Shown: positions 1-36,652 of the stretch, in pieces
Numbering within the stretch: the stretch's first letter is position 1
How the letters are laid out: every line of letters begins with the position of its first letter
Source of the DNA: a virus
Virus record (IMG/VR): IMGVR_UViG_3300006916_000135
Location: 1 to 36,652 of that record
Direction: 5' to 3' (one strand)
Length of the DNA: 36,652 nt
Program-made: the position numbers and the translations under genes
The notes under the pieces: model-generated
What the model saw: only the letters and a program-made list of their open reading frames with translations
What the model was told of the DNA's origin: nothing
The model's database searches: none

Positions 1-186
1 ATGAAAACATACGAAATAAATGGTAAAAGAGTTACCTTTCCAGAAAGTTGGACAGAAGAACAATGCCAAGCATGGATTAAAAAGGCAACTGGAGATCTAG
101 TGCTTCGCAGAAATTTAAGAATGATTAAAAAGGATGGGAGTACACAGTTATTAAACGCCCATAGAATGCATGGAAAACGGCACTAA
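1..186 (+). CDS. Small hypothetical protein at left window edge
   Basis: This 61-residue reading frame begins with ATG at the first base of the window, so the true start could lie further upstream. The protein is basic and hydrophilic, with a Trp-containing N-terminal half (FPESWTEEQCQAW) and no signal peptide or membrane segment. I do not recognise a family. It is followed after 22 bp by another small gene on the same strand, in a run of tightly packed small phage genes. It is supported only by an open frame and its position in the gene array. Confidence 0.5.
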   Translation: MKTYEINGKRVTFPESWTEEQCQAWIKKATGDLVLRRNLRMIKKDGSTQLLNAHRMHGKRH

Positions 187-208
187 GATAGGAATATTAG
201 GAGAAAGT

Positions 209-376
209 ATGAAAACTTTAACACACAGTCAGATGCTAAGAAATAATTTAGAAAAACAAGAGAAGCAAGTTAAAGACTTAATTGTAAATCTTGAGTCTCA
301 ATTATCTGAAGCATACGAATTACTACATAAAGTAGAAGGTGGTATTGAAGTTATTGATGAGCTAAACAAGAAGTGA
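209..376 (+). CDS. Small coiled-coil-like hypothetical protein
   Basis: The frame is open from an ATG at 170, but the ATG at 209 is preferred because AGGAGA lies 4 nt upstream (199-204); this gives 55 residues. The protein is almost entirely helical and charged (NLEKQEKQVKDLIVNLESQL), which suggests a short coiled coil. No catalytic motif is visible. Its TGA stop overlaps the GTG start of the next gene (GTGA), so the two are probably translationally coupled. Function unknown. Confidence 0.55.
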   Translation: MKTLTHSQMLRNNLEKQEKQVKDLIVNLESQLSEAYELLHKVEGGIEVIDELNKK

Positions 377-972
377 TTCATATAGTCGATGACTTCTATC
401 CAAATCCAGACGAAGTAAGAGCAAAAGCTCTTGCTTTGCCACGTTTATCAGGAACAGGAAAGAAAGAAGTCAGACACCCAGGCTCACGAACTGATGGTAC
501 TTTTAGTGATGAGAATAGAATCTATTTAAGAAATAGATTTAGTAAAATACTAAATAAAAATGTAGTAGCTTTTATTAAAGGCAACAGGGGAACAAATTTT
601 AACTATTCAGAAAATACAGATGAATTTAACTGGGTACATTTCGACTGGACAGTCGATAGATATGGAACAGAGTACAATGTATGGGCTTCGGTTTTATATC
701 TAACTCCTGATGCACCACTAAACGCAGGAACTGCTCTTTTTAGACATATTGAATCAAAAGATCTTAGAATAAAAGGAGTATGGGACAAAGGAGATCCATG
801 GAAAGGTGATTGGTTTGGTACAACAGGACAAAAGTATGAGCCTCATACACTAATAGGAAATATATACAATCGTTGTATATTATATAGAGGTGATTACTAC
901 CATACAGCAATTAATGCAGGTTTTCCAAAAGGAAGGCTTACACAAGTAACATTTTTTCAGGCAGAAAAATAA
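373..972 (+). CDS. DUF6445-like putative 2OG-Fe(II) oxygenase
   Basis: This 199-residue protein starts with GTG inside the preceding stop codon (GTGA). It resembles the DUF6445 family of 2-oxoglutarate/Fe(II) oxygenase-fold proteins. The visible signature is a metal-binding H89-x-D91 (VHFDW), a strand-rich core containing SVLYLTPDAP and GGTALFRH-like spacing (AGTALFRH, about 118-125), a distal His177 (DYYHTA) and Arg188 (GRLTQ) where 2-oxoglutarate is normally held. Such enzymes hydroxylate or otherwise oxidise a substrate using O2; the substrate here cannot be told. It is one of three unrelated-looking members of this fold in the window (with 6292 and 20020). The next gene overlaps its stop by one base (TAATG). 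The fold is moderately sure, the activity is inferred. Confidence 0.65.
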   Translation: MIHIVDDFYPNPDEVRAKALALPRLSGTGKKEVRHPGSRTDGTFSDENRIYLRNRFSKILNKNVVAFIKGNRGTNFNYSENTDEFNWVHFDWTVDRYGTEYNVWASVLYLTPDAPLNAGTALFRHIESKDLRIKGVWDKGDPWKGDWFGTTGQKYEPHTLIGNIYNRCILYRGDYYHTAINAGFPKGRLTQVTFFQAEK

Positions 973-1235
973 TGTATAAGTTTAACGAAGACAAAGTTTT
1001 AGAAGAACTCACAAAGTACATTGATGGAACATACGATCAACACTATAGTATGAATAAAATCCAGTCTACTGAGTTCATATTTGATGCGAATCATGGCGAT
1101 GGATTCTGCATTGGAAATATAATTAAGTATGCACAGCGATATGGCAAAAAGAATGGCTATAATCGAGCAGACTTACTTAAAATCGCACACTATACGATAA
1201 TATTATTAGGGGCAAAAATTGAGAATAAAGAGTAA
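972..1235 (+). CDS. DUF3310 family protein
   Basis: This 87-residue protein matches the DUF3310 pattern common in tailed phages: a D-Q-H-Y start of the domain (about residues 22-25), an I/S-x-E-F-I segment, then FCIGNIIKYAQRYGKKNG and a final LLKIAHYTIILL helix. Members are small helical proteins sometimes labelled nucleotide kinase-like, but no biochemical role is established that I can rely on. The ATG overlaps the previous stop (TAATG), and the next gene begins 17 bp before its end, so it sits in a coupled operon. Family assignment is good; function unknown. Confidence 0.8.
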   Translation: MYKFNEDKVLEELTKYIDGTYDQHYSMNKIQSTEFIFDANHGDGFCIGNIIKYAQRYGKKNGYNRADLLKIAHYTIILLGAKIENKE

Positions 1236-1863
1236 AAAGACAGAAAAACTGACAAAAGCAAACATAGCAAAAGTCATTGGGTTTTTAGAAGGCGAAAATC
1301 CAATAACAAAAAAAGAAGCATGTGGTATATTAAATATAGCATATAATACCACAAGATTAGACAAAATTATACTTGACTACAAAGAAGATGAAGCCCACAG
1401 AGCTATGATGAGGTCAAGAAATAGAGGCAAAGGTGCAACAGAGTGGGAAATACAGCAAGCCGTCTCAAAATACATGCAAGGATTTAGTATCCAACAAATT
1501 GCAAACAGTTTATACAGAAGTAACGCTTTCATCAAGTCATTGATCGAAAGAGTTGGAGTTCCTCAAAAACAGTCAGATGGAACTTACTATCTGCCAGATG
1601 AATGTATGGCAGAAGAATTTAATGCGGGAGAGAAAGTCTGGAGTGCAAAGTATAACGCTCCAGCAATAGTAGAAAAAGAAATCACCAATATGGATTATGT
1701 GGAAAAATATGGTAGCAAGTGTTATCATATCTATGTGCTAGAAAAAGGTGATATGGAAAAAACATTCTTTCCAACAGCAACTGACATTGGATTTCATGCA
1801 GCACAGCTCGCATATGATCTAGGCAGTTTAAGGCATTTAGAAAAATATGGAGTTAACATATAG
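1219..1863 (+). CDS. Helix-turn-helix DNA-binding protein, putative regulator
   Basis: The 214-residue frame starts with TTG at 1219, preceded by AGGGG at 1208-1212 with good spacing; no in-frame ATG lies nearby. Two helix-turn-helix-like segments are visible: TKKEACGILNIAYNTTRLDK (about 28-48) and a second around 84-107 (FSIQQIANSLYRSNAFIK). The C-terminal third (about 130-214) is a separate domain ending in QLAYDLGSLRHLEKYGV, which looks like a conserved phage module but has no name I can give. The likely role is sequence-specific DNA binding, perhaps transcription control, in the early region. It overlaps both neighbours. A homing-endonuclease accessory role cannot be excluded. Confidence 0.6.
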   Translation: MRIKSKKTEKLTKANIAKVIGFLEGENPITKKEACGILNIAYNTTRLDKIILDYKEDEAHRAMMRSRNRGKGATEWEIQQAVSKYMQGFSIQQIANSLYRSNAFIKSLIERVGVPQKQSDGTYYLPDECMAEEFNAGEKVWSAKYNAPAIVEKEITNMDYVEKYGSKCYHIYVLEKGDMEKTFFPTATDIGFHAAQLAYDLGSLRHLEKYGVNI

Positions 1864-2134
1864 TATACTAGCATTTTATCTTGCTAGTTGGATTATGTTA
1901 TTTGCAAGAACATGGATTCCTGCTATGAAAATTATTGGTATATTTGATCCAAAGAATCCTGTGTATTATCACAGGCTTTCTGCGTGGTTAGTATATGCAA
2001 GTTTAATATTTTTAGCAGTTCCATTTCTCATGCAAGTAATTTTTAGTGATAGACAACAAAATAAATTTGTCTGGAATTTTATAGGAGGAGTAAGCCCATG
2101 TACGCTGGAACACTTTGGTACCAAGCCCAAGTAA
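1847..2134 (+). CDS. Small inner-membrane protein, two TM segments
   Basis: This 95-residue protein has two hydrophobic stretches, about 5-30 (SILAFYLASWIMLF) and about 44-65 (SAWLVYASLIFLAVPFLM), separated by a short polar loop with PKNPVYYHR; no cleavable signal peptide is obvious. It would sit in the host cytoplasmic membrane. The start at 1847 lies within the end of the HTH gene (17 bp overlap), and the next gene begins 37 bp before its stop. Holin-like size and topology are noted, but there is no lysis gene nearby, so I do not call it a holin. Confidence 0.6.
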   Translation: MELTYSILAFYLASWIMLFARTWIPAMKIIGIFDPKNPVYYHRLSAWLVYASLIFLAVPFLMQVIFSDRQQNKFVWNFIGGVSPCTLEHFGTKPK

Positions 2135-2304
2135 AACATTGGGAAAGCAAAATAGCAGAAGCTAAAGCAGTGCTCAAAACTTACTATGAAAATAGCGTAG
2201 GTATTGGTGAGCATAGCAAATTATTAGAAGAATTTGTAGTATGGCAACAGCAGTTGACTGAAGCCGAGGATAATCTTAAATCTTTACAGGAGAATTGGGG
2301 ATGA
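2098..2304 (+). CDS. Small coiled-coil hypothetical protein
   Basis: A strong Shine-Dalgarno (AGGAGG at about 2083-2088) precedes the ATG. The 68-residue product is Trp/Gln/Glu-rich and helical (for example EFVVWQQQLTEAEDNLKSLQ), consistent with a coiled coil. No family recognised. Its TGA overlaps the ATG of the following 53-residue gene (ATGA), so expression of the two is probably coupled. Confidence 0.6.
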   Translation: MYAGTLWYQAQVKHWESKIAEAKAVLKTYYENSVGIGEHSKLLEEFVVWQQQLTEAEDNLKSLQENWG

Positions 2305-2462
2305 CACACAGTGCATTACAGTGCGCAATGAAGTTAAAAGTTTTATTAGATAAACTAGAAAAAATAGAAAGTGAAGCACCACAAAAACACGAAATTGATG
2401 ACGCTAAACAATTAGCAAGAGAGATAGCAAATGAATCCGAGTTTATTTCTTCACTCAAATAA
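2301..2462 (+). CDS. 53-residue hypothetical protein
   Basis: This small gene starts at an ATG that overlaps the preceding stop (ATGA) and is preceded by AGGAGAAT (2289-2296). It encodes a 53-residue helical, charged protein beginning MTHSALQCAMKLKV and ending EFISSLK. The frame, the SD and the ATGA coupling support it as a real gene despite its length. The following sulfotransferase-like frame starts 32 bp before its end. Function unknown. Confidence 0.55.
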   Translation: MTHSALQCAMKLKVLLDKLEKIESEAPQKHEIDDAKQLAREIANESEFISSLK

Positions 2463-2787
2463 TAAGTTTATCGGAGTCGTAAGAAATCCTTACGAAAGAA
2501 TTATTGCAGCTTATGTAGATGGTTTGTATTGGATCGGACTTAGTGCTTGGATTGATGAAATTAAGCCACTTAGTCAAGTAGAAACCTACAAAGGTGCAGA
2601 TTATATTATTACGCTTGAAAATTGGGAACAGGATTTGCACCATCAAAAAATAGTGGTAAACGACCCAAGTCCTTTACCAACAACACGCAGAGTAAGTAAC
2701 TATCAAAGATGGTACAGTAAAGAATTATTAAAGCAAGTAAACCCGATAGTCCAGCCTGACTTAGACAGATGGGGCTATAGCTTTTAA
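2431..2787 (+). CDS. N-terminally truncated sulfotransferase-like protein
   Basis: This 118-residue frame carries the 3'-phosphate-binding signature of PAPS-dependent sulfotransferases (VRNPYERIIAAY, residues 17-28) and a typical C-terminal end (QPDLDRWGYSF). It lacks the N-terminal P-loop-like motif (xHxPKxxGTS) that binds the 5'-phosphosulfate and is present in the three other sulfotransferases of the window. At 118 residues against 170-223 for those, it is either a decayed remnant, a minimal paralogue that cannot use PAPS alone, or a partner subunit. It overlaps the previous small gene by 32 bp and is followed directly by a promoter. Family assignment is fair; activity doubtful. Confidence 0.6.
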   Translation: MNPSLFLHSNNKFIGVVRNPYERIIAAYVDGLYWIGLSAWIDEIKPLSQVETYKGADYIITLENWEQDLHHQKIVVNDPSPLPTTRRVSNYQRWYSKELLKQVNPIVQPDLDRWGYSF

Positions 2788-2797
2788 AAAATAGTTC

Positions 2798-2826
2798 TTG
2801 ACAAAATGCTTATGGCGTATTATAAT
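2798..2826 (+). promoter_or_regulatory. Sigma70-type promoter P1 for the gene at 2837
   Basis: TTGACA (2798-2803), 17 bp spacer, TATAAT (2821-2826): both boxes match the bacterial consensus exactly. The flanks TAGTTC before the -35 and ATAT after the -10 recur in four other promoters in this window. With the usual 6-8 nt from -10 to transcription start, RNA would begin at about 2833-2834, only 3-4 nt before the ATG at 2837, and there is no room for a Shine-Dalgarno. The mRNA is therefore predicted to be essentially leaderless. Confidence 0.88.
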
Positions 2827-2836
2827 ATATTTATAA

Positions 2837-3304
2837 ATGAGTGATAGATTTTACAGCCAGATGATTGACGCAACAGGTTGGGCACCTGGCTTCCGTAATC
2901 AGTTCACAAAACCAACACATATTACTAGGAGAAGAAGAGTGGCTTGGACAGAAGAAAGTAAAGCACAGGCGATTGAGATGTATTCCAGTGAGGAACCAAC
3001 TCCTGAAAATTCTATGGAAATAGTTAAGTATATTGCAGAAGAGTTAGGCGAGAGCCCAAACGGCGTTCGCATGATCTTAACTAAAGCTGGTGTCTATGTA
3101 AAGAAAACACCTGCTGCTAGAAGTTCATCAGGCAGTAGCGCTGGTTCAACTGGCGGTGGTAGAGTTAATGTTGCGGCAGCACAGGAAGAATTGACAAGTG
3201 CAATTAAAGATGCAGGTCAAGAACCCGATGACGCAATTATCTCAAAACTAACAGGTAAGGCAGCTCAATATTTTGCTTCGTTGATTAACGCAATCAACGA
3301 GTAG
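2837..3304 (+). CDS. Putative HTH DNA-binding protein with Ser/Gly linker
   Basis: This 155-residue protein has a central Myb/HTH-like segment starting at AWTEESKAQAIEMY (about 36-49) and ending near GVRMILTKAGVYVKK (about 76-90), then a low-complexity linker rich in Ser, Gly and Ala (about 93-110) and a C-terminal helical domain. The central part is like the repeats of the protein at 10085 (W-T-D/E-E/R start, K-L/T-x-x-G-x-x-V end), so the two may be related. It is transcribed alone: a perfect promoter sits just upstream, a strong terminator just downstream. That arrangement suggests an abundant early protein. Function unproven; a DNA-binding role is inferred. Confidence 0.65.
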   Translation: MSDRFYSQMIDATGWAPGFRNQFTKPTHITRRRRVAWTEESKAQAIEMYSSEEPTPENSMEIVKYIAEELGESPNGVRMILTKAGVYVKKTPAARSSSGSSAGSTGGGRVNVAAAQEELTSAIKDAGQEPDDAIISKLTGKAAQYFASLINAINE

Positions 3305-3317
3305 GTTAACCCCCTGA

Positions 3318-3352
3318 CCACGGCACGGAGCAATCTGTGTCGTGGATTTTTA
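3318..3352 (+). terminator. Rho-independent terminator after the HTH gene
   Basis: A 9-bp stem with one G-T wobble, CCACGGCAC (3318-3326) pairing with GTGTCGTGG (3337-3345), encloses a 10-nt loop and is followed by ATTTTTATT. It lies 14 bp after the stop of the 2837 gene and isolates that gene as a single transcription unit. Confidence 0.85.
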
Positions 3353-3429
3353 TTGACTAGAATTTTAACCATGTAATGCGGTACCATAGATGGGAAGGTA
3401 AAAGAGTTTAACAACCCACAAGGAAACGC

Positions 3430-3702
3430 ATGAAAAAAGAAGAATTTGTTAAAAATTTAGAAAAAGCTGGGGATGCTGTTGTAACTTACCGAAGTCAAAA
3501 TAGTCGCAGACTAAAATACAATGTCTGCACAATGGACTTTGATAATAAATACATACAGTCAAAAAGAAACCGAGCAAAACCAAATCAACATCAGGTACTG
3601 TTGTTTTGTTGGGATACTGACAGTTATAGACTGTTAGCACCAGAAAATGTAACATCCATCGTACCTCTTGGAGCAATTCTAAAAAATGATAGACCTAGAT
3701 AA
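3430..3702 (+). CDS. Small protein, possible SH3-like (DUF2693-type) fold
   Basis: This 90-residue protein starts at ATG 3430 with AAGGA 6-7 nt upstream. Residues 17-85 alternate strands in a small-barrel manner, with VTYRSQNSRRLKYNVCT, then HQVLLFCWDTDSYRLL, and NVTSIVPLGAIL at the end. That order (basic strand pair, D-x-x-x-R/W strand, I-x-P/S-I close) is reminiscent of the SH3-barrel DUF2693 proteins; the protein at 5559 has a similar layout. The assignment is tentative and no role is known. It opens a unit after the terminator at 3352, but I see no convincing promoter in 3353-3429. It overlaps the next gene by 17 bp. Confidence 0.55.
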   Translation: MKKEEFVKNLEKAGDAVVTYRSQNSRRLKYNVCTMDFDNKYIQSKRNRAKPNQHQVLLFCWDTDSYRLLAPENVTSIVPLGAILKNDRPR

Positions 3703-3991
3703 TGCTCCACAAGTATACGAGAAGATAATACATTACAACGAAGAAAAACATGAACAGATTCGCTTAACTGTGAATGAGTTTTATGGTACAGAGTATCTGC
3801 ATATCAGAAAATACTACCAAGACTTTGACGAAGAATGGAAGCCATCTAAGGATGGTATTGCTATGCAATTAGACATGGATAATACTAGAAATCTATTTGA
3901 TGCACTTGTAGAAATACTTTCCATATCTGAAGTGAAAGATGTCTTGGAAACACACTTCAAGGATAAACTTGATAGTATCTATCTCCCATAA
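3686..3991 (+). CDS. PC4/p15-like ssDNA-binding protein
   Basis: This 101-residue protein fits the transcriptional coactivator p15 (PC4) domain: an opening strand (IRLTVNEFYGTEYLHIRKYY, about 26-45), a hairpin with EEWKPSKDGIAM (about 50-61) corresponding to the family's G-x-x-x-P-x-x-K-G-I-S/A segment, and a closing amphipathic helix (about 65-80). PC4-like proteins bind melted or single-stranded DNA as dimers; bacterial and phage members are thought to act in replication, recombination or transcription. The start overlaps the previous gene by 17 bp and the downstream sulfotransferase begins inside its 3' end. The fold is moderately well supported; the phage role is inferred. Confidence 0.68.
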   Translation: MIDLDNAPQVYEKIIHYNEEKHEQIRLTVNEFYGTEYLHIRKYYQDFDEEWKPSKDGIAMQLDMDNTRNLFDALVEILSISEVKDVLETHFKDKLDSIYLP

Positions 3992-4586
3992 GTTTAAGTT
4001 CTTTCATGTGCCAAAGTGCGCAGGAACTGCTATGCGTCAAATATTATTCCCCATTTCTACAACTGAAAAATATTGGATCAAGTCTAAGTCCTACGCAGGA
4101 AAAAGACAAGGCATAGCAGAAGGTAGAGGATATTGGAATAGCGATCACGCCCAGCACAGCGGCGCCGACAAAGCGGTACAGATATTTCCTGAGTTTTACT
4201 CGTGGGCATTTGTGCGCAATCCTTTTGATAGAGTAGTCTCCTCGTGGCTAAAGCGACAAAAAGACGGACAGGGCGATACAGATGGTAGCTTTGAAAATTG
4301 GGTTGATAGTGGATGCGCTGGACCTGCTACTTATAATCAAATGGTAGATATACTTTGTGATAGTAGTGGAAATATTCTTTGTGATTTTGTCGGCAGATAT
4401 GAGAATCTAAATGAAGACTGGAAAAAAGTAGCAGATCATTTAGGCTTCGATGATGAACTCCCCCATTTAAATCAATCTTACCCCCACCAGTACCAAGACT
4501 ACTATAAATCTGACGAAACAAGAAGGAAAGTAGTGGATAAATTCTATGATGACTTTCAAGTTTTTCAGTATGATACCCAAAAATAG
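3969..4586 (+). CDS. PAPS-dependent sulfotransferase
   Basis: This protein carries the two PAPS-binding signatures of the Sulfotransfer_2-like family: FFHVPKCAGTA (5'-phosphosulfate loop, residues 11-21) and FVRNPFDRVVSSWL (3'-phosphate, about 81-94), followed by FVGRYENLNEDW and a C-terminal YDDFQVFQYD. Sulfotransferases move sulfate from PAPS to a sugar or other hydroxyl. The frame is open from an ATG at 3939, but TTG at 3969, with AAGGA just upstream, gives a start 10 residues before the P-loop as in the paralogues at 17429 and 17932; I prefer it (205 residues). The stop (TAG) lies in the conserved element upstream of the next promoter's -35 box. The acceptor is unknown. Confidence 0.82.
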   Translation: MIVSISHKFKFFHVPKCAGTAMRQILFPISTTEKYWIKSKSYAGKRQGIAEGRGYWNSDHAQHSGADKAVQIFPEFYSWAFVRNPFDRVVSSWLKRQKDGQGDTDGSFENWVDSGCAGPATYNQMVDILCDSSGNILCDFVGRYENLNEDWKKVADHLGFDDELPHLNQSYPHQYQDYYKSDETRRKVVDKFYDDFQVFQYDTQK

Positions 4587-4589
4587 TTC

Positions 4590-4618
4590 TTGACATCTCC
4601 CCCAAATTCGAGTATAAT
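4590..4618 (+). promoter_or_regulatory. Sigma70-type promoter P2 for the ligase N-terminal gene
   Basis: TTGACA (4590-4595), 17 bp, TATAAT (4613-4618), with the shared upstream TAGTTC and downstream AT. The start codon of the ligase gene is at 4625, exactly 7 nt after the last base of the -10 box, where transcription should begin. The transcript is predicted to start with the AUG itself (fully leaderless). Confidence 0.9.
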
Positions 4619-4624
4619 ATACTC

Positions 4625-5569
4625 ATGTTAGAAAATTACCTACGCAGATGCCGAATTGCGTATTACAATGGCAAACCAATCATACCTGATGATGTCTATG
4701 ACAGACTGACTGAAGGCACGATTTTTGACCAAGAAGTTGGTGATGGCACAAATGCTCGAATACAGCACGCCTATCCAATGTATTCGCTACAGAAGTGTTT
4801 CGTAGGTGAGCAACTTATATCGTATGATAGTGTAACAGTAAATACTCCCAAGCTAGATGGTGCGGCAGTATCTATTCTCTATCTACGAGGTGAATTTCAA
4901 CGAGCCTTAACTCGAGGTGATGGTAAGCGTGGTATCGACATATCGGACAAAATGCGTTTCCTTGTTCCAACTTCGTTACCATATTTCATTGACGAAGACA
5001 GGCTAGTTCAAATCACAGGAGAAGTAGTTGCTCCTAAAGAAATTCCAAATGCAAGAAACTATGCGGCGGGTGCACTCAATCTAAAAGACTTAGATGAGTT
5101 TCAAAATCGTGACCTCACATTTATTGCATACGGAGTCCAACCATACTTTACGGAAAGTTGGACACATGACTTAGAGATCCTCGATAAGTGTGGATTTCAG
5201 CATGTCATGTTGAGTGAATACAATATGTTTCCTCACGATGGCAGAGTTGTAAGAGTAGACGCCTATGATGAATTTGATAAACTTGGCTACACACAACACC
5301 ATCCAAGAGGAGCATATGCGCTTAAAGATAGATCAGAAGGAACTATTACTAAACTACTAGATGTCGTATGGCAAGTCGGTAAGTCTGGTGTAGTTAGTCC
5401 TGTTGCTATCTTAGAGCCTTGTGTAATCGGTGGAGCGACAGTACAAAGAGCAACATTACATAACATGGGTTTCATTGACGAACTCGAACTTGAAATCGGG
5501 TGTGATGTTGAAGTTATAAGAAGTGGAGAAATTATCCCAAGAATAGTTAGGAGAGTAAATGGATCTTGA
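4625..5569 (+). CDS. ligA: NAD-dependent DNA ligase, N-terminal half (Ia, adenylation, OB)
   Basis: This 314-residue protein is the front part of a LigA-type ligase. Residues 9-28 match the NAD-binding Ia segment (R-x-x-YYNGKP...D-x-x-YDRL), 48-56 the H-x-x-PMxSL motif (HAYPMYSLQ), K76 in KLDG is the adenylated lysine, RGDGKRG lies at 97-103, TGEV at 131-134, ARNYAAG at 143-149, and WQVGKSGVVSPVA leads into an OB fold ending at 314. The zinc finger, HhH and BRCT domains are absent; they are encoded separately at 9322-10098. Together the parts total 572 residues against 671 in E. coli LigA. Separate A and B ligase subunits are known in phage T5, so this is probably a functional split rather than decay. 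Its own leaderless promoter supports expression. Confidence 0.92.
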   Translation: MLENYLRRCRIAYYNGKPIIPDDVYDRLTEGTIFDQEVGDGTNARIQHAYPMYSLQKCFVGEQLISYDSVTVNTPKLDGAAVSILYLRGEFQRALTRGDGKRGIDISDKMRFLVPTSLPYFIDEDRLVQITGEVVAPKEIPNARNYAAGALNLKDLDEFQNRDLTFIAYGVQPYFTESWTHDLEILDKCGFQHVMLSEYNMFPHDGRVVRVDAYDEFDKLGYTQHHPRGAYALKDRSEGTITKLLDVVWQVGKSGVVSPVAILEPCVIGGATVQRATLHNMGFIDELELEIGCDVEVIRSGEIIPRIVRRVNGS

Positions 5570-5804
5570 CAAACTAAAAGAAAAATTAACACAAGGAATT
5601 TGCCTTATTCAATTTGAGAGTGCAAATTCTGGTACTATTTATAAAAGAGAGTATACACTCTGTGAAAGACTAATGGATGTTCCAAATCATATTAAAAACT
5701 ATCAAGGAGATAATATTCTGTGCTATGATCTAGAGTTTAGAAAGTGGGAAGACATTAAACCAAATTCTATTCTAAACTGGAAGTTTTATGGAAAAGAAAC
5801 TTAA
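5559..5804 (+). CDS. Small SH3-barrel-like protein (DUF2693-like)
   Basis: The ATG at 5559 has AGGAGAG 5 nt upstream and lies within the end of the ligase gene. The 81-residue product shows KLKEKLTQGICLIQFES, a Tyr/Arg strand, then DNILCYDLEFRKWEDIKP and a final short strand, resembling the layout of DUF2693 SH3-like barrels (K-x-G-x-x-x-F...W/D...R/K-W-x-x-I/F). The protein at 3430 may be a distant relative. No function is established. It overlaps the next gene by 17 bp. Confidence 0.55.
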   Translation: MDLDKLKEKLTQGICLIQFESANSGTIYKREYTLCERLMDVPNHIKNYQGDNILCYDLEFRKWEDIKPNSILNWKFYGKET

Positions 5805-5997
5805 AGCAAAGATCGTAGACAGAATGGATATTCTTGAGCAGATGATGGCTAGGAATATGCACATATCAGATCCAAATACAGTTGAAATGATGATTGACAG
5901 ACTTAGCTATTGCTGGGCAATTCTCAGTGAAGAAGATAGAGATTACATTCAAGGATGTCGATACGCTTTGGAGGAAAAAATTGAGTGGAGTTTATAA
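5788..5997 (+). CDS. Small conserved phage-type hypothetical protein
   Basis: This 69-residue helical, acidic protein has a dense segment SYCWAILSEEDRDYIQ (about 40-55) and ends ALEEKIEW. From memory, small proteins with a similar S-E-E-D-R-D-Y-I-Q segment occur in marine myovirus genomes, but I cannot attach a function. Start overlaps the preceding stop by 17 bp; the next gene's preferred TTG start lies 17 bp before its end. Confidence 0.6.
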   Translation: MEKKLKAKIVDRMDILEQMMARNMHISDPNTVEMMIDRLSYCWAILSEEDRDYIQGCRYALEEKIEWSL

Positions 5998-6346
5998 TCA
6001 AACCTACTTTGATAACCATCCCGAAGAAAAAATTCGGGAAGGAGTACTCTATGGCGTTATCCTTGTCAACCAAAAGACATGGGAACGTGAATGTATTAAA
6101 GTTGGCATCGCTTCAGGTAAAGATTGGAGACATGTCATCAAAAGAAGTCGTGGTTTCAAAGGCTACGACCTAAGAATACAGAGAACATGGTCTGGCACTA
6201 TTTATGAGTGCTGGCAACATGAACAGGCACTACATGCAGAGTTTGCATGTGATAGATTTAAACCAACTCACAAATTTGGAGGACATACAGAATGTTTCGA
6301 AATTACGAGCAGTATTTTAAACAAATTTCCAAAGAAAAACTCTTAG
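5981..6346 (+). CDS. GIY-YIG superfamily (T5orf172-like) protein
   Basis: The reading frame is open from 5894, but the TTG at 5981 is preceded by GGAGG (5970-5974) with 6-nt spacing, so a 121-residue protein is preferred. It shows the compact GIY-YIG pattern: LYGVILVN (about 23-30), CIKVGIASG...W (about 38-49) with a basic helix (HVIKRSRGFKGY), a Glu in HEQALH (Glu81) at the place of the catalytic acid, and a closing GGHTECFEI (about 100-108), as in T5orf172-type domains. Such proteins are nicking or repair endonucleases, or free-standing homing enzymes. It lies between the two ligase halves. The protein at 14331 ends with a similar domain. Confidence 0.65.
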   Translation: MSGVYNQTYFDNHPEEKIREGVLYGVILVNQKTWERECIKVGIASGKDWRHVIKRSRGFKGYDLRIQRTWSGTIYECWQHEQALHAEFACDRFKPTHKFGGHTECFEITSSILNKFPKKNS

Positions 6347-6873
6347 AGATAGAGAATTTTCTAACACAAGAAGAAAGTGAGTATCTTGTTAAAGTTATTT
6401 TAGATAAAGAACAGGAAGTTTTAAATATACCTAACCCATTAAAAAGTGCATATACTGGTCTAACTAGACAATATTCAGTTTTTAATTGGTTAAACACAAA
6501 AGAATTTAAAGTAATAGACTGGGAGCATAAGTTTACTAGACTTATTCCAGATCTATTATGTATTCAATGCTGGGCAAATGTTCTAAGAAAAAATGAATCT
6601 TTAGGATGGCACAGACACTCTCTCATCGAGAGTTTTCTTGTGGGAAATATATTCCTAGCGGGTGCACAGAACACAACAGAATATGAAGTAGGTTTAATTG
6701 AAAATAAAGTGGGAACTCTAGTATTAACTACATCAAAGATGAATCATGCAGTTCCTGTAAATAAGTACGAACAACCAAGAATATCACTAGCATTTGATAT
6801 TCATAATGAAGAATTTTATGATCCAAATAGATGGGTAATTTATGAGAAAAGAAGAACTGATAGCGTTAATTAA
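6292..6873 (+). CDS. 2OG-Fe(II) oxygenase-like protein
   Basis: This 193-residue protein begins at ATG 6292 with GGAGGA 8 nt upstream. A core of W-A-N-V-L-R-K (94-100), GWHRHSLIESFLVGNIFLAG (105-124), GTLVLTTSKMNHAVPV (141-156) and RISLAFDI (163-170) fits the double-stranded beta-helix of a 2OG-Fe(II) oxygenase of the H-x-H type, with His107/His109, His152 and Arg163 as likely metal and 2-oxoglutarate ligands. No canonical H-x-D pair is present at the first site, so activity is uncertain. It is upstream of the carbamoyltransferase and SGNH-like genes in the same unit, which suggests a modification pathway. Overlaps both neighbours. Confidence 0.6.
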   Translation: MFRNYEQYFKQISKEKLLEIENFLTQEESEYLVKVILDKEQEVLNIPNPLKSAYTGLTRQYSVFNWLNTKEFKVIDWEHKFTRLIPDLLCIQCWANVLRKNESLGWHRHSLIESFLVGNIFLAGAQNTTEYEVGLIENKVGTLVLTTSKMNHAVPVNKYEQPRISLAFDIHNEEFYDPNRWVIYEKRRTDSVN

Positions 6874-7075
6874 GGCATTACCTACAGAAGATACAAAAGG
6901 AGAAATAGTTGGAATATTTTACAACAGACATGGTGAGGTTTATACCACCGATAGTATCCGTATTGATATGGATGGGGGTAGAATTATACTGGCTCAACAG
7001 GGATCAGGTTATCACGAACTTAATAAAAAGAATTGGAAACAGGAATTAAAGTTTTATGAAATACAGGGGCATTAG
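6842..7075 (+). CDS. Small hypothetical protein
   Basis: This 77-residue protein starts 32 bp before the stop of the 2OG-type gene and ends inside the start of the carbamoyltransferase. It has an N-terminal helix (RKEELIALIKALP), then a strand-rich section with a Gly-Asn-Arg-His-Gly turn (IFYNRHGEVY) and a basic W-containing tail. No family recognised. The tight overlaps suggest translational coupling to the carbamoyltransferase. Confidence 0.6.
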   Translation: MRKEELIALIKALPTEDTKGEIVGIFYNRHGEVYTTDSIRIDMDGGRIILAQQGSGYHELNKKNWKQELKFYEIQGH

Positions 7076-8393
7076 TTCAGGCTTTCATGATGCCGCAGTT
7101 GCTTTTGTAAGTAACAATCAAATTACATTCGCTAGTCATAGTGAGAGATTCTCTCGCATCAAAAATGACAAGCATTTAGATCCAAAATTAGCACAATGTC
7201 ATAGCTTTGAAAAAACAGTTTTCTACGAAGATGTGGCACTTAAAAATCAAAGACGAGAGAAATTCAACATGGCTCCTGTAAAGGTTCCAGAATATCCTTT
7301 CGTCAAACATCACCAAAGTCATATGGCAGCAGGCTATTTTACCTGCCCATTCGATACTAAGGATGCAGTATGCGTTGTAATAGACGCTATTGGTGAATGG
7401 GATACTGTCACCATCTGGAAAGATGGAGTGAAAGTCTACAGTAGGCAGTATCCTTATTCGCTTGGACTATTCTATAGTGCAATTACTAAAAGAATAGGAT
7501 TGAAGCCAAATGAAGATGAGTACATAACAATGGGTATGGCAGCATTTGGAGAGCCAGTATTAGATCTAAAGTGGGTATGGTACCCACATTATAACTGGCA
7601 CAAAGGATTTAAGGTTGAAGATTTCAAAGGCGTTCATCCATATGATATCGCCGCATCTGCACAAGCTGAGTTAGAAAATGAACTTATGAGGATTATGCAG
7701 ATTGCAAAACAGTATGGAAAAGACTTAATTTATGGGGGCGGGGTCGCTCTCAACTGCGTGGCAAACGCTAAAATAAGAAACATGTTTAGGAATATGTGGA
7801 TATTTCCTAATCCTGGCGATGCTGGCAGTAGTCTTGGTGCAATATTATGCGAAACAAGACAACATATAGATTTTAAAGACTGCTTTCTTGGATATTTAAT
7901 TGATAATAGATTAAATCCTAGAGAAGTAGTTGATCATTTATTAAAACATAAAGTAGTAGGAGTTGCAAATGGAAGAGCTGAATTTGGTCCTCGTGCTTTG
8001 GGTAATCGCAGTTTGCTTGCTGATCCAAGGTATAGCGTTAAAGGAACTGTTAATAGGATAAAGAGAAGGCAACAGTTTAGACCTTTTGCACCTGCTATTT
8101 TAGCAGAATATTTTAACGATTATTTTTATGGAGAAGCAAATGAGTATATGCAGTATACTACAGTCGCTAAGCATGATTATTCGTCAGTCATACATGTGGA
8201 TGGAACAAGTAGAACACAGATCGTACGTCCATCGAATAACTCCAGATTGCGACTTATACTAGAAGAATTTTACGAAAGAACAGGATGTCCTATGTTACTA
8301 AACACAAGTTTGAATATTAAAGGTCAACCAATGGTAAATACATGGGAGGACGCACTAGAATTTGAAAAGAAATACGGAGTGAAAGTATTTTGA
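7056..8393 (+). CDS. O-carbamoyltransferase, NodU/CmcH/TobZ family
   Basis: This 445-residue protein belongs to the carbamoyltransferase family that transfers a carbamoyl group from carbamoyl phosphate, via carbamoyl-AMP, to a hydroxyl. Visible signatures: an N-terminal actin/Kae1-like start GISSGFHDAA (5-14), the metal-binding H-x-x-x-H in KHHQSHMAAG (His85, His89), GGGVALNC (227-234), PGDAGSSLGA (253-262), and GRAEFGPRALGNRS (306-319) of the C-terminal YrdC-like-related domain. It is shorter than well-studied members (about 570 residues). It is followed, with a 4-bp stop/start overlap, by an SGNH hydrolase-like gene. Phage carbamoyltransferases have been proposed to act on modified bases or on glycans; the acceptor here is unknown. 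Confidence 0.9.
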   Translation: MKYRGISSGFHDAAVAFVSNNQITFASHSERFSRIKNDKHLDPKLAQCHSFEKTVFYEDVALKNQRREKFNMAPVKVPEYPFVKHHQSHMAAGYFTCPFDTKDAVCVVIDAIGEWDTVTIWKDGVKVYSRQYPYSLGLFYSAITKRIGLKPNEDEYITMGMAAFGEPVLDLKWVWYPHYNWHKGFKVEDFKGVHPYDIAASAQAELENELMRIMQIAKQYGKDLIYGGGVALNCVANAKIRNMFRNMWIFPNPGDAGSSLGAILCETRQHIDFKDCFLGYLIDNRLNPREVVDHLLKHKVVGVANGRAEFGPRALGNRSLLADPRYSVKGTVNRIKRRQQFRPFAPAILAEYFNDYFYGEANEYMQYTTVAKHDYSSVIHVDGTSRTQIVRPSNNSRLRLILEEFYERTGCPMLLNTSLNIKGQPMVNTWEDALEFEKKYGVKVF

Positions 8394-9145
8394 TCTATTG
8401 GAATGGATGTAGCTTTGTAAAAGGTTATGAACTCACAGAGAAGAATAGTAACTTTGTAAATAAAGTATCTGAGCATTTTAATCAAGAGTTTGTAAATGAT
8501 GCTAAAGTAGGTGGATCAAATGATAGAATCTACCGAACAACGATAGAGTATTGTTTAAAAAATAAACCAGATTTAGTAGTTATTATGTGGTCTGGTATTA
8601 ATCGCCAAGAGTATTTAATGCGAATGGAAAATACTTGGCGACAAATGAATTGGTCAAATTGGTACTGTAATTTAAAAACAGGACTCACAGATGTAACAAG
8701 ATCAGTTCTTCATCACCACCCTGGCGTTACAGATACCGAACAAGAAGTTCTACAAGGATGGGCAAAGTTTAAAAGTGTAAAGTATAACCTAAAAACTACT
8801 TTAAATTACATGATAGGACTAAAATATTTTTTACAAGCTAAAAACATTCCTTATCTTTATTATAACTTTTCTGATGGGCAGTATAAGCCTTTCTTTAAGT
8901 TTTTAGATGAAGAATACTTCGAAGCTGCAAATATCATATGGAGTCCTACTGTTACTCTTACTAGAGAAGACTACTTAGTAGAACTTCCACATCTTACAGA
9001 AAAGATAGGAATGTATGACTTTACACTAAAACATGGATACAAGATGGGTCGAAGAGATCATCCTCTTGAAGATGCTCATCAAGCATATGGTGAGTACATA
9101 ATTAAGGACATTTACGATAATGAATATGATAAAATCTTGGTTTAA
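8390..9145 (+). CDS. SGNH/GDSL hydrolase-like protein
   Basis: The 251-residue frame starts with TTG overlapping the stop of the carbamoyltransferase (TTGA). The layout matches an SGNH hydrolase: block I WNGCSFVKGYEL (4-15) with Ser8 as candidate nucleophile, a Gly-containing block GGSNDRIYR (41-49) where Asn would stabilise the oxyanion, a strand PDLVVIMWSG (60-69) and a C-terminal DHP-x-x-x-AH-x-x-x-GEYI in which Asp and His complete a triad. Members are esterases or acetyl/acyl transferases acting on carbohydrates. Its tie to the carbamoyltransferase suggests both work on the same glycan or small molecule. The fold is likely; substrate unknown. Confidence 0.72.
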   Translation: MIYWNGCSFVKGYELTEKNSNFVNKVSEHFNQEFVNDAKVGGSNDRIYRTTIEYCLKNKPDLVVIMWSGINRQEYLMRMENTWRQMNWSNWYCNLKTGLTDVTRSVLHHHPGVTDTEQEVLQGWAKFKSVKYNLKTTLNYMIGLKYFLQAKNIPYLYYNFSDGQYKPFFKFLDEEYFEAANIIWSPTVTLTREDYLVELPHLTEKIGMYDFTLKHGYKMGRRDHPLEDAHQAYGEYIIKDIYDNEYDKILV

Positions 9146-9224
9146 GAAATTACAAGTCATGTGGTTTGAATGGAAACTAAAACGAAACTACCACGCAGAC
9201 ACCTATGTCTATGAGGATGAGTAA
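9126..9224 (+). CDS. 32-residue basic/aromatic mini-protein (possible)
   Basis: A short frame starts at ATG 9126, 20 bp before the end of the SGNH-like gene, in the overlapping style of this genome. It encodes 32 residues, basic and Trp/Tyr-rich at the start (MIKSWFKKLQVMWFEWKLKR) and acidic at the end. There is no clear SD. It fills most of the gap before the next promoter. It may be a real mini-gene or chance. Confidence 0.35.
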   Translation: MIKSWFKKLQVMWFEWKLKRNYHADTYVYEDE

Positions 9225-9266
9225 AGTTGTTCCTGAAAATTTTTGCCACATTTTCAAAAATAATTC

Positions 9267-9295
9267 TTGACTTTTGGTCAAGATTTCTATATAAT
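9267..9295 (+). promoter_or_regulatory. Sigma70-type promoter P3 for the ligase C-terminal gene
   Basis: TTGACT (9267-9272), 17 bp, TATAAT (9290-9295), with TAATTC before and ATAT after, as in the other four promoters. The expected transcription start is near 9302. Unlike the others it leaves a leader of about 20 nt with GAGAGAG (9308-9314) ahead of the TTG at 9322, so this transcript has a conventional ribosome-binding site. Confidence 0.85.
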
Positions 9296-9321
9296 ATATA
9301 AATATTTGAGAGAGAAACAAT

Positions 9322-10098
9322 TTGAGAGAAATTATACCACCGACAAGTTGCCCCGCATGTGACTCTGTTCTTGAGTTAGTCAATGAACAGTTGTTCTGCA
9401 GGAACTACGCTTGTCCTGAACAGTGGGATAAAAAGTTGTCTCATTTTGCTTCCACTCTAAAAATCAAAGGACTTGGTCCTGCAACTATTGAAAAGTTGCA
9501 AGTTTTGGATTATCCAGAACTGTATGAGTTATCTGTTGATGACTTAGTTGATAGAATAGGATCTGAGAAACTGGCAAGTAAATTGTTTGACGAAATACAA
9601 AAGTCTAAAAGCGTTAGCTTGCAAGAATTACTGCCAGCTTTCTCTATCAGTTTAATCGGTCAATCGGCTTCTCAAAAATTATGCGATAGTATCACATCTG
9701 TCGATGAGATATCAGAGACTACTTGTGTAGAAGCGGGCATTGGTCCGAAAGCGACTGCTAATCTATTGTCTTGGTTAGAAACAGAGTTCAAACCCAACAA
9801 ATACAGAGACTCATTACCTTTCAACTGGAAAGTTAAGAAAGTAAATAAAATAGAAAAGGTTCAAGGAGTTGTCTGCATTACTGGTAAGTTGAAAAGCTAT
9901 CCGACTAAGGCTCATGCAGAACAAGTTCTCAAAAATTTCGGATTTATAACTAAACCCAGTCTGACTAAAGACTGCACTCACTTAGTAAATGAGAGTGGAA
10001 TTGAGTCAGCCAAAACACAGACAGCTCGGGAACGAGGTGTCATAATAATAACAAACATTAGACATTTAATAGAGGAAAACACAAATGGCATTACCTAA
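9322..10098 (+). CDS. ligB: NAD-dependent DNA ligase, C-terminal half (zinc finger, HhH, BRCT)
   Basis: This 258-residue protein supplies the domains missing from the 4625 gene: a four-Cys zinc finger (Cys10, Cys13, Cys26, Cys31), tandem helix-hairpin-helix motifs (IKGLGPATIEKL at 48-59 and a second around 105-150), and a C-terminal BRCT domain (about 177-250, with GVVCITGKL and THLVN). In LigA these parts grip nicked DNA, while the other half does the adenylation chemistry. The start is TTG 9322 with GAGAGAG upstream. The name ligB follows the subunit-B convention used for split phage ligases. It overlaps the next gene by 14 bp. A functional two-subunit ligase is inferred. Confidence 0.9.
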   Translation: MREIIPPTSCPACDSVLELVNEQLFCRNYACPEQWDKKLSHFASTLKIKGLGPATIEKLQVLDYPELYELSVDDLVDRIGSEKLASKLFDEIQKSKSVSLQELLPAFSISLIGQSASQKLCDSITSVDEISETTCVEAGIGPKATANLLSWLETEFKPNKYRDSLPFNWKVKKVNKIEKVQGVVCITGKLKSYPTKAHAEQVLKNFGFITKPSLTKDCTHLVNESGIESAKTQTARERGVIIITNIRHLIEENTNGIT

Positions 10099-10798
10099 AT
10101 GGACAGATGAAAGAACTCAACAGTTAGTGGATTTCGTTGGTAACGAATCTCCAGTTTCTCAGTCAACAGTAGCTGACGCTGCTGAAAACCTTGAAACTAC
10201 TGTTAGATCAGTTTCATCAAAATTAAGAAAAATGGGATTTGATGTAGAACTTGCTTCAGCAGGTAACAGCAAATCATTCACATCAGAGCAAGAAGCAACT
10301 TTACAAGCTTTTGTAACAGACAATTCAGGCTCTTACACTTATGCAGAAATCGCTAGCAACTTTGCTGGTGGAGAGTTCTCTGCTAAGTCAATTCAAGGTA
10401 AAATTCTTTCTATGCAACTTACCGAGCATGTTAAACCAGCTCCTAAAGTTGAAACTGTAAAGACTTACACTGAATCAGAAGAATCACAATTCGTTGACAT
10501 GGTTAACGGTGGTTCTTTTATCGAAGAAATTGCTGATGCCCTAGGCAAATCAGTAAATTCAATCAGAGGTAAAGCACTTTCACTTCTTAGAGCAGGTGAA
10601 ATCAATGCTATACCAAAACAAAGAGATACAAAAGGAACAAGCAAGTCCGATCCACTTGCTGACTTAGATATCAGCGACATGAGTGTCGAAGAAATTGCTG
10701 ACAATATCGGCAAAACTGTAAGAGGCGTTAAAACAATGTTGACCAGAAGAGGTCTTCAGTGCGCTGACTACGATGGATCAGCTCGTAAAGAGAAGTAA
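10085..10798 (+). CDS. Multi-repeat Myb/HTH-like DNA-binding protein
   Basis: This 237-residue protein is built from repeated Myb/SANT-like helical units: KWTDERTQQLVDFVG...SKLRKMG (about 5-51), SFTSEQEATLQAFV...GKILSM (about 64-110), TYTESEESQFVDMV...GKALSLL (about 126-169), and a shorter DMSVEEIADNIGKTVRGVK...RRG (about 197-224). The repeats share T/S-x-E start and S-V/I-x-x-K/R-L/I end. An internally repeated DNA-binding protein of this type could coat or organise DNA or act in replication. It follows the ligase subunit directly (start inside its end, with GAGG just upstream) and is closed by a strong terminator. Function unproven. Confidence 0.72.
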   Translation: MALPKWTDERTQQLVDFVGNESPVSQSTVADAAENLETTVRSVSSKLRKMGFDVELASAGNSKSFTSEQEATLQAFVTDNSGSYTYAEIASNFAGGEFSAKSIQGKILSMQLTEHVKPAPKVETVKTYTESEESQFVDMVNGGSFIEEIADALGKSVNSIRGKALSLLRAGEINAIPKQRDTKGTSKSDPLADLDISDMSVEEIADNIGKTVRGVKTMLTRRGLQCADYDGSARKEK

Positions 10799-10813
10799 AT
10801 TATAAACACAACT

Positions 10814-10838
10814 AAGCGGGGTTCGCCCCGCTTATTTT
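10814..10838 (+). terminator. Strong rho-independent terminator
   Basis: A perfect 8-bp stem AAGCGGGG (10814-10821) / CCCCGCTT (10826-10833) closed by a TTCG tetraloop and followed by ATTTTTG. It lies 15 bp after the stop of the Myb-like repeat gene and separates that unit from the helicase gene. The UUCG-type loop makes it an unusually stable hairpin. Confidence 0.92.
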
Positions 10839-10854
10839 TGTTCGGGAGAGTTTT

Positions 10855-12213
10855 TTGACATTAGAGAGTGGATTACTAAAACAAATTATATCGCTTGGTG
10901 ATTTTGACACATGGAATCATCTTAAGCAACACTACTTTCCAGAAGGAGAGTATCAAAAGCTATGGTCTATAGTAGATAAGCATGTGAACAAATACCACGA
11001 ACTTCCCACCTTTGAACAACTAAAACTAGAGATACGCTCTAGGGAATTGCAAGAAAAGATCTATGCAATCGAGGCAGTCGATACAGACATCGAGCCACAC
11101 ATCCTTTTAGATTACCTAAAAAATCAATTTACCCAAAATGAAATACTAGCCCGTATTGAAAATTACGTGGAACAAACCATTGCAATCTCCGATGCAAAAG
11201 AGAACATTGATCTTTTGCAGGAGATTGTAGTTCAGGTTGAAGATAGAGTTGACGTAAACGACGACGCAGAAAACATGAACTACGTCGAACTCTTTGATGA
11301 CGAAGAAGATCTCAAGAAACATCTTCCATTGGGTCTCAATCAAGATTATGATATCGGTTTTACATTCTCTCCCAAAGATTTGGTCGTTGTTGGCGGCTAT
11401 CGAGGCGGAGGCAAATCCTTTACCTGTTGTAATATGGCAGTATCTGCCCACGAACGTGGACGCAGTGTACTCTACTTTACAATAGAAATGGATTCACGAG
11501 CCATCTTGCAACGTATGTGTGCAATGGCTACTGGAGTGCCTATCAGTAGGCTTTCGAGAAGAAAACTCTTTGATAAAGAGTGGGATCTCGTTGCTGAGTG
11601 GTGGGCAAACCGTTTTGAAAATGGAGGTATGCACTTAGCAAACTTCTCCAAGCACAGGGACTTTGACAAGTTTCACCGTGAACTCACAAGAAACAAGTTG
11701 ACCTCTGGTGCACAAATAGACGTTCATTACGATCCTGGACTCACTCTCTCAAAGATCGTAAACATTGTTCGTCAGAAACGACTTCAGTTACCAGACTTAG
11801 GTCTGATAATCGTGGACTACCTCAACCAAGTTAAACGCCACAACGCTCCAAGTCGTTCAGGTCAGTATGACTGGACTGAACAGATAGAGATTTCAAAAGG
11901 TTTAAAACAGTTGGCACAAGAAGAAAAATGTTTAATCGTGTCAGCTTTCCAGACTTCCGAAAAAGGAGAAGTCAGATTCTCAAAAGGTATTCTCGATGCA
12001 GTAGATGCTGCTTACAGTATTCAGCATTGGGGAGATCAAGAACAGTGCATCAAGTTTGTATGTACTAAAATGAGAAATGGAAAAGTAGAAGGATTCACCT
12101 CGACTATGAACTGGGAATCATTAAAGATCGGACCACAAACCGCTATTGATCCCGATGAACGAGCTGAGTTAAAAGAAACAATGGAAACTGGAGAAAGCAC
12201 ATATGATTTATGA
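10855..12213 (+). CDS. Replicative DNA helicase, DnaB/RecA-like
   Basis: This 452-residue protein unwinds DNA at the fork as a hexamer. The C-terminal RecA-like core has Walker A GGYRGGGKSF (180-189), a Glu after it in YFTIEMD (207-213, motif H1a), Walker B GLIIVDYLNQVK (316-327) and a Gln-containing AFQTSEKGE segment that fits motif H3. The N-terminal 150 residues are a helical domain as in DnaB. Unlike T7 gp4, primase is a separate gene (13499). Start is TTG 10855 with GGGAGAG 4 nt upstream; I see no promoter between the terminator and this start, so transcription may come from read-through. The TGA overlaps the next ATG. Confidence 0.92.
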   Translation: MTLESGLLKQIISLGDFDTWNHLKQHYFPEGEYQKLWSIVDKHVNKYHELPTFEQLKLEIRSRELQEKIYAIEAVDTDIEPHILLDYLKNQFTQNEILARIENYVEQTIAISDAKENIDLLQEIVVQVEDRVDVNDDAENMNYVELFDDEEDLKKHLPLGLNQDYDIGFTFSPKDLVVVGGYRGGGKSFTCCNMAVSAHERGRSVLYFTIEMDSRAILQRMCAMATGVPISRLSRRKLFDKEWDLVAEWWANRFENGGMHLANFSKHRDFDKFHRELTRNKLTSGAQIDVHYDPGLTLSKIVNIVRQKRLQLPDLGLIIVDYLNQVKRHNAPSRSGQYDWTEQIEISKGLKQLAQEEKCLIVSAFQTSEKGEVRFSKGILDAVDAAYSIQHWGDQEQCIKFVCTKMRNGKVEGFTSTMNWESLKIGPQTAIDPDERAELKETMETGESTYDL

Positions 12214-12428
12214 TAGATGCAAAAGCGCACCTTATGGACATGGTTTCCTTATTTGGAGAAAGTATAGACATGATTCTATATACAGAAATACAGTTACAAG
12301 AAGCTTATAGAGAATATTGTAATAATCTACCTAGGTGGATGCCAGTTCCTGACATAGAGGAATTTAGAATAATCTTTGAAGACTATTGGAATGATGAAAT
12401 ATGGGAGATAAATAACAGTGGCGGATGA
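12210..12428 (+). CDS. Small acidic hypothetical protein
   Basis: This 72-residue acidic, aromatic-rich protein begins at an ATG overlapping the helicase stop (ATGA). It contains LQEAYREYCNNLPRWMPVP and EEFRIIFEDYWNDEIWEI, a pattern of amphipathic helices with several Trp. No family recognised. The next gene's GTG start lies 11 bp before its end. Confidence 0.6.
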   Translation: MIDAKAHLMDMVSLFGESIDMILYTEIQLQEAYREYCNNLPRWMPVPDIEEFRIIFEDYWNDEIWEINNSGG

Positions 12429-12888
12429 TAGAGTAAGTAGAAAAACGGCAGAGTTAGTGCCACTACCACCACATACTTGGTATGTAAGAACTATTGGATG
12501 GTTATTGGAACAGGAAAAAGTAAAAGAAAATATTATGAATGTTCCACCAAATGAGCCTCTACGAGAAGCTCTAAAGAATGAAGGAGTACGACCTCCTTTT
12601 CTCTGTATGCCAAATTGGTACCCGATTGCAGGAAGTCAAAGACTTAGAGTACTAAGTGAATTGCCTGAGTTATGGGATCAAGAAGTAAGAGTGTGCAGAT
12701 TTAATGAAGAATGGTGGCTTATGTTTTACCTTTGGGGAGACAAAGCTGAAAGAGATAGAATCGTAGCTATTTGGTTTCAAATGGCAGAACTGGTATGGAA
12801 ATCTATGTATTATGAAGATGATCCTAAGTTTAAAGAATACGAGAGATTAGGAGACACACTTCCTTGGAAACATAAGCAAAATGGTTGA
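12418..12888 (+). CDS. ParB-like domain protein (tentative)
   Basis: This 156-residue protein starts with GTG 12418. Residues 44-90 resemble a ParB/sulfiredoxin-type domain: EPLREALKNEGVRPPFLC, then NWYPIAGSQRLRVLSEL, where GSQR...V/A corresponds to the family's G-x-x-R-x-x-A motif, and EVRVCRF as a following strand. ParB-fold domains in phages can be DNA-binding, nuclease or NTP-using modules. The C-terminal half is Trp-rich (LMFYLWGDKAERDRIVAIWF) and not recognised. It sits between helicase and methyltransferase, with overlaps on both sides. Function is a guess. Confidence 0.5.
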   Translation: MADDRVSRKTAELVPLPPHTWYVRTIGWLLEQEKVKENIMNVPPNEPLREALKNEGVRPPFLCMPNWYPIAGSQRLRVLSELPELWDQEVRVCRFNEEWWLMFYLWGDKAERDRIVAIWFQMAELVWKSMYYEDDPKFKEYERLGDTLPWKHKQNG

Positions 12889-13465
12889 GATTACACAAAA
12901 AGCAACAGATTATTTAAAAGACGAATATCGTATGATTCATGCCAATAAAGATATTGGTATGATGATTGGTGAGCAAGTTATGTATTGGGTTTGGAATATT
13001 CAAGATCTAACATTTGAGTTTGCAGGCGATGTTCGCATACTAGACTTTGGATGCGGTAAAGCATATCCTTACACTAAAAGAAGAATACATAGACTTTGGG
13101 ACACTACTAAAGTTATATTTTATGATATTGGAATACCAAAGTTTGAAAAGAAACCACCAGTAGGTGAGTTTAATGCAGTCGTATCCTGTGATGTGCTAGA
13201 GCATATTCCAGAAGATGAAATAGATGCAACTTTTGAGTATTGGTATGCAAATCCAAACATGAAGTTTGTGTTTGCAACTATAGCAGGTTTCCCAGCAAGA
13301 GCCACACTGAGTGATGGTAGCAATGCTCATGTAACTCTCAAACCAATAGAGTGGTGGATTGAAAAAATCAAGAAGTATCAAAATTGCAAAACAGAGCTAA
13401 TGTACTTCCCCGAAAAAGGTAAGCAGTATGCAGCCCAAAGATACATACTCGAATATAGTTCTTGA
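12881..13465 (+). CDS. Class I SAM-dependent methyltransferase
   Basis: This 194-residue protein shows the Rossmann-type methyltransferase signatures: motif I VRILDFGCGKAYPY (51-64), an acidic residue at the end of strand 2 (FYDIG, about 80-84) and motif IV CDVLEHIPEDEI (103-114). It resembles small-molecule or glycan methyltransferases of the Methyltransf_11/23 type rather than DNA methyltransferases (no DPPY/NPPY or PC motif). Its substrate cannot be told. The stop codon TGA is part of the -35 box TTGACA of the primase promoter. It overlaps the ParB-like gene by 8 bp. Confidence 0.78.
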   Translation: MVEITQKATDYLKDEYRMIHANKDIGMMIGEQVMYWVWNIQDLTFEFAGDVRILDFGCGKAYPYTKRRIHRLWDTTKVIFYDIGIPKFEKKPPVGEFNAVVSCDVLEHIPEDEIDATFEYWYANPNMKFVFATIAGFPARATLSDGSNAHVTLKPIEWWIEKIKKYQNCKTELMYFPEKGKQYAAQRYILEYSS

Positions 13466-13490
13466 CATACAGTTAAAAATAGTGTATAAT
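13462..13490 (+). promoter_or_regulatory. Sigma70-type promoter P4 for the primase gene
   Basis: TTGACA (13462-13467), 17 bp, TATAAT (13485-13490), with TAGTTC before. The TGA inside the -35 box is the stop codon of the methyltransferase gene. The primase ATG at 13499 is 9 nt after the -10 box, so the transcript should begin within about 0-3 nt of the start codon (leaderless). Confidence 0.9.
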
Positions 13491-13498
13491 AATATCAT

Positions 13499-14338
13499 AT
13501 GACAGCAGAGGAATTTTTACAAGAAAAAGGCATAAGATTTACCCACAGTGGTAGAGACTGCCTTATATCATGTTTAAATCCTGAGCATGATGATAGTAAC
13601 CCATCAATGCGAGTTGATCGAGTTACAGGTTTATTTAATTGTTTTCCTTGTGGTTTTAAAGGAAACATTTTTACCTACTTCGGAGCACCACAGTCTCCAC
13701 TAGAAGTAAGGATTCATAGAATAAAAGAAAAAGTATTACAAATCAGATCACAAACAGTCGGTCTAACTCTCCCAAAAGAAAGACTGAAATGGCAAGGTGG
13801 TGTGTTCCGAGGAATCAGTGCTAAAACACTTGAGATTTGGGACGCTTTCACATGGGATGCTCCAAAGTTCGAAGGACGCATCATCTTTCCAATTAGAGAT
13901 ATAACTGGGAAAACAGTAGCACTGATAGGCAGAATGATTAATGATGTAGGACCAAACAAGTACTATATCTATCCACAAGGAGTACAAATGCCATTCTGTC
14001 CAGCGAAAGTTAAACCGATACAGAACAGAGTTATTTTGGTTGAAGGAATCTTTGATGCTCTCAACCTTTGGGACAAAGGTCTCAAGAACACAGTTTGTTG
14101 CTTCGGCACAAACCAAATGAACTGGGTTAAACTCAGTTTACTTAAATTACAAGGAGTCAGAGGACTGGACATCATGTTTGATGGCGATGATGCAGGACGC
14201 AAAGCAGCAGAGGCAACCAAAGGATTAGCAGAGAAGTTGGAAATGTCAGTGCAAATCATAACACTCAAAGATGGACAAGATCCTGGCAATATGAATCAAT
14301 CAACAGTAGACAAGGTTAGAAAGAGATTATATGGGTAA
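13499..14338 (+). CDS. DNA primase, zinc-binding plus TOPRIM
   Basis: This 279-residue DnaG/T7-gp4-type primase makes RNA primers for the lagging strand. The N-terminal zinc-binding domain uses Cys25, His30, Cys48 and Cys51 (SCLNPEHDDSNPSMR then FNCFPCGFKGN). The TOPRIM domain follows, with VILVEGIFDALNLW (178-191; Glu182 acidic centre) and DIMFDGDDAGRKAA (224-237; DxD acidic pair). It carries no helicase domain; the DnaB-like helicase is encoded at 10855. The leaderless promoter decides the start at 13499. The start of the following gene overlaps its stop by 8 bp. Confidence 0.93.
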   Translation: MTAEEFLQEKGIRFTHSGRDCLISCLNPEHDDSNPSMRVDRVTGLFNCFPCGFKGNIFTYFGAPQSPLEVRIHRIKEKVLQIRSQTVGLTLPKERLKWQGGVFRGISAKTLEIWDAFTWDAPKFEGRIIFPIRDITGKTVALIGRMINDVGPNKYYIYPQGVQMPFCPAKVKPIQNRVILVEGIFDALNLWDKGLKNTVCCFGTNQMNWVKLSLLKLQGVRGLDIMFDGDDAGRKAAEATKGLAEKLEMSVQIITLKDGQDPGNMNQSTVDKVRKRLYG

Positions 14339-15200
14339 TAATTGGGTAAGAGAAGAAGATGATGTAATTATAGACGGAATGATTGAAGATTTATCTAACG
14401 ATGAAATTGCTATACGCTTGACGGAAACATTTGGTACAGAGTACAGAGAATACCACCAAGATAAAGTCAGAGGTAGAACAGCGACACTAAGAAAACAAAA
14501 TTATCGTAATATACATAGTATAAAAAGATCAACTAAAAGAAGAAAAGCAGGAGAAGTACGTAAGTGGACTGAGGAAGAAATAGAACTTCTTAAAGAACTA
14601 CGTAACGAAGGCTTTACATCTCCTCAAATCTGTAAAGTATTTAATGAAACATTTACAGATACTAGATGGACTCCAAAGATGATTGAAAATTATTTAGCAA
14701 ATAATAATATTTCTAAAAATACTCATCAAGCAAGCAAAGCAGATACTTGGTATGAAGATAATAAATCTAGAATACCAGAGCATATAGAATTTGTTAGATT
14801 TAATAATATTAGAAATATTGATTTTAAATGTATTGAGTGCGGGCATGAGTTTCACAGACCTAATGCAATGACAGAAAGTCCTTGTCCTGCATGTAAATAT
14901 CCTGTTTCAAACTATGTTTATTTATATGATTTTCCCGAGTGGATAAAAGTCGGATTAGCAGTCAACCCAAAAAATCGTCCTACTGGCACATGGGAAAATT
15001 ACGAATTAGTAAAGACATGGAAATTTCCTGATAGACCCAGTGCACAAGAGTTTGAAAAACATACTTTAACCCACTGGAGAGGAAAAGCACAAGCGAGTGT
15101 TCCTGAAATTTTTGACGGATACACAGAATGTTTACAAAAAGAATTTAAAGAAGAAATAATAAAATGGATAGATAAAGAGTATGAAAGTCGCATTAATTGA
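14331..15200 (+). CDS. Myb/HTH + zinc ribbon + GIY-YIG protein, putative homing endonuclease
   Basis: This 289-residue protein is modular. Residues 4-60 and 78-125 are Myb/HTH-like units (NWVREEDDVIIDGMIE; KWTEEEIELLKELRN), 167-188 a zinc ribbon (Cys167, Cys170, Cys185, Cys188), and 194-275 a GIY-YIG-type core: NYVYLYDF (194-201), WIKVGLAV (204-211), Arg216, and Glu239/Glu242 in SAQEFEKHTL, ending near FDGYTECL. DNA-recognition units plus a nicking core is the plan of a free-standing homing endonuclease. It lies between primase and DNA polymerase, conserved genes such elements favour. The C-terminal part resembles the protein at 5981. A host-takeover nuclease is an alternative. Confidence 0.72.
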   Translation: MGNNWVREEDDVIIDGMIEDLSNDEIAIRLTETFGTEYREYHQDKVRGRTATLRKQNYRNIHSIKRSTKRRKAGEVRKWTEEEIELLKELRNEGFTSPQICKVFNETFTDTRWTPKMIENYLANNNISKNTHQASKADTWYEDNKSRIPEHIEFVRFNNIRNIDFKCIECGHEFHRPNAMTESPCPACKYPVSNYVYLYDFPEWIKVGLAVNPKNRPTGTWENYELVKTWKFPDRPSAQEFEKHTLTHWRGKAQASVPEIFDGYTECLQKEFKEEIIKWIDKEYESRIN

Positions 15201-17445
15201 GAGTATACCAACAAGTACAGATTTTAACAAGTATCTTGACTTCGACTTTGATCGTTTTGCACTTTGCAGCGACAGTAGTAAGAAGAAGATACTAAAACGA
15301 GATGTCGATATTGAAATCAATATTGACGATTATGAATGGCTAGTCCTAGTGGGGTCAGAGCCTTTCAAACAATTTACACGCAAGTCTTCAATCACCGAAT
15401 ACAATGGAAAAGTAATTGACGAGAAATTTCTCGGTCTAATCAATCCTGCAATGATTCGATTTAAACCTGAAGCCAAGAAAAGTTTTGAAGAAGCCATCGA
15501 GAGTATCAATGGATATGTCTCTGGTGCGCTAAAAATAGAGAAGTTAGACAATGATAAATGTTATGGGATCACAGATCCAGAAAGTGCTAAAAAGTTTATA
15601 TCAGATGCCATCAAAGCTCCTTACGACTTTGTGGCAATGGACTCAGAGACGTCCGCCCTATATCCAAGAGATGGTTATATGCTTGGTGTGTCTCTTAGCT
15701 ATGAACCTGATCATGGTTGCTACATTCACGCTGACTGCATAGATAGCGAAGTAGAGAAACTTCTACAGGAGTTATTTAACACGAAGAAAGTAGTATTTCA
15801 CAATGCCAAGTTTGATATTGCATGGTTTGAGTATCACTTTGGATTTAAGTTTCCTCGTTTTGAAGACACCATGCTCATGCACTATATGTTCAACGAGAAT
15901 CCTGGCAATCACGGACTAAAAACTCTTGCTATGAAACACACTCCCTATGGGGACTATGAAAAAACACTTGAAGATTGGTCAGAAACTTATCGTAGACAAA
16001 ATGGTATTCTAAAAGATGACTTTGATTATAGCATGATACCATTCGATGTCATGAAGGACTACGCGGCAATGGATGCCGTAGTTACGTTCCTTTTATATCA
16101 AAAAATGTCTGCAGCACTGGTCAAGAACGAAAAACTATACGGCGTCTACACAAATATTTTATTAGAAGGTTGTAGATTTTTGCTCGACATTCAAGATAAC
16201 GGAGTGCCGTTTGACAAAGAAAGACTGGTTGAAGCACAGAGTATCATGTCGAAGCAGATTGATGAAGCAGTGGAAACACTACAGAAACACCCAGCTGTCC
16301 AGCAGTTTATAAAGGACAAAGGTGCTTTCAATCCCAATAGTACTTTACAGTTAAGAGAGTTGTTATTTGATTATGTAGGGCTAGCCCCAACGGGTAAGAA
16401 AACTGGCACGGGTGCAGATAGTACAGATGCGGAAGTTTTACAGACATTGGCAGAGGAGCATGAGATTCCTGGACTCATATTAGAGGTTCGTCAGAAAGTT
16501 AAGATCAAGAATACATATCTTGACAAGATTATTCCAAGTTTAGATCGTGATAGTCGGTTACGAACAAATTTCAATCTGCATGGCACGACTTCAGGGCGAC
16601 TCTCCAGTAGTGGAAAACTGAACATGCAACAGTTGCCTCGTGATAATCCCACCGTGAAAGGTTGCATCAAAGCTGCCGAAGGCAGCCAGATTGTTGCAAT
16701 GGACTTAACAACAGCAGAGGTTTATGTTGCTGCCGTTCTTTCACAAGATATCGGTCTGATGGAAGTGTTTCGATCAGGTGGAAACTTTCACAGTACGATT
16801 GCGAAACAAGTATTTAACCTACCCTGTGAGGTAGAGGATGTAGAGAAATTCTACAAAGAGAAAAGACAACAAGCAAAAGCTGTTACTTTCGGCATCATGT
16901 ATGGTGCTGGACCAAGCAAGATCTCTTGGCAGGTTACAAAGGACAGCGGACAAGAATTTACAGTAGGAGAAGCTACAAAAGTTATTAAAGATTACTTTGC
17001 TGCTTTTCCAAGATTAAAGAAGTGGTTAGATGACAATCAAAAATTTATTTCAGCAAATGCGTTTACTTACAGTATCTTCGGAAGAAAGAGACGATTGCCA
17101 GACGCAAAGTCACAGGACAAAGGAATTGCTTCTCATGCTGTTCGGAGCGGAATCAACTTTCTCGTTCAGTCTGTTGCCTCCGATATCAATCTACTGGGCG
17201 GTATCGACATGCAAAAGTATATTCAACGAACAGGCATGAAAGCAAAGATATTTGCATTGGTTCATGACTCCATACTTGCGGAAGTACCGAATGATGAAGT
17301 CGATCATTACAAAGAAAAACTCGCAGAATACATACAAATGGATCGTGGATGTACAATCCCAGGCTGTCCAGTTGGTTGTGACTTTGAAGTAGGTGAAGAT
17401 TATTCTATGGGAAAATTCACCGCATATTATGATAATACACAGTAG
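15181..17445 (+). CDS. polA: Family A DNA polymerase with 3'-5' exonuclease
   Basis: This 754-residue replicative polymerase resembles the T7 type: no 5' nuclease domain (that is a separate gene at 30200). Exonuclease motifs: Exo I D154-x-E156 (AMDSETSALYP), Exo II FHNAKFDIAWF (206-216), Exo III YAAMDAVVTF (294-303). Polymerase motif A is IVAMDLTTAEVYVAA (504-518) with Asp508 and Glu513; motif B RQQAKAVTFGIMYG (562-575) with Arg562, Lys566, Phe570 and Tyr574; motif C LVHDSILAE (693-701) with Asp696. Phe570 is the equivalent of E. coli Pol I Phe762. Motif A is atypical: the usual S-Q/G-x-E-L-R is T-T-A-E-V-Y. The ATG is 20 bp before the end of the previous gene. Confidence 0.95.
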   Translation: MKVALIESIPTSTDFNKYLDFDFDRFALCSDSSKKKILKRDVDIEINIDDYEWLVLVGSEPFKQFTRKSSITEYNGKVIDEKFLGLINPAMIRFKPEAKKSFEEAIESINGYVSGALKIEKLDNDKCYGITDPESAKKFISDAIKAPYDFVAMDSETSALYPRDGYMLGVSLSYEPDHGCYIHADCIDSEVEKLLQELFNTKKVVFHNAKFDIAWFEYHFGFKFPRFEDTMLMHYMFNENPGNHGLKTLAMKHTPYGDYEKTLEDWSETYRRQNGILKDDFDYSMIPFDVMKDYAAMDAVVTFLLYQKMSAALVKNEKLYGVYTNILLEGCRFLLDIQDNGVPFDKERLVEAQSIMSKQIDEAVETLQKHPAVQQFIKDKGAFNPNSTLQLRELLFDYVGLAPTGKKTGTGADSTDAEVLQTLAEEHEIPGLILEVRQKVKIKNTYLDKIIPSLDRDSRLRTNFNLHGTTSGRLSSSGKLNMQQLPRDNPTVKGCIKAAEGSQIVAMDLTTAEVYVAAVLSQDIGLMEVFRSGGNFHSTIAKQVFNLPCEVEDVEKFYKEKRQQAKAVTFGIMYGAGPSKISWQVTKDSGQEFTVGEATKVIKDYFAAFPRLKKWLDDNQKFISANAFTYSIFGRKRRLPDAKSQDKGIASHAVRSGINFLVQSVASDINLLGGIDMQKYIQRTGMKAKIFALVHDSILAEVPNDEVDHYKEKLAEYIQMDRGCTIPGCPVGCDFEVGEDYSMGKFTAYYDNTQ

Positions 17446-17941
17446 AAAATTAATCTTTATACACATTCCGAAATCGGGTGGAACAAGTATAAAAGAATCT
17501 CTTACAAGAGAGTGGAATCTTGATATACAGTTTGAAAAACTTAGTAATTTTCCGCCTTATATAGAGAAAGACGGATTACAGGCATGGCATTTTAATTACT
17601 GGGATGCCATAGATATTCATCCCGATTATGAATATATAACACAGGTTAGACACCCTGTGAATAGATGGGTAAGTTACTACAAGATGATACGAGAGTTTCA
17701 TAAAGAGCCGTACTCTTTTGAAGAATTTACAGATAAGTTTCTTGGAGTAAGATTTACAACACAACAGTTTAAATGGGTAGGTGAGTGCGAAGTACACCGC
17801 CTTGAAGATAGAACAATATGGAAACGATTGGGTATTCCAGAAAGAAAGGACAATGTAACAACTATTTCAGTTGAAGTATCACAATACCATAGACAAAAAA
17901 TAGAAGAATATTTTAAAGAGGATATGAAAAAATGGTATTAG
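17429..17941 (+). CDS. PAPS-dependent sulfotransferase
   Basis: This protein has the 5'-phosphosulfate loop FIHIPKSGGTS (10-20) and the 3'-phosphate motif VRHPVNRWVSYY (73-84), then HRLEDRTIWKRLGI and a C-terminal YFKEDMKKW, all typical of a Sulfotransfer_2-type enzyme. The frame is open from an ATG at 17393 inside the polymerase gene, but the ATG at 17429 puts the P-loop at residue 10, matching the next gene, and is preferred (170 residues, a short form). It overlaps the polymerase by 17 bp. The downstream gene is a second sulfotransferase, probably a tandem duplicate. Acceptor unknown. Confidence 0.82.
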   Translation: MIIHSRKLIFIHIPKSGGTSIKESLTREWNLDIQFEKLSNFPPYIEKDGLQAWHFNYWDAIDIHPDYEYITQVRHPVNRWVSYYKMIREFHKEPYSFEEFTDKFLGVRFTTQQFKWVGECEVHRLEDRTIWKRLGIPERKDNVTTISVEVSQYHRQKIEEYFKEDMKKWY

Positions 17942-18603
17942 AAGAGCTGAAAACTATATTTATACATATACCAAAGTGTGCAGGAACATCACTAGAGGAT
18001 AGTCTCACAAGAAGATATCCAGCTCTTGGAAATCAACAGATGTGGAACTATAAATTAGAATTTCCAGCAGTATGGCTATATAACTATTTTGTAGATCGTA
18101 CTATTTTAGTTTGTAATAAACATGCAAGAGCAGAAGATTATAGAAAAGCTGGATATGCAGGATATAGGCATGTAGCTCTAGTGAGGCATCCAGTAGCAAG
18201 ATGGGAAAGCATGTTTGGATTTCTCAAATGGAGAAAACTATTAAGTACAAAAATTACATTTGATGAATGGACTGAGAACGCTATATGGGCAATGAAATAC
18301 AATGAGCCAGATGGATTTATAGATAAAATAGAGTGGTGGAAATGGTTAAAACAGTTTCCAACTAATTTAGAGTATCAAGCCTTTATGTTGAAACAAGTAG
18401 ATTTTATTGATAGAGGAACGAGAATCTATCGACTCGAAGATGAGAAAGGAAAAGATGGGGGTATCTGGAAAGATCTAGACTGCTACCACTATCCTTCTCG
18501 TTCTTTACAGACTCCAAAGGAGTTAAAAGTAAAAGCAAATAAATTTATAACTAAAAAGATAGAAAATTATTTTAAGGAAGACTATGAAGAATTTGGATAT
18601 TGA
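17932..18603 (+). CDS. PAPS-dependent sulfotransferase (tandem paralogue)
   Basis: This 223-residue protein starts with an ATG 10 bp before the end of the preceding sulfotransferase. It contains FIHIPKCAGTS (10-20), VRHPVARWESMF (84-95), IYRLEDEKGK and the C-terminal YFKEDYEEFGY. The two tandem enzymes share the N-terminal loop and the Y-F-K-E-D ending but differ in the acceptor-binding middle, which suggests duplication followed by change of substrate. Together with 2431 and 3969 it makes four sulfotransferase-like genes in 16 kb. The donor (PAPS) is expected from the host. Target could be a glycan, lipid or protein tyrosine. Confidence 0.85.
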   Translation: MVLEELKTIFIHIPKCAGTSLEDSLTRRYPALGNQQMWNYKLEFPAVWLYNYFVDRTILVCNKHARAEDYRKAGYAGYRHVALVRHPVARWESMFGFLKWRKLLSTKITFDEWTENAIWAMKYNEPDGFIDKIEWWKWLKQFPTNLEYQAFMLKQVDFIDRGTRIYRLEDEKGKDGGIWKDLDCYHYPSRSLQTPKELKVKANKFITKKIENYFKEDYEEFGY

Positions 18604-18757
18604 GTGGTGGCATCACGACTGTCCTGATAGCGGACCGACTGATACACTGATAGGTCAAGACTGTAACTGGTGTGAGGCAAAAAGCCCAAGTATGTCACCA
18701 AAACAAGTCGAGTTATTAGAGAAGTGGATCTCTGATATAAGCGGGGGAATCGCATAA
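18584..18757 (+). CDS. 57-residue Cys/Trp-containing mini-protein
   Basis: A small gene with AAGGA (18575-18579) just upstream starts at ATG 18584, inside the end of the sulfotransferase. It encodes 57 residues beginning MKNLDIEWWHHDCPD, with DCNWCEAKSP later; Cys13, Cys27 and Cys30 plus His10/His11 could bind zinc. Its TAA overlaps the ATG of the next mini-gene (TAATG). No family recognised. The SD and the stop/start coupling support it as a real gene. Confidence 0.55.
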   Translation: MKNLDIEWWHHDCPDSGPTDTLIGQDCNWCEAKSPSMSPKQVELLEKWISDISGGIA

Positions 18758-18912
18758 TGTGTTATTTGATGTATCATACTGCATGTAAGAAGTGCGGAGA
18801 AGGTATGTATAGCTGCAAGTGTGAAGACGATAATGAATGGTTTGAAGTTGCAAAACAAATGAAAGAGGATATAAATGAATCTGAGCGACAGGGACACAAT
18901 AGTAACAGTTAG
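18757..18912 (+). CDS. 51-residue Cys-rich mini-protein
   Basis: This mini-gene overlaps the stop of the previous one (TAATG). The first half is Cys-rich: Cys2, Cys10, Cys13, Cys20 and Cys22 (HTACKKCGEGMYSCKCEDD), which looks like a small zinc knuckle; the second half is acidic and polar. It ends 37 bp into the QueC-like gene. Two successive Cys-rich mini-proteins ahead of an enzyme cassette are unusual. Function unknown; a metal-binding adaptor or, more speculatively, a peptide substrate of the downstream enzymes. Confidence 0.5.
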   Translation: MCYLMYHTACKKCGEGMYSCKCEDDNEWFEVAKQMKEDINESERQGHNSNS

Positions 18913-19561
18913 TGGAGGCTTTGAGTGCCTTGCTGCTTTATGGTGGTCTGTAAATAAAGGTTTAAAACCTGTTGGAGTTCATTTAAAAAATAATGTTCAT
19001 GGCAATACTGCAAAAGCTTCAGAGTACTGGGCTAGAAAGCAGTGTGAATATTTCAATGTGCCTCTCATAGTTGATGAAATTGAAATACCACAGAAAAATG
19101 CAATCAAGGTTGCAGTATTTCAATGGCAAAGTGCAATACTTCACTTACTTGCAGGCAACGAAAAAGTGGACTGGAAGTATATTGTATGGGGTGCAAATTC
19201 AGAGGATAGCTTTAGGCAGAGAGTTCAGCTAAGATATCCAAGTAAAATGATACAAATGTATCAAAGTGATGCAATAGATGCACACGGAATACACAAAAAA
19301 GTTTTATTGAATAGTCCAATAAACTTATTTCCATTTGAACATCTTACAAAATCAGAAATAGTAGGAATTATTGGCAGAATAGAGCCAAAAACATTAGATC
19401 TAGCTTTTTCTTGTGTAAGAGGTTATCAATTAGTAGAAGAATGGAAAATGTGTGAAAAATGTAATAAATGTGCTGAATGGCAACTTGCTAAACAAATAGC
19501 AGGTCAAGCAAAATTCAGAGTACAAGAAGGATTTGATTATGGCGCTAGTTTCGGTAGTTAA
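18875..19561 (+). CDS. QueC/ExsB-like PP-loop protein with altered ATP motif
   Basis: This 228-residue protein matches QueC (7-cyano-7-deazaguanine synthase) in overall order: N-terminal PP-loop strand (TIVTVSGGFECLA, 8-20), a SP...PFEHLTKSEI segment (147-161), and a C-terminal four-Cys zinc site (Cys180, Cys193, Cys196, Cys199; AFSC...MCEKCNKC). QueC uses ATP and ammonia to turn a carboxylate into a nitrile. The normal PP-loop S-G-G-x-D-S is here S-G-G-F-E-C (13-18), so the ATP chemistry may be changed. No other preQ0 genes (folE, queD, queE) are in the window. QueC-like proteins also occur in non-queuosine contexts such as QatC. It opens an enzyme cassette. Confidence 0.75.
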   Translation: MNLSDRDTIVTVSGGFECLAALWWSVNKGLKPVGVHLKNNVHGNTAKASEYWARKQCEYFNVPLIVDEIEIPQKNAIKVAVFQWQSAILHLLAGNEKVDWKYIVWGANSEDSFRQRVQLRYPSKMIQMYQSDAIDAHGIHKKVLLNSPINLFPFEHLTKSEIVGIIGRIEPKTLDLAFSCVRGYQLVEEWKMCEKCNKCAEWQLAKQIAGQAKFRVQEGFDYGASFGS

Positions 19562-20084
19562 ACATTGGAACGAGTTAACAAAAGATGAACTGTATAGAAT
19601 TATACAGTTAAGAATTGACGGCTTTATAGTTAGAAATAAAGTCTGTTACCAAGATTTGGAGTATTATTACGATGAAAGTCAGGTATATTTTATGTGGTAC
19701 GATACTGTACTGGGCATTGCTCCTCAGCTTATGGTCGGTACAAACTCCTTGTGCGACAGAAAAGTGTTCGTTGGAGACGATGGAACAGAATACAGATATC
19801 CTGCATTCCGCCGACAGGCATGGGAACGAAGCTACAAAGGTGGTTGCTCCACACGTGATCTAATATTAGGTCGAGAAGTAGCAATTAAATATTGGGGTAG
19901 TCCTAACATGATGTTAGAGATTACATATGAAGGTGGTAAACAACCATTTTTGGATTTTGGATGTAAAGAAGTAGGAACAAATGTAGATCCTGCTGGTAGA
20001 GTGAACTGGGTGTTCGTATATGAAGAAAAAAATTTTAAAAATAAAATCGCCTCTGAATTTAGACAAGTATCTAGCAATAGCTAA
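19539..20084 (+). CDS. Putative GNAT-like protein
   Basis: The ATG at 19539 has AAGGA 8 nt upstream; a TTG at 19533 is less likely. The 181-residue product begins with HWNELTKDELYRIIQLRIDGF (partly resembling the ElaA-type GNAT N-terminus, L-x-x-x-E-L-Y-x-x-L-x-L-R) and a YDES...YFMWYD strand, and has a conserved-looking STRDLILGREVAIKYWGSP core. The later half does not show a clear acetyl-CoA loop (R/Q-x-x-G-x-G/A), so acetyltransferase activity is only a suggestion. It overlaps the QueC-like gene by 23 bp and the 2OG gene by 65 bp. Alternative: a novel phage family. Confidence 0.6.
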   Translation: MALVSVVKHWNELTKDELYRIIQLRIDGFIVRNKVCYQDLEYYYDESQVYFMWYDTVLGIAPQLMVGTNSLCDRKVFVGDDGTEYRYPAFRRQAWERSYKGGCSTRDLILGREVAIKYWGSPNMMLEITYEGGKQPFLDFGCKEVGTNVDPAGRVNWVFVYEEKNFKNKIASEFRQVSSNS

Positions 20085-20529
20085 GATCAATCAATACAAG
20101 GCGCATCAGTATTTTCATAAAGACGGAGAACTGATAAATGGATATAAGTATTTTCACTGGATGGAGCCAGAACTAAGAGATTTTGTACATGATCTAGGAC
20201 TAGAAAATTTTCAATGGTCATGGAGATTTGTTTATATAGCTCCTAATACAGAATTACCAATACATAGTGATAAAGGTACTCGATGTGCAGTAAACTTTGT
20301 TTTAACAGGTAAATACCCAATACAGTGGGTAATTGATGAAGGTACACGAGAATTAAATATGTATGAAACTGCAATTCTCGATGTAACTCAACCACATTTT
20401 GTACAGACAGGATGGAATGAAAGAATACTACTAAAGCTGTCTTTTTTAGACGCAGGATTTGAAGAGGTATGTGAAGCATGGTACAATTTCCAATCTTTGC
20501 AATCCACACAGCTGATGTCGACACTATAG
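20020..20529 (+). CDS. 2OG-Fe(II) oxygenase / aspartyl hydroxylase-like
   Basis: This 169-residue protein has a clear facial-triad pattern: H82-x-D84 in ELPIHSDKGTRCAVNF, His126 in VTQPHFVQTG, and Arg135 in ERILLKLSF, on a jelly-roll of strands (FVYIAPNTELP; YPIQWVIDEG). This is the layout of small 2-oxoglutarate oxygenases of the aspartyl-beta-hydroxylase kind. It oxidises an unknown substrate, probably one handled by the neighbouring radical SAM, amidotransferase and glycosyltransferase genes. The start overlaps the previous gene by 65 bp, the longest overlap seen here; no later ATG precedes the core. Third oxygenase of this fold in the window. Confidence 0.7.
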   Translation: MKKKILKIKSPLNLDKYLAIAKINQYKAHQYFHKDGELINGYKYFHWMEPELRDFVHDLGLENFQWSWRFVYIAPNTELPIHSDKGTRCAVNFVLTGKYPIQWVIDEGTRELNMYETAILDVTQPHFVQTGWNERILLKLSFLDAGFEEVCEAWYNFQSLQSTQLMSTL

Positions 20530-20945
20530 ACGGCATCACTTGGATAGAGGATCAAGTACTAGACGATAAAAATATGAGTGGAGAAACACTAGGACTTCGT
20601 CGTTTACAAACTCCAATGAAAAGTATTTATCCACTTAAAATAATGCTAGAAGATGAAGTAGCACTAATGAAGCACCATGGCAAGCATTATATAGATAATT
20701 ATGGTAAAGTCTTCACCTATGTAAAGACTAAAAATGTAAGATTAACTTACTTAAGAATTGCTAGAGTAGTACCAAAAGATATCTGCTCTATAGTGTGGGT
20801 AAAGGATGTACCTTTCCCATTTGAAGAAAAAAGACCTTTGCCACGAGAGGCAAAGTGGGCAGGAGTATTATATAAAAGTGGTATTCCTTGGAAAATTTAC
20901 GAATATACAACAGAAAAGAAAAAGGATACATACAGAAAGTGTTAA
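20478..20945 (+). CDS. Hypothetical protein, unknown family
   Basis: This 155-residue protein overlaps the oxygenase by 52 bp. It contains DDKNMSGETLGLRRL (about 29-43), a HYIDNYGKVFTYVKTK segment (70-85) and a series of beta strands (TYLRIARVV; CSIVWVK), and ends in a Pro/Lys-rich tail. I have a vague sense of similar proteins in marine myoviruses, but cannot name a function. There is no signal peptide. Being inside the cassette, it may bind or present the substrate, but nothing in the sequence shows it. Confidence 0.6.
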   Translation: MVQFPIFAIHTADVDTIDGITWIEDQVLDDKNMSGETLGLRRLQTPMKSIYPLKIMLEDEVALMKHHGKHYIDNYGKVFTYVKTKNVRLTYLRIARVVPKDICSIVWVKDVPFPFEEKRPLPREAKWAGVLYKSGIPWKIYEYTTEKKKDTYRKC

Positions 20946-21742
20946 TACTAATAAACATAGACGTAACAGGACTATGTAACGAAACATGTAATTATTGTCC
21001 TCGTAGTCATGGGTATCCTAATACAAAAGACTATATGTCTGTTGAGTTATTTCAAAAGTTTGTAAATGATGTAAACGCAGAAGGATTTACTGGACATATT
21101 TGTTGGTCTGGTAGAGGAGAAAATAGTTTACATCCAAAGTTTGAAGAAATGGTGAAAATATTACATCATTCAAATAGAAAATATAAAACTCGTATTCTAA
21201 CAAATGGGTACAAGTTAAAGCAGCGTAAGTGGTTATTCAAAAGATTTGATAATGTAATTATGAATACCTATACGCATAGAGGTGATTTTCAATGGCGCAA
21301 AGAGTATTTTACTCATACAATGGCTGGACATCCAGTGCAACACCGCTTTTGGGATCAAAGTGTAAAACCAGAGGAGTGGGCAGTCACTCCAATACAGGTT
21401 CAAAATAGAATAGAAGTTTACAAAGGAATTATTGCTACAGATAATCCAGCGATAAACCTGCCATGTAGCCTACCAGCTACAAAAGCATGGATACACTGGG
21501 ATGGTACAATTCAGTTATGTTGTAATGACTGGACTGATACAAATATATTCGGCAACATTAAAGATGATAATATTTTTGAGGTTTGGCGTACACATCCTAA
21601 ACTACGAGAAATGAGAGAAAATCTAATGAAAGGAAATAGATCTCTATATAACGTATGCTCACGATGCAACAAAAAACATTCTAAACTTGAACATCATAGA
21701 TGGAGAATAATAAATGAAAATAATCAGTTATTACACACCTAA
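20939..21742 (+). CDS. Radical SAM enzyme with SPASM-like domain
   Basis: The N-terminal C-x3-C-x2-C motif (Cys13, Cys17, Cys20 in GLCNETCNYCPRS) binds the 4Fe-4S cluster that splits S-adenosylmethionine. The C-terminal part has the SPASM/twitch pattern: PCSLP, WIHWDGTIQLCCNDW, GNIKDDNIFEVW and CSRCN, with Cys at about 176, 194, 195, 240 and 243 that can hold an auxiliary cluster. SPASM enzymes modify peptides, sugars or other substrates. The frame is open from TTG 20888; GTG 20939 places the cluster motif at residue 13, usual for the family, and is preferred (267 residues). It sits between the 2OG oxygenase region and a glycosyltransferase. It lacks queE-like compactness. Confidence 0.85.
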   Translation: MLILINIDVTGLCNETCNYCPRSHGYPNTKDYMSVELFQKFVNDVNAEGFTGHICWSGRGENSLHPKFEEMVKILHHSNRKYKTRILTNGYKLKQRKWLFKRFDNVIMNTYTHRGDFQWRKEYFTHTMAGHPVQHRFWDQSVKPEEWAVTPIQVQNRIEVYKGIIATDNPAINLPCSLPATKAWIHWDGTIQLCCNDWTDTNIFGNIKDDNIFEVWRTHPKLREMRENLMKGNRSLYNVCSRCNKKHSKLEHHRWRIINENNQLLHT

Positions 21743-22262
21743 TTACGCAGGTGTAGCAAATAGGCTCAAACAATCATTAGAAAAATTTGGGCAAGATTAC
21801 TATATGGAACATATAGACGATCAAGGCAGTTGGGAAGAAAACTGCGGATATAAACCTAAGTTTATCTTAGAGTGTATGGAAAAGTTTGATGAAGATTTAT
21901 TTTGGTTGGATGCAGATGCTGAACTTCTTAGAAAACCTACTTGGAAAGAGTTTGAAGATGATAAGAAAATAGGTGCACATGCTCATTTTCACAAACAAAT
22001 GCAGAAATGGGAATTACTTAGTGGTAGTCTGTATCTACCGAATACTGAAATAAATAGAATGATTATTAAAGGATGGCACAATCATCAGAAAAATAATCCA
22101 ATGGCGTGGGATCAACGAACACTCTCTGAAATACTTAATTCTATACCAGATAGCGAAAATAACTGGTTTGTAATGGATAATAAATGGTGTTTTATAAAAG
22201 GAATTATGGAATGTAATGATCCTATCATGTATCACTATCAGGAATCAAGAAATAAAACATAA
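21714..22262 (+). CDS. GT-A type glycosyltransferase-like protein
   Basis: This 182-residue protein has a short nucleotide-sugar transferase fold: an opening strand MKIISYYTPNYAGVANRLKQ (1-20), a DEDLFWLDADAELLRKP segment (59-75) with the D66-x-D68 metal motif, and a later GSLYLPN...WHNHQ and WDQRTLSEIL region typical of small phage glycosyltransferases that start with a M-K-x-I-S-Y-Y motif. The acceptor is unknown. Start overlaps the radical SAM gene by 29 bp; the stop overlaps the AsnB start (TAATG), so the two are coupled. Confidence 0.75.
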   Translation: MKIISYYTPNYAGVANRLKQSLEKFGQDYYMEHIDDQGSWEENCGYKPKFILECMEKFDEDLFWLDADAELLRKPTWKEFEDDKKIGAHAHFHKQMQKWELLSGSLYLPNTEINRMIIKGWHNHQKNNPMAWDQRTLSEILNSIPDSENNWFVMDNKWCFIKGIMECNDPIMYHYQESRNKT

Positions 22263-23770
22263 TGTGCGGATTTGTAGGAACAACTAGACATCATTTAGCT
22301 AAGCCAATGTTGGAAAAGCAGGAATTTCGTGGTCCAGACGGAATGTGGTTTTGGAAAAATGAACACCTTGCTTTAGGACATGCTTTGCTAGATATAAATG
22401 GTGAAGCACAAATACAACCTTTTCATATGTCAAATGGAGACAAATTAGTTTTCAATGGAGAAATGTATAATAGTCCATATGCAAATGATACAAAATTTTT
22501 AGCAAGTGGACTAATGAAATATGGCTATGACTTTCTGCGTTTAAATGACTGGCATGGATCTATAGCATGGTATAAAATAAAAGAAGCAAAAGTTGTCCTT
22601 ATACGAGATCATTTTGGAAGTAAACCATTATGGTATAAACATGAAGGCAAAACTTTTGAATTTGCAACTTCACTAAGAAGTTTCGAAAAGAAAGAGTTTA
22701 TTGATTATTATAATCATTTTATAGTATCTTTTCAATGGATGGGAGAATTTTCACCATATAAACTAATTGATAAAGTAGCTGCTGGACAGATTATAGAGTA
22801 TGACTTTAACAAAAATCGAGTAACAAAACGAAGTTTGTGGGATGGATTTATTGTAGGAAGTAGAGGTTTTGAAACAAATATATTTAGAGGTATGCTTATT
22901 GACTCTATTGTTAAGACTGCTCGCACAAAACAAAAAGTAGGATTATTTCTTAGTGGTGGTTTTGATAGTACAATGGTACTAAGTATTGCTAGAAAATTAG
23001 ATATAGACTTAAATGTCTATACAATAAATTATGAGAAAGCACCAGGAAATCACTGGAGTCATAATTCTTTTTATGAAGAAAGTGAGCTTGCAAGAAAAAC
23101 TTGTGAAGAATGGAATATACCTCTTAAGGTAGTAGAATTAAAAAGAGACGAAAGAGTTCACCTAAGTAGATTATGGTTAAATAAAACTCATTTTCCTTGG
23201 GGAGATATGAATAGAGTAGCTCCTCGTTATTTACTTGCTAGAGCCGCTGCAGAAGATAATTGTAAAGTTATTTTAACAGGTGATGGGGGCGATGAATTAT
23301 TTAGTGGATACAATCATCATAATAAAAGATTTCAAGAAGGATATAATGAAGAATCTATGAAAAGAATGAGAGAACAAAATCCATGGTTTCCTAGTGCAGC
23401 ATTTAGTCATGATGTGAAAAATAATGGACTATTTATAGACCTTCTTACTACTTGTGAACAAAATGTATTAGCAGCAGATCAAACTATCGGAATGTTCGGT
23501 ATGGAATCTAGACCTTGCTTACTTACACAGAATTTTGCTAAGTTTACATTATCTATAGCAAGTAATATCAAGTTTAAACAGTGGAAAGATTTTCGTGCTG
23601 GAACAACAAAATGGTTAATGAGGCATGTTATGCGGGATTATCTACCTAAGCATATCACTCAGAGAAAAATGAAAATGGGGTGGTCAAGTCCGTGGGATAA
23701 TAACCATCCAGAAGTGCAAACCGATTGGTTAGCACAAGATATAGAATTTTTAAAAGCGATTATAAAGTGA
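22262..23770 (+). CDS. Asparagine synthase family glutamine amidotransferase
   Basis: This 502-residue protein has both parts of AsnB. The Ntn glutaminase half starts at the nucleophile Cys2 (MCGFVG), with RGPDG (23-27) and FNGEMYN (64-70). The synthetase half has the PP-loop SGGFDST (231-237) and TGDGGDELFSGY (339-350). It would move ammonia from glutamine to an adenylated carboxylate. In biosynthetic gene clusters and O-antigen loci this family amidates sugars or peptides rather than free aspartate; the cassette context favours that here. The PP-loop is intact, unlike in the QueC-like neighbour. The next gene starts with GTGA at its stop. Confidence 0.9.
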   Translation: MCGFVGTTRHHLAKPMLEKQEFRGPDGMWFWKNEHLALGHALLDINGEAQIQPFHMSNGDKLVFNGEMYNSPYANDTKFLASGLMKYGYDFLRLNDWHGSIAWYKIKEAKVVLIRDHFGSKPLWYKHEGKTFEFATSLRSFEKKEFIDYYNHFIVSFQWMGEFSPYKLIDKVAAGQIIEYDFNKNRVTKRSLWDGFIVGSRGFETNIFRGMLIDSIVKTARTKQKVGLFLSGGFDSTMVLSIARKLDIDLNVYTINYEKAPGNHWSHNSFYEESELARKTCEEWNIPLKVVELKRDERVHLSRLWLNKTHFPWGDMNRVAPRYLLARAAAEDNCKVILTGDGGDELFSGYNHHNKRFQEGYNEESMKRMREQNPWFPSAAFSHDVKNNGLFIDLLTTCEQNVLAADQTIGMFGMESRPCLLTQNFAKFTLSIASNIKFKQWKDFRAGTTKWLMRHVMRDYLPKHITQRKMKMGWSSPWDNNHPEVQTDWLAQDIEFLKAIIK

Positions 23771-25047
23771 AGGCAGTAATAAGTAATCGTATATACATGA
23801 ATTGTGATAATCTCCTATTATCCAAAATACAGGAGGAGTTGACTTATACAATTCCTCCTCGTATGCCTTCTGATCCGCCTCAGATCATACATACTTGGAG
23901 ATTTATTAAAGATGGGTTGGTGAGTATACCTATCGGAAGAATGGATTTAATCCCAGATGATTACGAAATAGTCGATAAACGAAATAATATTGAAATTGAC
24001 TTTCCTGACTTTAAGTTTGATTTACGACCAAGTCAGAAGATGGTTTATGACGAGATACAAGATAACGCAATAATTAACGCATGGGTAAGCTGGGGTAAGA
24101 CTTTTACAGGTTTAGCTATCGCAGGAAAACTAAAACAAAAGACACTCATAGTTACTCATACTACCACATTAAGAAATCAGTGGGAAAAAGAAGTAAAAAA
24201 AGTCTATGGATTTACGCCTGGCAGGATAGGTAGTGGAGTATTCAATATTGATAGTCCTATCGTTGTTGGGAATATACAATCTTTATACAGAAAAATACTC
24301 GATATAAAGAAAGAGTTTGGGACAGTTATACTTGATGAAATGCATCACGTTAGCAGTCCAACATTTACAAGAATTATAGATGAATTACCATGTAAGTACA
24401 AGATTGGACTTACTGGAACACTAGAAAGAAAAGATGGACGACACGTTGTATTTCGTGATTATTTCAGTAGTAATGTAATGAAACCACCGAAAGAGAATTA
24501 CATGACACCTGTTATACACGTAGTCAGATCCGATGTTCGATTTCTAGATGGTGCATTTACTCCGTGGGCAGAAAGAATTAATCATCTAGCCTACAATGAA
24601 GAATATGTAAATAGCATTGCAATAATAGCGGCGAAGTATGCTGCAGAAGGACACAAAGTTTTAGTTGTCTCTGACAGAGTTGCTTTTCTAAAAGCAGCAC
24701 AAAAGCTAGTCGGAGATAACGCAGTTCACATTACTGGTGAGATGGAACACCAAGATCGTGAACAAACTATGAAGTTAATGGAAACTTCAAAAAACATTTT
24801 ATTTGGCACTCAGTCAATATTCTCAGAAGGTATTTCTTTGAATTGCTTGAGTTGTCTAATACTAGGAACTCCTATCAATAATGAGCCACTATTGACTCAG
24901 CTTATTGGTAGGGTTATTCGAGAAGAAGAAGGAAAGCAGACCCCAGTGGTCGTTGACATTCATCTTCGAGGAAAAACTGCTGCAAGGCAGGCAAGTGCCC
25001 GTATGGGTTATTATATTAAACAAGGATATAAGGTGAAAACAATATGA
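23767..25047 (+). CDS. Superfamily 2 DNA helicase, UvsW-like
   Basis: The GTG at 23767 overlaps the previous stop (GTGA), giving 426 residues; the longer frame from 23725 is less likely. The N-terminal domain precedes a Q-like LRPSQKMVYDEI (86-97), a degenerate motif I AWVSWGKTF (105-113; G-x-G-K-T replaced by S-W-G-K-T), DEAH-type motif II VILDEMHH (187-194), motif III LTGT, and motif VI QLIGRVIREEEG near 368-379. Such phage helicases remodel branched DNA, reversing forks or moving junctions. The W-G-K-T form occurs in other phage SF2 helicases, so it is probably active. The downstream glycosyltransferase starts at its stop (ATGA). Confidence 0.85.
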   Translation: MKAVISNRIYMNCDNLLLSKIQEELTYTIPPRMPSDPPQIIHTWRFIKDGLVSIPIGRMDLIPDDYEIVDKRNNIEIDFPDFKFDLRPSQKMVYDEIQDNAIINAWVSWGKTFTGLAIAGKLKQKTLIVTHTTTLRNQWEKEVKKVYGFTPGRIGSGVFNIDSPIVVGNIQSLYRKILDIKKEFGTVILDEMHHVSSPTFTRIIDELPCKYKIGLTGTLERKDGRHVVFRDYFSSNVMKPPKENYMTPVIHVVRSDVRFLDGAFTPWAERINHLAYNEEYVNSIAIIAAKYAAEGHKVLVVSDRVAFLKAAQKLVGDNAVHITGEMEHQDREQTMKLMETSKNILFGTQSIFSEGISLNCLSCLILGTPINNEPLLTQLIGRVIREEEGKQTPVVVDIHLRGKTAARQASARMGYYIKQGYKVKTI

Positions 25048-25940
25048 CACAAAAGCAAATTCAATTAAATCTCGAAGAAATGAGAAAGATGAAAGTATTT
25101 GTAGGAACTCCTATGTATGGTGGTATGTGCCACGGTATGTATACTAAGTCCCTAATGGACACAGTTGCATTAGGTATGCAATATGGAGTACCAATTCAGA
25201 TATATTATCTATTCAATGAGAGTTTGATTACTCGAGCAAGAAATTATGTTGTTGCAAATTTTCTGAAATCAGATGCTACTCACCTCTTGTTTATTGATAG
25301 TGATATATCTTGGAAAGCACTTGATCTTATGTATATGCTACATGTAGCTACAGAAAGACCTGATATCGAAATACTTACTGCTCTTTACCCAAAGAAAACT
25401 ATAGCATGGGAGAAAGTTCTCCTAGGTGCTAAGTCTGGTAAGTATGATGACGATCCTCGAGGTCTAGAAAAGCTAGCAGGAGATATGGTATTTAACCCAG
25501 ACCCTAACGCATACCCCGACGGGAGAGCACCAATCTTTGAACCTGTAAAGATTAAAGAAGCAGGTACAGGATTTATGCTTATACATAGAAATGTTTTCAC
25601 CAAGTATGCAGAAGCTTACCCTGAATATTTATACACACCAGATCACTTAAGAGAAGGTGAGTTTGAAAGAGGAGAAAAAATAATGGCATACTTTGATTGC
25701 ATTATCAATGAACAGAACAGATATCTTTCCGAAGATTACATGTTCTGTCAAAACTGTACAAAGATTGGCATAGATATTTGGACTCTACCTCATATTGAAT
25801 TGATGCACACAGGTAGTTATGTGTTCCAAGGCAACTTGATAAACATGGCACAACTTGACATTCATCCAACAATACAGCCTGAGTACTCTGATAAATTAGC
25901 TCAGAAGGCTGCAGAAAAGGCAGAGAAAAATAATTCTTGA
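25044..25940 (+). CDS. GT-A glycosyltransferase (Anp1-like, marine phage type)
   Basis: This 298-residue protein has the features of a GT-A glycosyltransferase often found in marine phages: KVFVGTPMYGGMCHG (17-31), ESLITRARNYVVANFL (59-74), and THLLFIDSDISW (79-90) with the metal-binding D85-x-D87, then a GTGFMLIHR strand (about 182-190) and the DYMFCQNC segment. It probably adds a sugar to phage DNA or a surface glycan. The start overlaps the helicase stop (ATGA) with AAGGTG upstream. The TGA stop lies within the TTGACA box of the next promoter. The C-terminal tail is a charged Ala/Lys/Glu helix. Confidence 0.8.
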   Translation: MTQKQIQLNLEEMRKMKVFVGTPMYGGMCHGMYTKSLMDTVALGMQYGVPIQIYYLFNESLITRARNYVVANFLKSDATHLLFIDSDISWKALDLMYMLHVATERPDIEILTALYPKKTIAWEKVLLGAKSGKYDDDPRGLEKLAGDMVFNPDPNAYPDGRAPIFEPVKIKEAGTGFMLIHRNVFTKYAEAYPEYLYTPDHLREGEFERGEKIMAYFDCIINEQNRYLSEDYMFCQNCTKIGIDIWTLPHIELMHTGSYVFQGNLINMAQLDIHPTIQPEYSDKLAQKAAEKAEKNNS

Positions 25941-25965
25941 CAACAACTTAAAATCTTGTTATAAT
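25937..25965 (+). promoter_or_regulatory. Sigma70-type promoter P5 upstream of the SSB/RNR unit
   Basis: TTGACA (25937-25942), 17 bp, TATAAT (25960-25965), with TAATTC before and ATAT after. TGA in the -35 box is the stop of the glycosyltransferase gene. Only 2 nt separate the -10 box from the ATG at 25968, closer than the usual transcription start, so this ATG may be used only on read-through RNA. The promoter is well placed for the SSB, SbcCD, resolvase, exonuclease and RNR genes beyond. Confidence 0.85.
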
Positions 25966-25967
25966 AT

Positions 25968-26363
25968 ATGATATTTTACGACTGGGACAAAATACTAAAA
26001 GTAAGCAACGGTAAGGTTTGTGACATACTCACGATACTTCGCATTGTAACTTACAAATTGTACCCTAAGAACTATGCTGATAAGACTTTCAAGTTTTACC
26101 AGCACAAGTATGGTGGTAACTCTTTTCTGCTTAATGCAGAGGAGTTGCTTACCACTGGTCGAACATATAGTGATAAAGAGGTTGCAGAGTATGCAGGTGT
26201 CGCTTCTTATCGCAACTATTATCATTATAGACAAACTGGAGACACCACACTAGACCTCAGGCACTTACCAGTGAATGAGAACATAATAACTAATAATAGA
26301 CTGCTCAACATAGAGAATAACAAAATTTACTTTATGTTTGAGGAGACACACAAGGAGAAATAA
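25968..26363 (+). CDS. Hypothetical protein, possible HTH
   Basis: This 131-residue protein begins MIFYDWDKILKVSNGKVCD and is rich in Lys, Tyr and Asn. A segment YSDKEVAEYAGVASYRNYYHY (about 67-87) has a helix-turn-helix flavour but is not a clear match. It sits right after promoter P5, with the ATG only 2 nt from the -10 box. Other in-frame starts near the predicted transcription start are not apparent. It ends immediately upstream of the SSB gene, which has its own strong SD (AAGGAGA) in this gene's end. Function unknown. Confidence 0.65.
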   Translation: MIFYDWDKILKVSNGKVCDILTILRIVTYKLYPKNYADKTFKFYQHKYGGNSFLLNAEELLTTGRTYSDKEVAEYAGVASYRNYYHYRQTGDTTLDLRHLPVNENIITNNRLLNIENNKIYFMFEETHKEK

Positions 26364-26993
26364 ATGGCAATATCATTCGGGCAGACCAAAGGTTCTGCAC
26401 AGAAAGAAAAAATCGAAACATATAATTACGGTTCCAAAGAGAATCACACAGTAAGATTAGTAGGTGATCTACTTCCTAGATATATCTACTGGATCAAAGG
26501 TGAAAACGGCAAAAATATTCCTATGGAATGTTTATCTTTTGACAGAAAGACTGAAACTTTCAACAACAAAGAGCCAGATCACGTCAAAACTTTCTACCCA
26601 GACTTAAAATGCGGATGGGCATACGCTGTCCAGTGTATCGATTTGTCTGATGGAACATTAAAAGTTCTTAACTTAAAAAGAAAGTTATTTGATCAAATCT
26701 TAGTCGCCATGGAAGACTTAGGCGATCCAACAAATCCTGAAACAGGATGGGACATTGTTTTCCAAAGAAAGAAAACTGGACCACAGGTATTCAATGTTGA
26801 ATACAATCTTCAAGTGCTTAAGTGCAAACCAAGAGCATTAACTGAAGAAGAAGTGGCTCTAACTGCTGGACTTAAGTCTATGGATGATGTTCTTCCTAGA
26901 CCTACAGCAGATGCTCAAATGGAGCTTCTTAAGAGACTACAGGGCGGCGGATCTGTAGATGAGGATATTTCTGACGAGTTCGATATAGAATGA
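26364..26993 (+). CDS. Phage single-stranded DNA-binding protein (SSB-like)
   Basis: This 209-residue protein has an N-terminal lead (MAISFGQTKGSAQKEKIE), an OB-like beta core (about 24-150: HTVRLVGDLLPRYIYWIKG, GWAYAVQCID, FNVEYNLQVLKCKPR), and an acidic C-terminal tail (SVDEDISDEFDIE), the classic SSB tail that recruits partners. It starts the block of SSB, SbcD, SbcC, resolvase, exonuclease and RNR. AAGGAGA precedes the ATG. The family is inferred from composition, tail and location rather than a hard motif; a different ssDNA- or recombination-associated phage protein cannot be ruled out. Confidence 0.72.
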   Translation: MAISFGQTKGSAQKEKIETYNYGSKENHTVRLVGDLLPRYIYWIKGENGKNIPMECLSFDRKTETFNNKEPDHVKTFYPDLKCGWAYAVQCIDLSDGTLKVLNLKRKLFDQILVAMEDLGDPTNPETGWDIVFQRKKTGPQVFNVEYNLQVLKCKPRALTEEEVALTAGLKSMDDVLPRPTADAQMELLKRLQGGGSVDEDISDEFDIE

Positions 26994-27994
26994 TCCTATT
27001 TACCGCAGATTGGCATATCAAGTTAGGTCAAAAGAATGTACCTGTTAGTTGGGCTTGTGCTCGCTATCAAATGTTCTTTGACCAACTAGTTGCCTTAGAA
27101 AATAAATTCGATTTGCACATCATTGGTGGGGACTTGTTTGATCGAGTCCCATCAATGGATGAGCTTACTCTTTACTTCGATTTTGTAAAGAGAGTGGGAA
27201 AGAGAACTATCATTTATGATGGTAATCACGAAGCCACTAAGAAAAATAAAACTTTCTTCTCAAATTTAAAAAGAGTTACTAGTGAACTAAATCCACTTGT
27301 CGCAGTAGTGGATGAAGCTGTGGGAGACTTTAGTAACTGGGGCTACCTTCCTTCTGAAGAATTGCATGAAAGTGCAGGAGACTTTAAATGGGGTATTCTT
27401 CCTTATGCGGGCTTGCATAAAAAAGATGCGATTGAGAAAATGAATTGCGAAGTTTTATTTACACATGTAAGAGGAGAAATCCCACCACATGTTACACCAG
27501 AAGTAGACTTAGAAAGATTTGATAAGTTTAAGTTGGTTTTTGCAGGAGATCTACATGCTCACGAGAATACTCAAAGAAATATTGTGTATCCTGGCTCACC
27601 AATGACAACTTCTTTTCATAGAAATAAAGTCAAAACTGGTTATTTATTAATTGATGATGATGACTGGAGTTGGACTTGGCACGAGTTTCACCTTCCCCAA
27701 CTAATTCGTAAAACAGTTGATGATCCTGACCTTATGGTACAAACAGATTACGATCATACTATATATGAATTAGAAGGAGATGTCGCAGACCTATCCAAAG
27801 TAAAGAACTCCGAACTGCTTGATAAAAAAGTTGTAAAACGAGAAGTTGAAGCAACTCTTAATCTTAGCAGTGAAATGTCAATTAGTGATGAATTGTATGT
27901 GTATCTACAACAGATACTCAAACTTGATGATGAAAAAACTAAAAAAATAATGGGAGTCTTTAATGATTATTCTACAGAAGTTAGCGTGGGATAA
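26990..27994 (+). CDS. sbcD: SbcD/Mre11-like nuclease subunit
   Basis: This 334-residue calcineurin-like metallophosphoesterase has the five metal-binding motifs: ADWHI (Asp7, His9), GGDLFD (Asp48), GNHE (Asn79, His80), LFTHVRGE (His around 158) and FAGDLHAHEN (GDLHAH near 189-194). It is the nuclease of an SbcCD (T4 gp47/gp46-like) complex that trims DNA ends and processes hairpins and recombination intermediates. The ATG overlaps the SSB stop (ATGA), and the SbcC gene starts 32 bp before its end, so SSB, SbcD and SbcC are translationally linked. Confidence 0.92.
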   Translation: MILFTADWHIKLGQKNVPVSWACARYQMFFDQLVALENKFDLHIIGGDLFDRVPSMDELTLYFDFVKRVGKRTIIYDGNHEATKKNKTFFSNLKRVTSELNPLVAVVDEAVGDFSNWGYLPSEELHESAGDFKWGILPYAGLHKKDAIEKMNCEVLFTHVRGEIPPHVTPEVDLERFDKFKLVFAGDLHAHENTQRNIVYPGSPMTTSFHRNKVKTGYLLIDDDDWSWTWHEFHLPQLIRKTVDDPDLMVQTDYDHTIYELEGDVADLSKVKNSELLDKKVVKREVEATLNLSSEMSISDELYVYLQQILKLDDEKTKKIMGVFNDYSTEVSVG

Positions 27995-29777
27995 CTGCTT
28001 TTCCTATGGGAAAGGCAACGAGATAGATTTTACTAAGTCTACTCTCACTCAATTAGTTGGAACAAACGGTGTAGGAAAGAGTTCAATACCTCTTATCCTC
28101 GAAGAAATTTTATTCAATAAGAATAGTAAAAATGTTAAAAAAGCAGACATTGCAAACCGTTATATTAATAATGGTTACACTATTACTCTTTGGTTTACAG
28201 TTGACAGCGACGAATACTGTATCGCAGTTGATCGAAAGTCAACTCTTAAATGTAAGCTAACAAAGAATGGTGAAGATATAAGTTCTCATACAGCGTCAAA
28301 TACTTATAAGACGCTAGGGGATATCTTGGGCATTGACTTTAAGACATTTACTCAGTTAGTGTATCAAAATACTAACGCATCGTTGCAGTTTCTTACAGCA
28401 ACCGATACTAACCGTAAAAAGTTCCTAATTGATTTACTAAAACTTGACGACTATGTTCTGTTCTTTGAGACATTTAAAGAGGCAGTACGTGTTACTTCTC
28501 TTGACATTGCCAAGTTAGACGCAAAAAGTCAAACCTTAGTAAAATGGTTAAATGATAATAAATTGGAAAATACAGATGTCCTACCCATGTTGGAGCTACC
28601 ATCTGGGTCGGAAGAGGATCAGAAAACTTTAAGTATTTTACAGGCGGAATTTGAAAATATTTCAAATACGAATAAAAAAATAAATACTAATAATTCTCTG
28701 AAAGAGCAGTTAAAATCAATAGACATTGATAAGATGAAAAAAGCTATTGAGCTTTATCCTACAGAAGTAGACACTTCTCCTTTAAGTTCTGAATTGGGAG
28801 AAACTAGATATCAACTTTCTGAAAATCAGAGAAAGTTACAAGAGTGGACAGACATTGGAGAAACTCCTCAGTGTCCAACTTGTAGACAAGATATCAATAT
28901 GGAACTTGTTGGTGAAAAATGTGACTTCTATGTAATAGAGGTAGGCAAAATTGCTGGAAAGTTAGACAAACTAAAAGAAAAGCTAGAGGAACAAGATTAT
29001 GCAAATAAGGTACATAGGACGGCAGCCAAAAGGATACAAGAGTGGGAAAGTCTCTTCAGGAGCATTGACACTCAACTCCCAACTACAGTCATCAATAAAG
29101 ACGACTTGGAAGGACAGATTCAAGAGCTTCGCTCAAAGATTGCCGCTGTTAGGTCGAGTATTCAAGAGGTAAGTGATGAAAACAACAGACGGACTTCTCA
29201 CAATACACGACTTAGTATCATACAAGAGCAAACAGCGAGCTTTGAGACAGAGTTGGAAGAAATTACTGACGGACTCAGCAAATGTGAAGATGTACTATCA
29301 ACACTTGAAATTCTTAAAAAGGCTTTTAGTACTAATGGACTTCTCGCATACAAAATTGAAAGTCTAGTTAAAGAATTAGAATCTTTAACAAACGACTATC
29401 TTGCAGAGTTGAGTGATGGTAGATTTGCGATCAACTTTGTAGTAGAGAATGATAAATTGAATGTAGAAGTATCAGATAATGGTAAAATTATTGACATACT
29501 TGCACTCAGTAGTGGTGAATTAGCTAGAGTAAATATTGCTACGCTAGTTGCCATAAGGAAATTGATGAGTTCAATTTCTCGTTCTCAAATAAACGTTCTT
29601 TTCCTAGACGAAGTAAATCAAGCACTTGATGAAACTGGAAAAGAAAAGGTGGTAGAGGTATTATTAAAAGAGGACAGTCTGAATACTTATATGGTATCTC
29701 ATGGCTGGACTCATCCTCTGCTAGAAAAAATAGAAATAATAAAAGAGGATAACATAAGTAGATTAGATGCCGAATAA
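27963..29777 (+). CDS. sbcC: SbcC/Rad50-like ATPase subunit
   Basis: This 604-residue ABC-type ATPase partners the SbcD-like nuclease. Walker A is GTNGVGKSS (33-41), the zinc hook is CPTC (Cys304, Cys307), flanked by long coiled-coil arms (about 180-300 and 310-470), the ABC signature is LSSGELARVNIA (515-526), and Walker B is NVLFLDEVNQALDE (544-557). It clamps DNA ends and regulates the nuclease. It is shorter than E. coli SbcC (1048) but in the size range of phage gp46 proteins (T4 about 560). Overlaps SbcD by 32 bp and the resolvase start by 11 bp. Confidence 0.93.
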   Translation: MIILQKLAWDNCFSYGKGNEIDFTKSTLTQLVGTNGVGKSSIPLILEEILFNKNSKNVKKADIANRYINNGYTITLWFTVDSDEYCIAVDRKSTLKCKLTKNGEDISSHTASNTYKTLGDILGIDFKTFTQLVYQNTNASLQFLTATDTNRKKFLIDLLKLDDYVLFFETFKEAVRVTSLDIAKLDAKSQTLVKWLNDNKLENTDVLPMLELPSGSEEDQKTLSILQAEFENISNTNKKINTNNSLKEQLKSIDIDKMKKAIELYPTEVDTSPLSSELGETRYQLSENQRKLQEWTDIGETPQCPTCRQDINMELVGEKCDFYVIEVGKIAGKLDKLKEKLEEQDYANKVHRTAAKRIQEWESLFRSIDTQLPTTVINKDDLEGQIQELRSKIAAVRSSIQEVSDENNRRTSHNTRLSIIQEQTASFETELEEITDGLSKCEDVLSTLEILKKAFSTNGLLAYKIESLVKELESLTNDYLAELSDGRFAINFVVENDKLNVEVSDNGKIIDILALSSGELARVNIATLVAIRKLMSSISRSQINVLFLDEVNQALDETGKEKVVEVLLKEDSLNTYMVSHGWTHPLLEKIEIIKEDNISRLDAE

Positions 29778-30261
29778 TAGAAGCAGAAGAAAAGGTAACG
29801 CTTTCGAAAAAAACGTTAAGAAAATTCTCGATGCGGCAACTGGGTTAGACTTTGAGTTTACACCTGGCAGTGGCTCAGGAAAAATAAAAGGAGATTTATA
29901 TCTCGAACATAAAGTAAATGTGTATTGTATAGAGTGCAAACACTATAAAAGCATTGACTTTAATGAAAAAATGTTCACACAAAAAAGTAATACTTTTGTA
30001 AAGTGGTGGACTAAATTAGTAGAGCAGGCAGCGGGTATGAATTTAAACCCACTGCTAATTTTTAAACAAAACCATGGACAGATCTTTGTAGCAACACACA
30101 AAGTTCCAGTCAACTGTGATTATATGTATATAAGTTGGTTGGATTGCTATGTTACATTTTTACACAAGTGGTTAGAATATAAGGAGCTAGTGTTCGACAA
30201 TGGCGATATCGTTTACCAACCATGGGAAACCGATTCCGAACGGCAACCTCTTAATAGTTGA
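29767..30261 (+). CDS. Hjc-like Holliday junction resolvase / PD-(D/E)xK nuclease
   Basis: This 164-residue nuclease has the archaeal Hjc-type layout: RSRRKGNAFEKNVKKIL with Glu14, TPGSGSGKIKGDLYLE with Asp43, and YCIECKHYKS with Glu56-x-Lys58, i.e. the E...D...E-x-K catalytic set of the PD-(D/E)xK fold. It would resolve branched recombination intermediates, fitting its place next to SbcCD and the exonuclease. The 3' end overlaps the exonuclease by 62 bp. The C-terminal 60 residues are aromatic and not recognised. A general phage nuclease of the same fold is the alternative. Confidence 0.78.
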   Translation: MPNNRSRRKGNAFEKNVKKILDAATGLDFEFTPGSGSGKIKGDLYLEHKVNVYCIECKHYKSIDFNEKMFTQKSNTFVKWWTKLVEQAAGMNLNPLLIFKQNHGQIFVATHKVPVNCDYMYISWLDCYVTFLHKWLEYKELVFDNGDIVYQPWETDSERQPLNS

Positions 30262-31057
30262 CGGTCTAAACCTAGCGTTTAGATGGAAACATCAAGGCAA
30301 CCTCGACTTCGAGCATGATTATGTAAGAACAGTTAAGTCTCTTGCAAAATCTTATGATTGCGGAGAAGTCGTGGTATTAGGTGACGGTGGTAGCACCTAT
30401 CGGAAAGAACTCTACCCCGAATATAAACAAAACAGAAAAGATAGATACGCAGAACAAACTCCTGAAGAAGAAGCAGAGTTTCTTGAGTTCTTACAAGAGT
30501 TTGGTGTAACTATGAATAAGTGTAAGTATGAAGGCTTCCTAACTCTTAAATATCAAGGAGTTGAAGCTGATGATATAGCAGCACTTATATGTCAGAATAG
30601 AGAAAATCTAGGTATAGAAAATATTTGGCTAATCTCTTCTGATAAAGACTGGGATTTACTAGTCGATGAGAACATATCACGGTTCTCAACCGTAACAAGA
30701 AAAGAAACAACAGTACACAACTGGGATGAACATTATGACTTTGATCCTTCGTATTATTTGACTTTCAAATGTCTTACAGGAGATAAAGGAGATAATGTAC
30801 CAGGTGTAGCAGGAATTGGTCCTAAGCGTGCTACTCAAATGATTGAGCAGTATGGTGATATTTTTGATATCATGGCAAGTCTACCTATTGATGGTAGGTA
30901 CAAGTACATACAGAACTTAAATGAGTTTGGAAGTGATGCACTTGAACTTAATATCAAGTTAATGGACTTATCATTTGATACTGAAAAAGCAGTACTAGGA
31001 CATGGACAAGAAATTATAGGATTGGTGGAAAATTATGTCAGTGAAGATAGACTATAG
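30200..31057 (+). CDS. 5'-3' exonuclease (FEN / Pol I N-terminal type)
   Basis: This 285-residue protein belongs to the flap-endonuclease family: NLLIVDGLNLAFRW (16-29; Asp21), YRKELYPEYKQNRKDRYAEQ (67-86) with the usual R-x-x-x-x-P-x-Y-K-x-x-R, GVEADDIAALI (acidic Glu-Ala-Asp-Asp), SSDKDWDLLV (acidic pair) and LTGDKGDNVPGVAGIGPKRA with the H3TH arch. It removes RNA primers and flaps, the function missing from the polymerase at 15181. The start at 30200 overlaps the nuclease before it by 62 bp, a long overlap, but the N-terminal catalytic Asp fits it. Overlaps NrdA by 23 bp. Confidence 0.92.
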   Translation: MAISFTNHGKPIPNGNLLIVDGLNLAFRWKHQGNLDFEHDYVRTVKSLAKSYDCGEVVVLGDGGSTYRKELYPEYKQNRKDRYAEQTPEEEAEFLEFLQEFGVTMNKCKYEGFLTLKYQGVEADDIAALICQNRENLGIENIWLISSDKDWDLLVDENISRFSTVTRKETTVHNWDEHYDFDPSYYLTFKCLTGDKGDNVPGVAGIGPKRATQMIEQYGDIFDIMASLPIDGRYKYIQNLNEFGSDALELNIKLMDLSFDTEKAVLGHGQEIIGLVENYVSEDRL

Positions 31058-32801
31058 CAGAGATAAACTCTTTGACGAGTTTGCTCTAAATACTTTAAAA
31101 GATCGTTATATGGTGCCAGGTGAGACTTCTCCACAGGAAGCTCTTGCTCGTGCTGCTGAAGCTTTTGGCGATAATGATGCACATGCACAAAGATTATACG
31201 ACTATGCAAGTAAACATTGGTTTATGTTTGCTACTCCTGTACTATCAAATGGTGGTACAAAGAGAGGTTTACCAATCAGTTGCTTTTTGAATTACGTAGA
31301 TGATAGCCGTGAAGGAATTACAGATCACTTTACTGAAAATGCTTTTTTAAGTTCATTCGGTGGTGGTATCGGTGGATATTGGGGCGAAGTCCGTTCTGTT
31401 GGAACGAAAACTTCAAAAGGCTCAGAGTCCACTGGTGTGATTCCTTTTATGAGAGTTGTCGATGCTGAGATGCTTGCTTTTTCTCAAGGAATTACTCGTA
31501 GAGGAAGCTATGCAGGCTACATCGATATAAGTCACCCTGAAATAGAGGAATTTCTAGATGTTCGAAAACCTACTGGTGGTGACGTTAATCGTAAGTGTAT
31601 TAATCTGCATCATGGGGTTGTCGTATCAGATCGCTTTATGGAGCTCATTCACAGTGCTACAAAGTATAGTGGTTTCGACGATAGCTGGCAGCTTGTGGAT
31701 CCGCACAGCGGTGAGGTAAAGAAAACTGTCAGTGCTAGAGCATTATGGGTAAAGATTCTTCAAAACCGTATGGAAACAGGAGAGCCTTATCTTATGTTTG
31801 GTGATGCTGTGAACAGTGAGTTGCCTGACTTTCAGAAAAGACTTGGATTAAGCGTTCACCAAAGTAATCTTTGTTCTGAGATTACTTTAGCAACAAATGA
31901 TGAAAGAACAGCAGTATGTTGTCTATCAAGTGTAAACTTGGAATATTTTGATGAATGGAAAAAGGAACCAGCGTTCATTCCAGATCTAGTCAGAATGTTA
32001 GATAATGTGCTAGAATATTTTATAAAACATGCGCCAGAACAATTACACAAAGCAGTATTTTCTGCTTATCGTGAAAGAAGTATTGGTCTTGGTGCAATGG
32101 GATTTCATGCTTATTTACAGAAAAATTCTATACCATTTGACAATCCAATGGCAACTGGTGTAAATCTTCAGATGTTTGAATTAATTAAATCAAAAGCAAG
32201 TGAAGAAACTAGAAGATTGGCTGTAGAAAGAGGAGCATGTCCCGACGATGATACTTGTACTGTTAGAAATGCACACTTGCTAGCAATAGCACCAAATGCA
32301 TCTAGTAGTATTATTTGTGGAAACACAAGTCCAAGTATTGAGCCTTTCCGTGCTAATGCTTACACTCAGAAAACAAAGAGTGGAAGTAATCTTGTAAAGA
32401 ATAAATTCTTAAAGCAAGTCCTAGCGGGGTATGGACAGGACACAGACGAAACTTGGGCAAGTATCGTTGGAAACAAAGGAAGTGTGCAACATCTTGACTT
32501 CTTGAACGACTGGGAGAGAGACGTGTTCAAGACAGCTGTTGAGATAAATCAAGCGTGGGTTGTCGAGCATGCTTCAATGAGACAACCATTTATCTGTCAA
32601 TCGCAGAGTGTGAATCTATTTTTTCCACCTGACGTAAACAAGGCAGATCTACACAACGTCCACATGCTTGCGTGGGCGAAGAATCTTAAAACGCTTTATT
32701 ACCTACGAAGTGAAGCAATATCTCGAGCAGATAATGTTACTTCACAGGCAAAGCGAGAAATAATCTTTGAACAATCAGATTGTTTAAGTTGCGAAGGATA
32801 A
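31035..32801 (+). CDS. nrdA: Class I ribonucleotide reductase, alpha subunit
   Basis: This 588-residue protein reduces ribonucleotides to feed phage DNA synthesis. Active-site features: LPISCFLNYV (substrate-site Cys), SNLCSEITL with the radical Cys and Glu, AVCCLSSVNL with the second redox Cys, PNASSS phosphate loop, and a C-terminal DCLSCEG with the C-x2-C pair that accepts electrons. The N-terminal ATP cone of NrdA (about 100 residues for overall activity control in E. coli) is absent: the protein starts within a few dozen residues of the barrel (MVPGETSPQEA). The enzyme therefore should not respond to dATP feedback. It overlaps the exonuclease by 23 bp and is followed by NrdB. Confidence 0.95.
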   Translation: MSVKIDYSRDKLFDEFALNTLKDRYMVPGETSPQEALARAAEAFGDNDAHAQRLYDYASKHWFMFATPVLSNGGTKRGLPISCFLNYVDDSREGITDHFTENAFLSSFGGGIGGYWGEVRSVGTKTSKGSESTGVIPFMRVVDAEMLAFSQGITRRGSYAGYIDISHPEIEEFLDVRKPTGGDVNRKCINLHHGVVVSDRFMELIHSATKYSGFDDSWQLVDPHSGEVKKTVSARALWVKILQNRMETGEPYLMFGDAVNSELPDFQKRLGLSVHQSNLCSEITLATNDERTAVCCLSSVNLEYFDEWKKEPAFIPDLVRMLDNVLEYFIKHAPEQLHKAVFSAYRERSIGLGAMGFHAYLQKNSIPFDNPMATGVNLQMFELIKSKASEETRRLAVERGACPDDDTCTVRNAHLLAIAPNASSSIICGNTSPSIEPFRANAYTQKTKSGSNLVKNKFLKQVLAGYGQDTDETWASIVGNKGSVQHLDFLNDWERDVFKTAVEINQAWVVEHASMRQPFICQSQSVNLFFPPDVNKADLHNVHMLAWAKNLKTLYYLRSEAISRADNVTSQAKREIIFEQSDCLSCEG

Positions 32802-32803
32802 AT

Positions 32804-33760
32804 ATGTTATTAGAAGAAAGAAACTATTACAAACCTTTTAACTATCCGTGGGCGTTTGATGCTTATAAAAAACAGCAGCAAATGCACTGGATGCCTGATG
32901 AAGTTACACTAAGTGATGATATTAGGGACTATAACGAAAAACTTACGCCTGAAAATAGAGAATTGTTAGATAACATTTTTCGATTTTTCACGCAGGCAGA
33001 CGTTGATGTATGTTGTGGATATGCAAAGCACTATCTTCCAACATTCAAACAACCAGAAATCCGAATGATGCTTGCATCTTTTGCTGCCATGGAGGCAGTA
33101 CATCAAGAAGCATATTCATTGTTGCTGGAAACTCTTGGAAAATCCGAAGGAATTTATCAAGAGTTTATGGATATACAAGCGATGGTAGAGAAACATGAGT
33201 ACTTGTCTGACTTTAGTATGAAAACTAAACATGATATTGCAAAGACACTAGCAGTATACAGTGGTTTTACAGAAGGAGTTCAGCTTTTCTCTTCTTTCGC
33301 AATTTTACTTAACTTTCCAAGGCATAATCTTATGAAAGGTATGGGACAGATTGTTACATGGTCAATTCGTGATGAAACGCTTCATGTTGAGAACGTGTCT
33401 AAATTATTCCGAACTTTCATAGCAGAAAATCCCGAGTTGTGGACTGATAAGTTAAAATACGAAATTTACTGCGCTGCAGAGCGAGTAGTTGAGTTGGAAG
33501 ACGAATTTATTGATGTTTGTTTTGCAAAAGCTCAAATACCCGATCTTACTGCAAAAGAAGTAAAAGAGTATATACGATATATTGCAGACAGACGCTTATT
33601 GGGTTTAGGTCTAAAAGCAATATTTCATAGTACAACTAATCCACTACCTTGGGTAGATATGCAAGTAAATGCAGTTGAGCATACCAACTTTTTTGAAAAT
33701 CGTGCTACCGAGTATGCAAAGAGTAGTACACAAGGCAACTGGCAGGATATTTTTAAATGA
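32804..33760 (+). CDS. nrdB: Class I ribonucleotide reductase, beta subunit
   Basis: The preferred ATG at 32804 has AAGGA 6 nt upstream (a frame-open ATG at 32780 lies inside nrdA), giving 318 residues. Diiron-site residues are in order: Asp in TQADVDV, Glu and His in MEAVHQEAYS, Glu in SGFTEGVQLF, and Glu/His in WSIRDETLHVEN. The Tyr of HQEAYS is at the position of E. coli Tyr122, so a tyrosyl-radical class Ia type enzyme is likely. It ends with a subunit-docking tail (THxxFENR...GNWQDIF). The gene is 2 bp after NrdA and its stop overlaps the next start (ATGA). Confidence 0.94.
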   Translation: MLLEERNYYKPFNYPWAFDAYKKQQQMHWMPDEVTLSDDIRDYNEKLTPENRELLDNIFRFFTQADVDVCCGYAKHYLPTFKQPEIRMMLASFAAMEAVHQEAYSLLLETLGKSEGIYQEFMDIQAMVEKHEYLSDFSMKTKHDIAKTLAVYSGFTEGVQLFSSFAILLNFPRHNLMKGMGQIVTWSIRDETLHVENVSKLFRTFIAENPELWTDKLKYEIYCAAERVVELEDEFIDVCFAKAQIPDLTAKEVKEYIRYIADRRLLGLGLKAIFHSTTNPLPWVDMQVNAVEHTNFFENRATEYAKSSTQGNWQDIFK

Positions 33761-33948
33761 CAACAATTAGTATAGACGGCGTCGAATATGATGTCGAAGG
33801 CATGACTAAAGAACAACGCTTGTTAGTAAATGCGATTGGGTATTGTGATAAAAGAAAAACAGAACTCGATCACGAATTGGCAGCGATACAAACTGCTAGA
33901 CAAGCATATGTTAATGACTTAGGAGCACAATTAAAAGGAGAAGAATGA
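33757..33948 (+). CDS. DUF6447 family small protein
   Basis: This 63-residue protein opens with ISIDGVEYDVEGMTKEQR and continues with a helix (DHELAAIQTARQAYVNDLGA). It matches the small phage family DUF6447 (I-x-I-D-G-x-x-Y-D-x-x-x-L/M-S/T start and an L-A-x-x-Q-T-A-R-x-A-Y helix). No function is established. Its ATG overlaps the NrdB stop (ATGA) and its own stop overlaps the next start; AAAGGAG lies just before that. Confidence 0.7.
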   Translation: MTTISIDGVEYDVEGMTKEQRLLVNAIGYCDKRKTELDHELAAIQTARQAYVNDLGAQLKGEE

Positions 33949-34598
33949 AAATCTTTATAGGATATGATAGTGAACACCCCGAAGCATACGAAGTATGTAA
34001 GGCAAGTATTTTAAAACATAATCCTTTACATGAGATACATCCTTTAATTAATAAGAAATTGAGAAAGAAAGGACTCTATGACAGACCAAAACACTTAATG
34101 GAAAGTACAGAGTTCTCCTTTACTCGATTTCTAGTTCCTTTGTTATGTAACTACACAGGGCGCGCACTCTATTGTGATGGAGATTTTCTTTGGAGATGTG
34201 ATCCTCAAGAACTTACACATCATATGAATGATGAAGATGTTGCAGTAGTAAAACATCCAAAGTTTAGTATAAAAACTAAAAAGATGAAAAATAAAGGAAA
34301 TGCAGATTACGATATGAAATATTGGAGTAGTTTGATGTTCTTTGATTGTGCAAAATGTGATAGTTTAACAAAGTGGTATGTGAGTAATGCTCATGCTGCA
34401 CACTTACATGGCTTTTCATGGGCTAGTAAGATAGGCAGCATCCCAGCAAGTTTTAATGCACTTGTTGGATATTACGACTTTGGTAAAAAATATACAAAAG
34501 CCGTCCACTTTACAGATGGCGGACCGTGGCTAGAAGGCTACGAAAACGTGGAGTTTGCAGACGAATGGTTTCAGATAAAATCAGAAATAAGTCAGTAA
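33945..34598 (+). CDS. GT8-like glycosyltransferase
   Basis: This 217-residue protein has the glycosyltransferase family 8-like arrangement: MKIFIGYDSEHPEAYEVCKASI (a D-x-x-x-x-A strand start, 1-22), SFTRFLVPLL (58-67), the metal-binding ALYCDGDFLW (74-83; Asp78-Gly-Asp80), and a later HLHGFSWASKIGSIPASFN region with the nucleotide and acceptor contacts. AAAGGAG precedes the ATG. It belongs to the glycan-related cluster at the right end with a GT29-like gene and, on the minus strand, a capsule-type transferase. Acceptor unknown. Confidence 0.82.
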   Translation: MKIFIGYDSEHPEAYEVCKASILKHNPLHEIHPLINKKLRKKGLYDRPKHLMESTEFSFTRFLVPLLCNYTGRALYCDGDFLWRCDPQELTHHMNDEDVAVVKHPKFSIKTKKMKNKGNADYDMKYWSSLMFFDCAKCDSLTKWYVSNAHAAHLHGFSWASKIGSIPASFNALVGYYDFGKKYTKAVHFTDGGPWLEGYENVEFADEWFQIKSEISQ

Positions 34599-35212
34599 TT
34601 CTAGTAGGAAACTCTGTCGAGTTATTAGAGTATGAATATGGAGACTATATAGAATCCTTTGATATAATAGTAAGATTCGGCAGAGGTATTCCTCGCCCAG
34701 ATATTTATAAATCAGTTGGAAAACGAACTGATATCTGGATTACTGGATTTTTGAGAGCAAACTTTCATCCACACTTTCCTACCGCACTGAAACTTCTTAA
34801 TCGGTGCAGAATACACTTAAATAAAAAACCTACTCGAGAAATAGTTTTCGATCACGAAGTAATGTACTCAGATGATGAGTTAATGCTTATATTTGAAGAA
34901 TTTGGTTGTAAAAACGGAGATGCAAATGCGTTGCGACCAAGTGCTGGTTATATGGGTGTTCATTATTTTGTGAATAAAATGAACATGTGGAAAAACTTAA
35001 ATCTAATAGGTTTCGACTTTTTTCAAAAGAAACTTCCATGGAAACTAGGACAGGACTATCCTTCAAGTTGGCATTTACCAGAGAATACAATACAGAGAAG
35101 TCCACATGCAAAAGATAAAGAACGAGAAATCGTTAGTCAGTGGAACGAGAAAGGAATACTAAATTGGAAAATACTTTCTGATTTGAAAGAAGAATTAATA
35201 GACTTTTCCTAG
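34565..35212 (+). CDS. GT29 (sialyltransferase-like) protein
   Basis: This 215-residue protein has an opening nucleotide-binding strand SVILVGNSVELLE (10-22) and FDIIVRFGRGI (32-42), the layout of sialylmotif L, and a later RPSAGYMGVHYF with the S-motif Ser-Ala-Gly, as in GT29-like proteins of phages and marine bacteria. The frame is open from GTG 34526, but ATG 34565 gives a start 10 residues before the nucleotide strand and is preferred. It overlaps the previous gene by 34 bp. Its stop (35210-35212) overlaps the 3' end of a minus-strand gene by 18 bp. A sialic acid-specific role is not shown. Confidence 0.75.
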   Translation: MVSDKIRNKSVILVGNSVELLEYEYGDYIESFDIIVRFGRGIPRPDIYKSVGKRTDIWITGFLRANFHPHFPTALKLLNRCRIHLNKKPTREIVFDHEVMYSDDELMLIFEEFGCKNGDANALRPSAGYMGVHYFVNKMNMWKNLNLIGFDFFQKKLPWKLGQDYPSSWHLPENTIQRSPHAKDKEREIVSQWNEKGILNWKILSDLKEELIDFS

Positions 35213-36154
35213 AATATAACCTGCTTGAAGTATTTTTCGTGTAGCTTGCTTTTGCTTTTCAGCTTTTAACAAGATTCTTTCATTTACTCTAGCGTTTCTA
35301 AGATTTACAGGGATTCTGTCTATTAAATTTGCATATAGATCAAAAGGAACTGCTAATGCTACTCCCATAGGACAGTCAGCATATTCAGCAACTAAATATT
35401 TATGATCGCAACTAATAGAAAATGCTTTTCTCATTGCAATATTATGATTAAGAGTATCTGCTGTACCGATAGAATCAACTTTGATAAGATAATCTACCTT
35501 CATACTTGCATACAAAGGCATATGTCCAAATTTATAAGTTTTTAATGCGTTAAAAAATACATTATTTCTTGCACCATTAATATAGGCATCAAGTCTGTGT
35601 TCTAATCCAATAACTGCAGGAGCTCTGCCGTCTTCAAAGAATAATTCATGATCTCCTATCTTATCTAGTTCATCCCAATTAAATAGCATAAAATTAGTAT
35701 CTAAATCATTTTTCTCATGTGAAACTCCAAGTATATTGTAATAATTTCTATACATTGGATGCTCTATATACTGCCATCTTTTAGGAGCCATAACAACACC
35801 TTTTTGCCAGTCTGCTGGTGGTAATTGTCCTACCCAGTCTCTAAGAAATATTCTATTGTCTCCGAACATTAAAACTCTTTTATTGAGTTTACCATTCTTA
35901 CTTCCTTCGCCTCTATACCATCTTCTTATAAGAAGTAAAAATTTTGCTTGCCAGTTACCATTAGCTACCTTTGAAGGTATTTGATAGCATTTATAATTTT
36001 TGAAATTTCTGTCAATCCATTCAACAACTTCTTTGTCCCATTGATCTTCATGAAACCCAACATGTAGGCGAAAGCTATCCCCATCCCAATCTAACATGGA
36101 TGCGAGTGTGAACATTCCGTACACTGGTTTGTATCTATAAATTACTTCTATCAT
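35195..36154 (-). CDS. Hypothetical protein, minus strand
   Basis: This 319-residue protein is on the opposite strand to the main block. It contains no motif I can name. Points of interest are a W-rich N-terminal region (DWDGDSFRLHVGFHEDQWDK), RVLMFGDNRIFLRDW (about 93-107) with a D-N pair that could be a metal site, and WDELDKIGDH (about 164-173). It lies next to a transferase-like gene and several glycosyltransferases, so a sugar-related role is plausible but unsupported. The start overlaps the stop of the upstream gene by 4 bp (ATGA on the minus strand). The 3' end overlaps the GT29-like gene by 18 bp. Confidence 0.65.
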   Translation of the reverse strand: MIEVIYRYKPVYGMFTLASMLDWDGDSFRLHVGFHEDQWDKEVVEWIDRNFKNYKCYQIPSKVANGNWQAKFLLLIRRWYRGEGSKNGKLNKRVLMFGDNRIFLRDWVGQLPPADWQKGVVMAPKRWQYIEHPMYRNYYNILGVSHEKNDLDTNFMLFNWDELDKIGDHELFFEDGRAPAVIGLEHRLDAYINGARNNVFFNALKTYKFGHMPLYASMKVDYLIKVDSIGTADTLNHNIAMRKAFSISCDHKYLVAEYADCPMGVALAVPFDLYANLIDRIPVNLRNARVNERILLKAEKQKQATRKILQAGYILGKVY

Positions 36155-36652
36155 TTTGCCATCTTATATTCCCAGAAGGAGTGTAGGTATCTATCCATAC
36201 GTTCTTCTGCATCGTTATCAAAGTTAAAAATTATACCTGAGTGTTTTGCACTAAGGAGTTTACATAGTGCTGTATATGCACCTTGTTGTGAACACTGATT
36301 TGATATAGCGTAGTAAAAACTTTCGTAAGTAAGTAGATTTTTTTCTCTTACATCTTTCGGTGTACTTACTAAGCGTAGTTTTTTACCTAGTAAAATTGCT
36401 ATCAAACCCATTTCACTATTTGGTGCACAAGCTACTTCTTTTGCGTTCATAAGAAGTTCAAATCCACCTGACTTTTTATTCAAGATTTTATCTGCTCCAA
36501 GTTTCTTTCTTAGCAGTGCCATCCAAATGTGTGCTGTTATTGGATGCGGTTTTACCATAAATCCATCTGCTACTGCCTGTCGCATTTTATTCCAGTCTAA
36601 AGTATTTTTATACATTAGATTACTGCCAGGCGGGAATATTACTTTATCATAA
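36151..36652 (-). CDS. Capsule/GT-B transferase-like protein, 5' part beyond window
   Basis: The frame is open to the end of the window (36652), so the N-terminus is missing; a Met at 36615 is probably internal, because the residues upstream (VIFPPGSNL) continue a strand. The visible 166 residues have VKPHPITAHIWMALLRKKLG and ELLMNAKEVACAPNSEMGLIAILLGKKLRLV, the P-H-P and S-x-x-x-x-x-A-x-x-L-G-K-K pattern of the C-terminal domain of capsular polysaccharide or Kdo-type GT-B transferases. It starts a minus-strand locus of surface-type genes. Assignment to the GT-B family is moderate. Confidence 0.62.
   Translation of the reverse strand, partial: YDKVIFPPGSNLMYKNTLDWNKMRQAVADGFMVKPHPITAHIWMALLRKKLGADKILNKKSGGFELLMNAKEVACAPNSEMGLIAILLGKKLRLVSTPKDVREKNLLTYESFYYAISNQCSQQGAYTALCKLLSAKHSGIIFNFDNDAEERMDRYLHSFWEYKMAK

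Follow-up and report, generated by a model that had tools for sequence, protein, structure and literature searches.

The window analysed here is the whole 36,652-nt stretch of IMG/VR record IMGVR_UViG_3300006916_000135. It represents the T5-like replication module of a marine siphophage, and a 104-kb IMG/VR contig was found to belong to the same phage. As in the corresponding module of T5-like phages (Demerecviridae), the genes for a split NAD-ligase, DnaB, primase, DNA polymerase (polA), a 165-aa ORF, helicase, SSB, SbcCD and a flap nuclease occur in the same order. However, the gaps between ligA and ligB and between polA and the helicase gene are filled with enzyme cargo in the window (Table 1). 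The region from 17.4 to 23.8 kb is best explained as a cargo island lying between the DNA polymerase and a D10-type helicase, which has been vertically inherited among T5-like marine phages. In relatives, polA-helicase sites lacking cargo have a median length of 642 bp, as in T5-like phage, with the median gap being 0.64 kb without AsnB versus 5.96 kb with it.

Table 1. Cargo genes and associated ORFs of the ligA-ligB and polA-helicase gaps within the window.
Position	Strand	Predicted product or feature	Basis
5559..5804	+	WYL_2-like small protein	Adjoins AsnB in relatives; in ligase gap here
7056..8393	+	NodU/TobZ-type carbamoyltransferase, ligA-ligB gap	Pfam 4e-49, 6e-36
8390..9145	+	DUF6071 protein, SGNH-hydrolase-like by motif reading	Pfam DUF6071 4.6e-9
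17393..17941	+	Sulfotransferase (Sulfotransfer_2), first of two, start of polA-helicase island	Pfam PF03567 E=2.8e-9
17932..18603	+	Second sulfotransferase-like protein	phrog_3347 (galactose-3-O-sulfotransferase) 4e-8; PF03567 0.0019, below cut-off
18584..18757	+	Mini-ORF (57 aa), Cys-containing, lineage-specific	ORF present
18757..18912	+	Mini-ORF (51 aa), Cys-containing, lineage-specific	ORF present
18875..19561	+	QueC-fold PP-loop ATPase-like enzyme, SGGxE for SGGxDS, Cys4 (C-x12-CxxCxxC) site	Profiles, AlphaFold model, alignment
19533..20084	+	GNAT-fold N-acyltransferase, partner of QueC-like gene	Structure model, co-occurrence
20020..20529	+	2OG-Fe(II)-oxygenase-like protein	HxD...H...R motif only
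20478..20945	+	T5-type replication-module ORF (phrog_4386), backbone gene within island	phrog_4386 2.4e-8
20888..21742	+	BtrN-like radical SAM twitch/SPASM enzyme	Pfam; profile vs PDB
21714..22262	+	Small GT-A type glycosyltransferase-like protein	Weak PF03407; DxD, WDQ
22262..23770	+	AsnB-like glutamine-dependent amidotransferase, both active sites intact	Pfam 2.9e-38, alignment

The preliminary description had placed a cassette at 18584-23770, and all of its ORFs were confirmed, forming an overlapping chain in which each runs into the next from the first mini-ORF to the AsnB gene. The limits of the cassette were drawn too narrowly, as the unit extends to the sulfotransferase genes (17393-18603) and to the carbamoyltransferase/SGNH pair (7056-9145). 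Sulfotransferases at the island start were found in 17 of 64 relatives having both polA and helicase. The carbamoyltransferase, located with its neighbor at the second cargo site, the ligA-ligB gap, contains both the Carbam_trans_N and C domains of O-carbamoyltransferases (TobZ/NodU), and its closest PDB matches were the novobiocin carbamoyltransferase (1e-45) and TobZ. It is present in eight of ten related records, and the DUF6071 gene always adjoins it, also in relatives. The trio of QueC-like, GNAT and radical SAM genes was found at the ligA-ligB site as well in relatives.

The 20478 gene had been counted as a cassette member but belongs to the T5-like replication backbone. Its family HMM matches the 165-aa ORF between polA and helicase of the T5-like phage IrisVonRoten (E=8e-10), it is kept in relatives from which every enzyme is absent, and with no enzyme match it was rejected as a pathway enzyme. 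The mini-proteins had also been linked to the cassette; they are not conserved with the enzymes, and no counterparts were detected at any locus of the relatives examined.

Structure models confirmed the QueC and GNAT folds that had been proposed for the first two enzymes. The QueC-like protein fell below the Pfam cut-off for QueC (E=7e-4) and matched the PHROG "QueC-like" family (3e-7), while a 48% identical relative (L105) exceeded the Pfam cut-off (2.6e-7). The AlphaFold model (pLDDT 87.8) possesses the HUP/PP-loop fold and C-terminal Cys4 subdomain of the QueC fold superfamily, with TM scores of 0.60/0.74 to Cap9 and 0.65/0.67 to QueC, the top structural match being Cap9 in its NDG-modified complex. 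The QueC zinc site C(x)8CxxCxxC is present as a variant in the window, with the four cysteines invariant in the alignment. The family therefore resembles QueC, QatC, Cap9 and WbpG/WbuX in fold, PP-loop position and Cys4 site, but differs in lacking SGGxDS, YxQxHxxE, VPxRN and YPDC. The latter three, as defined for QueC (PMC13329287), were absent from the family alignment, and the P-loop was [SG][GA]GxE, never SGGxDS, in 39/39 aligned members with E17 invariant, a form reported for none of the QueC superfamily clusters described in PMC13329287. With SGGxE in place of SGGxDS and no canonical QueC motifs, the family represents a new branch. Canonical QueC has QueD/QueE as pathway neighbors and, for DNA, the TGT/DpdA enzyme; no QueD (PTPS) or TGT/DpdA was detected in ten related records, and the radical SAM gene of the island is BtrN-like, not QueE. 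The protein also differs from QatC and Cap9, which are partnered by QatA/QatB/QatD or a CD-NTase, in its P-loop, from which SGGxDS is absent. PADLOC assigned it to no defence system, returning only a weak QueC match (E 0.002). The best NCBIfam match was the N-acetyl-sugar amidotransferase WbuX, far below cut-off (6e-5). The GNAT protein had no sequence-library match, and its model matched the GNATs 1xeb, ElaA and AAC(2')-Ia, with 1xeb being best (TM 0.69/0.84, E 1.6e-8).

The labels of two of the remaining enzymes were upheld. For the radical SAM/SPASM protein these were supported by Pfam (8e-9 for radical SAM and 2e-11 for SPASM/twitch), and its nearest PDB profile match was BtrN over the full length (E=1.2e-18). 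Cysteines C30/34/37 (CxxxCxxC) and those of the auxiliary cluster (C193/211/257/260) are invariant, and all seven align to BtrN with BtrN spacing, as does an NR pair. BtrN is the 2-deoxy-scyllo-inosamine dehydrogenase of butirosin, an aminocyclitol dehydrogenase. The two proteins differ in that sequence identity is low and the island gene adjoins the QueC-like/GNAT genes, outside any antibiotic cluster. In the AsnB protein, clearly matched by Pfam, the Cys2 nucleophile and the RGPD, NGE, SGGxDS and GD..DE motifs are all present. The glycosyltransferase label stands in part, the DxD and WDQ motifs being invariant but the PF03407 match weak (0.03; 3e-4 in a relative). The 20020 protein is plausibly a 2OG oxygenase judging from its HxD...H...R-type motif, which most closer relatives share; however, the motif is lost in others and no library match was obtained.

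Conservation was assessed in related phages, over 61 complete polA-to-helicase intervals. The order of sulfotransferase, QueC-like, GNAT, 2OG-like, T5-type ORF, radical SAM, glycosyltransferase and AsnB genes was fixed, with no violations. The QueC-like and GNAT genes were both present in 28 intervals and both absent from 31, leaving two exceptions, and they stay together at two different genomic sites within one phage. No QueC-like gene occurred without AsnB. Each enzyme showed a dN/dS of ~0.12, indicating purifying selection. The enzyme set is not a chance assembly, and the earlier view of a coherent biosynthetic set was borne out, as order and co-occurrence are strongly conserved in other phages and the genes are not scattered. 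It is not, however, a single indivisible unit, since three modules (AsnB/2OG, QueC-like/GNAT and radical SAM) can be separated from one another, some islands carrying AsnB/2OG without QueC-like/GNAT and others lacking the radical SAM or glycosyltransferase gene. Distances of the QueC-like and GNAT proteins were strongly correlated (r 0.77). Within the island, either of them correlates equally well with the backbone genes, and the value therefore demonstrates vertical co-inheritance and does not prove interaction.

From this gene content, order, folds, motifs, co-occurrence and selection we infer a product, acceptor and reactions. Of the three products proposed in the preliminary description, the evidence favors a glycan sugar over either a modified peptide or a hypermodified nucleotide. 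The island most probably encodes a tailoring pathway that produces or decorates an unusual sugar or glycan, a role to which we attach somewhat better than even confidence. This is based on sugar-type relatives at several steps, namely BtrN for the radical SAM enzyme, the novobiocin-sugar enzyme and TobZ for the carbamoyltransferase, AAC(2')-Ia among others for the GNAT and WbuX for the QueC-like protein. It is further based on the Sulfotransfer_2, glycosyltransferase-like and GT29-like proteins, and on the fixed order and co-occurrence, low dN/dS and short empty sites. Also consistent with this role are an APS-kinase-type gene in one island (L041), a heptose-1-P adenylyltransferase-type gene after AsnB in another (L205), and a fiber with 47-52% Thr+Ser adjoining a conserved block with glycosyltransferase-like genes in 5/5 large genomes.

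In such a pathway, an amino- or carboxy-sugar would be oxidized at a hydroxyl by the BtrN-like enzyme. The QueC-like enzyme would prepare nitrogen attachment through ATP-dependent activation of a carboxylate (or carbonyl), and its GNAT partner would acylate an amine. AsnB may transfer the glutamine amide to a carboxylate, for example of a uronic acid, and the glycosyltransferase would attach the sugar unit, which the 2OG-like, sulfotransferase, carbamoyltransferase and SGNH-like enzymes could decorate. The acceptor would be a glycan on the surface of the phage or its host, one candidate being the Thr/Ser-rich fiber beside further glycosyltransferase-like genes. More tentatively, the SGGxE QueC-fold enzyme and its obligate GNAT partner could constitute a new phage-only two-enzyme activity (ATP-dependent nitrogen attachment, then N-acylation) to which the AsnB, BtrN-like and carbamoyltransferase modules were added, yielding an unseen sugar that coats the Thr-rich fiber or infected cell.

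Several points weigh against a sugar product. No sugar-nucleotide dehydratase or synthase was recognized in the window or the 104-kb contig, so the pathway would need host sugar nucleotides. Assignment of the glycosyltransferase, 2OG and SGNH proteins is weak or motif-based, and the substrate of a radical SAM, GNAT or PP-loop enzyme cannot be read from its fold. Two genome-contig scans by conserved peptide patterns, which can miss distant relatives, yielded no bacterial relatives for either the QueC-like or the radical SAM gene, and thus no cellular cluster anchors their function.

DNA modification would likewise fit the position among replication genes; in this case the QueC-like, AsnB, GNAT and radical SAM enzymes would build a hypermodified, amide-bearing base to be capped by the carbamoyltransferase, as for 5-carbamoyloxymethylcytosine in some phages. 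QueC is a 7-deazaguanine enzyme, and 5hmC is the known substrate of a phage carbamoyltransferase (PMC8670742), which shares its superfamily and Carbam_trans_N and C pair with the window protein. Such a base is nevertheless unlikely. No thymidylate synthase/hydroxymethylase homolog (PF00303) was detected in the 104-kb contig, although this record may be incomplete, and in the MetaGPA data the carbamoyltransferases of unmodified contigs adjoin glycosyltransferases (PMC8670742). 5-Carbamoyloxymethylcytosine was rejected for want of that homolog (dCMP hydroxymethylase) in the contig, and 7-deazaguanine DNA because QueD and TGT were not detected in the ten related records and the QueC motifs are missing.

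Modification of a peptide or protein was judged rather improbable, whether as a RiPP with mini-ORF precursors or as N-terminal nucleobase conjugation like that of Cap9 (CBASS)/QatC, perhaps in counter-defence. SPASM/twitch enzymes frequently mature peptides and the QueC-like model best matches the Cap9 complex, but the radical SAM protein matches BtrN rather than peptide maturases in the PDB and scores far under the cut-off of every peptide-maturase model, the Cap9/QatC motifs are missing, and no leader-binding domain was seen. The two mini-ORFs were rejected as RiPP precursors, there being no conserved precursor peptide beside the radical SAM gene. Improbable too is a loose set of independent auxiliary genes (nitrogen/cofactor metabolism, morons) at a common insertion hotspot. 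This would fit the separate absence of modules and the occurrence of IscU whether or not the radical SAM gene is present, but not the joint presence or absence of QueC-like and GNAT, their pairing at two sites of one phage, the constant company of AsnB with QueC-like or the unchanged gene order.

The sugar/glycan role is further suggested by the glycan cluster of cyanophage S-SCSM1, where asparagine synthase and a carbamoyltransferase lie within an explicit sugar-nucleotide and glycosyltransferase cluster with GDP-mannose dehydratase and GDP-fucose synthase. Both phages carry AsnB and a NodU-type carbamoyltransferase with glycosyltransferases, methyltransferases and 2OG proteins. However, their AsnB proteins are only ~23% identical, the clusters differ in genomic place, the sugar-nucleotide enzymes of S-SCSM1 have no recognized counterpart in the window, and tblastn detected no QueC-like/GNAT pair or BtrN-like gene in the S-SCSM1 region. 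The earlier statement that no phage system with this combination had been described agrees with the open-access literature, in which no paper on this gene set was found, but related AsnB and carbamoyltransferase glycan clusters are on record in cyanophages. Among phage isolates (tblastn, 50,697 phage records), there were no matches for the QueC-like, GNAT and 20478 proteins.

Glycan-tailoring genes are already known in phages; here the pathway they would form is old, ordered and strongly conserved, and occupies two fixed gaps of the T5-like replication module in many marine phages. The QueC superfamily branch is absent from the 2026 family map, is tied to a GNAT and has no close bacterial relative that could be found. 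If confirmed, the pathway would provide a glycan made by a phage as well as a new type of ATP-dependent reaction, and would clarify the role of several widespread ocean-virome genes annotated as "QueC-like", "asparagine synthase" or "carbamoyltransferase".

Judged by gene order (split NAD-ligase, DnaB, primase, polA, a 165-aa ORF, helicase, SSB and SbcCD, as in T5) and by identity to T5-like phages (polymerase 44%, helicase 42%), the replication genes of the window are T5-like. A 104-kb IMG/VR contig, G001 (IMGVR_UViG_3300025889_000083), was examined along its whole length, and its 99.8% identity to the 36.7-kb virus record across a common 20.7-kb stretch identifies it as the same phage, all records being metagenomic and possibly incomplete. 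The nine ORFs named in the preliminary description were all found within 18584–23770, each overlapping its neighbours. However, the ORF at 20478–20945, counted there as part of an enzyme cassette, is a member of the replication backbone, since its family profile matches the ORF that T5-like phage IrisVonRoten has in its polA–helicase gap (E 8e-10) and the gene is found in phages lacking all of the enzymes.

Set against IrisVonRoten, the window carries additional genes at two places, one separating the two ligase subunit genes and the other separating polA from helicase. The NAD-dependent DNA ligase is encoded by two genes in T5-like phages as in the window, where cargo genes lie between them. 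In about 25 relatives, found via the radical SAM gene, the trio of GNAT, radical SAM and QueC-like genes lies at the ligase site adjoining a carbamoyltransferase, while in the window it lies beside AsnB; the WYL_2-like gene of the window's ligase gap adjoins AsnB in relatives. Cargo has thus apparently been swapped between the sites. The related phage G003 has two QueC-like/GNAT pairs, one per site, and an 11.3-kb contig (L041) holds the entire island in unchanged order at 28–72% protein identity.

The loci were gathered by AsnB-based (42) and 20478-based (73) scans, so that co-occurrence counts for these two genes are partly conditioned on the search, while those for QueC-like and GNAT are free of it. 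The synteny looked for in other phages was found: gene order was kept in all 61 complete polA–helicase intervals, with QueC-like and GNAT together in 28, neither in 31 and only one in two. QueC-like never occurred without AsnB in these intervals. Their median length was 5.96 kb when AsnB was present; when it was absent the median was 0.64 kb, leaving just the T5-type ORF or little more. The 86 full-length AsnB proteins formed 32 clusters at 90% identity, and dN/dS was 0.12–0.14 for QueC-like, GNAT, radical SAM and AsnB.

Features of the window and of related viruses
Feature	Record	Position (strand)	Details
Split NAD-dependent DNA ligase	window	4625–5569; 9322–10098	two genes
First cargo site	window		ligase-subunit gap: GIY-YIG-like, 2OG genes, NodU/TobZ carbamoyltransferase, DUF6071 (SGNH-like)
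WYL_2-like gene	window	5559–5804	ligase gap
Second cargo site	window		polA–helicase gap: two sulfotransferases and the island of the preliminary description
GT29-like gene	window	34526–35212	conserved block beside fibre
Thr/Ser-rich fibre-like protein	G001; also G003, G005, G006, G007	34487–40610 (G001)	761–1063 aa, N-terminus conserved
Adjacent cyclase, FecR, curlin-repeat and CsgG genes	G001	77766–82441 (−)	CHASE2-adenylate/guanylate cyclase (Pfam 4e-33, 4e-21); FecR 6e-12; curlin-repeat, weak match; CsgG curli-secretion pore 1e-50
NifU/IscU Fe-S scaffold	G001	83097–84074 (−)	Pfam 7e-37; adjoins small IscA/HesB-looking ORF (no Pfam match)
NifU-type genes within island	L079; L082	6144–6536; 6549–7163	
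Carbamoyltransferase gene grouped with two SGNH-like genes and with genes resembling an amidinotransferase and a sulfotransferase	L035 (MH319727.1, marine single-cell virus contig)	1598–7211	amidinotransferase and sulfotransferase labels from sequence reading only

The QueC-like model (pLDDT 87.8) matches Cap9-CdnD (TM 0.60/0.74) and QueC (TM 0.65/0.67). Among 39 family members the P-loop reads [SG][GA]GxE rather than SGGxDS, with Glu and four Cys invariant, and the canonical QueC motifs, as defined in PMC13329287, were absent; by description, none of the QueC clusters of that study is reported with this P-loop. In the tree, trio-type proteins from either site cluster together with moderate support (90/91), separate from the proteins of islands that lack the radical SAM gene; branches are long, including that of the window protein, whose exact placement is unsure. 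The GNAT model matches GNATs. Both AsnB active sites are intact, DxD and WDQ are invariant in the GT-like protein, and the putative 2OG protein was assigned by motif alone. The radical SAM profile gave a full-length match to BtrN (E 1.2e-18), which oxidises 2-deoxy-scyllo-inosamine (PMC9012708), with the three radical-SAM and four auxiliary Cys coinciding. Two scans of bacterial genome contigs by conserved peptide patterns, which can miss distant relatives, found no cellular relatives of the radical SAM or QueC-like genes.

DNA modification is disfavoured by the lack of any thymidylate synthase homologue in the 104-kb contig and of any PTPS or TGT homologue in 10 related records, all metagenomic and possibly incomplete. 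A peptide product is disfavoured by mini-ORFs that are not conserved and by a radical SAM protein not close to peptide maturases. Because of this, and because several steps have their closest known counterparts in enzymes with sugar or aminocyclitol substrates (BtrN, the carbamoyltransferases for novobiocin and tobramycin, Sulfotransfer_2 and, as a weak NCBIfam match, WbuX), sugar or glycan tailoring is favoured at a little over even chance, with each reaction and the product inferred. The L041 island has an additional APS-kinase-type gene, and in the related locus L205 a heptose-1-P adenylyltransferase-type gene immediately follows AsnB. Cyanophage S-SCSM1 carries AsnB and a carbamoyltransferase within an explicit glycan cluster. 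In 5/5 large genomes a fibre-like protein of 47–52% Thr+Ser adjoins a conserved block with glycosyltransferase-like genes, and it is possible that this protein is the acceptor of the sugar or glycan.
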